From the NCBI GenBank assembly GCA_021775575.1, contig JAJFHO010000096.1, positions 1 to 39,974 of the forward strand: DNA of 39,974 bases. The letters are read 5' to 3'. The translations under genes and the position numbers were made by a program. Source of the stretch: Hyphomicrobiales bacterium. GTDB taxonomy: Bacteria > Pseudomonadota > Alphaproteobacteria > Rhizobiales > Methyloligellaceae. Shown here one piece after another: positions 1 through 39,974 of the stretch; positions within the stretch are counted from its first letter, which is position 1; every line of letters starts with the position of its first letter. The notes under the pieces are model-generated. The model saw only the letters and a program-made list of their open reading frames with translations. It was not told the origin of the DNA and ran no database searches.

Positions 1-738
1 AAGGCAAGTGAGGCGGGAGGCGAGCAAGCTGCGTTCGCGCGCGGCGAGGTTCAGTTCGGGCTTTACGGTGGCGGCAATGGCGTGTTCGACGCGGACATGA
101 TCCTGAAACAGCCGAACGGCACCGACATGACGCTGAAGGACGTCAAATGGCATGGCGAGCCCTTCAGAATGCCGCCCTATTATGGCGTGCGCGCAACATT
201 CTGGACCGAACAGGCGCCATCATTTGGAGTGATGATCGACTATATCCATGCCAAGGCGATCGCCGACAAGGCTGCGGTGGTCTCGCAGACCGGCATGCGC
301 GACGGCGAGACCGTACCGCCGCGCGAACCCCCCTCGGCCACCTTCCGGAAGCTGGAATATTCGCACGGGCTGAATTTTCTCACCCTCAACGCCGTCTACC
401 GCTTTCGTGGGTTGAGCGCGCGTTTCCTGCCCTATTTCGGCGCCGGGGCCGGCATCATGATCCCGCATACCGAGATCGCCCGGAAGGGGGCGAAGCGCGA
501 GGCCTGGACCTATCGCTATGAATATACCGGCCTCGGCCTTCAGGCGCTGGCCGGCGTCGAGTGGCGTCTCAAACCCTCGAGCCGCTTCCAGCCCTTCACC
601 GAGCTCAAACTCGGCTATGCCCGCAATCACACCGATCTGGTCGAAGGCGGCTGGGCGAGGAGCCGGCTGTTCGCTCATCAACTGGCCGTCGGCGTTTCGG
701 CCTATGCCCGCCCGCCGCTGCCGCTCCTGGCCCACTAG
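1..738 (+). CDS. Outer-membrane beta-barrel protein, lipid A oxidase (LpxQ)-like, 5' end missing
   Basis: The reading frame is open from the first base, so the start and signal peptide lie outside the window. The visible part is about 245 residues of alternating aromatic and polar strands typical of a small beta-barrel: FGLYGGGNG, PPYYGVRATFW, GVMIDYIHAKA, LNFLTLNAVYRF, LPYFGAGAGIMIPH and FTELKLGYARNHTDL. From memory, the PPYYGxRATxW, DxxHAK, LNxLTLN and PYxGAGxGxxxPH stretches match the rhizobial outer-membrane protein LpxQ, which oxidises the proximal glucosamine of lipid A. Many related barrels carry the family label without a proven activity, so the enzymatic role is only likely. The usual C-terminal aromatic residue is absent; the protein ends PLLAH. 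It converges on the membrane-protein gene, with 13 bases between the stops. It belongs to the ordinary chromosome side of the tRNA. Confidence 0.6.
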   Translation, partial: KASEAGGEQAAFARGEVQFGLYGGGNGVFDADMILKQPNGTDMTLKDVKWHGEPFRMPPYYGVRATFWTEQAPSFGVMIDYIHAKAIADKAAVVSQTGMRDGETVPPREPPSATFRKLEYSHGLNFLTLNAVYRFRGLSARFLPYFGAGAGIMIPHTEIARKGAKREAWTYRYEYTGLGLQALAGVEWRLKPSSRFQPFTELKLGYARNHTDLVEGGWARSRLFAHQLAVGVSAYARPPLPLLAH

Positions 739-751
739 GGCCGGCTCGCAT

Positions 752-1348
752 CTATTTTCCCGTTAGCGCCTTGCCGCGGGAGATCGCCCAGCACGCCAGC
801 TCGCCGCTGAAAAAGCCGATGACGGCGCCCAGAGCGACGTAGCCGTACGGATTGACCGAGGCAAGCGTGCCGGGGGGCAGGAACAGCGCCCGGGCGATCA
901 CATAAGCGATAATGGCGAGCACTGCCGCCTGGAGTGGCCTGAACAGATTCCAAAGAAGCGAGAACTCTTCCGTGCTCCGGCCGATGGCCGTCATCACCAC
1001 CGCGCGCAGCGATCGGAGCAGCGCGGCAAGGGCGGCGAAAATCCCGACCAGGCCGAACATGCCCTGATCCGGCGTCAGAAAGGTGTGCGTGCCGCCGAGA
1101 TTGACGCGGGTCACCGGCACGTTGCGGAAACGGCAGCTAATCTTGTGCGCCTTGCGCAACTTGACGAGCAGGGGCTCGCGCTCGGCAATCGGCATGGGTT
1201 CGAGCTTCTTGCACATTTCCGACTGCGCCCCGACCGAGGGCCAGATATCGATCACCGTATCGATCAGGAGAACGGACAGGATAAGAAAAATGACGCCGGA
1301 AATGGCGAGGACGGCGCGGTGGGGGGGCGTCGTCTCCTTGTTGGCCAT
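752..1348 (-). CDS. Small integral membrane protein of unknown function
   Basis: I do not recognise this 198-residue protein. Four hydrophobic stretches are likely membrane helices, at roughly residues 12-31, 97-115, 138-156 and 167-186. Between the first two lies a charged, extracytoplasmic-looking segment of about 60 residues with two cysteines (near 46 and 73). The segment before helix 3 is basic. The start is supported by a Shine-Dalgarno sequence (AAAGGAG) seven bases before the ATG at 1348. It stands alone, convergent with the barrel gene and divergent from the tRNA. The codon pattern and the good ribosome site suggest a real gene. No catalytic motif is visible. Confidence 0.6.
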   Translation of the reverse strand: MANKETTPPHRAVLAISGVIFLILSVLLIDTVIDIWPSVGAQSEMCKKLEPMPIAEREPLLVKLRKAHKISCRFRNVPVTRVNLGGTHTFLTPDQGMFGLVGIFAALAALLRSLRAVVMTAIGRSTEEFSLLWNLFRPLQAAVLAIIAYVIARALFLPPGTLASVNPYGYVALGAVIGFFSGELACWAISRGKALTGK

Positions 1349-1480
1349 GGGATCGCTCCTTTATGGTCGAATGGCGGCGGAACAGCGCCCCGATATGCAG
1401 GCACCGGCCAGCCAGAGTCAATCCCGCTGCTGCGATCGCCAGGGGCTCGGAAATATTGTGTTTCCGCAACGCTTCTGCGC

Positions 1481-1508
1481 TTCACATGCGCAACCAACAT
1501 GCTATACA
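1481..1508 (+). promoter_or_regulatory. Candidate sigma-70 promoter of tRNA-fMet
   Basis: TTCACA (1481-1486) and TATACA (1503-1508) are separated by 16 bases. They lie so that transcription would start about seven bases before the mature tRNA 5' end at 1522. The placement fits a tRNA promoter well. The call rests on resemblance to the consensus only. Confidence 0.45.
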
Positions 1509-1521
1509 ACGTCTCCGTTGA

Positions 1522-1598
<77 letters not shown>

Positions 1599-1630
1599 AC
1601 ATTCAAGAGAAAAAACAATAATTTAATAAT

Positions 1631-1653
1631 GAGGCGCGCAAGCGCCTCTTTTT
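1631..1653 (+). terminator. Rho-independent terminator of tRNA-fMet
   Basis: A perfect 7-bp stem, GAGGCGC (1631-1637) with GCGCCTC (1642-1648), is closed by a four-base GCAA loop and followed by five T residues (1649-1653). It lies 32 bases after the CCA end of the tRNA. Confidence 0.9.
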
Positions 1654-2082
1654 GTTTGTGGCTCGTGTCGCCACCATGTTGCCACGGCCAACAGACCCGT
1701 AAAGCAAATAATTGGAAATTTGGGAATGCCTACGTGTTCAGTAAGGCTGCTTTCGGCCAGTTTGCGGGCCATCAGTGCGCTAGACTGGCAGGATCGCAAA
1801 GTGCCAGTTCCGGAAGTTCGCAACCCCGCAAGATCAACAGCAATGTTGCACATCACAACGCTGATCTATCAACCTCCAAAGAACAGCAATAGGCGGAAAA
1901 GCAAATTCCTCGCTTGGCAAACAGCCGCCCTATGCGGTCTGATTGATTGAAAAGGACCGGGAACAATCCGACCGGCAGGCGCAATCTGTAGCTAAAATCG
2001 GCGTCAAATCTGTCCAGCTATCGGGGGGTAGCTCACTATTTTCACCTTTGAAACCCGCATAAGTTGGTTTACGCTCAACTCT
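1654..2082. other. Gene-free stretch between the tRNA terminator and the liv operon
   Basis: I see no convincing gene on either strand. The open frames here are under 90 codons, overlap each other, lack good ribosome sites and resemble no family I know. The base composition is less GC-rich than the flanking genes. Being directly downstream of a tRNA, it is a plausible scar of an integration event, but I see no integrase fragment and no repeated tRNA 3' end in the window. GTTGGTTT at 2063-2070 is repeated at 2083-2090, exactly 20 bases later, just before the liv operator. Confidence 0.5.
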
Positions 2083-2109
2083 GTTGGTTTTACTATTATT
2101 AGAACCAAT
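2083..2109. promoter_or_regulatory. Operator A (shared palindrome) upstream of livK
   Basis: The 20-base site at 2088-2107, TTTTACTATTATTAGAACCA, matches 17 of 20 positions of the shared consensus TTGTYCTAWTAWTAGRACAA. It contains the core CTATTATTAG that is identical in operator E. An outer inverted repeat, TTGGTT (2084-2089) with AACCAA (2103-2108), surrounds it. The centre is about 104 bases before the livK start. It is probably the binding site of the GntR/HutC regulator encoded at 11475-12230. Confidence 0.55.
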
Positions 2110-2201
2110 CTGGCCGAACGCAGCGTGCGTCCAAGCATGCAAATGCAGTGCGAGCCGGAACGAGCTCAAAGTGTAACCAGAGTGCAAAAAGGGAGGGAGC
2201 C

Positions 2202-3353
2202 ATGATGTCTAGCCTTAAAAGGTTTGCGTTGGCCGCATTGGCGCTGGGCGCCATGAATTGGTCGGCACATGCTCAAGACATGATCAATATCGGCGTAAGC
2301 CAGCCGCTCACGGGAGCCGTTGCCGCGTCGGGAAACTATGTCGTGCAAGGTGCAAAGATTGCCGAGAGCGACATCAATGCGTCGGGTGGTGTGCTCGGCA
2401 AAAAAATCAAACTGATCATTGAAGACAACAAAAGCAATCCGAAGGAAGCTGTCGCCACGGCCGAAAAGCTGATCGTCGGCGACAAAGTTCCGGTCATGAT
2501 GGGTGCCTGGAGCTCAACCTACACGCTTGCCGTTATGCCCAAACTCATGGAATACGGCGTGCCGATGGTTGTGGAAACGTCATCCTCCGGCAAGATCACA
2601 ACATCCGGCAATCCGTGGATATTCCGCATCAGCCCGACCTCGGAAATGGAGGCCAAATCGTTCGGCACCAAGGTCGGACAGTTCGGTATCAAGAAAGCTG
2701 ACTTCCTGGTCGTGAACAATGACTGGGGACGTGGCGCGTCCAAGGAATTCGTCAAGATGCTCAAATCGAAGGGCATTGCGGTGGGTGTCGTCGAAACAAT
2801 GGATGCCAAGGCAACAGACTTGAGTGCACAGATCGCAAAGGTCAAAGCATCCGGTGGCGATACGCTTTTCGTCACCTCGGGCGTCGAGCAGATTACGCTG
2901 ATTCTGAAACAGTCTAAGGAGCAACAGCTCAAGCACAAGATCATTACGACGGGCGGATCGTCCTCTCCGGATCAATTGATCGCTCAGGCGGGCGCTGCTG
3001 CGAATGGCAGCAATCATCTGCTGTTCTTCGCGCCCTGGTTCCCGGAGACTGCGCCTAATCCGGGCGTTGCGACCAAGTTCGTGAACGAATGGAAGAAGCG
3101 CGGGCATAATTTTGCCGGCCTCACCGAAGGCTTTCGCGGTTATGACGGTATTCAGACCATTGTCGCCGGCATCAAGGCCGCCGGTAAAGCCGATCCCAAG
3201 GCCATCCAGAAGGCTCTCTGGGGCGTCATGGTCAAAGGCGTGAATGGCAATATTGCGTTCATCAAGCAGGGACCGGCGGGCAAGGAAAGCGGCCAGAACG
3301 TCCCGAACGTCTATATCGTCACAATCAAGGACGGCAAGGTCTCAAAACGGTAG
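2202..3353 (+). CDS. livK: ABC transporter periplasmic binding protein, LivK type
   Basis: This is a 383-residue substrate-binding protein of the branched-chain amino-acid (HAAT) importer family. It starts with a Sec signal peptide: a basic start, the hydrophobic stretch FALAALALGA, and likely cleavage after AHA at about residue 24. The mature protein opens MINIGVSQPLTGAVAASG, the typical first strand and ligand loop, followed by LIVEDNKSNP-like and GAWSSTYTLAV segments that line the cleft. The ATG at 2202 (or 2205) follows a strong GGGAGGGAG ribosome site. It is first in a five-gene importer operon and is followed by a hairpin that may favour its expression over the membrane genes. Family members carry amino acids, amides, urea, aromatic acids or N-heterocycles. 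The ligand here is unknown but should be the inducer or substrate of the surrounding pathway. Confidence 0.93.
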   Translation: MMSSLKRFALAALALGAMNWSAHAQDMINIGVSQPLTGAVAASGNYVVQGAKIAESDINASGGVLGKKIKLIIEDNKSNPKEAVATAEKLIVGDKVPVMMGAWSSTYTLAVMPKLMEYGVPMVVETSSSGKITTSGNPWIFRISPTSEMEAKSFGTKVGQFGIKKADFLVVNNDWGRGASKEFVKMLKSKGIAVGVVETMDAKATDLSAQIAKVKASGGDTLFVTSGVEQITLILKQSKEQQLKHKIITTGGSSSPDQLIAQAGAAANGSNHLLFFAPWFPETAPNPGVATKFVNEWKKRGHNFAGLTEGFRGYDGIQTIVAGIKAAGKADPKAIQKALWGVMVKGVNGNIAFIKQGPAGKESGQNVPNVYIVTIKDGKVSKR

Positions 3354-3371
3354 AGTTTGATGCCGACATAT

Positions 3372-3408
3372 TGGTGCGCGGCGACTGCTGGTTGCCGTGC
3401 ACCATTTT
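3372..3408 (+). terminator. Intercistronic hairpin between livK and livH, attenuator-like
   Basis: GGTGCGCGGC (3373-3382) pairs with GCCGTGCACC (3394-3403), including one G-T wobble; the stem extends by T3372-A3404. The loop has 11 bases and TTTT follows at 3405-3408. It lies 18 bases after the livK stop and well before the livH start. A short T tract suggests partial termination or a 3' RNA stabiliser, which would give excess binding protein over permease. Confidence 0.6.
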
Positions 3409-3472
3409 CCGCATATTCTGACTGGACTAGTGGGACGGGAATCGCTCTTCATTTCCGCCGTGGGGCACCGAC

Positions 3473-4345
3473 ATGGACCAATTTCTGCAGCATATCTTGA
3501 ATGCGCTGATACTCGGCGGCACCTATGCTCTGCTCGGCATCGGACTGACGCTGATATTCGGCATCATGCGTGTTGTGAATTTCACTCATGGCGAGCTCTA
3601 CACGTTCGGCGCCTACATGATGTTCATGTTCGTCATGCCTCTGCAGCTGAATTTCTTTCTGGCACTCATTCTGGCGGTCTTGCTTGGAGTCGTGCTCGGC
3701 GCGATGATTGAATTCATCCTGCTGAAGCCCCTTCGCGGTGCTGATATCGACACAACGATGCTGATCATGATCGGCGCCTGGATTACGATGCAGAATATGG
3801 AGCAGTTCGCGTGGAGCGGCATCGCCAAGTCTATCGATAATCCATTCCCGGTCGATCCGCTTGTCATCGGTACAATTTCCGTGAGTTGGAACCGCATCTT
3901 TATGTTTGCGGTCGCCAGCGCGCTGATTGCAGGAACATATGCGCTGATCCGGTGGACGAAACTTGGCAAGGCAATGCGAGCAACATTCCAGGACCCCGAG
4001 ACGGCCGCGCTGATGGGTGTCCGGATCAATTCGGTGTACATCGCGACATTTGCGCTGGGGTCGGGTCTGGCGGCTGCGGCTGGCGCCCTGTTGGGCCCCA
4101 TCATTGTTGTGTATCCGACAATGGGCGATCTGGCGGCGCTCAAGGCATTTGCCATCGTTATTCTCGGCGGCCTCGGTAGCGTCGCCGGCGCGACAATTGG
4201 CGGATTCATTCTGGCAATGATGGAAGAGCTCGGAGCGGGCTACATTTCATCGGGCTATCGCGACGCCATGGGATTCTTGCTCATCATCATCATCCTTCTG
4301 TTCCGCCCGACAGGCCTTTTCGCGCAGAAGGAGCGGGTAGGGTGA
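3473..4345 (+). CDS. livH: Branched-chain-type ABC transporter permease, LivH family
   Basis: This 290-residue inner-membrane permease has about eight hydrophobic helices. The family signature is clear near the N-terminus (ILGGTYALLGIGLTLIFGIM, then VVNFTHGELYTFGAYM). The coupling region EAALMGVRINSVYIATFALGSGLAAAAGALLGP and the late glycine-rich AIVILGGLGSVAGATIGG are also clear. The length is standard. It would form the heterodimeric channel with LivM. Its last bases overlap the GTG start of livM (GTGA), so the two are probably translationally coupled. Confidence 0.94.
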   Translation: MDQFLQHILNALILGGTYALLGIGLTLIFGIMRVVNFTHGELYTFGAYMMFMFVMPLQLNFFLALILAVLLGVVLGAMIEFILLKPLRGADIDTTMLIMIGAWITMQNMEQFAWSGIAKSIDNPFPVDPLVIGTISVSWNRIFMFAVASALIAGTYALIRWTKLGKAMRATFQDPETAALMGVRINSVYIATFALGSGLAAAAGALLGPIIVVYPTMGDLAALKAFAIVILGGLGSVAGATIGGFILAMMEELGAGYISSGYRDAMGFLLIIIILLFRPTGLFAQKERVG

Positions 4346-5379
4346 ATCGGTTCCTCGAAGTCAGCGTCGTACTGTTTTTGGCCTCCATACCTTTCTGGCT
4401 CGGTAATCTCTATTACCTGCATATCCTCATCACGACGGGCATCTTCATTATCGCGGCGATGAGCCTGAACCTGCTGCTTGGCTACACCGGACAACTCAGC
4501 CTTGGCCATGTCGCTTTTTTTGGCATAGGTTCATACACAAGTGCCTTGGTATCGCTCGGTTTTGATCTGGAACTCACCGAGAGCTACACCTTTGTCTTTG
4601 AGCCGAAGCCCGTCTGGTTCGCTTTCCTGTGCGGTATCGTTCTGGCAGCCATAAGCGGCTGGCTCATTGGCAGAATATCTTTCAAGGTCCGCGGTGCCTA
4701 TTTCGTCATCGTTTCAATCAGTTTTGCCGAGGTTGTGCGCCTCGTCTCGCTCAACTGGATCGATCTCACCGAAGGCCCGATGGCCCTCAACAATATTCAG
4801 CCCTTCACCTTCGCCATTCCCGGCCTGTGGGAACTCACCTTCTTCAAAAAAGAACCCAACTACTGGCTGGTGCTCGGGTTATGCGTTGTATGTTTTGTCA
4901 TCATACGCCGGCTCGTGCAGTCACGTGCGGGCCGCGCCATGATCGCGCTGCGCGAGAATGAACCTCTGGCGACGTCCATTGGTGTAGACGTCACCAAATA
5001 TCTGGTGCTCGCAACAATCCTCTCGGCTGGGATGGCGGGAGCCGCCGGCGGGCTCTACACTCACTATGTGCGCATCGTCGACCCTGACATATTCCTGTTT
5101 ATCTACACTGTCACCATGGTGATCATGGTAGTTACGGGCGGCAAGGGAACGCTTGCCGGTCCTGTCGTGGGCGGCTTGATTTTCGGCATCCTGCCCGAAG
5201 TATTGCGGGCTTTTGCCTCGCCGGAAGTCCAGTGGATTATCTACGGCATTTTGATGATTCTCATCGTCTATTTCCTGCCTGAGGGGATCGTCCCGGCCGT
5301 GACCCAATGGTGGCAAAGGCGCGCGCGCGGCCCGGAGGGTTCAATGTCGCAAGGTTCCGCGCCAGGGGCTGCGAGCTGA
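4342..5379 (+). CDS. livM: Branched-chain-type ABC transporter permease, LivM family
   Basis: This 345-residue inner-membrane permease is the partner of LivH. It has many hydrophobic helices, the LivM-type LLLGYTGQLSLGHVAFFGIGSYTSA segment near residues 48-72, the coupling stretch ALRENEPLATSIGVDVTKYLV, and VTGGKGTLAGPVVGG near the C-terminus. The start is GTG at 4342, overlapping the livH stop. The C-terminal tail after about residue 320 is basic and then glycine/alanine-rich. The stop overlaps the ATG of livG in a TGATG arrangement. Confidence 0.94.
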   Translation: MNRFLEVSVVLFLASIPFWLGNLYYLHILITTGIFIIAAMSLNLLLGYTGQLSLGHVAFFGIGSYTSALVSLGFDLELTESYTFVFEPKPVWFAFLCGIVLAAISGWLIGRISFKVRGAYFVIVSISFAEVVRLVSLNWIDLTEGPMALNNIQPFTFAIPGLWELTFFKKEPNYWLVLGLCVVCFVIIRRLVQSRAGRAMIALRENEPLATSIGVDVTKYLVLATILSAGMAGAAGGLYTHYVRIVDPDIFLFIYTVTMVIMVVTGGKGTLAGPVVGGLIFGILPEVLRAFASPEVQWIIYGILMILIVYFLPEGIVPAVTQWWQRRARGPEGSMSQGSAPGAAS

Positions 5380-6227
5380 TGCCGGCAAAAACTATCCAGC
5401 AGGAGGCGCTGACAGTCGATTCGCTCGAGGTGCATTTTGGCGGCTTACTCGCAATCAATTCCATGACGTTCGATGTCCGCGCGGGAGAGGTACTCGGCCT
5501 GATCGGCCCCAATGGTGCCGGCAAGACCACGGCGTTCAACGCCATTACCGGTTATATCCGTCCATCGAGTGGCCACATTGCCTATCGCGGTGCAAGTCTC
5601 GCAGGCCTCAGCCCGAACGAAGTTGCCGATCTCGGCGTGGTGAGAACATTTCAGAAAACCAGCGTATTCGGGGGCCAGAGCGCATTTGACAATGTTCTGA
5701 TGGGCCTGCACCGCCGGCAAACCCGCAAAGCACTGCATATCATATTCGGGTTGCCAAGCGTGGCGGCGGAAGAGCGCGAGATGCGCGACACCGCGCGAGA
5801 AGTGCTCGATTTTGTCGGCCTCGGGCCACGCGCGGACGAACTCGGAAGCGCGTTGCCCTATGGCGAGCAGAGATTGCTCGAAGTTGCCGTGGCGCTCGCC
5901 GCTCGCCCGAGCCTGCTGCTGCTCGATGAGCCGGTGTCCGGCATGAATCCTTCCGAGACTGCGAGCTTCATGCAGATAATGGGCGAAATTCGCAAACTCG
6001 GCATCACCGTGCTTTTGGTCGAACACGATATGAAAATGGTGATGGGTGTCTCCGACCGTGTCGTTGTCCTTAACAACGGTTCGATTATCGCTGACGGTTC
6101 GCCTGGGGAAATCCAGAAGAATCCTGACGTCATCCGCGCCTATCTCGGCGAGCGGTACAAAAAGAAGGCCCAAATGCGCTCGACGGCCCGAGTTGGCGCA
6201 AAGGGAAAGAAGCGTGCTCAAGGTTGA
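5379..6227 (+). CDS. livG: Branched-chain-type ABC transporter ATPase, LivG family
   Basis: This 282-residue cytoplasmic ATPase has Walker A GPNGAGKTT at residues 43-51, the Q-loop region VVRTFQKTSVFGGQS, an ABC signature in the LivG form (LPYGEQRLLEVAVAL), Walker B LLLLDEPVSGMN and the switch histidine in LLVEHDMKMVM. The signature has P instead of the more usual S. The ATG at 5379 overlaps the livM stop; an upstream in-frame ATG at 5307 would add a non-conserved extension inside livM and was not chosen. A basic C-terminal tail after residue 262 overlaps the start of livF. Confidence 0.93.
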   Translation: MPAKTIQQEALTVDSLEVHFGGLLAINSMTFDVRAGEVLGLIGPNGAGKTTAFNAITGYIRPSSGHIAYRGASLAGLSPNEVADLGVVRTFQKTSVFGGQSAFDNVLMGLHRRQTRKALHIIFGLPSVAAEEREMRDTAREVLDFVGLGPRADELGSALPYGEQRLLEVAVALAARPSLLLLDEPVSGMNPSETASFMQIMGEIRKLGITVLLVEHDMKMVMGVSDRVVVLNNGSIIADGSPGEIQKNPDVIRAYLGERYKKKAQMRSTARVGAKGKKRAQG

Positions 6228-6918
6228 AGGGCTCACATGCGCTTACGGCAAGGTAACGGCGGTCCGTGACCTGTCCATGGAAGTGCGCGAGGGTGAATTG
6301 GTGACGCTCATCGGAGCCAACGGCGCTGGCAAAACCTCAACGCTGAAAGCGATCTCTGGCGTATTGGCGCCTGCCGAGGGCCGGATCGAATTCGACGGCG
6401 ATGACATTACCGGTGCGTCCGCAAGAGCTGTTCTCCAAAAAGGCATCGCGCACTGCCCCGAAGGGCGGCGCATCTTCCCCTATATGACTGTGCGGGAAAA
6501 TCTGGAATTGGGTTGTTTTCTGCGCAGCGACCGCGACGGCATCTCGGAAGACATGCAGCACATTTTTGACCGTTTTCCCATCCTCCAAGAACGGTCCTCC
6601 CAGGCGGCGGGGACCTTGTCTGGCGGCGAGCAGCAAATGTTGGCCATCAGCCGCGCATTAATGTCGCGGCCGCGTCTCATCCTGTTCGATGAGCCTTCGC
6701 TCGGTCTGGCACCCAACCTGGTGGAACGCACATTCGAGATTATCGAACAAATCCGCGCCGATGGCGTTACGGTCGTAATGGTTGAGCAGAACGCGCTCGC
6801 GGCACTTGAGCTGTGTGACCATTCTTATGTTCTGGAGTCGGGAGAAGTTACGCTTTCCGGCTCGGGCAGCCAGCTTCTTAAAAACAAGAAAGTTCAGAAG
6901 GCTTATCTCGGGGGCTAG
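6214..6918 (+). CDS. livF: Branched-chain-type ABC transporter ATPase, LivF family
   Basis: This 234-residue second ATPase of the importer has Walker A GANGAGKTS at residues 34-42, HCPEGRRIFPYMTVRENLELG, the signature LSGGEQQMLAISRALM, Walker B LILFDEPSLGLAP and VMVEQNALAALE. I chose the GTG at 6214 (protein begins VLKVEGLTCAYGKV) because it starts exactly at the conserved first strand and has AAGGGA seven to eight bases upstream. It overlaps livG by 14 bases. The stop TAG lies in a CTAG that also supplies the stop of the convergent Mo-hydroxylase gene. Confidence 0.92.
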   Translation: MLKVEGLTCAYGKVTAVRDLSMEVREGELVTLIGANGAGKTSTLKAISGVLAPAEGRIEFDGDDITGASARAVLQKGIAHCPEGRRIFPYMTVRENLELGCFLRSDRDGISEDMQHIFDRFPILQERSSQAAGTLSGGEQQMLAISRALMSRPRLILFDEPSLGLAPNLVERTFEIIEQIRADGVTVVMVEQNALAALELCDHSYVLESGEVTLSGSGSQLLKNKKVQKAYLGG

Positions 6919-8144
6919 TTTTCTTTGCGGCCAAGAAGCATGCCGAACAGCGACTTGATCCGGTCCCACAGAACCTTAAAGACCAGCGAACCGGCATCGA
7001 GCGCGGCGGGCTGTGCTTCAGTCTCCCGGCCCGAGAGGCGTGCTTCAAGATTCTGCGCGAAGGCTCCCGCAAGCCGTCCGACGAGGTCGCGGACGATGGC
7101 GCCCCGGCTGAACTGTGCCAGTGGTCCGGCCAGCGAATAGGCGATGGATACGGCGATTTGCGTCGCCGCACCGCCATCGACCTCTGCAAGCTGATATTCA
7201 ACCCGCCCGCTCGCGAGAGAGGCGCTGCGCGTATCGCGCCCCTTGCCCTCAATAAGGCCGCGCCAATCATCCTCATGACGGGTGACATCGGCTTCGCCTG
7301 CAAGATCGGCGCTGATCGGGCCGATCTTCACCAGCATTCGCCCATCGACGTGACCATTCTCCGGTGGGCCGTCGAGCGTCACACCGGGCATGCAGGTGGC
7401 AACTTTTTCTATTTCACTCATGAATTTCCAGACAGAGTCGCGAGGATGGTTGACTGTGATTGTCTGGGTCAGCTTGGTGAATTTGCCGTCCTGGCTGATC
7501 TCGCCTGTCTGCACATTTACGTCAGGTTTAGCGGCGAGCGTGGGGGCTTCCGCCCGAGCCTTAGTTGTGGTCGGTCTGGCCGGCCGGGCGGTTACCGGTT
7601 CTTCTGAAGCAAGGCTGTCAGGAGCATCGGGACCTGGCGCTGGTCCAAGCGTGCGGGCGCCGGATTGCTGATCGTCCTTTTCGGTATGGTCACGCGCGAC
7701 TTTCGCGATGGCGCTTACGATGCCCATATAGCCCGTGCAGCGGCACAGATTGCCGCTCATGCCAATGCGGATCGACTGCTCATCTTTCGCTTCACCTCGG
7801 CGAATGAGATCGCGGGCCGCGACGAGCATACCTGGCGTGCAGTAGCCGCATTGCAGCGCGTGCTCTTCAGAAAAAGCCTGCCGCAGCTTCACCATCAACG
7901 GGTCGTTATCGAAATTCTCGATCGTGCGCACTTCTGTGCCATCGCACGCCACCGCGTAAGTGATGCACGACCGAGCGATCTCTCCATCGACCACCACTGT
8001 GCAGGCGCCGCATATCCCATGCTCGCAACCGACATGAGTCCCAGTGAGCAGCAACTCTTCACGCAGGAAGTCGGCCAGGTTCGTACGCGGTGTCACTTCC
8101 CGCTTCACCTTCTTGCCGTTGACTGTCAGAGCAACGCGGGTCAT
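6915..8144 (-). CDS. Molybdenum hydroxylase iron-sulfur subunit fused to a CoxG-type domain
   Basis: This 409-residue protein has two parts. Residues 1-155 are a complete CoxS-type small subunit of the xanthine dehydrogenase/CO dehydrogenase family: the plant-type [2Fe-2S] cysteines C40, C45, C48 and C60, then the second cluster cysteines C99, C102, C134 and C136 in CGYCTPGM and CRCTGY. A proline/alanine-rich linker (about 156-220) follows. Residues about 222-375 form an SRPBCC domain like CoxG (VWKFMSEIEKVATCMPG, a later GEADV, and a glycine/alanine-rich end). The tail FKVLWDRIKSLFGMLLG could anchor it to the membrane; CoxG is known to recruit CO dehydrogenase to the membrane. The subunit should pass electrons from the Mo centre to FAD, and the fused domain may dock the enzyme at the membrane. 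It overlaps the FAD-subunit gene by ATGA. CoxS and CoxG are usually separate genes. Confidence 0.9.
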   Translation of the reverse strand: MTRVALTVNGKKVKREVTPRTNLADFLREELLLTGTHVGCEHGICGACTVVVDGEIARSCITYAVACDGTEVRTIENFDNDPLMVKLRQAFSEEHALQCGYCTPGMLVAARDLIRRGEAKDEQSIRIGMSGNLCRCTGYMGIVSAIAKVARDHTEKDDQQSGARTLGPAPGPDAPDSLASEEPVTARPARPTTTKARAEAPTLAAKPDVNVQTGEISQDGKFTKLTQTITVNHPRDSVWKFMSEIEKVATCMPGVTLDGPPENGHVDGRMLVKIGPISADLAGEADVTRHEDDWRGLIEGKGRDTRSASLASGRVEYQLAEVDGGAATQIAVSIAYSLAGPLAQFSRGAIVRDLVGRLAGAFAQNLEARLSGRETEAQPAALDAGSLVFKVLWDRIKSLFGMLLGRKEN

Positions 8145-8977
8145 GGGCTCATCGCTTCTTGCAAGGCGCGGCTCATGGCGACGGCGCGGATGCGCAGCTC
8201 ATATTCATCCGGCTCCATGCCTGCTTCACGCAGAGCGTCCATGGCCATGTCCATGTCGAAGCTACCGGCATCAAGCGGATCGCCATTTTTGAACAGCGGC
8301 TTCGGGTCGTCGAACAGGACGGGCTGTTCCGACCCTCCAGCCGCGACCATGCGAAAAAAGCCTGTATCTGTGTCGGTTGTGACCGCACCAATCGCCTCTG
8401 CAAATTCGCCGGTCTTTCGGCAGATTTTGTGAAAGCCGTGCCGGGCAACCCTGCTGCCCCTCGGCACGTGGATCGCCGTGACCAGTTCCACCGCACCGAG
8501 ATCCGTCTCCATCGCGCCCTTCACGAAGCCATGGAGCGCGGCCCGCCGCATGCCTCCTGCGTGGGCAATTTCAAGCTCACCGCCAAGCACTAAGAGCGCG
8601 CTCAGCCAGTCGGCAGCGGGGTCGGCATGGGAAAGGCTTCCGCCGATGGTGCCGCGTGTACGCACGGCCCGATAGGCGATGCCAGAGGCGACGCGGCGCA
8701 GAAAACCGTTCGCCGGATCACGGACGCGGCCATCCTCAATCGCCGCGTGGGTCACACAGGCGCCAATTGCATATATATCGTCATTCTCATTCACCTCGAC
8801 CAGTTCCGCGATGCGGGTGATATCGATAAGAAGCTCAGGTTGCACCAATCGTAAATTGAGCATGGGGCCAAGGGTCTGACCGCCGGCAAGTATCTTGGCG
8901 GCAGGGTTCGCATCGAGCAGCTCAAGCACTTGGGCGATGCCACGCGGGCGCGCATAGTCGAAGGCTACCGGTTTCAT
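8141..8977 (-). CDS. Molybdenum hydroxylase FAD-binding subunit (CoxM-like)
   Basis: This 278-residue medium subunit of the xanthine dehydrogenase family shows the FAD-binding AGGQTLGP motif at about residues 31-38 and the second flavin motif RTRGTIGGSLSHADPAAD near 110-127. The C-terminal CODH-FAD domain follows, and the length is standard. It would carry electrons from the [2Fe-2S] clusters to a quinone or another acceptor. It overlaps both neighbours by four bases (ATGA at 8974-8977 and at 8141-8144), so the three subunits are co-translated in the order large, medium, small. Confidence 0.92.
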   Translation of the reverse strand: MKPVAFDYARPRGIAQVLELLDANPAAKILAGGQTLGPMLNLRLVQPELLIDITRIAELVEVNENDDIYAIGACVTHAAIEDGRVRDPANGFLRRVASGIAYRAVRTRGTIGGSLSHADPAADWLSALLVLGGELEIAHAGGMRRAALHGFVKGAMETDLGAVELVTAIHVPRGSRVARHGFHKICRKTGEFAEAIGAVTTDTDTGFFRMVAAGGSEQPVLFDDPKPLFKNGDPLDAGSFDMDMAMDALREAGMEPDEYELRIRAVAMSRALQEAMSP

Positions 8978-11322
8978 GCTGCGGTTTCCTTCTCGGAGCG
9001 CGCGGCAACAATAGCCTCGACAATCCGTCGAGGCGTTACAGGCGACATGGTGAGTTCCGCCCCCATAGGCTTAAGCGCGTCGTTGATGGCATTGGTGATC
9101 GCCGCGGGAGGCGCGATGGCGCCGCCTTCGCCAATTCCCTTCACGCCGAAGCGGGTATAGGGCGACGGCGTTTCCATGTGGAACACGCGTATCGAGGGTA
9201 TCTCGGCGGGCCCGGGAAGCAGATAGTCGGACAGGGTGGAGGCAAGCGGCTGCGCGTCGGCGTCGAAGCGCATCTCCTCATAAAGTGCGGTGCCTACGCC
9301 TTGCGCGGCGCCGCCGAAAATCTGACCATCGACGATCATAGGGTTTACCAGCACACCGCCATCCTCAACGATCACATAGTCGAGAATTTCCACTTCGCCG
9401 GTGAGCGTGTCCACGGCGAGGAGTGCTGCATGGGCCGCGTAGCTGAAGGTGCCCGAGTCGCGCTCTGGCTTGTAACCCGCTGTCACCTCGAGGCCTGAAG
9501 GGTTGACGTCGGGTGGCAAATCCTGCGGGCGCCGGTACCAGATATAAGCGATCTCTTCGATGGTGAGCTCGCCGGATGGACCAATCGCTCTATTATCTTT
9601 CAGCGTGATGTCCGTGGGCTTGCATTGCAGCATTTTGGCCGCGATGCCACGGGCGCGCTCCGCGAGCTGATCGCAGGCTTCCGCCACCGCACCGCCCGAC
9701 ATGACCATGCAGCGTGACCCCCAGGTGCCGGTCGAATAGGGCGTGAAAGCCGTGTCGCCATGCACCACCTTGATCTTGTCGTGAGCGATGCCGAGAACTT
9801 CGTTGGCGACCTGTGACAAGGTCGTCTCGAGCCCCTGTCCGTGCGAGTGAGCGCCAATTCGAATTTCGAGACCGCCGTCAGGGGTGAGCCGCGCATTTGC
9901 CTGCTCATGACCAGGTACCATCGGTATGCCCCAGCCGGCATAGACCGAAGTACCGTGGGCCGCCTGCTCGCAATACATGGCGAAGCCAACACCGATCACA
10001 CGGCCATCGCTCTCGCCTTTCTTCTGGCGCTGGCGGACCGCCGTCAGATCTATAGCCTCGACAGTGCGGCGCAATGCTTCGGGATAGTCGCCGGAGTCGA
10101 AATGCTTGTTGGTGATATTGTCGAATGGCATTTGCTCAGGGCGCACCAAATTCTTCATGCGCACATCGGTTGGTTCCATATCGAGTTCCCGCGCGACTGC
10201 GTCGATCATGAGCTCCATTGCGAAGCAGACACCGGTCCGGGCGACCCCCCGATAGGGCAATATCGGCGCCTTGTTGGTGGCGGCGGAAAAGGTATGGCAG
10301 CGATAGTGCGGAAAGTCGTAGACGCCAGGCAGAATGCTCGCAACCTGCGCCGCCTCCAGACAGGCGGAGAAGGGGTAGGCGGAATAGGCGCCGGAGTCGA
10401 CGGTGGCCTCCGCGTCAATACCAAGCAGCTTGCCTTCCTTGTCCGCGTAGGCCGTGACCACATAGTGATGTTCACGGCAGTTGGCTGAGGCGGTGAGATT
10501 TTCCCGCCGGTCTTCGAGCCAGCGCACCAGATGCCCCAGATGCATCGCCGCCCAGGCGAGGCATACTTCCTCTGGCAGAAGGATGCCCTTGTAGCCGAAG
10601 CCACCTCCGACATCGGGCGCAATGACACGGATAGCGCCATGGTCGATGCCAAGACATTCCGAAAGTCCCGACCGCACGATGTGCGGCATTTGCGTGGAGC
10701 TGTGAACGGTGAGTTGTTCAAGACGGCCGTCCCAATGGGCGATAGCGCCGCGTCCCTCGATCGGGCTCATGCATTGTCGCGCGGTCGAGAACGCGCGCGT
10801 CACCTTGACCGCGGCTTCGCCCGCAGCCGCCTTCATGTCGTCGTCAACCAGCGTCTCGAGAAAGATATTGTCGCCCCAGTGATCATGCACCAGGGCGCTA
10901 TCTTTCTCGCGCGCCATTAGCATGTCGTGTACGGCCGGAAGCGCGTCGAAATCGATCTCGACGCGCGCCGCCATATCTTCCGCTTCCGCTCTGTCGGGTG
11001 CGATGCAGATGGCGACAAGCTCCCCGACATGTCGGACCTTGCCGCGCGCCAGGACCGGCTGGTCCGATGGCTTGAAACCGGGCAGGGCCGTAACCGCCGT
11101 GATCGGCTTCACCTCGTCCAAATCCGCAGCGGTAAAAACGCATCCGGCCAGATCGTCAGGCACCTTTATGGATTTGATGCGCGCGTGGGCAAGGGGGCTG
11201 CGCACGAAAGCCGCGTCCTGCATGCCGGCGAGGCGGATGTCGCCGACAAACTCGCCGCGGCCCCGCATATAGCGATCATCTTCCTTGCGGATGAGACGCG
11301 CACCAACACCCTGCTTTTTCAT
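8974..11322 (-). CDS. Molybdenum hydroxylase catalytic (Mo-cofactor) subunit, xanthine dehydrogenase family
   Basis: This 782-residue large subunit begins GARLIRKEDDRYMRGRGEFVGDI, typical of CoxL-like proteins. The active-site loop reads PYRGVART (Y357, R358), so it lacks the cysteine of the AYRCSFR loop of true CO dehydrogenase. The catalytic base is E732 in GIGEGG. It should therefore hydroxylate a carbon next to nitrogen in a heterocycle, or an aldehyde, rather than oxidise CO. The substrate cannot be read from sequence. I chose the ATG at 11322; a GTG at 11358 would add 12 basic residues. Operator B is centred 67 bases upstream. The subunit heads a three-gene operon with the FAD and Fe-S subunits. 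No Mo-cofactor insertion gene (CoxD or XdhC type) is present nearby. Confidence 0.9.
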   Translation of the reverse strand: MKKQGVGARLIRKEDDRYMRGRGEFVGDIRLAGMQDAAFVRSPLAHARIKSIKVPDDLAGCVFTAADLDEVKPITAVTALPGFKPSDQPVLARGKVRHVGELVAICIAPDRAEAEDMAARVEIDFDALPAVHDMLMAREKDSALVHDHWGDNIFLETLVDDDMKAAAGEAAVKVTRAFSTARQCMSPIEGRGAIAHWDGRLEQLTVHSSTQMPHIVRSGLSECLGIDHGAIRVIAPDVGGGFGYKGILLPEEVCLAWAAMHLGHLVRWLEDRRENLTASANCREHHYVVTAYADKEGKLLGIDAEATVDSGAYSAYPFSACLEAAQVASILPGVYDFPHYRCHTFSAATNKAPILPYRGVARTGVCFAMELMIDAVARELDMEPTDVRMKNLVRPEQMPFDNITNKHFDSGDYPEALRRTVEAIDLTAVRQRQKKGESDGRVIGVGFAMYCEQAAHGTSVYAGWGIPMVPGHEQANARLTPDGGLEIRIGAHSHGQGLETTLSQVANEVLGIAHDKIKVVHGDTAFTPYSTGTWGSRCMVMSGGAVAEACDQLAERARGIAAKMLQCKPTDITLKDNRAIGPSGELTIEEIAYIWYRRPQDLPPDVNPSGLEVTAGYKPERDSGTFSYAAHAALLAVDTLTGEVEILDYVIVEDGGVLVNPMIVDGQIFGGAAQGVGTALYEEMRFDADAQPLASTLSDYLLPGPAEIPSIRVFHMETPSPYTRFGVKGIGEGGAIAPPAAITNAINDALKPMGAELTMSPVTPRRIVEAIVAARSEKETAA

Positions 11323-11379
11323 GATCCGCACCCGTCCCTTGCGGTTCCTCCAGCGCACCTTCCCGGATTTCGGTCAGGT

Positions 11380-11399
11380 TGGTCCTATTGTTAGGACAA
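11380..11399. promoter_or_regulatory. Operator B (shared palindrome) upstream of the Mo-hydroxylase operon
   Basis: TGGTCCTATTGTTAGGACAA matches 18 of 20 positions of TTGTYCTAWTAWTAGRACAA, with the perfect arms GTCCTA and TAGGAC around TTGT. It is the second-best copy of the palindrome in the window. It lies 58-77 bases before the large-subunit ATG, where it could overlap a promoter. Confidence 0.7.
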
Positions 11400-11474
11400 C
11401 GATATAAGAATAGACCCCCGTGACATATCGGACAATATGGCGTTCGCCCGTGGGAAGAGCCCGCGCCCTGTCGC

Positions 11475-12230
11475 TTATGATGTGCGGTTGATCAGCTCGA
11501 TATCCAGCTTTACCTGATCACCACGATAGATGATGTCGCCAGAGTAAATCACGACGCCATCGACGTCGGTGATGATGCAATGGGCCTCGGCGGTCGGTGC
11601 ATTCAACGGGATCTTGAGCTGAAGCGCCGTTTCCACATCCGCTGCGCCGATGCGCAGTGTCTGGTGTGCGCGGCTGATCTCGAGATCGTCCATTTCGTCG
11701 ATTACGGCGAGCGCGACACGCTTGCGAAAGGCCGCTGGGTCGCGGTCGTAAATATGTTTGGCCAGGTGAACGCTGGCCAGAGCATATGGCTCGTTCCTTT
11801 TAAGCTGTACGCTGCGGAAAAACTCGTAGGCATCCGCCGGCCGCCCGTCCTTTGGATCGATCTGCAGCTCCTGTGCTGTATCGACGTCAATGAAGCGCGG
11901 TACATTCGCGCTTATGAGATTGATAAGGGAGTCCCAGTCGGTTGCCAGATGCAGCCACCGGTCGTTGCCGGGCGTGCGCATCACAAAAGTGCCTTTGCCC
12001 TGATGGGACCTGAGAAGGCCCTCTTCCTGCAACAGTTCGATCGCCTGGCGCACGGTGACGCGCGCAACGCTGAACTCGTTCTCGAGCTCCTCCAGCGTGG
12101 CGATCTTGTCGCCGACGGCCCAATGCCCTTCCCGGATACGCCGGCGCAGCGTGGAGGCAACCTGCACGTAACGCGGAGCGCGTATCTCCGCGTATGTGCT
12201 TGCGATGCCTGTCTGACCAGCGTTTGTCAT
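11475..12230 (-). CDS. GntR-family transcriptional regulator, HutC subfamily
   Basis: This 251-residue protein has an N-terminal winged helix-turn-helix at about residues 19-86 (VASTLRRRIREGHWAVGDKI, then FSVARVTVRQAIELLQEEGLL and GKGTFV). A UTRA effector-binding domain follows from about residue 100 to the end (AYEFFRSVQLKRNEPYALASVHLA; VIYSGDIIYRGDQVKLDIEL). HutC-type regulators are usually repressors released by a pathway metabolite. The ATG at 12230 has AGGAGAAG upstream. It lies 145 bases after the M20 gene on the same strand, so it is probably transcribed from the operator-C promoter and regulates itself. It is the natural candidate to bind the five shared palindromes, whose GT...AC ends fit GntR-family operators. 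This link is inferred. Confidence 0.93.
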   Translation of the reverse strand: MTNAGQTGIASTYAEIRAPRYVQVASTLRRRIREGHWAVGDKIATLEELENEFSVARVTVRQAIELLQEEGLLRSHQGKGTFVMRTPGNDRWLHLATDWDSLINLISANVPRFIDVDTAQELQIDPKDGRPADAYEFFRSVQLKRNEPYALASVHLAKHIYDRDPAAFRKRVALAVIDEMDDLEISRAHQTLRIGAADVETALQLKIPLNAPTAEAHCIITDVDGVVIYSGDIIYRGDQVKLDIELINRTS

Positions 12231-12375
12231 GCTCTTCTCCTGCCACCCGGTGCAGAGGGACCGGAGGCCAATTCATGGAAATCATGATAAGCGTTTTCAA
12301 AGCCGCCCGCCAACAAGTTGGCGTGAGTCTCTGACCAATTCAAGCAGCATGACCCTGCGGCGAATAGGACAGCTA

Positions 12376-13656
12376 CTATTTCACACCACACCAATCGCAA
12401 ATGCTCAGCGCATAGACCTTGATGGCGGTCATATAGTCATCGATATCCACATATTCATCATTGGCGTGCATCACAGCGGTTGGGCCGGGGCCAAAAATCA
12501 CGGTAGGCGTATCGCCGTTGTTTATGAGGAACCGGGTATCGGCAGCCCCCTGGCGGCCACTGATTTCCGGATCCTTGCCTGCGACCTCCTTGAAACACTC
12601 CACAAGGGTTGTGACGATAGGATGATCGGTTGGAATATCGGCGGCCTCTGCATCGAGACCACCAAACTTGTTGCCAAAGGTGATCTCCGGGGGATGATCC
12701 TTCATCCAGGGGTCGTCAGCCGCAGCTTTTGCAATGTGATCAACGAACGCTTGCTTGACACCATTGTGGTCTTCGCCCGGAACCGTGGCGATGCTGCCCT
12801 TCAGCAAACAAGTGTCGGGAAAAGCGCTCGGAAAGCTGCCGGACTCGATGGTGCCGACGAGGCAGGGCAGCGTGCTGAGGATATCGGGATAAAGCGGATG
12901 CGAGACCGTCTCGAGGCGGTGTTTTTCATGGTCGTCGATTGCCACCTTGATTTTATAGCCAAGATCGATGGCATTCACGCCCGTATAGCGCTGCTGAATA
13001 CCCGCCTTCTTGCCGCGGATGAGGATTTGGAACCAGATGCGCCCGATACAGGCGGGCTGTACGGCGAGCGTGCTGGTCTCGCCTGAAATGGCGGCATCGG
13101 CCTTGTAGCCGCGCAGTACGGTGTCGAGTGTTCCGTGTCCGGAGATTTCCTCGTCCACGACAAGATTTACGAGAACGTCACCTTTGAGTTTGATCCCGGC
13201 TTCTTCGATATATTGGACCGCAAGAATCTGCGACGACACTCCGCTCTTCATGTCGGAAGACCCCCGGCCATAAATGCGATTATCCCGGATTTTCGCCGCC
13301 CATGGATCGTCGGTCCAGGATTCACGCGGACCTTCAGGAATGACATCGGTATGGCCGTTCAGCAGCAGCGAGCGCCCGCCGCCCGCACCCTTGCGGGTGG
13401 CAACGATGTTTGGACGCCCTTCATAGCTTTCGGTGACGACGGAGGCAGCAGGATGTTTCTGGATTTCTTCCGCATCCATATCCCACATGTCGATCTCGAG
13501 CCCCATTTCTTCGAGATAGCCCTTCAGGTGGTTCTGGATCGGGCCCTCATCCCCCGTCACGCTCGGAAACTGTATGAGTTTGCGGAGGAAATCGACGGCC
13601 TGATCCTGCTTGCCATCGATCATTTCAAGCAACTTTTGCCGCTGAGCCTTGTCCAT
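12376..13656 (-). CDS. M20-family metallo-amidohydrolase, ArgE/DapE type
   Basis: This 426-residue zinc-dependent deacylase/carboxypeptidase-like enzyme has the metal ligands and catalytic residues of the family: H102 and D104 in GHTDV, D135 in GRGSSDMKSG, the E169-E170 pair in DEEISG and H397 in MHANDEY. A dimerisation (lid) domain lies between about 195 and 310. Members cleave amide bonds of N-acyl or N-carbamoyl amino acids and short peptides. The regulon context suggests it opens an amide or ureido bond of the substrate or of a ring-opened intermediate; the actual substrate is unknown. It is followed on the same strand by the GntR gene. Operator C is centred only 23 bases before the ATG, so the start codon lies very close to the regulated promoter. 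No strong ribosome site is seen. Confidence 0.88.
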   Translation of the reverse strand: MDKAQRQKLLEMIDGKQDQAVDFLRKLIQFPSVTGDEGPIQNHLKGYLEEMGLEIDMWDMDAEEIQKHPAASVVTESYEGRPNIVATRKGAGGGRSLLLNGHTDVIPEGPRESWTDDPWAAKIRDNRIYGRGSSDMKSGVSSQILAVQYIEEAGIKLKGDVLVNLVVDEEISGHGTLDTVLRGYKADAAISGETSTLAVQPACIGRIWFQILIRGKKAGIQQRYTGVNAIDLGYKIKVAIDDHEKHRLETVSHPLYPDILSTLPCLVGTIESGSFPSAFPDTCLLKGSIATVPGEDHNGVKQAFVDHIAKAAADDPWMKDHPPEITFGNKFGGLDAEAADIPTDHPIVTTLVECFKEVAGKDPEISGRQGAADTRFLINNGDTPTVIFGPGPTAVMHANDEYVDIDDYMTAIKVYALSICDWCGVK

Positions 13657-13669
13657 GATTTACTCGATA

Positions 13670-13689
13670 TGTTTCTAATATTGGAACAA
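13670..13689. promoter_or_regulatory. Operator C (shared palindrome) upstream of the M20-GntR operon
   Basis: TGTTTCTAATATTGGAACAA matches 17 of 20 positions of TTGTYCTAWTAWTAGRACAA. It lies 14-33 bases before the M20 ATG, close enough to block transcription or early elongation. It shares a 333-base divergent intergenic region with operator D. Confidence 0.55.
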
Positions 13690-13857
13690 CCATATAATGG
13701 GCACAAATGCGCGCTGTCAACGAAGCCGCAGGAAGTGCCTCATGTCTCTCGCCGGGACATGGTATCGTTTGAAATTGTGCTTGTCTTTCATGCAGTGTGA
13801 GGCAAATCATGCATGAACCAGGAATTCCTTACCGCCACGCCGTCAGAATTTGTATAG

Positions 13858-13877
13858 TCATCCTATTAATAGTATGA
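13858..13877. promoter_or_regulatory. Operator D (variant palindrome) upstream of npdG-cofEDCGH
   Basis: TCATCCTATTAATAGTATGA has the same CTA-N4-TAG core as the other sites but different outer arms (TCAT and ATGA instead of TTGT and ACAA). It is itself symmetrical except for one base pair. It matches 15 of 20 positions of the shared consensus. The centre is 122 bases before the npdG ATG. The changed arms could mean weaker or different regulation of the cofactor genes. Confidence 0.45.
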
Positions 13878-13989
13878 TTGGGTCAATTTTCATATTAACT
13901 CCAACGGGATTGCAACAGGAAAGCGGCTGTGAATTCGGCTGCTCTTTTGAAATGCATCAGCGCTGGCGTCAACATAAGCAGGGGACGAT

Positions 13990-14658
13990 ATGAGTGAAAT
14001 CCGCTCATCGCTTGCCGTGATCGGTGGAACCGGAAATCTTGGGCATGCGCTGGCGCGCCGCTGGGCGCAGGCCGGATATGAGGTTGTGATAGGCTCGCGC
14101 ACTGCGGGGAAGGCGGAGGACGCTGCCGCGCGTATTGAAACGGCCAGCGGATCGGTGCCCGCGACCGGATTGACAAATGAGGATGCGGCGGCCAAGGCCG
14201 ATATTGTCATTGTTGCCGTTCCTTTCTCGTCCCAAGAGGCAATTCTCACCGCCATTTCGGGTGAATTGGCAGGCAAGCTGATTGTCGACACCACCGTGCC
14301 CCTCGTACCGCCAAAAGTCGCGCGCGCGCAAATGCCCACGGCAGGCTCCGCGGCACTGTCGGCGCGAGCCATCCTCGGCGAGGAAGCCAGACTTGTTTCG
14401 GCATTTCACAATGTCGCCGCGCACAAGCTGCAACAAGATATCGAGGTCGATTGCGATGTGCTGGTGTTTGGCGATAATCCGGCCGACCGGGACAGTGTCG
14501 TGGAACTTGCGGACGCGGCCGGGCTGCGCGGCATTCACGGTGGCCCTCTTGCCAATTCCGTTGCCGCCGAAGCGTTCACTTCGGTCCTCATCGGCATCAA
14601 CAAACGCTACAAGGCCGATGGCGCCGGCATTCGCATCACCGGACTTGGCGGCGCCTAG
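13990..14658 (+). CDS. npdG: NADPH-dependent F420 reductase (F420:NADP+ oxidoreductase)
   Basis: This 222-residue Rossmann-fold protein is of the archaeal Fno/NpdG family. It has the nucleotide loop VIGGTGNLGHALARRWA (GGTGNLG at 12-18), followed by VVIGSR, whose Ser-Arg end fits NADP binding. IVIVAVPFSSQE, LIVDTTVPLVPP, LVSAFHNVAAHKLQ and LVFGDN follow in family order. It should reduce F420 with NADPH in the cytoplasm to supply F420H2. AGGGGA lies five bases before the ATG. It heads a tightly packed cofactor operon with cofE 30 bases downstream. Having the reductase in front of the biosynthetic genes indicates that reduced F420 is what the pathway needs. Confidence 0.9.
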   Translation: MSEIRSSLAVIGGTGNLGHALARRWAQAGYEVVIGSRTAGKAEDAAARIETASGSVPATGLTNEDAAAKADIVIVAVPFSSQEAILTAISGELAGKLIVDTTVPLVPPKVARAQMPTAGSAALSARAILGEEARLVSAFHNVAAHKLQQDIEVDCDVLVFGDNPADRDSVVELADAAGLRGIHGGPLANSVAAEAFTSVLIGINKRYKADGAGIRITGLGGA

Positions 14659-14688
14659 CGCTGCCGGGCAGCCCGGTAAGGGCGGGAA

Positions 14689-15453
14689 ATGGCGAACAGA
14701 CTTACAGTCATTGGTATCGAAGGCGTCCCCCTTGTCCAGGCGGGAGACGATCTAGCTGCAATATTGATTTCGGCAATCGAAGCGCAGGGCCTGCAGCCAT
14801 CTAAAGATGATATTCTTGTCGTGGCACAGAAGGTCGTCTCAAAGGCGGAACGACGGCTACTCGACCTTTCGACACTTGAGCCTTCGCCAGAGGCCCAAAA
14901 GCTCGCGCAAGAGACAGATAAGGACCCCCGTCATGTGGAAGCTATCTTGCGCGAGTCGAACGACGTGGTGCGCAGCAAGCCGGGCGTGATCGTGGTCGAG
15001 CACCGTCTCGGCCATGTGCTCGCCAATGCCGGCATCGACCGCTCCAATGTCGAAAGTCCGGGTGGAGGCGACGCCGTGCTTCTGCTGCCGGAGGACCCGG
15101 ATGCAAGCGCGGCACAGATCAAGGATCGTTTCGACGCCCGCTGGAATTGCGATGTGGGCGTCATTATCGCAGACAGCGTCGGGCGCGCCTGGCGGCTTGG
15201 GACAACTGGAATAGCGATCGGTGTCGCGGGCCTTGCGGCGCTCAATGACCAGCGTGGTGATCTCGATCTTTTTGGCAAGCCGCTGGAAGTGACTGTGACC
15301 GGCCATGCGGACGCCATTGCTGCGGCGGCGACGCTCATCATGGGCGAGGGCGCGGAAGCAGTGCCGGCGGCGCTCGTGCATGGCGTACAGCGCGGCGATG
15401 CCACACCTGCGCGCAGTATTGTCAGGCCGAAAGACGAGGACATGTTCCGATGA
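14689..15453 (+). CDS. cofE: Coenzyme F420-0:L-glutamate ligase
   Basis: This 254-residue GTP-dependent ligase adds glutamates to F420-0. Visible family motifs are DDILVVAQKVVSKAE near residues 39-53, VVRSKPGVIVVEHRLG, NAGIDRSN, and DSVGRAWRLGTTGIAIG near residues 162-178. Only the CofE domain is present; the C-terminal flavin-dependent reductase domain of mycobacterial FbiB is missing, and no separate copy of that reductase is seen in the window. The stop overlaps the cofD start (ATGA at 15450-15453). Confidence 0.94.
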   Translation: MANRLTVIGIEGVPLVQAGDDLAAILISAIEAQGLQPSKDDILVVAQKVVSKAERRLLDLSTLEPSPEAQKLAQETDKDPRHVEAILRESNDVVRSKPGVIVVEHRLGHVLANAGIDRSNVESPGGGDAVLLLPEDPDASAAQIKDRFDARWNCDVGVIIADSVGRAWRLGTTGIAIGVAGLAALNDQRGDLDLFGKPLEVTVTGHADAIAAAATLIMGEGAEAVPAALVHGVQRGDATPARSIVRPKDEDMFR

Positions 15454-16448
15454 CCGGACGCCAGGAATTGCCGAAAGGCAAACCGCATGGCGACGTTGTC
15501 GCGCTTTGCGGCGGCGTTGGCGGCGCAAAGCTCGCACTCGGCCTTTCCCGGGTCGTGCCCGGGGATCAGTTATCGATAGGCGTCAACACGGGCGACGACT
15601 TCAAACATCTCGGCCTGCATATCTCTCCGGACATCGATACGGTGATGTATACGCTGGCCGGTCTAGCGAACCCCGAAACGGGCTGGGGGCGGGTGGACGA
15701 AACCTGGAATTTCATGGAGACGCTGAGCTCCCTTGGTGGGGAGACCTGGTTCCAATTGGGTGACCGGGATATGGCGCTCCACGTTGAGCGCACCTGCCGG
15801 CTGCGGGCGGGCGAAACGCTAAGCGCCATCACCGCCGATATTTGCAGCCGCCTGGGTATTGCATCGCGTGTCCTGCCCATGAGCGATGACCCGGTGCGCA
15901 CGCTGGTCGAGACTGAGACGGGCCCGATGCCCTTCCAGAACTATTTCGTCGAGCAGCGGTGCAAACCAGCCGTTCGGTCGGTAACGTTTGCCGGTGCGGA
16001 GCGAGCAACGACCCAGAGGGAGTTGGCGGCGGCGCTGCTGAAACCCAATCTTCGGGCGGTCGTCATCTGCCCGTCCAATCCCTATCTCAGTGTCGATCCC
16101 ATCCTCGCTGTCGCAGGCATGCGTGAGCTTCTGCATAAGGTCTGCGCACCTGTCGTCGCCGTTTCGCCGGTCGTCGGCGGCAAGGCAGTGAAGGGTCCCA
16201 TGGCCAAGATCATGGGCGAGCTGGGGCACAAGGTCAGCCATGCCACAATCGCAAATCACTATGCCGGCTTGATAGAGGGCCTGATGGTTGATTGCGAGGA
16301 AGAGGGTATCCCCGGCAATATTTCGGTCGCGGTCCAAAGCACGATGATGAAAACTCTGGACGACAAGATCGAACTTGCCCGGGCGGCGCTCTCCTTTGCC
16401 GACGATATCACGGCGGGGCGAGGCACCTTGCAGGAGCAGCGCGCATGA
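15450..16448 (+). CDS. cofD: CofD/FbiA-type phospho-(lacto/enolpyruvyl) transferase of F420 synthesis
   Basis: This 332-residue enzyme joins the CofC-activated three-carbon phosphate to the deazaflavin Fo. The glycine-rich CGGVGGAKLALGLS lies at residues 17-30, followed by VNTGDDFKHLGLHISPDIDTVMYTLAG, FQLGDRDMALH, VICPSNPYLSVDPIL and a late AVSPVVGGKAVKGP. The length is standard. It overlaps cofE and the CofC-CofG-CofH gene by ATGA at both ends, so the biosynthetic enzymes are translationally coupled. Confidence 0.95.
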   Translation: MTGRQELPKGKPHGDVVALCGGVGGAKLALGLSRVVPGDQLSIGVNTGDDFKHLGLHISPDIDTVMYTLAGLANPETGWGRVDETWNFMETLSSLGGETWFQLGDRDMALHVERTCRLRAGETLSAITADICSRLGIASRVLPMSDDPVRTLVETETGPMPFQNYFVEQRCKPAVRSVTFAGAERATTQRELAAALLKPNLRAVVICPSNPYLSVDPILAVAGMRELLHKVCAPVVAVSPVVGGKAVKGPMAKIMGELGHKVSHATIANHYAGLIEGLMVDCEEEGIPGNISVAVQSTMMKTLDDKIELARAALSFADDITAGRGTLQEQRA

Positions 16449-19400
16449 GCGGAATATTCGCCGTCGTACCGATGAAGCCTCTGGCGCTCGCCAAGCAGCG
16501 CCTTGCCGCCTGCCTGCCTGACACCCAGCGCCAGGCCCTCGTGCGCGCCATGCTGGGTGATGTGCTTACAGCGCTTGCGCGCTCGGGCCACGTGGAAAAA
16601 ACTTTTGTTGTGACGGCGGACCCTGAAATTTTTCGCTTTGCCGCCCGGTTTGGCGCGACGCCGATTGCCGAAGAGACGCCGAAGGGATTGAATTGCGCCA
16701 TCGCGGAAGCGGCCCGGTATGTGTGGACTCTTAGTGCGCAAGCTCTGCTCATTCTGCCGGGCGACGTGCCTCTCGTTACGGCTGCCGAAATTGATGAAAT
16801 GGCTTCGCAGGCGCGCCCGCAACGCATAGTCATCGCTCCCGCTCATGATGGCGACGGCACCAATGCGCTACTGCTTTCGCCGCCCGATGCGATAGCCCCC
16901 TCATTCGGTTCCGGTAGCTTTGCCCGTCATCTCGCGGCGGCACGCGAAGCTGACGTGGATGCGGCGACATGCAGACTCGCCGGGCTAGGGCGCGATGTCG
17001 ACGACGCTCACGACCTCGCATGGCTTGGGCGGCAGAGGGCGGCGCGCGCGGAATATGACTTCCTCCGCGACATTGATCAAAGCAAGGAAATTGCCCTGCC
17101 CGCAACACTGCAGTCAGCCATAGACAGCGCGGCATCGGGCAAACGCCTTTCGCGTGAAAAGGCCCTTACGCTTGCCGCATGCGATGACCTTGGCGAACTT
17201 TGTCTCACGGCAGAGGAGCTGACGCGCGCGGGGCATGGCGAGCGGGTGAGTTATTCGAAGAAAGTCTTCATTCCCCTCACAAAGCTCTGCCGGGACGTGT
17301 GCCACTATTGCACCTTTGCGCAGAGTCCCCGCAATGCCGGTGAGGCCTATCTGTCGCTCGACCAAGTGCGCGGTATTGCCGAGGCCGGACACAAGGCCGG
17401 GTGCAAGGAGGCGTTGTTCACCCTCGGCGACAAACCGGAATTGCGATACGCCGCCGCGCGCGAGGCGCTGGATTGGCTCGGACATGACAGCACGCTTTCC
17501 TATCTGGAAGAGGCTGCGAAGGCTGTTCTGGATGAGACCGGGTTGCTTCCCCATCTCAATCCGGGCGTGATGGACAAGGCGTGGCTTGAGCGGCTTCGCG
17601 CCGTCTCGGTCTCGCAGGGCATCATGCTCGAGACCGCCTCGGCGCGGCTGATGGAGCGCGGCATGCCCCATCACGGCTCGCCGGACAAGGCGCCGGAGGT
17701 AAGGTTGGCGACCCTTCAAGCGGCAGGCGAGGCGGCGGTGCCCTTCACCACCGGGCTCCTGATTGGTATCGGCGAGACGCGCGCAGAGCGCATCGAGGCC
17801 CTGCTCGCCATCCGCGAGCAGCATGAGCGTTACGGCCATATCCAGGAAATCATCATCCAGAACTTCCGCGCCAAGTCCGGCACACGCATGGCCGACGCGC
17901 CCGAGCCGCCGCTTGAGGAGCATATCTGGACCATCGCGGCGGCTCGGCTTATTTTCGGACCTGAAATGAACATCCAGGCGCCGCCAAATCTGCGCCCTGG
18001 CGCGCTGGCGCAACTCATCCGCGCCGGCATCAACGATTGGGGTGGCGTGTCTCCGGTCACGCCCGACCATGTGAACCCGGAGGCGCCTTGGCCGCATCTC
18101 GACCGGTTGGCCGAGGCCACTGCGCGCGCCGGGCGCGAGCTGGTTGAACGACTTGCGCTCTATCCTGAATATGCGTGCACTGCCGAACAATGGACGTCGA
18201 GCGCGCTGCGCCCGGCCCTGATGCGCCAGAGCGACACGGAAGGCTATACGCGCGAAGACGGCTGGCTCGCGGGTGCCGACACGCCTCCACCGTCCGAACG
18301 GAAAGAGACGCTGCGTCTCAACACGCTTTGCCGGGAGACTGCGCGCGCGCTGGATGCTGTGGTGGCGGGACGTGTGGACGAGCGCTCGCTGGAACAGCTA
18401 TTTGCGGCGCGCGGTGATGCCTTCGATAAGGTTGTGTACGCCGCCGATGCGCTGCGCCGGGAACGCAATGGCAATACCGTCACCTATGTGGTCAACCGCA
18501 ACATCAACTACACGAATCTGTGCACCTATGGTTGCCGCTTCTGCGCCTTTTCCAAGGGGCGTTTGTCGCTCGGCATGCGCGACCGTCCCTATGATCTGCC
18601 GCTTGAGGAGATTGCCGCCCGTGCGGCCGAGGTGTGGGCAAAAGGCGGTACGGAAGTATGCCTGCAGGGCGGCATCGGCCCGCGCTATACGGGCGACACC
18701 TATCTCGCCATTGTGAAGGCGGTGAAAACCGCCGCGCCGGACATCCACGTCCATGCCTTCTCGCCGCTTGAGGTATGGCATGGGTCCCAGACGCTTGGGC
18801 TTTCGCTGCGGGACTATCTCGCGCGGCTGCGTGACGCCGGGCTCGCAAGCCTTCCCGGCACCGCGGCGGAAATCCTCGACGATGAAGTGCGCTCCATTCT
18901 GTGTCCTGACAAAATAAATACGGCCCAGTGGCTTGAGGTCATGGAGGCTGCCCACGCGGTCGGGCTGCGCTCGACCGCGACAATCATGTTTGGTCATGTG
19001 GAGGGCGCCCGGCACTGGGCGCGCCACCTGCTGCGCGTGCGCGCTTTGCAGGAGCGAACCGGCGGTTTCACTGAATTCGTGCCGCTTCCCTTTGTGCATA
19101 TGGAAGCGCCAATCTATTTGAAGGGCGGTGCGCGGCGCGGGCCAACATGGCGCGAAGCGGTGCTGATGCATGCCGTCGCGCGCCTTGCGCTCGACCCGGT
19201 TATCACCAACATACAGGCATCCTGGGTGAAAATGGGACCAGAAGGCGCCGGGCGGTGCCTTTCAGCTGGCGTCAACGATTTCGGCGGCTCGCTGATGAAT
19301 GAGTCGATCACGCGCGCGGCTGGAGCTGTTCACGGCCAGGAAATGACGCCGGCGCGAATGGAGACGATGATCCGCGCCGCTGGCCGGATGCCGCAGCAAC

Positions 19401-19495
19401 GCACCACGCTTTACGGTAGCATTTCCGCCATGAACTACGAGATCGTGCCGCCCGATGTTTTGCCCATTTCCCCACGCCTGGTGGCGGCTGAATGA
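16445..19495 (+). CDS. Trifunctional F420 biosynthesis protein: CofC guanylyltransferase fused to CofG and CofH (Fo synthase)
   Basis: One 1016-residue protein carries three enzymes in line. Residues 1-205 are CofC/FbiD: VVPMKPLALAKQRLA at the nucleotide site, LLILPGDVPLV, DGDGTNALLLSP, FGSGSFARHLAAAR and DVDDAHDL. This part activates a three-carbon phosphate with GTP. Residues about 215-560 are the radical-SAM enzyme CofG, with cluster cysteines C282, C286 and C289 in LCRDVCHYCTFAQ. Residues about 610-1016 are the radical-SAM enzyme CofH, with C693, C697 and C700 in LCTYGCRFCAFSKG. Together CofG and CofH make the Fo deazaflavin from tyrosine and a flavin precursor. The CofG-CofH order is that of actinobacterial FbiC; the extra CofC front is the unusual part. 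I chose the ATG at 16445 because it overlaps the cofD stop and starts exactly at the CofC first strand. No stop or frame change occurs between the domains. Confidence 0.95.
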   Translation: MSGIFAVVPMKPLALAKQRLAACLPDTQRQALVRAMLGDVLTALARSGHVEKTFVVTADPEIFRFAARFGATPIAEETPKGLNCAIAEAARYVWTLSAQALLILPGDVPLVTAAEIDEMASQARPQRIVIAPAHDGDGTNALLLSPPDAIAPSFGSGSFARHLAAAREADVDAATCRLAGLGRDVDDAHDLAWLGRQRAARAEYDFLRDIDQSKEIALPATLQSAIDSAASGKRLSREKALTLAACDDLGELCLTAEELTRAGHGERVSYSKKVFIPLTKLCRDVCHYCTFAQSPRNAGEAYLSLDQVRGIAEAGHKAGCKEALFTLGDKPELRYAAAREALDWLGHDSTLSYLEEAAKAVLDETGLLPHLNPGVMDKAWLERLRAVSVSQGIMLETASARLMERGMPHHGSPDKAPEVRLATLQAAGEAAVPFTTGLLIGIGETRAERIEALLAIREQHERYGHIQEIIIQNFRAKSGTRMADAPEPPLEEHIWTIAAARLIFGPEMNIQAPPNLRPGALAQLIRAGINDWGGVSPVTPDHVNPEAPWPHLDRLAEATARAGRELVERLALYPEYACTAEQWTSSALRPALMRQSDTEGYTREDGWLAGADTPPPSERKETLRLNTLCRETARALDAVVAGRVDERSLEQLFAARGDAFDKVVYAADALRRERNGNTVTYVVNRNINYTNLCTYGCRFCAFSKGRLSLGMRDRPYDLPLEEIAARAAEVWAKGGTEVCLQGGIGPRYTGDTYLAIVKAVKTAAPDIHVHAFSPLEVWHGSQTLGLSLRDYLARLRDAGLASLPGTAAEILDDEVRSILCPDKINTAQWLEVMEAAHAVGLRSTATIMFGHVEGARHWARHLLRVRALQERTGGFTEFVPLPFVHMEAPIYLKGGARRGPTWREAVLMHAVARLALDPVITNIQASWVKMGPEGAGRCLSAGVNDFGGSLMNESITRAAGAVHGQEMTPARMETMIRAAGRMPQQRTTLYGSISAMNYEIVPPDVLPISPRLVAAE

Positions 19496-19501
19496 GGCAG
19501 G

Positions 19502-19553
19502 AAAAACCCTCATCCCCTGACGACATATACCGCTTACGCCAGAAGGATGAGGG
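19502..19553 (-). terminator. Rho-independent terminator of the PLP-CoA-transferase-LLM operon
   Basis: Read on the minus strand, CCCTCATCC (19553-19545) is followed by a 29-base loop and the perfect complement GGATGAGGG (19515-19507), then TTTTT (19506-19502). It starts 15 bases after the LLM stop. The loop is long, so the hairpin may be less efficient than usual. The same stem could also act on the convergent cof transcript, but there it lacks a T tract. Confidence 0.6.
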
Positions 19554-19567
19554 CCGGGAGGAGTTCC

Positions 19568-20521
19568 CTAAAGCACCCGTAACTTGGGCAGTATATCCTG
19601 GGCAATCAGGTCAACCTGATCGTCCTGATAGCGGTAGGGAACAAAAATGATGCGGTCGACTCCGGTATCGAGATGCGCCTTGAGCTGCTCAACGCATTCG
19701 TCCGGCGTGCCGATGATGGCACTATCCGTCGTCGACTTGCTCCAACTCGCAAAATCCCATTCGGTGTTGAGCCACTCCATCATGTCGGCTTCGACTTTGG
19801 ATCGCTCGCCGACGATGATCGGCAGCTGATTTGTCGAGATCAATGTGTCGGGGTCCTTGCCGCCTTCCACGGCAAAATTGCGGACCTTTGCCCAGTCCTC
19901 GGAAAAGCCTTCCGGCGTATAGAAATAGGTGAGCCAGCCGTCACCCCCGAGCGCCGCGCGCTTCAAAACCGCGTCAACATAGCCACCGATGAGAATGGGC
20001 GGGCGCGGCTTCTGGTACGGTTTCGGGAACATGACCGAATTGCTCATCTCGTGCGGAGGATAGCTGCCCGACACCATGTCCTCGGTCCATAGCCGGTTCA
20101 GAATTTCCAGGTTCTGGTCCATGATCTTGCCGCGCTTGTGAAAGTCGATGCCGACCGCATCGAATTCGCGCTTGTACCAGCCCGACGCCATGCCCAGCAC
20201 CAACCGGCCTTTGGATATCAAGTCCATGCTGGAAAGCTGTTTGGCCAGCACCAGCGGGTTACGCAATGGCAGGACGAGAATGCCGGTTCCGAGCTTGATC
20301 TTGCTGGTGCGCGCGGCGACCGCCGTCAGCAGCGACAAGGCGTCGATGATCGGGAAATGAGGATCAACGCCGAGCAGGATATGATCCCAGACCCAAACCG
20401 ACTCAAAGCCGAGCTCCTCCACACGCACGCCATACTCAATCAACTTCTGCGCGTCAGGCAGATCCGGAAATGCCTGGAAATTGCGCATCGCAATGCCGTA
20501 CTGGGTTTCATGCTTTGCCAT
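19568..20521 (-). CDS. LLM-class F420-dependent oxidoreductase (luciferase-like fold)
   Basis: This 317-residue enzyme of the luciferase-like superfamily has the TIM-barrel segments YGVRVEELGFESVWVWDHIL, TSKIKLGTGILVLPLRNPLVLAKQLSSMD, RLVLGMASGWYKREFDAVG and a late TPDECVEQLKAHLDTGVDRIIFVPY. The family splits into FMN- and F420-using members. The IKLGTGI(L)VLP and GxGWxxxEF patterns, and its position in a cluster with a complete F420 pathway, favour F420. It would reduce or oxidise the pathway intermediate by hydride transfer. It is the only clear F420-consuming enzyme in the window apart from the F420 reductase. AGGAAG lies six bases before the ATG. It is last in the operon PLP enzyme, CoA-transferase A, CoA-transferase B, LLM. 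Confidence 0.88.
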   Translation of the reverse strand: MAKHETQYGIAMRNFQAFPDLPDAQKLIEYGVRVEELGFESVWVWDHILLGVDPHFPIIDALSLLTAVAARTSKIKLGTGILVLPLRNPLVLAKQLSSMDLISKGRLVLGMASGWYKREFDAVGIDFHKRGKIMDQNLEILNRLWTEDMVSGSYPPHEMSNSVMFPKPYQKPRPPILIGGYVDAVLKRAALGGDGWLTYFYTPEGFSEDWAKVRNFAVEGGKDPDTLISTNQLPIIVGERSKVEADMMEWLNTEWDFASWSKSTTDSAIIGTPDECVEQLKAHLDTGVDRIIFVPYRYQDDQVDLIAQDILPKLRVL

Positions 20522-20560
20522 GTCTCTTCCTTTTGATCTTAGTTTGGTCCCGTTGTCCTC

Positions 20561-21331
20561 TCACGCCGTGTAAAGCCTGTCGGGATCGACATCACGCAAT
20601 ACGGCGAGCTCGTTTTCTTGCGGCGGTTCGGTGCGTGCCACATGGTCGGGAATCGCTATATCGAAGCCGGTATTGTCTTTCACCTCTTCCGCCTCAACGC
20701 CGGGGTGAAGCGCGATGACCTGCATCTCCTTCGTCTCGGCGTCGAAGCCAAGGATCGCCAGGTCCGTGACCACACGGTACATGCCGCCGGCAATGAGCCC
20801 GCTGTCGGCGCGGCTCGTTCCACCCTTGATGAAGCCGGGGCTGGTGATGAAATCGACCGCATCGACGAAGCGGCGCTTCTCATGCTTCATCGCGACGATC
20901 ATCTGGGTCAGACTCGAAATATCGTTGCCGCCGCCGGTGCCGGGCAGGCGGATGGCCGGCTTTTCGGGGTTGCCGATAAACGAACTGTTGAGATTGCCGT
21001 AGCGATCGATCTGAGCCCCGCCCATGAAGCCGACGTCCACATAGCCGCGCTGCAGCAGCAGCAGCACGTCGGTGATCGGCAGCACCATATTGGCGCGCCG
21101 GGTGCAGCGCTGTTCGTTGGTCGATGGCGGCAGTTCGCCCGGCACAACAAAGGGTCCGACGACCCCGCCTTCGAACAGGATAGTCAGGCCGGGCGCATGG
21201 ACACGCTGCGCCAGGGTCGCGGCAAGCAGCGGTATGCCCACGCCCGCAAATACGATCTGGCCGTCCTCGAGAATGCGTCCGCTCATTACTGCGAGCAGTT
21301 CGGATGCCGTATAATTTTTCCGTTCAGTCAT
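20561..21331 (-). CDS. CoA-transferase subunit B (glutaconate CoA-transferase GctB family)
   Basis: This 256-residue beta subunit of a family-I CoA-transferase has GQIVFAGVGIPLLAATLAQRVH near the start, and E54 in LFEGGVVGP at the position of the catalytic glutamate that forms the CoA thioester in GctB. LPITDVLLLLQRGYVDVGFMGGAQIDRYGNLNSSFIG, LPGTGGGNDI and VVTDLAILGFD follow as expected. It should move CoA from a donor such as acetyl- or succinyl-CoA to a carboxylic acid intermediate. The ATG at 21331 has GGAG eight bases upstream and overlaps the end of the A-subunit gene by eight bases. Confidence 0.92.
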   Translation of the reverse strand: MTERKNYTASELLAVMSGRILEDGQIVFAGVGIPLLAATLAQRVHAPGLTILFEGGVVGPFVVPGELPPSTNEQRCTRRANMVLPITDVLLLLQRGYVDVGFMGGAQIDRYGNLNSSFIGNPEKPAIRLPGTGGGNDISSLTQMIVAMKHEKRRFVDAVDFITSPGFIKGGTSRADSGLIAGGMYRVVTDLAILGFDAETKEMQVIALHPGVEAEEVKDNTGFDIAIPDHVARTEPPQENELAVLRDVDPDRLYTA

Positions 21332-22295
21332 TGTAGATGCTCCGCCCGCGCCTGCTTGCGTCAATCAGGGCCTCGGCACCCAGCCTATCGAGGTAATCAG
21401 ACCAGCTCGACGGTTCGTAATAAAAGTCATCCAGATATTTTTTTATGCCTTTTTCCGGATCAGCTTTAGTCTGGGCAGCTAGTGCGTCCATATGGTCGAA
21501 GAAGGGCTCATAAAGCCCGTAGCATTCGTGCGGCGCCGAGCCATAAGGAACCTCCACAACGGCATCGACGGTGAAAAAAGGAATGCGTGTCTGATCCGGG
21601 GCGCGGCGGATCTGGTCGTTGGAAACTATCCGCTCGGTGGTGAGGATCACCCGGTTGGCGGCCATCGCAATGTCGATATCCATGAACTGAAGCCCATCGA
21701 GCTGCGCATTGCCATAGGCATCGGCACGCTGGACGTGGATTAGCGCAATGTCGGGGTTGAGCGCTGGCAAGGCCATCAGACGCTCGCCGGTGAAGGGGCA
21801 GGTCACTTCTTTCACTTCGTCACCACGCAGCGCATTCACATCCGACCCAATCATCGAGCGTACCGGCATATAGGGAATGCCCATGCCGCCCGCGCGGTAG
21901 CGAAGACCGATGGCCATATGGCTCCATTCGTCGAAGCGGGCCTTCCGCGATTCCGTATAGTGGCGCATCACCTTCGAAACACCCCATACGATGCCCTGGC
22001 TGAACCAGCTTGTGATGACATGCTTGCTGACGCCGGACCCGAGGAGCACATCACCTTCCGACGACGTGATGGAGCGGGAAATGACGAGGTTTTTCTTTTT
22101 CGCCCGCACCAGCGCCCAGATGAGCGCGGTCGGCGTGCGCGATATGGTGCAGCCGCCGACGGCCACATGATCGCCGTCGGATACGAATGAGGCCGCTTCC
22201 TCAAGCGACATGACTTTCTCGCGCAACCCCCGGTCGCGTTCGGCGGTGCGCCGGCGGAGCTCCAGATGCGGCGTTACGATTGTCCGGTCAGCCAT
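21324..22295 (-). CDS. CoA-transferase subunit A (glutaconate CoA-transferase GctA family)
   Basis: This 323-residue alpha subunit is the partner of the B subunit. Typical features are DGDHVAVGGCTISRTPTALIWALVRAKKKNL near residues 40-70, SMIGSDVNALRG, LMALPALNPDIALIHVQRADAYGNAQLDG and MAANRVILTTERIVSNDQIRR. GctA-type subunits lack the catalytic glutamate and complete the active-site cleft. I chose the ATG at 22295 (MADRTIV), which follows GGGAGGA; the open frame further upstream lies inside the PLP-enzyme gene. It starts 34 bases after the PLP-enzyme stop. Confidence 0.91.
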   Translation of the reverse strand: MADRTIVTPHLELRRRTAERDRGLREKVMSLEEAASFVSDGDHVAVGGCTISRTPTALIWALVRAKKKNLVISRSITSSEGDVLLGSGVSKHVITSWFSQGIVWGVSKVMRHYTESRKARFDEWSHMAIGLRYRAGGMGIPYMPVRSMIGSDVNALRGDEVKEVTCPFTGERLMALPALNPDIALIHVQRADAYGNAQLDGLQFMDIDIAMAANRVILTTERIVSNDQIRRAPDQTRIPFFTVDAVVEVPYGSAPHECYGLYEPFFDHMDALAAQTKADPEKGIKKYLDDFYYEPSSWSDYLDRLGAEALIDASRRGRSIYND

Positions 22296-22329
22296 GGTTC
22301 GAAACGATCCTCCCGGGGCGCTGGCCTGA

Positions 22330-23826
22330 TCAGACGGCCGCCGCCTTTGTTTCCTTGTTGAATTCGATGATGAGCTGATCCCAGGTATCGATGAGATCTC
22401 GAAGGCCGTGCCAGAAGGACTGATCGCGCCGCCGGTCGAAGTCGTCAAGCGGGATTCCTTGCTGCTCAACCCAGGTGTAGTAGCCAAGATTGAACATTCG
22501 ATTCCGGTCAATCTCGCTCGTCTCAAGCAGGTGATCGGTGGCAATGGCCTTCAAGTGCGCACCGTATAGCTGCGCGGCGCCATCAGAGTCCACACTGTCC
22601 CAGCCGAGCTTCGCGAGCGTGCCCTGCTTTTCGGTCTCGTACATGCTCGCCGCGTCGGTCGCCACGGTCACGATAACGTTGCTCTCGCCTAAATCGAGAT
22701 AGCGGGCCATCTTGATGGCGGCGAGAATGTTGCAGATGCTGGAGAGGCCGAAATAGTGCAGCGCAGCCACGGTCTGCGCGGGCACGCCGACGCGCTGAGC
22801 CAGGTGGCGCTGGCCTTCCTGCGTATTGAACAGCACGTTGAGCCCGTCCGTCGCTCCATCCGATACCGCGATGACGAAGTCGGTATTCGTGACGTTGTGG
22901 ATGAGGGGAACATGCTTGTCGCCGATACCTTGAATATTGTGCTCGCCATAGCCGTTATAAAGCAGCGTCGGGCATTCGACCGGTTCGACGACAGCAATGC
23001 GCGCGCCGGTTTTCTCTTTTAGATAATCACCCGTTCCCAGTGTCCCCGCTGAACCGCTCGCAGCCACGAAACCAGCAAGTTCGAGGTCAGGCTCGTTTTC
23101 GCGCAGGGAATCGAAGACCCGTTCCAGCGCGGGGCCGGTGCAGGCGTAATGCCCCAGATAATTGCCGAACTCGGAAAACTGGTTCACGATCTCATTGTCG
23201 GGGTCGCGTTCCAGCTCGGCGCATTTGTCGTAGATTTCCTTCACATTGCTCTCGGTACCCGGCGTGCGGATGATGTCACCTTCGTCCGCGACCCAGGCCT
23301 TGAGCCAATCAAACCGCTCCTGACTCATGCCTTCAGGCAGCACCGCAACGCCGCGGCAACCAAGAATGCGCGAGATGGCGACACCGCCACGGCAATAGTT
23401 TCCGGTCGAGGGCCATATGGCGCGCTGGCGCGCCGGGTCGAAGCGACCTGTCACGAGCCGCGGCGCCAGGCAGGCATAGGCCGCCAGCACTTTGTGAGCG
23501 TTGATCATCGGGAAGTGGGCGCCGAGGGCCACCACGATTTTCGCCTTAACGCCGGTCAGGCTTTCCGGCAAAACGACATGCGCCGGCGTTTCGGTGAAGC
23601 CCTTGCGGTCGGGCGCATTGTACCAATGCACGCGAAAAAGGTTCGCCGGGTCGGCTGCGTCCGCATCCACTGATCTGAGGCTCGCGCGCAGGGCGTCAGG
23701 CAGCGTAAACGGATTTGCCAGCTGGCTGAAAGTGGGCAGCGTCACACCCTTCTCGCTGAGCAGCGAAACGGTGCGGCGATAGACGGCTTGATCGTCAATT
23801 TCAGTTGGAAAATCGAATGGCCCCAT
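22330..23826 (-). CDS. Fold-type-II PLP-dependent enzyme, cysteine synthase/threonine dehydratase-like
   Basis: This is a 498-residue enzyme of the tryptophan-synthase-beta fold. A likely Schiff-base lysine is K112 in [14 protein letters not shown], and the phosphate/carboxylate loop is STGNYCRGG (140-148), equivalent to TSGNTG in cysteine synthase. [19 protein letters not shown] is the glycine-rich PLP-phosphate region. It is longer than standard dehydratases and ends with an unusual helical tail of about 90 residues ([22 protein letters not shown]). It may remove or replace an amino or other leaving group on an amino-acid intermediate; the reaction is unknown. I prefer the ATG at 23826 because the protein begins to look conserved there; an ATG at 23895 is possible. 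Operator E is centred 95 bases upstream. It heads the operon that ends with the LLM enzyme. Confidence 0.82.
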
Positions 23827-23910
23827 AACCTTTTTCCAGTCGTCCCCACTTCTCACCAGCGCAGATGCGCATACTCTAACCTCTAGTATGAGCACTCACA
23901 ATTGATATGG

Positions 23911-23930
23911 TTGTTCTATTATTAGGACAA
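23911..23930. promoter_or_regulatory. Operator E (best copy of the shared palindrome) between the PLP-enzyme and DUF1989 genes
   Basis: TTGTTCTATTATTAGGACAA matches the consensus TTGTYCTAWTAWTAGRACAA at all 20 positions. It lies in the divergent promoter region, centred 95 bases from the PLP-enzyme start and 134 bases from the DUF1989 start, so one site could control both directions. Confidence 0.75.
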
Positions 23931-24054
23931 CTAGTATCGGATGACGTTCTGTGCGGCGCAACCCCTTTGCAGGAAAATTGGGCGAACAGTATTATGTCCG
24001 TGTGGAACATGGAACCGTCTCTCAAGGCGTCCTCTTTCGACAAGGACTTACTTT

Positions 24055-24687
24055 ATGACAGAAGCACATGAGACCATCGCCGGACAGGTGATAGAAGATA
24101 CCGTTGTGTCGGCCGGCGAGCCCTGGAGCGCGGAGGTCCGCAAGGGAGACATCGTCCGGCTCGTCGATCTTGAAGGCCAGCAGGCTGTTGACTTCCTCTG
24201 TTATGATTTGGCCGCCAGGTCGGATCGCTATAATGCCGCCAATACCATCAAGCTCAACAACAGCATTTATCTCGGGCAAGAAACGGTGCTTTGGTCCGTG
24301 CGAGCGCGGCCGCTGATGACAATCATTGCGGACACCTGCGGATCACATGACACGCTTTATGGTTGTTGCTCGATCGAGATAGACCGGGTGCGCTTCGACA
24401 AAGAAAATAGCTGGGGGTGCCAGCAGAATTTCGAGAAGGAGTTGGCAAAGCACGGCATGGATGAGAAGGACATTGCCGCGAATGTGAATTTTTTCATGTA
24501 TGTGCCGGTGCGCGAAGACGGACATATCGCGATCTCTGATGGCCGCTCCAAGCCGGGCGACTATGTCGATTTGCGCGCTGAAGTGGATGTGCTGGTGGTA
24601 ATCTCCAACTGTCCGGAACGCGACAATGCCGCCGCTGGCTATAAGCCAACGCCGATCCGCACCGTCGTTTATCGGCCTGATAGCTGA
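24055..24687 (+). CDS. DUF1989 family protein (urea-carboxylase-associated / carboxyguanidine deiminase-like)
   Basis: This 210-residue cytoplasmic protein shows the family core: GDIVRLVDLEGQQAVDFLCYD near residues 31-51, NTIKLNNSIYLGQETVLWS, the probable metal site ADTCGSHDTLYGCCS (C95, H98, C104), NFFMYVPV and YVDLRAEVDVLVVISNCPE. DUF1989 proteins next to guanidine (formerly urea) carboxylase form carboxyguanidine deiminase, so the fold can cleave C-N bonds of ureido or guanidino groups. No carboxylase is present here, so the substrate is different or unknown. AAGGA lies eight bases before the ATG. It is divergent from the PLP enzyme across operator E and may be co-expressed with the ligase 320 bases downstream. 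Confidence 0.85.
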   Translation: MTEAHETIAGQVIEDTVVSAGEPWSAEVRKGDIVRLVDLEGQQAVDFLCYDLAARSDRYNAANTIKLNNSIYLGQETVLWSVRARPLMTIIADTCGSHDTLYGCCSIEIDRVRFDKENSWGCQQNFEKELAKHGMDEKDIAANVNFFMYVPVREDGHIAISDGRSKPGDYVDLRAEVDVLVVISNCPERDNAAAGYKPTPIRTVVYRPDS

Positions 24688-25007
24688 TACCGGACTGCCC
24701 GATTTGATATTTTTTCCGCAATCGTCAGCAGCGGCGCCCCGACTCACCGGCATGGAGCGACCAGGTTCGGGTGGGGCGTGAGTCATCAAAGGAGATGACT
24801 TTGCATTGGCGTGTTGAGAGCGCCTATAATCTGGCATATCTCCCATCTGCTTTTTAAGTGTGGAACGCTGATTAGGTTGCAGACACATTCATTGTTCGCG
24901 CGGGGAGTTTTCGGCAGCGTGTATCCGGGCATATTGGCAGTGCAACCGGTGTTGCCGTATGTAGGGGCTCGATTGGAGCCGTAATAGACAGGATCGCGCG
25001 AGGGTTT
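24688..25007 (+). promoter_or_regulatory. Intergenic region before the acyl-CoA ligase: hairpin and candidate promoter
   Basis: No gene is visible in these 320 bases. AGTCATC (24781-24787) and GATGACT (24794-24800) form a 7-bp hairpin with a 6-base loop; it lacks a T tract. Directly after it lie TTGCAT (24801-24806) and a perfect TATAAT (24825-24830), spaced by 18 bases, a good sigma-70 promoter. It would give a leader of about 170 bases for the ligase gene. The hairpin overlapping the upstream edge of the promoter could be a protein-binding site. I see no copy of the shared operator palindrome here. Confidence 0.5.
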
Positions 25008-26630
25008 ATGACGGGGGAAGCCGAAGCGTGGGTGATTACTGATAGGTTCCTTGCGATCGCGGAAAAACACCCGGACCGAGAGCTCATCGTCGACGAGAAA
25101 TTTGGCCGCCTTTCATACGGCGAAGTCGCTACGGAAGTCGGGCGGCTGGCAATGGCGCTCAAGCAGCATGGTTTGGGGCGCGGCGATATGGTTATTCTTC
25201 AGCTCCCTAACTGGGCGCCCTTTATCATTTTTCATCTTGCGCTGACGGTCATTGGCGCCGTCACCATAAATATCCCGGTGACCTTCCGCGAGCGCGAGGT
25301 CGGCGGCATCCTGAACATCACCGAGGCCAAGGCGCTTATCGTTCCTGATGACATTCGCGGCTTTAAATTTCTCCCTTATGCCCGGAAACTGGCGCCCGAC
25401 TGCCCGGCCTTGTCAAAAATTTTCCTCGTTGAAGGGGAGCAACCGTCCACCGCGCCGGAGCCAGAAATCCAAGGCGGACCGGAAGTAACGACTTATGCGC
25501 AGCTAATGCGAAGCGTCAAAACTTTGCAGGACTGGCGAGAAGCGTTCACGGCGATGGAAATCACCGAGGATGAGGTCACCACGCTGACCTTCACCTCAGG
25601 CACAACAGGTGGATTGAAAGGCGCAATTCACGACAGCCGCACTCTGGCGGCGATCAACACCGGCTTCATTGAACGCCATAAGCTGAACGATAAGGACTGC
25701 ATTCTTGGCAGTTCCCCCTTCGGCCATGCAGTCGGCTTCACTCACGCGGTGCGGATGACGCTCAGTATCGGCGCAAAAATAGTCCTGCTCGAATATTGGG
25801 AGCCGGGACATGCGCTGGAACTCATGAGCCGGGAAGGCTGCACATTCGTTGCGGGAGCGACGCCATTCCTGATGGACCTTGTCTATCATCCGGACCTTGC
25901 CAAATACGGCAATCTTCCAGACTTGCGGCTATTTCTGTGTGGCGGCGCAACCGTGCCGGAGCAATTGATGCGCGATGCCTTGGTCAACCTGCCCCATGCG
26001 CTGGTCTCACCGTCGTGGGGTATGTCGGAGTGCGGTGGTGTCACCACCTGCCCGCCAGGTGCCCCAAAAAATAAGTTCCTGGAGAGCGACGGTGTGCCGT
26101 GCGGCGGTATGGAGGTCAAGGTCGTCGGACCCGACTTGGCCTCGCTCCCGCCAGGGACCGAGGGTGAGCTTCTGGTCCGCGGTCCAATGGTCGCCAAGGG
26201 CTATTATCGGCAAGCAGAACTGACAAAAGAACTGTTCCTGTCTGATGGCTTCTTCCGCACAGGCGATCAGGCGCGCATGGACGAGGACGGCTATATCAAG
26301 ATTACCGGGCGGATCAAGGATTTGATCATTCGAGGCGGGGTCAATATTTCTCCGGTCGATATTGAGAGTGTCCTATTCTCCCACCCCAAAATCCACAATG
26401 CTGCTGTTGTCGGCATGCCGGACGCGCGGCTTGGCGAACGTATTTGCGCCTTTGTAATACCGGCCGAGGGCCAGACAATTGCGCTTGGCGAAACCCAGGA
26501 ATGGATGGCGGAGGCCGGTCTGGCCAAACAGAAATGGCCGGAGCGTATTGAGATTGTTGATCACTTCCCCATGACCCCGTCTGGAAAGATTCAGAAATTT
26601 AAGTTGAAGGAACGGCTGGCGCAGAGCTGA
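25008..26630 (+). CDS. AMP-forming acyl-CoA ligase (acyl-CoA synthetase family)
   Basis: This 540-residue member of the ANL superfamily activates a carboxylic acid as acyl-AMP and transfers it to CoA. Motifs in order: the phosphate loop TFTSGTTGGLKG at 194-205 (with L where most members have P), PSWGMSECGG, FFRTGDQARMDEDGYIKITGR, IKDLIIRGGVNISPVDIE and the catalytic lysine K527 in MTPSGKIQK. It resembles medium-chain or cyclohexanecarboxylate-CoA ligases; the acid cannot be named. GAGGG lies a few bases before the ATG. It is the last gene of the F420 island: the stop codon ends at 26630 and the IS6 remnant seems to begin at the next base. Confidence 0.92.
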   Translation: MTGEAEAWVITDRFLAIAEKHPDRELIVDEKFGRLSYGEVATEVGRLAMALKQHGLGRGDMVILQLPNWAPFIIFHLALTVIGAVTINIPVTFREREVGGILNITEAKALIVPDDIRGFKFLPYARKLAPDCPALSKIFLVEGEQPSTAPEPEIQGGPEVTTYAQLMRSVKTLQDWREAFTAMEITEDEVTTLTFTSGTTGGLKGAIHDSRTLAAINTGFIERHKLNDKDCILGSSPFGHAVGFTHAVRMTLSIGAKIVLLEYWEPGHALELMSREGCTFVAGATPFLMDLVYHPDLAKYGNLPDLRLFLCGGATVPEQLMRDALVNLPHALVSPSWGMSECGGVTTCPPGAPKNKFLESDGVPCGGMEVKVVGPDLASLPPGTEGELLVRGPMVAKGYYRQAELTKELFLSDGFFRTGDQARMDEDGYIKITGRIKDLIIRGGVNISPVDIESVLFSHPKIHNAAVVGMPDARLGERICAFVIPAEGQTIALGETQEWMAEAGLAKQKWPERIEIVDHFPMTPSGKIQKFKLKERLAQS

Positions 26631-27284
26631 GGGCATTGCCCCATTAACTGGGTGGCTTCATCTCGACTTGATCGGTAGCTTCCCCGGATGAAACAGATCT
26701 CCTATCGTCGTCACCGTTTTCCGGGTTCAATTATCCGACATGCGGTGTGGCTGTTGGCACCTGGACGAGATGTTCGCCACGATCAATGGCAAGCGCATGT
26801 ATCTGTGGCGCGCTGTCGATAGCGAAGGCGAGGTGCTGGATATCCTGGTTATGTCGCGCAGAAACAAGAAGGCAGCGCTCAAACTGATGCGCAAATTGTT
26901 GAAGAAACAAGGCTTCGTCCCTGCTTCCTTCGTGACCGACAAACTGCCATCCTACGGTGCTGCTTTGAATGATCTTGGCTTGTCGAAGCGGCACTATTTC
27001 GGAGGCAGGAAGAACAATCGCGCCGAGAACCCGCATCTGCCCGTTCGACAACGAGAACGAAGAATGCAGCGCTTCAAGTCGCCCGGATCAGCGCAACGCT
27101 TCCTCTCAACTCATGCCGTCGTCTACAACATCTTTTACACACAACGCCATTTGATTTCCCGAAAGACACTACGCCAGTTCCGTGGTCAAGCTCTTGACCA
27201 ATGGCGGCAGGTGACAGCTGCGGCATAAACCACGATATCCGATGGCCAGAAGCTCGTGCGGTGGCAATTAACGTGACAACGCCC
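26631..27284 (+). mobile_element. Degenerate IS6-family insertion sequence with internal deletion
   Basis: Imperfect terminal inverted repeats frame a broken IS6-type transposase. The left end, GGGCATTGCCCCATTAACTG (26631-26650), matches the reverse complement of the right end (27265-27284) at 15 of 20 positions. The element is about 654 bases, shorter than a complete IS6 member because of the deletion in the transposase. The eight flanking bases (AGAGCTGA left, ACTCAGTT right) are not a target duplication, so it is old or was rearranged. Its left end lies exactly after the stop codon of the acyl-CoA ligase. Confidence 0.7.
26688..27228 (+). pseudogene. IS6-family transposase, internally deleted and frame-shifted
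   Basis: The original start is probably the ATG at 26688, which reads MKQISYRRHRFPGSIIRHAV, the usual IS6 N-terminus. After AVWL (about 26753) the family's helix-turn-helix region of roughly 50 residues is missing, and the sequence resumes in another frame at WHLDEM (26755). The remaining 158 residues carry all three catalytic residues of the DDE domain: D in WHLDEM, D in VTDKLPSY and E in NRAENPHLPVRQRERR. A protein started inside at 26740 would have a catalytic core but no DNA-binding domain, so I regard it as inactive. Confidence 0.8.
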
Positions 27285-27362
27285 ACTCAGTTTCCTAAAG
27301 CTATACCCACCTAGAACGGAGCCAAACTGTTCCGAGGTCTCGAAAGTTAGATCTTGTAGGAT

Positions 27363-27809
27363 CTAAGCGCGTTGCTCCATAAAATTCCGGGCAATCATAG
27401 CGCAGAGCCGTTCCATAACTTTGAAACCTGACTCAGGATCGTTGCGCAACGCTTGCAAGACCTGGTCACCATTCATAACGAGCAGCGTCGAGGGCTCTAA
27501 GCATTGAGCCGAAGCCAATCGGCGAGGATGTTCCGGCACGAGCGCTGCCCATCCGAAAATCATTCGACTCCGCATGACAGTCCCACTCGGCGCCTTCCCG
27601 GCACTCGATGCAAAAGTGAATCTTACCAAGCCTGATAGGAGAAGGTATATATCAATGGCATCATCACCAGTCTTATAGATAGACTCATCCGCTTGAAATT
27701 TCTGTTCTGTAGAAATTTTCACGATGCTGTCGTGCATTTTATCGCCAATGCCCGAAAATAAGTTCGTTTCGTTTATAAGTTTCTTATGCTCATTTTTCGT
27801 AGACATCAT
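27363..27809 (-). CDS. Stand-alone cyclic-nucleotide-binding domain protein (Crp/Fnr-like sensor without HTH)
   Basis: This 148-residue protein aligns with the N-terminal sensor domain of Crp/Fnr proteins: INETNLFSGIGDKMHDSIVKIS, the beta-roll QKFQADESIYKTGDDAIDIYLLLSGLVRF, and a late FKVMERLCAMIARNF that resembles the dimer helix. No C-terminal helix-turn-helix follows; the stop comes right after that helix. No cysteine cluster for an Fnr-type iron-sulfur centre is seen. Such single-domain proteins exist but their role is mostly unknown. GGAG lies five bases before the ATG. The gene is visibly more AT-rich than its neighbours and lies beside the IS remnant, which suggests separate acquisition or decay of a longer gene. 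Confidence 0.72.
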   Translation of the reverse strand: MMSTKNEHKKLINETNLFSGIGDKMHDSIVKISTEQKFQADESIYKTGDDAIDIYLLLSGLVRFTFASSAGKAPSGTVMRSRMIFGWAALVPEHPRRLASAQCLEPSTLLVMNGDQVLQALRNDPESGFKVMERLCAMIARNFMEQRA

Positions 27810-28277
27810 GAATTCTCCGTTTCATCTTCCTTACATGCCTTGCTTAAACTGTACGAGAGAAAGCAAGTGTTATCGAGTCGACTTATGGGACCAACGGACA
27901 ACCCAAGGGGACAGTTCTGACTGACGCTTGTGGCTCTTCGCACGGACGCAACCCATTATAGACACCCTCCGCTATCGTATTCAGCACGCAGAGGGTTGGC
28001 AACCAAGTCAGCATGTCCGCTTGTGGGTGTCCGGCGTCAGCGCCCATAGGCATGTCCATGAGCGCTGACGCCTGACAGTCCACTCGGAACCGGGACACAT
28101 GCATCAAGCAGAGAGGACAGGTTGGTGGGAAGGCCCTGCCAGGGTCGCTTGACGCCTTCGCCAAACGCGGTGCGACATGAGGGACCTTTCGAAGGCCTTG
28201 TAAAAACGTGCACTTTTCGACACCATCATTGCCGACAACAATCCCTCCGGGTGGCAGAGGTAAATGAAAACCGGTCA
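27810..28277. other. Intergenic region between divergent genes, with a long hairpin
   Basis: I see no convincing gene in these 468 bases; a minus-strand open frame through the region resembles nothing I know. The notable structure is at 28033-28072: an 11-bp perfect inverted repeat, GGCGTCAGCGC (28033-28043) with GCGCTGACGCC (28062-28072), around an 18-base loop. There is no T tract, so it is not an ordinary terminator. A shorter repeat, CCCTG and CAGGG, lies near 28133-28143. Confidence 0.5.
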
Positions 28278-29009
28278 ATGACGACAAAGAACAAGACAGC
28301 AAAGAAAGACGTTTCCGCCCCAAGATATACCGATCCCGGGTGCGCTTATTGCCCCCCGACCGTGCGCGCCTGCCGTCAGGGCGAAGATGAGGAGCGCGGC
28401 CCCGGATTTTGTCCGTCCAAGGTCAATCCCGATGGCATCGAAGCTGCCCGCGAGATGTATGAAAATCCCTTCTGTCACCGGGTCGCACAGGAATCAGCGC
28501 GTGTTGAGGCGGAGGGTTATTGCAAGTGGACACGGGTTGAGGAGATTTGCGAGTTTGCCAAGAAAATGGGGTTCAGCAAGATCGGAATCGCGACCTGCAT
28601 CAGCTTTGTCGATCACGCCAATACCTTAAGTCAGATTCTTGAAAGCCACGGATTTGAAGTGGCGTCCGCCGCCTGCAAACATGATGGCATTCCGAAAGAG
28701 GATATCGGCCTTGAAGATCATGAAAAGATTCGCCCCGGCGGCCATGAATCCATGTGCAACCCGATCTCCCAGGCCCAACTGCTGAACGACGCCGGTTGCC
28801 AAATGAATGTGGTCCTGGGGTTGTGTATCGGTCATGACAGCCTGTTCTTCAAACATTCCGAGGGCCTCGCGACAACCCTTGTCGCCAAGGACAGGGTGCT
28901 TGCCCACAATCCCGTTGGCGCCCTGGCGCTGGCCGACAGTTACTACAGTCGCGTCTGGGGCCCGGACCGGCCTGCAAAACCGCACAAGAAACCCCTGCAG
29001 GGACGGTGA
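28278..29009 (+). CDS. DUF1847 family cysteine-rich, probably metal-binding protein
   Basis: This 243-residue protein is rich in cysteine and histidine: CAYCPPTVRAC near the start, GPGFCPSK, NPFCHRVAQ, EGYCKWTRVEEICEFAKKMG, IGIATCISFV, AACKHDGIPKEDIG, SMCNPISQAQLLNDAGCQMNVVLGLCIGHDSLFFKHS. This is the pattern of DUF1847, a family of predicted metal-binding redox proteins without a known reaction. I chose the ATG at 28278; upstream in-frame sequence is not conserved-looking. The ribosome site is weak. It converges on the thioesterase gene with about 150 bases between the stops, so it is not part of the hcm operon. Confidence 0.8.
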   Translation: MTTKNKTAKKDVSAPRYTDPGCAYCPPTVRACRQGEDEERGPGFCPSKVNPDGIEAAREMYENPFCHRVAQESARVEAEGYCKWTRVEEICEFAKKMGFSKIGIATCISFVDHANTLSQILESHGFEVASAACKHDGIPKEDIGLEDHEKIRPGGHESMCNPISQAQLLNDAGCQMNVVLGLCIGHDSLFFKHSEGLATTLVAKDRVLAHNPVGALALADSYYSRVWGPDRPAKPHKKPLQGR

Positions 29010-29161
29010 TTGATGAACCGGATCACGGCGTTCAGCATTTGACTTCTGCTTGTGATTGCAGAGAAAGCCAGCGACATGATCCGCGAGGACAGGCGCGCAC
29101 GATGACGGCAGTGCATTCTCCTGGACCCTTGTGTTTCCGCCTTCGGCGTTCCGGCTTTCCC

Positions 29162-30004
29162 CTATTGCTTCAGGCCGGCCAGCGCTCGCGCGCGAATCTC
29201 GTCGGGCAGGGGACTTGGCCTGCGTGCGTCGAGGTCGAGATGCACACCGAGCTGCCCCAAACGAGCGAATAGTGTCTTGTCTTCACAATCGTAGAGTTCA
29301 TGGACGAACCAGATCGACGTGCTCCCGACATGGACGGTGGCACTCTTGCTTTCGAGCTGCACGCCGACGCCCGGCGGCATTTTGAAGATCTGTAGCTGAT
29401 ACTCCGCCGTCGAGTAGCCTTTCCGGCCAGACCGCATATAGGACGGGCTCATGCCGATCGTGGACTGCGTCTGGATATTGGCTGCAGAAAACTGGTTTAT
29501 AAGCGCACCAAGACCGACGCGCCCGGCCCAGTCTACGTCCTCCGGCCTTACGATCGACGCGCTCGACTGCAGCCACTGCGAACTCTTGTCCGGATCAGGT
29601 TTCCGCGAGGGTTCGGGGTCGTCCCATTCGATCTGCAGGGGAGACGCATCGCATTTCGCACCGGGAGTGAGTTTCTGGAGAAATGTGGTGCAGAGATCGC
29701 CGGTATCGGAATTGAACAGCCGATGGCCGAGAAGAAGGAAATCGTCCGCCGCCTCCACCACTCCGGCGGTCATGTGGTAGACGTCACCGACCGATAACTC
29801 TTTCAGGAAACGCGCTCGGCAGGTTGCGGTCCAGGGGAGCAACGGATCATCCGGATTTATCCCGAGCAGGCTCAGCATTCTCATGGTCGAGCTGCTCAGT
29901 TTCTTGAAATATGCGGCAGTGGTGAAATGCTCCACCGCGTCACATTCCCACGTGTAGACGACGCTCCGGACAGTCTCGGTCCCTGACGCTTTCGAAGAAT
30001 TCAT
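29162..30004 (-). CDS. Double-hotdog acyl-CoA thioesterase-like protein
   Basis: This 280-residue protein contains two 4HBT-type hotdog domains. The first has VYTWECDAVEHFTTAAYFKKLSSSTMRMLSLLG (about 14-46) followed by CRARFLKELSVGDVYHMTAGVVEA. The second has VDWAGRVGLGALINQFSAAN and FKMPPGVGVQLESKSATVHVGSTSIWFVHELYDCED. Double-hotdog proteins hydrolyse or hydrate acyl-CoA esters. It lies 129 bases after hcmA on the same strand and is probably the last gene of that operon; it could release or proof-read CoA esters in the 2-hydroxyisobutyrate pathway. I chose the ATG at 30004; the sequence upstream of it is not hotdog-like. Confidence 0.78.
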   Translation of the reverse strand: MNSSKASGTETVRSVVYTWECDAVEHFTTAAYFKKLSSSTMRMLSLLGINPDDPLLPWTATCRARFLKELSVGDVYHMTAGVVEAADDFLLLGHRLFNSDTGDLCTTFLQKLTPGAKCDASPLQIEWDDPEPSRKPDPDKSSQWLQSSASIVRPEDVDWAGRVGLGALINQFSAANIQTQSTIGMSPSYMRSGRKGYSTAEYQLQIFKMPPGVGVQLESKSATVHVGSTSIWFVHELYDCEDKTLFARLGQLGVHLDLDARRPSPLPDEIRARALAGLKQ

Positions 30005-30133
30005 TGCTCGGTGCTCTCGTTCAAAGATATGGCCCATTCGGCCCAGAGAGATAGACCAGGCGCGAGCGCCCGCCAAGTAGGACAATGTGGGCAGGAAGCC
30101 CGGCAAACCGCCTGCAACGGCCCGATGCCACGA

Positions 30134-31825
30134 TCAAAAAACCGGAGTTTCTCGATAGGTGCCCCAAACCGCCTTCAGCTTCTCGACGATGTCGCCCATT
30201 GTTGCGCCCTCGCGCACGAGTTCGACGGTGACGGGCATGATGTTCTGGGTTTCGTCGCTCGCGACTTCGACAAGCTTGTCCAGAAGCATCGCGACTTTTG
30301 CGTTATCGCGTTCCGCCCGAACTTTTTTTGTCCGCGCGATCTGCCGTGCGGCGGTCGACGGTTCGTAGGGGTGGGTTTCGATCTCCTGGTTTTCGTCCTC
30401 CTCGACCATGGTGTTGACGCCGATCACGGGCTTTTCGCCGGATTGCTTGCGCAAGGCGGTCTCATAGGAGAAGTCGGCGATCTGCTTCTGGAACCAGCCT
30501 TCCTCGATCAATTTGATCGTGCCGCCATGTTCTTCCACATAGGCAAGAATCTCGAAAATTTTTGTCTCGAATTCGTTGGTCAGGCTTTCGACGTAATAGG
30601 AACCGCCAACCGGATCGATGACATTGGTGACGTTTGTTTCCTCGGCGATAATTTGCTGCGTGCGCAACGCCATGCGCATGGCGTCTTCGGTCGGGATCGC
30701 GAAAGCTTCGTCATACCCGTTTGTGTGCAGTGACTGGCAGCCGCCGAGAACCGCGGCAAGGGCCTGGAAGGCGGTGCGGACGATGTTGATCTGGTATTGC
30801 GGCTTGGTCAGCGTCGCCGCCGCGGTCTGGCAGTGGAAACGAAGCCGCATCGATTCCGGGTTCTTTGCGCCAAAGCGCTCTTTCATGATCTTGGCGTAGC
30901 AGCGGCGCAGCGCCCGGAATTTGGCGATCTCCTCGAACAGGTCCGCTTGAGAGACGTAGAAGAAAGCAAGCCGCGGCGCGAACTCGTCCACCGTCATGCC
31001 GGTCTTGAGCACCTCCTCCACATAGACGATGAGATTGGCCATGGTGAAGGCGGCTTCCTGCAGCGGAGAGGAGCCGGCCTCCGAAATATGATAACCCGAG
31101 ATATTGACCGGGTTGTACCGCTTCATGTTGCGGGCGCTGAACGAAATGCAATCGCGTACGATGCGGACCGATGGCGCGATCGGGTAAATATACTCCTTTT
31201 GCGCCATATACTCCTTGAGAATATCCGCCTGGATGGTGCCGGAGAGTTTGTTCAGGTCGAGACCGCGCTTCTCGGCCAGCGCTACATACATTGCGAGCAA
31301 TATCCAGGCGCTCGGATTGATGGTCATCGATACCGAAATCTGCTCCAGGTCGATGCCGTCGAAAAGCGCCTCCATGTCGGCCAGCGTGTCGACCGCCACG
31401 CCCTCGCGCCCGACCTCGCCGTCGCTCATCGGATGATCGGAGTCATATCCCATAAGCGTGGGCATATCGAAGTCCGTTGAAAGCCCTGTCTGACCCTGCG
31501 AGATCAGATATTTGAAGCGCTTGTTGGTATCCTCGCCGGTCCCGAAGCCGGCGATCTGGCGCATGGTCCACACCCGGCTGCGATACATGGTCGGGTAGGG
31601 ACCGCGCGTGAACGGGAAGCGGCCCGGCAGGCCGATATCCTCAAGCGGCGTGTCTGCCATGTCGGCGGCGGTATAGACGCGCTGGACGGGAAAGTCGCCG
31701 GTCGTGAAGAACTGCTCCTTGCGCTCGGCCTGCTTTTTCAGGAAGGCGGCGACCTCATTGCTCTCCCAGCGCTCCACCTCGCTCCGCAGTTTTTCAAGCG
31801 ATTTTGGAGTGAACATCTCGTTCAT
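30134..31825 (-). CDS. hcmA: 2-Hydroxyisobutyryl-CoA mutase large subunit
   Basis: This 563-residue protein is the substrate-binding TIM-barrel subunit of a coenzyme-B12-dependent acyl-CoA mutase. It lacks the C-terminal B12 domain, which is supplied by hcmB. The active site reads TMRQIAGFGTGEDTNKRF and GLSTDFDMPTLMGYDSDHP, giving I91 and D118. Methylmalonyl-CoA mutase has Tyr and Ala at these places and isobutyryl-CoA mutase has Phe and Ala. The Ile/Asp pair is the known mark of the 2-hydroxyisobutyryl-CoA mutase of Aquincola tertiaricarbonis (Ile90, Asp117), which makes (S)-3-hydroxybutyryl-CoA. The length matches that enzyme (about 562). AAAGGAGGA lies before the ATG at 31825. It overlaps meaH by 32 bases. 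Confidence 0.95.
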   Translation of the reverse strand: MNEMFTPKSLEKLRSEVERWESNEVAAFLKKQAERKEQFFTTGDFPVQRVYTAADMADTPLEDIGLPGRFPFTRGPYPTMYRSRVWTMRQIAGFGTGEDTNKRFKYLISQGQTGLSTDFDMPTLMGYDSDHPMSDGEVGREGVAVDTLADMEALFDGIDLEQISVSMTINPSAWILLAMYVALAEKRGLDLNKLSGTIQADILKEYMAQKEYIYPIAPSVRIVRDCISFSARNMKRYNPVNISGYHISEAGSSPLQEAAFTMANLIVYVEEVLKTGMTVDEFAPRLAFFYVSQADLFEEIAKFRALRRCYAKIMKERFGAKNPESMRLRFHCQTAAATLTKPQYQINIVRTAFQALAAVLGGCQSLHTNGYDEAFAIPTEDAMRMALRTQQIIAEETNVTNVIDPVGGSYYVESLTNEFETKIFEILAYVEEHGGTIKLIEEGWFQKQIADFSYETALRKQSGEKPVIGVNTMVEEDENQEIETHPYEPSTAARQIARTKKVRAERDNAKVAMLLDKLVEVASDETQNIMPVTVELVREGATMGDIVEKLKAVWGTYRETPVF

Positions 31826-32798
31826 TGTCGTCCTCCTTTGCGAGCGTGGCCGCGAGAAGTTCTTCTGCCAGTGTATAGGGGTCGCTCTCCCGGCGCATGA
31901 GCCGCTCGGCCAGCTTCCCGCTCGCAGCCGCCGTCGTCTCGACAAATCGATCAAACAACAGATTTTCCGCAGTCTTTCGCAGCCGGAATTCGGCCATGCT
32001 TTTGCGCTGCGCACGGCCCGCATCGGAAGCGGAGGTCACGTCGTGATGCCGGACGATCGCGTCTGACAGCTCGTCGAGCCCCTCTCCGGAAACCGCACTG
32101 GTGCCAATAACGGGAACGGTCCAGTCGGCCGGTTTGTGCTCGCGCATTCCCAACATCAGCATCTGCTTCAAATCGGTCAGCGTCCGATTGGCGTCGCTCC
32201 GGTCGCATTTCGACACGACATGGATATCGGCGATCTCCAGAAGGCCCGCCTTGATCGCCTGGATGTCGTCGCCAAGGCCGGGCGCAGAGACCACCACCGT
32301 GGTGTGCGAAGCGCGTACGATTTCCACCTCATCCTGTCCGACGCCGACGGTTTCCAGGATGACGACCCCGAAACCGGCGGCGTCGAGAATATCAACCGCC
32401 TCGAGAGCTGCGCGGGCCATGCCGCCGGTCGCGCCGCGGGTCGCCATGCTGCGGATATAGATGCCGGGATCGGTCCCGAGGTCGCTCATGCGAATGCGGT
32501 CTCCCAGGATGGAGCCGCCTGAATAGGGTGAGGATGGATCGACGGCGATGATACCGACCTTGCTGCCGCTGGTTCGCAGGTTCCGCGCGAGCTTGCCCAC
32601 CAGCGTGGACTTTCCGCTACCGGGAACGCCGGTAATGCCGACAACTTGCGCCCGCCCGGCCAGCTTGTGGATGCGCACGAGCGCTTCGCGTGCTTCCGCC
32701 ATTCCCGACTCGGCACGCGACATCAGACGCCCGATCGCGGCTGGCTCGCCGGCTTGAACGCGAGCAATGAGTTCCACGGAGGGAACATAGGTGCCCAT
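31794..32798 (-). CDS. meaH: MeaB/ArgK-family G-protein chaperone of the B12-dependent mutase
   Basis: This 334-residue GTPase has its P-loop, GVPGSGKST, at about residues 55-63. GIIAVDPSSPYSGGSILGDRIRM, DAAGFGVVILETVGVGQDEVEI (switch II region) and the base-specificity loop VVSKCDRSD follow. MeaB proteins protect acyl-CoA mutases from inactivation and control adenosylcobalamin loading. Lying between the ligase and the large subunit, it serves this mutase. The name meaH is used for the copy in 2-hydroxyisobutyrate clusters. Start and stop of the neighbouring ligase share one base (TGATG). Confidence 0.93.
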   Translation of the reverse strand: MGTYVPSVELIARVQAGEPAAIGRLMSRAESGMAEAREALVRIHKLAGRAQVVGITGVPGSGKSTLVGKLARNLRTSGSKVGIIAVDPSSPYSGGSILGDRIRMSDLGTDPGIYIRSMATRGATGGMARAALEAVDILDAAGFGVVILETVGVGQDEVEIVRASHTTVVVSAPGLGDDIQAIKAGLLEIADIHVVSKCDRSDANRTLTDLKQMLMLGMREHKPADWTVPVIGTSAVSGEGLDELSDAIVRHHDVTSASDAGRAQRKSMAEFRLRKTAENLLFDRFVETTAAASGKLAERLMRRESDPYTLAEELLAATLAKEDDNERDVHSKIA

Positions 32799-34228
32799 CA
32801 GCGGTTCGCTCCTTCCAGTTGCGTTCGCATGGCCTGGAAGACGGCCCGGTCGTCTATCACACGGCGTGCCTTGAAATCGGTTCGCGGTATCGAGCCAGGC
32901 TCGACAATCTCGACGGCGGCGCGCAAGCCGAGCATTTTCTGCAGATTTTTCTCGACCTCGATGCAGAATTGGGCTGCTGCATCGGAGCTGGCGAAGGTTT
33001 CGGCATCGGCTTCCACGCGCAAAAGAAGCTCGTCCATCGCCGCCTCGCGGCTGATGACGATCCGGTGTTCTCCGCCATAGCGCTGCAGTTCGTTGAGGGC
33101 TGAGTCAATCTCGCTTGGATAAACATTCTCGCCGCGGACCGTGAACATGTCGTCGATTCGCCCGAAGATGCCCTGCGGCAGGCGCGGATAGGTCCGCCCG
33201 CACGGGTTCGCTTCGCTGACCCACCGGGTCAGATCCCCCGACGCCAGCCGGATCATCGGCTGGGACACCCGTTCCAGATGGGTGTATACGGGCGTTCCCC
33301 GCTCACCGTATGGAACCCGGCGCATGGTATCGGGATCGCACACTTCTGTGTAGACGACGTCCTGCCAGCAGAGCATTCCGTCAGTCTCGGCCGAACTCGC
33401 GACATTCATCCACGGACTCATCTCGGCCATGGAGCCGCTATCGTATACCTTGGCCCCGTAGAGACCTTCGATGCGTTCGCGGATGGCCGGGATTGAAGCG
33501 CCGGGCTCGCCGGAAAAAAACATGATCTTGAGTTGGAAGTCGCGCGGGTTCACACCCTCGTCCGCCGCAACTTGGGCGATGTGCAGCGCGTAGGTCGGGG
33601 TTCCGTAGAACGCCGTCGGTTTCAGCATATTGAGCCATTGTACGCAGCGCGCCGACATGCCGGACGCTCCGGCGCCGAACGGGAAACATTTGGCGCCCAG
33701 GCGTTCCGCGCCGGCGAGCGCACCCCAGCTCCCCATATAGAGGGAAAAGATGGCCGCGACACAGATCGTATCGCCCGGACGCAGCCCCATACTCCACATG
33801 ATACGGGCATGTGCGTTGGCTATCGCACGCCAATCGCCCTGCGAGATCGCGAAAGCTGTGGGCCGCCCTGTCGTGCCGCTGGTGCCGTGGACGTGGAAGA
33901 TGTCCTGCTCCGGCACGCAGAGGTAATCACCAAACGGCGGCGCGCGTTCCTGGGCCTCGCGCAGGTCCGTTTTGGTAACGACCGGGACCTTTTCCTCGAA
34001 ATCCTGGAGTGACTTGAGATGGCTCGGGTGGAAGCCTGCCTGGTCCCATTTCCGGCGGTAGAAGAGCGCGTGTTCATAGACATGGCCGCATACTGTCCGG
34101 AGGCGTTCCAGGATCATCTTCTCCCGGTCTTCCGCCGGCATGGTCTCACGCCGGGGAAACCAGTAGCGGCTGTCTGGAGCGGGTAGAAAGCTCTCGTCGT
34201 AAGCGGGCGGGAATGACCAGGCTTCCAT
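32798..34228 (-). CDS. hcl: 2-Hydroxyisobutyrate-CoA ligase, phenylacetate-CoA ligase family
   Basis: This 476-residue AMP-forming ligase is of the PaaK type. The phosphate loop is HGTSGTTGRP at residues 114-123; AKVYDSGSMAEMSPWMN lies mid-protein; GIFGRIDDMFTVRGENVYPSEIDSAL is the hinge; and the C-terminal lysine is in DFKARRVIDDR. The family activates aryl-acetic and small hydroxy acids. Its place between hcmB and meaH, and a length almost identical to the A. tertiaricarbonis enzyme (about 477), point to 2-hydroxyisobutyrate as the acid. It would supply the mutase with its CoA ester. Confidence 0.88.
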   Translation of the reverse strand: MEAWSFPPAYDESFLPAPDSRYWFPRRETMPAEDREKMILERLRTVCGHVYEHALFYRRKWDQAGFHPSHLKSLQDFEEKVPVVTKTDLREAQERAPPFGDYLCVPEQDIFHVHGTSGTTGRPTAFAISQGDWRAIANAHARIMWSMGLRPGDTICVAAIFSLYMGSWGALAGAERLGAKCFPFGAGASGMSARCVQWLNMLKPTAFYGTPTYALHIAQVAADEGVNPRDFQLKIMFFSGEPGASIPAIRERIEGLYGAKVYDSGSMAEMSPWMNVASSAETDGMLCWQDVVYTEVCDPDTMRRVPYGERGTPVYTHLERVSQPMIRLASGDLTRWVSEANPCGRTYPRLPQGIFGRIDDMFTVRGENVYPSEIDSALNELQRYGGEHRIVISREAAMDELLLRVEADAETFASSDAAAQFCIEVEKNLQKMLGLRAAVEIVEPGSIPRTDFKARRVIDDRAVFQAMRTQLEGANR

Positions 34229-34239
34229 AGCTTCCGGCG

Positions 34240-34647
34240 TCAGCGCGCGCCGCGCTCCTCCACGAGACGAGTCAGGGTATCGATTATCGTTTGCGGCGGC
34301 GTATCCTGCAGCAGCACTTCGTTGACGCCCATTTTCTTGAGTTCGGCCACGTCCTCGTCCGGCATGACGCCGCCGGCCACGACGATCATGTCATCGGCGC
34401 CATTCGTCTGGAGTAGCTCGAATATTTTCGGGAACACCGTCATCTGCACGCCCGACAACAGGCTTACGCCGAGCACGTCAACGTCTTCCTGGACGGCTGC
34501 GATCACGACCTCTTCGGGCGAGCGGTGAAGGCCCGTGTAGATCACGTCCATACCGGCGTCCCGCAAGGCACGGGCGACGATCTTGATTCCACGGTCGTGA
34601 CCGTCGAGACCTACCTTCGCCAGCAGGACACGAATTGGTTGACTCAT
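34240..34647 (-). CDS. hcmB: 2-Hydroxyisobutyryl-CoA mutase small (B12-binding) subunit
   Basis: This 135-residue cobalamin-binding domain shows the DxHxxG base-off/His-on signature in KVGLDGHDRGIKIVARALRD, followed by VIYTGLHRSPEEV, VDVLGVSLLSG and VVAGGVMPDEDVAELKKMGV. It completes HcmA. I chose the ATG at 34647 (MSQPIRVLLAKVG), which has GAAGGA about eight bases upstream and gives the standard length. An ATG at 34662 would add five residues. It is the first gene of the minus-strand hcm operon, 11 bases before hcl, and faces the divergent FadR-type regulator. Confidence 0.93.
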   Translation of the reverse strand: MSQPIRVLLAKVGLDGHDRGIKIVARALRDAGMDVIYTGLHRSPEEVVIAAVQEDVDVLGVSLLSGVQMTVFPKIFELLQTNGADDMIVVAGGVMPDEDVAELKKMGVNEVLLQDTPPQTIIDTLTRLVEERGAR

Positions 34648-34687
34648 GGGCGCGTCCTTCATTGCCCTGATGTTTCGCATTCGGAAT

Positions 34688-34726
34688 ACGGTATACAATC
34701 TCTTGACAGGAAGGCGCTCTGTCAAG
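34688..34726. promoter_or_regulatory. Operator region between hcmB and the FadR-type regulator
   Basis: Two symmetrical elements lie side by side. ACGGTATACAAT (34688-34699) is an imperfect palindrome around GTATAC, a form common for FadR/VanR-type GntR regulators. CTTGACAG (34702-34709) and CTGTCAAG (34719-34726) form a perfect 8-bp inverted repeat with a 9-base spacer. TTGACA within the left arm could also serve as a -35 element towards the regulator gene. The 115-base region between the two genes is the only place for both promoters. Confidence 0.55.
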
Positions 34727-34762
34727 GAGAAATGGAATTGAATCGCGGAAAGGAATGATCTG

Positions 34763-35425
34763 GTGGACGCTCTTGCCCAGCCGAAGACCCTTGTCGAGCA
34801 GGCTTACGACGCCATTCTTGATGCCATCTGTGATGGCACGCTGGCACCTGGCGAACGCCTGGCGCAGGACGACGTTGCGAGGAAGCTCAACGTTTCGCGC
34901 CAGCCCATTGCAAGCGCGCTGACCATGCTCAAGTCACAGGGCTTCGTTCGCGAAGCGGGACGGCGCGGGGTTGTCGTGGCGCCGCTTGAAGAGCGAATGT
35001 TCGCGGACATCTATCAATTTCGGTCGGCTGTCGAACCGCTTGCCGTTACCTTGGCGACGCCCAATCTCACCGCCGATAAGGTTGAACGCGGAAGGGCGCT
35101 TGTCAGGCATGGCGAGAAGGTCGTCGCCTTGAATGACAACAGGGCGTTGATCGAAGCCGACATGGATTTTCACTCGCTCATCTACGCGCTATCCGGCAAC
35201 AAGCTGATTCTGGAAACAATGCGACTCAACTGGCGGCACCTGCGCCGTGCGATGGGAGAAGTGCTGCAGATTCCGGATTTTTCCGAGCAGGTATGGCGCG
35301 AGCACGCGGCTATCTTCGAAGCAATGGTAAGCGGCGAAGAGGAAAAAGCGTCAAACCTGATGCGCGACCATATCGGGAGCGCTTATCGGAAGGTGAAACC
35401 TCTGCTTGCGCAGCGCGGACCGTAG
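34763..35425 (+). CDS. GntR-family transcriptional regulator, FadR/VanR (FCD) subfamily
   Basis: This 220-residue regulator has a winged helix-turn-helix at about residues 8-74 (YDAILDAICDGTLAPGERLAQDDVARKLNVSRQPIASALTML). An FCD effector domain follows, with the usual metal-ligand residues in EADMDFHSLIY, VWREHAAIFEAM and LMRDHIGSAY. FCD regulators sense small organic acids. It is divergent from hcmB over a 115-base region, so it probably controls the 2-hydroxyisobutyrate operon and itself. The start is GTG at 34763 with AAAGGAA upstream. Confidence 0.9.
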   Translation: MDALAQPKTLVEQAYDAILDAICDGTLAPGERLAQDDVARKLNVSRQPIASALTMLKSQGFVREAGRRGVVVAPLEERMFADIYQFRSAVEPLAVTLATPNLTADKVERGRALVRHGEKVVALNDNRALIEADMDFHSLIYALSGNKLILETMRLNWRHLRRAMGEVLQIPDFSEQVWREHAAIFEAMVSGEEEKASNLMRDHIGSAYRKVKPLLAQRGP

Positions 35426-35494
35426 AACGGTTTGCCGACCGGCGAAATTTGGCCGGCGCAAGAAGCCATCTGTTCGGTTGAGGGGCATTGGCGC

Positions 35495-35938
35495 TCAACC
35501 CAGGGTCACATTGCGCGAACGCGCCCAGTCTTCTCCGCTGCGAATGAGGCTGTCGTCGTCGAGGACCTGCCGCGCCATCACAAACAATACCGCTTCCTCT
35601 TTTTGGAAATGGGCGCGCGCAAGCTCCAGTGCCTGGTGCAGTGCTGTCCCCGCTGCGGCCACGTCCTGGCTGCCTCTCGCGCTTTCAAGCAGCCGGTCTA
35701 TTTCCGCATGCTCCGCGCGCATGACCGAAAGTGGTCCCCCAGCGCCAATCACCGCCTCCATGTCCTTGAATAGCAGCTCCTCTTCCAGACTTGCGTGGGA
35801 GACCAGCAGGGTTTCCACGACCGCACAGGCTGTGTGAACCGTGGAGATATCGCTGTCCGCGCTCACCGTTTTCTCGACGTGATCAAACAATGCCCGGAGC
35901 ACGCCATGCTCACCAAGCAAAGCATCCGGCAGTCTCAT
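35495..35938 (-). CDS. Hemerythrin-like (HHE domain) protein
   Basis: This 147-residue four-helix protein has the iron-ligand pattern of hemerythrin: H11 in GEHGVLRALFDH, H48 and E52 in HASLEEELLF, H77 in RAEHAEID, and H110 and E114 in HFQKEEAVLF. It should bind a di-iron centre that can take up oxygen or nitric oxide. It lies 56 bases downstream of nirS on the same strand and is probably co-transcribed, which suggests handling of NO or protection of the nitrite reductase system. A 7-bp inverted repeat (GGTTGAG 35476-35482 and CTCAACC 35494-35500) overlaps its stop, without a T tract. Confidence 0.88.
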   Translation of the reverse strand: MRLPDALLGEHGVLRALFDHVEKTVSADSDISTVHTACAVVETLLVSHASLEEELLFKDMEAVIGAGGPLSVMRAEHAEIDRLLESARGSQDVAAAGTALHQALELARAHFQKEEAVLFVMARQVLDDDSLIRSGEDWARSRNVTLG

Positions 35939-35994
35939 GTCACCATCCCGCCGTCCTGGCCAAGTTCCGAGGTCCAGATTGCATCTGCCCGGGG

Positions 35995-37831
<1,837 letters not shown>

Positions 37832-37867
37832 GCGGCAGGCGCCGAGCATCCATCTCGGCCAGAGCAA

Positions 37868-37881
37868 TTGATTGAAATCAA
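37868..37881. promoter_or_regulatory. Perfect FNR box upstream of nirI
   Basis: TTGATTGAAATCAA is an exact match to TTGAT-N4-ATCAA. It lies 38 bases before the nirI ATG and 107 bases before nirS, in the divergent region, so it may serve nirI, nirS or both. Confidence 0.75.
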
Positions 37882-37918
37882 GTTGACTGCAGATATCGGG
37901 TCATAAACTCGCGCGACA

Positions 37919-39974
37919 ATGAAACCGCCAGGAGCAGAACGGGAGTGCGCAGGGAGCTTCCTGCTCGCATTCTGCCGTTTTGTTTTCCTTGCTGCCCTAT
38001 GCGTTTTTCTGCCGTCGTCTCCATCCTGGTCCGCCGCCCTCGACACAGCAGAAGTCGCGGCGCTCTTCGGTACAGCCGGAAAAGGCATAGCTATCCAAGC
38101 TGTCGAGGGCGATCCGCCCGCCGCGGAAGTCGCCAGGAATGGCAGGCTTTATGGCTACGTATTCTCAACCCAGGCAGTTTCGGGGTCGGTCGGCTATTCG
38201 GGCCGGCCGATCGACATTCATGTCGCCATGACGCTCGATGGCAAGATTGCCGGAGCGCGCATTGCTTCGCATCAGGAACCGATACTCGTCATCGGTATTA
38301 CGACGGAAGATCTCAACGCTTATGTTTCGGGATTTTCCGGACTCGATATCCGAAAATCCTCCACGATCCGCAAAATTGCCGAGACAGGTTCCGGCGTCCC
38401 CGACGTGGTCGCAGGGGCAAGCGTTTCCAGTGCGGTCATACGCGACGCCATTTTCCGGTCCGCGCGGGCCGTGGCGCGATCCCGCGGTCTGCTGGACAGC
38501 GCCGGTACCAAGCGCCGCCTCGACAGAACATCTTACGCAGCCATGAACTGGGCGGAACTGGTCGCCGGCGGTGCGGTCTCCAGGCGGATCATCACGCGTG
38601 GCGAGGCCGCGGCCGAACTTGGCGAGGCAATCGATGATCCTGCCGGTTTGTATGTTGACCTCAATACGGCGCTTCTGACACCGCCAATGATCGGTCAGAA
38701 TATTCTCGGCCGGCAGGTTTATGAGAATTTGTTCGCGGAAATGGGGGCGTTGGACAACGCCATTCTTGTTGCCGCGAACGGTCTTTATTCCTTTAAAGGC
38801 ACGGGCTGGAAACGATCCGGGACTTTTGATCGCATCGAGTTGGTCCAGGGCACAAGAACGATCCGGCTGAGCAAGGAGAATTATCGTTTCGTCGAGGCCA
38901 TGAAAGCGGAAGGAGCACCGCTGTTCCGCGAGATCGCTGTCTTCAAGATCCCTTCCGGCACGGGCTTCGATCCGCTGGTGTCCTGGCGATTGAACCTGCT
39001 GGTGTCGAGGGAAATCGAGGGGGGCGGCGAACGCATCACCAGATTTCCGCTTGATTACCGGCTTTCGGGAAGCTTCATCCTCGATGCAGGCGATATGGCG
39101 CGAGCCGGCCCCGAGCCTGCCGTCTGGAGGGAGATTTGGCGCGCCCGCACCAACGAGATCGTCATCCTCGCGTGCATGCTATTGGTGCTGGGCGGCATTT
39201 TGATATTCCAGGATGCGCTGACCCGGCGCTTGAACCTCTATATTGGCGTACGCACTGTCTTCCTCGCATTCACGCTGCTGTTCATCGGCTTCTACGCCGG
39301 AGCGCAGCTCTCGGTCGTTAATGTAATCACCTTCGCCCATGCCTTTCTGACCGGCTTTAAGTGGGAGCTGTTCCTGCTCAATCCGCTCATTTTCCTGTTG
39401 TGGGGTTTCGTCGCCGTGGCGATGCTGTTTTGGGGGCGCGGCGTCTTCTGCGGCTGGCTTTGCCCGTTCGGCGCACTGCAGGAATTCACCAACATGGCCG
39501 CGAGGCGCTTCAAGGTACCGCAGATAGAAGTTCCCTGGGCGCTGCATGAGCGTTTGTGGCCCATCAAATACATCCTGTTCCTGGGTATTGTGGGGGCCTC
39601 TCTGCAGTCATTGACATGGGCTTTCGAACTCGCCGAAATCGAACCGTTCAAGACCGCGATCATCATGAAGTTTGTCCGGCCCTGGCCGTTCGGACTTTAT
39701 GTCGTGGCACTGCTTGCGGCCGGTCTGTTTATCGAGCGGTTTTTCTGCCGCTATCTGTGCCCGCTGGGCGCGGCGCTGGCGATCCCGGCCCGGATGCACA
39801 TGTTCGAGTGGCTGAAGCGCCGCCGCCAGTGCGGCGCGGAGTGCAGGATTTGCGCGGCACGCTGCACCGTTCAGGCCATTCATCCCATGGGCGCGATCAA
39901 TCCCAACGAGTGCATCCACTGTTTGCGCTGCCAGTCCAATTACTATGATGCGAACACCTGTCTGACACTCAAGA
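37919..39974 (+). CDS. nirI: NirI/NosR-family membrane flavo-iron-sulfur protein, 3' end missing
   Basis: The frame is open from the ATG at 37919 to the end of the window, giving about 685 residues. A signal peptide (FLLAFCRFVFLAALCVFLPSS) precedes a periplasmic FMN-binding domain, whose flavin-attachment region reads VVAGASVSSAVIRD with S168 where NosR has threonine. Several membrane helices follow from about residue 415. Between them lie the CP motifs CGWLCPFGALQEF and CRYLCPLGAALAIP, and then the ferredoxin-like cysteines CGAECRICAARC and ECIHCLRCQ. Members are needed for expression or activity of denitrification enzymes. I prefer NirI to NosR because it is divergent from nirS, as in Paracoccus denitrificans. 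Confidence 0.9.
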   Translation, partial: MKPPGAERECAGSFLLAFCRFVFLAALCVFLPSSPSWSAALDTAEVAALFGTAGKGIAIQAVEGDPPAAEVARNGRLYGYVFSTQAVSGSVGYSGRPIDIHVAMTLDGKIAGARIASHQEPILVIGITTEDLNAYVSGFSGLDIRKSSTIRKIAETGSGVPDVVAGASVSSAVIRDAIFRSARAVARSRGLLDSAGTKRRLDRTSYAAMNWAELVAGGAVSRRIITRGEAAAELGEAIDDPAGLYVDLNTALLTPPMIGQNILGRQVYENLFAEMGALDNAILVAANGLYSFKGTGWKRSGTFDRIELVQGTRTIRLSKENYRFVEAMKAEGAPLFREIAVFKIPSGTGFDPLVSWRLNLLVSREIEGGGERITRFPLDYRLSGSFILDAGDMARAGPEPAVWREIWRARTNEIVILACMLLVLGGILIFQDALTRRLNLYIGVRTVFLAFTLLFIGFYAGAQLSVVNVITFAHAFLTGFKWELFLLNPLIFLLWGFVAVAMLFWGRGVFCGWLCPFGALQEFTNMAARRFKVPQIEVPWALHERLWPIKYILFLGIVGASLQSLTWAFELAEIEPFKTAIIMKFVRPWPFGLYVVALLAAGLFIERFFCRYLCPLGAALAIPARMHMFEWLKRRRQCGAECRICAARCTVQAIHPMGAINPNECIHCLRCQSNYYDANTCLTLK

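Follow-up and report, generated by a model that had tools for sequence, protein, structure and literature searches.

The closest described relatives of the locus analysed here are molybdenum hydroxylases of the xanthine oxidase family, in which electrons pass from Mo through two [2Fe-2S] clusters to the FAD subunit. The Mo-Cu CO dehydrogenases (CODH, form I) carry a cysteine in the active-site loop. In HpdA, the 3-hydroxypyridine dehydrogenase of Ensifer adhaerens HP1, the SRPBCC part was reportedly found by Wang et al. in 2020 to be a separate subunit, unlike that of other SRPBCC-containing molybdohydroxylases. According to passages from one study, particulate enzyme was absent from a coxG mutant of O. 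carboxidovorans, which grew more slowly on CO, the generation time lengthening from 21 to 149 h (PMC4240915). An excerpt from another article describes CoxG as a menaquinone-binding protein through which Mo-CODH electrons are delivered (PMC13240472, citing Kropp et al. 2025). Parts of a third source state that an archaeal dehydrogenase is brought to the membrane by CoxG-like proteins, that S. acidocaldarius G3PDH reduces quinones without CoxG, which relocates the enzyme to the membrane, and that a CoxG homologue was proposed as membrane anchor for HpdA (PMC11962113). For picolinate degradation, a section of a further paper gives the gene order of B. bronchiseptica RB50 as picA adjoining picB and picC-G-E-D-F (PMC10142695). 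Among the matches listed in a literature search that covered few subscription papers, no publication describing a CoxS–CoxG fusion was found.

The window, that is, the whole 39,974-nucleotide stretch of DNA that was analysed (contig JAJFHO010000096.1 of a Hyphomicrobiales bacterium), contains such a fusion as the last gene of an L-M-SG set:

6915..8144, minus strand: CoxS–CoxG fusion subunit, 409 aa (assigned by Pfam, structure model and alignment)
8141..8977, minus strand: FAD subunit, CoxM-like, with FAD_binding_5; 4-base overlap with the fusion gene
8974..11358, minus strand: molybdopterin subunit, CoxL-like, with PYRGVART (residue 368) and KGIGEGG (residue 740); nearest solved sequence, the quinoline 2-oxidoreductase large subunit

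The FAD-subunit and large-subunit genes also overlap by 4 bases. Positions 6915 to 8144 form one minus-strand open frame with no internal stop. The strand was corrected with respect to an earlier note on this DNA: the plus strand in the same frame contains a stop and is a different sequence. The protein consists of [2Fe-2S] CoxS domains (residues 1–152), a linker (≈ 153–221), a CoxG/SRPBCC domain (≈ 222–372) and a C-terminal helix (385–404). Pfam matches above gathering were Fer2 (7–60), Fer2_2 (74–146) and COXG (229–370), the last with a whole-protein E of 3e-12 and 46.8 bits against a gathering value of 22.2. The CoxG part had one match among solved sequences, M. smegmatis CoxG (8uds_D, E 8e-21).

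An AlphaFold2 model of the fusion protein, built from 59 sequences (the window's and 58 from related loci), had a mean pLDDT of 81 and a pTM of 0.52. The CoxS and CoxG domains were mostly above pLDDT 70, with many blocks above 90; linker residues 165–168 and 170–205 were below 50, and the tail helix (385–404) was predicted with moderate confidence (55–73). The low pTM would fit two domains on a flexible tether. In structure alignments, residues 223–372 matched M. smegmatis CoxG (8uds) with Z 20.5 and an rmsd of 1.5 over 146 aligned residues at 32% identity; the title of that entry reads 'CoxG from M. smegmatis, minus lipid anchoring C-terminus'. The SRPBCC rows that followed were 2pcs (Z 17.3) and 2ns9 ('Pfam COXG', Z 16.0), and the N-terminal part aligned with the CoxS-type subunits 5y6q_A (Z 20.7) and 1ffu_A (Z 20.1). 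The single frame, the Pfam matches and the 8uds alignment bear out the earlier proposal that a CoxS subunit is joined to a CoxG-like SRPBCC domain.

The Pro/Ala linker of that proposal was found as well and is disordered in the model: its length ranges from 41 to 78 aa over the 80 sequences examined (those of 79 loci plus the window's), with 23% Ala and 11% Pro, and residues 165–205 of the window's protein were nearly all below pLDDT 50. The hydrophobic tail that had been noted on the CoxG-like domain is present and is conserved in letters and in charge. Among the 79 sequences with letters there, tail positions 387–389, 391–393, 396, 399 and 400 are hydrophobic in 81–100%, position 395 is basic in 94% and position 397 in 85%. 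The last 25 residues have a net charge of at least +2 at 76 of 78 loci (excluding the window and locus L033, where the contig ends). Tails of the same type occur in both branches of the family defined below, clades A and B. Amphipathicity of the tail was not significant, whether calculated as a column-averaged moment (p 0.19) or per sequence (mean z 0.46; z > 1 in 13 of 80).

To survey the distribution of the fusion, a profile of the G-domain alignment was scanned against a genome collection with one genome per species (84,980 species). The scan gave 285 relatives, and our counts cover the best 80 of these, some of which are near-identical strains. The domain-architecture search that had been suggested as a check placed CoxS and CoxG domains in one open frame at 79 of these 80 loci, the exception (L032) being cut by a contig end. 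Hosts included Aminobacter, Labrys, Bradyrhizobium, Methylobacterium, Caballeronia, Cupriavidus, Variovorax and Pseudomonas fluorescens. At least 80% of the query was found in one place in 31 of 1282 matching records of a plasmid collection; 13 records of a phage collection matched partially and none covered 80% of the query. A frame or assembly error joining two genes was considered and rejected: the domains are fused at 79 of the best 80 loci in separate assemblies, and again in the second collection, of plasmids, which makes an artefact of this kind extremely improbable. The CoxS–CoxG fusion is confirmed as genuine. It is not peculiar to the window's genome and marks a subfamily in Alpha-, Beta- and Gammaproteobacteria.

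In a phylum sample of 397 genomes, 13 (the window's own included) had a G-domain match with E ≤ 1.5e-22, all in frames of at least 406 aa; weaker matches (from 6e-13) lay mostly in frames of 150–300 aa, with some in longer ones. One genome has a distant second CoxG domain in an 848-aa open frame (G076:C1:2574198-2574647), possibly another CoxG fusion, and the window's genome has a separate CoxG on another contig (C7). We built a tree from 63 fused G domains (three of them copies of the window's, and some pairs identical across collections) and 24 standalone domains. On this tree a single change accounts for the fused form, which would allow a single origin at a branch support of only 73. The standalone domains nearest the fused branch (L012, L013) adjoin separate M, S and L genes, as labelled from sequence starts and the tree. 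In the fused G domains, 28 positions reach a conservation of at least 85%; 16 of these are common to the 24 standalone CoxG rows and 12 are rare there (≤ 20%), so the fused domain may have shifted in function. The 12 fused-specific positions may mean contacts with the enzyme, or ubiquinone replacing menaquinone.

The window's three subunits make up the three-part set of the xanthine oxidase family, with two-[2Fe-2S], FAD_binding_5 and MoCoBD subunits, all above Pfam gathering. They share CoxL/M/S/G homology with the aerobic Mo-Cu CODH of O. carboxidovorans and M. smegmatis, which differ from the window's enzyme in having the loop cysteine and a separate CoxG. In the alignment, this loop reads YRCSFR in CutL and YACSFR in M. 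smegmatis CoxL. Of 84 loci, 78 had a large subunit within the DNA fetched (74 from the scan and 4 from plasmids); the active-site loop was PYRGVART in 70, PYRGVARP in three, AYRGVART in two, PYRGVARC and PYRGVARS in one each, and unreadable in one; [PA]YRGVAR was thus found at 77 of 77 readable loci, one with a C directly after it. The glutamate of KGxxE was present at all 76 readable loci (2 of the 78 were unreadable), and we take this large-subunit KGxGE glutamate to be the catalytic residue of the xanthine oxidase family. Among solved sequences, the large subunit of quinoline 2-oxidoreductase (Qor, P. putida 86, 1t3q) was nearest (E 7e-146), ahead of M. smegmatis CoxL (2e-129), and it shares the YRGV loop; the Qor small subunit (168 aa) matches only residues 2–149 of the window's protein. 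For the two NCBIfam CODH large-subunit models, the scores were 479.2 of the required 991.15 bits and 555 of 950 bits, and all NCBIfam models listed for the three subunits, those of CO, xanthine, glyceraldehyde and 4-hydroxybenzoyl-CoA enzymes among them, were below cut-off. The cysteine-free loop together with the missed cut-offs rules out a CO dehydrogenase, as had been argued from PYRGVART at residue 368. A CoxG homologue is proposed for HpdA and for the window's enzyme alike; the SRPBCC part is reportedly a separate subunit in HpdA, whereas it is fused in the window. No large subunit was found in the fetched DNA at 6 of the 84 loci; L032, L033 and L102 are cut near a contig end, and L039, L046 and L058 have M and SG genes.

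The family was divided by large-subunit identity at a line of 64% into clade A (34 loci, the window's branch) and clade B (44 loci). The tree broadly matches this line; L055 and L056, which the line assigns to B, fall inside A, and L051 lies outside both. The window's large subunit is 68–86% identical to those of its own branch and 53–56% identical to most of the pic-type branch. Neighbours at the 44 clade-B loci are relatives of a Rieske oxygenase (26 loci), NicX (20), NicD (19), NicE (17) and PicC (19). These names were assigned from sequence features and are presumptive; Pfam supports the fold classes except for NicX, which has no Pfam match. None of the 34 clade-A loci has relatives of these five, and at E 1e-5 no relatives of pic-type neighbour genes were found in the window. 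Its enzyme does not, then, have the location in a pic cluster that would mark picolinate dehydrogenase.

The sole clade-B locus checked in full (L070) reads reductase, Rieske oxygenase, L, M and SG, followed by Amidohydro_2 (picC), Amdase (picG), an a/b hydrolase (picE), a gene with no Pfam match (picD position) and an isochorismatase (picF). This fits the published pic order. The fusion protein of that branch is therefore very probably a subunit of picolinate dehydrogenase, and the fused architecture very probably belongs to a named enzyme, PicA (picA1A2A3). As read from pic-type loci such as L070, the putative PicA branch resembles the window in its L-M-SG order, fused CoxS–CoxG and PYRGVAR loop; it differs in its pic-type neighbours, in place of which the window has F420 genes. 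At six of the 44 clade-B loci (L068, L077, L084, L094, L095, L106) the fusion lies beside hydantoinase A/B and a dihydroorotate-dehydrogenase-like gene, which suggests a cyclic amide or pyrimidine-like substrate for this group.

The genes flanking the enzyme in the window are as follows (clade-A counts here and below are lower bounds, with loci extending at most ≈ 10 kb per side):

2148..3353, plus strand: LivK-like binding protein of a branched-chain-type ABC transporter; relatives at 21 of 34 clade-A loci
11475..12230, minus strand: GntR/UTRA-type regulator; conserved neighbour, 21 of 34 clade-A loci
12376..13656, minus strand: ArgE/DapE family M20 deacylase, TIGR01910 above cut-off; conserved neighbour, relatives at 15 of 34 clade-A loci
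13990..14658, plus strand: NpdG, NADPH-dependent F420 reductase, above curated cut-off
14689..15453, plus strand: CofE, F420-0 gamma-glutamyl ligase, TIGR01916 above curated cut-off
15450..16448, plus strand: CofD, 2-phospho-L-lactate transferase, above curated cut-off
16292..19495, plus strand: CofC-CofG-CofH in one frame, F420 biosynthesis; start probably the ATG at ORF residue 52
19568..20521, minus strand: F420-dependent LLM class oxidoreductase, TIGR03619 above curated cut-off
20561..21364, minus strand: CoA-transferase B-like subunit, named after its annotated counterpart in S. meliloti, where the gene order is the same (NCBIfam gave no match at E 1e-20)
21324..22544, minus strand: CoA-transferase A-like subunit, Pfam CoA_trans at 111–331; the listed ORF begins upstream of the domain
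22330..23895, minus strand: pyridoxal-phosphate dependent enzyme (PALP); relatives at 6 of 34 clade-A loci

The genes that follow LivK up to 6918 are presumably a permease and an ATPase, judging from the annotation of relatives. CofC, CofG and CofH of the window were each above the curated cut-off. CofC is fused here to CofG–CofH (FbiC), with three F420 biosynthesis activities on one polypeptide; in 13 comparable loci, CofC and FbiC share one frame in five (L027–L031, where the fetched DNA ends within the frame) and are separate in eight.

Among the 34 clade-A loci, F420-side neighbours were NpdG at at least 15, CofE and CofD at at least 14 each, the LLM enzyme at at least 11 and FbiC at at least 8; CoxG-fusion neighbours further included CoA-transferase B and PxpA (at least 11 each) and PxpC (at least 8). 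An F420 biosynthesis gene or LLM gene of any kind was present at at least 24 of 34 clade-A loci versus 0 of 44 in clade B. Seven of the ten clade-A loci without F420 or LLM genes (Methylobacterium, Bradyrhizobium, a Geminicoccaceae plasmid) have an amidohydrolase and an a/b hydrolase in their place; neither of these is present at L037, L040 or L053, the last of which has an NpdG match under a laxer rule. In 61 related genomes, nine had the full-length fusion, ten had NpdG above cut-off and eight had both (Fisher p 1.3e-7, uncorrected for relatedness); in seven of these eight, the two genes lie 5.8–11 kb apart on one contig. In S. meliloti R28, pSymA groups L-M-SG with F420 genes, CoA-transferase, an LLM enzyme, an ArgE-like deacylase, transhydrogenase genes, Liv genes and a pyrC-annotated amidohydrolase. 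At L035, from Pusillimonas caeni KCTC 42353, npdG, cofE and cofD were likewise observed. Identity of this group with the trigonelline (trc) region, which we take to lie by nifAB/nodD3, was not supported: positions 20000–79179 of the R28 record hold kdp genes, with neither nif nor nod among the genes listed. The idea that F420 goes with the fused family in general was rejected. CofE was above cut-off in 6 of the 397 phylum-sample genomes and, among the 13 fused ones, only in the window's own; another fused genome (G232) has an interrupted CofE match below cut-off.

Elsewhere in the window, 30134–34725 (minus strand) encodes a methylmalonyl-CoA-mutase-type large subunit, a MeaB GTPase, an AMP-binding CoA-ligase-like protein and a B12-binding small subunit, a layout that we take to be that of an acyl-CoA mutase such as 2-hydroxyisobutyryl-CoA mutase. 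At 35995–37824 (minus strand), one protein combines a c-type cytochrome domain with a cytochrome d1 heme domain, and DUF1989 and DUF1847 proteins are encoded near the catabolic cluster at 23941–24687 and 28122–29009 (both plus strand).

We propose that the fusion protein is the small subunit of an L-M-SG hydroxylase that acts as a tethered quinone shuttle and passes electrons into the respiratory chain, and we put the probability of this reading at about 0.6. The enzyme would hydroxylate an N-heteroaromatic catabolic substrate, probably imported by the adjacent Liv-type transporter. On its flexible tether, the CoxG domain would rest against the membrane via the basic/hydrophobic C-terminal helix, bind ubiquinone in its helix-grip cavity and present it to the enzyme, so that reducing power would enter the respiratory chain directly instead of as NADH; the fusion would provide one shuttle per heterotrimer. 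Substrate class, membrane binding, quinone binding and electron route are what we infer, and the CoxG domain and its tail are most economically explained by membrane docking with delivery to the respiratory chain. In the window's genome, UbiA was above cut-off and menA (TIGR00751) had no match, a search covering the menA route only.

The earlier note had cast CoxG as a membrane-docking domain. Its anchoring part would agree with our reading; CoxG is, however, reported to bind quinone (PMC13240472), and a tethered quinone shuttle therefore fits better than docking as the sole role. The domain might nonetheless be a membrane anchor only, concentrating the enzyme near a membrane acceptor with no quinone chemistry. 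The conserved basic/hydrophobic tail is in keeping with this, and the S. acidocaldarius enzyme, which in the excerpted account reduces quinones without its CoxG (PMC11962113), makes anchoring alone possible. Against it stand the description of CoxG as a menaquinone-binding protein that delivers Mo-CODH electrons (PMC13240472, in part) and the conservation of the entire helix-grip domain, beyond that of the tail and linker (mean majority frequency 0.60, 0.46 and 0.32, respectively). Weighing the CoxG literature, the 16 shared and 12 specific positions of the 28, UbiA without menA and the tail data, we favour a shuttle and regard an anchor alone as rather unlikely. Still less likely is a role unrelated to the membrane, in which the SRPBCC domain would hold a hydrophobic substrate, product or assembly intermediate and electrons would go to a soluble acceptor. 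Helix-grip folds bind many ligands, other such rows reached Z 12–15, and the 12 family-specific positions could reflect a ligand of this kind; however, CoxG was the best SRPBCC match by 3 Z units, and a like tail is found in clades A and B.

For the window's branch, the tethered shuttle may be the entry to an aerobic, F420-dependent reductive pathway for N-heteroaromatics, running from Mo hydroxylase to LLM enzyme, hydrolase and CoA-transferase; we offer this tentatively, as somewhat less probable than its failure. The membrane-tethered Mo hydroxylase would form a lactam, its electrons going to ubiquinone. The LLM oxidoreductase would then use F420H2 to reduce the ring. NpdG would supply this F420H2, perhaps through a PntAB transhydrogenase as well in S. 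meliloti and some others. Amide or lactam hydrolases would open the ring, the window's candidate being the ArgE-like deacylase and those of some relatives PxpA/PxpC or a pyrC-like amidohydrolase, and the CoA-transferase would hand the product on. The window has the ArgE-like deacylase and no PxpA, PxpC or amidohydrolase relatives, which weakens the proposal. Among the matches listed in a literature search on F420 with Mo hydroxylases, none concerned this cluster.

The fused architecture is common to a known kind of enzyme, and the window's branch differs from it by the F420 neighbourhood. As a natural one-to-one pairing of enzyme and shuttle, the fusion makes the question of CoxG as anchor or quinone carrier testable by deleting one domain. 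An amide hydrolase, a CoA-transferase, an LLM enzyme and complete F420 biosynthesis beside the hydroxylase suggest a role for F420 in Proteobacteria. A 2021 review of F420 counts the retention of F420 in many Alphaproteobacteria as unanswered (PMC8498797). With F420 biosynthesis, an F420-type oxidoreductase and a Mo hydroxylase travelling together, this standing question becomes testable, and the proposed pathway, if true, would explain why many Alphaproteobacteria have kept F420.
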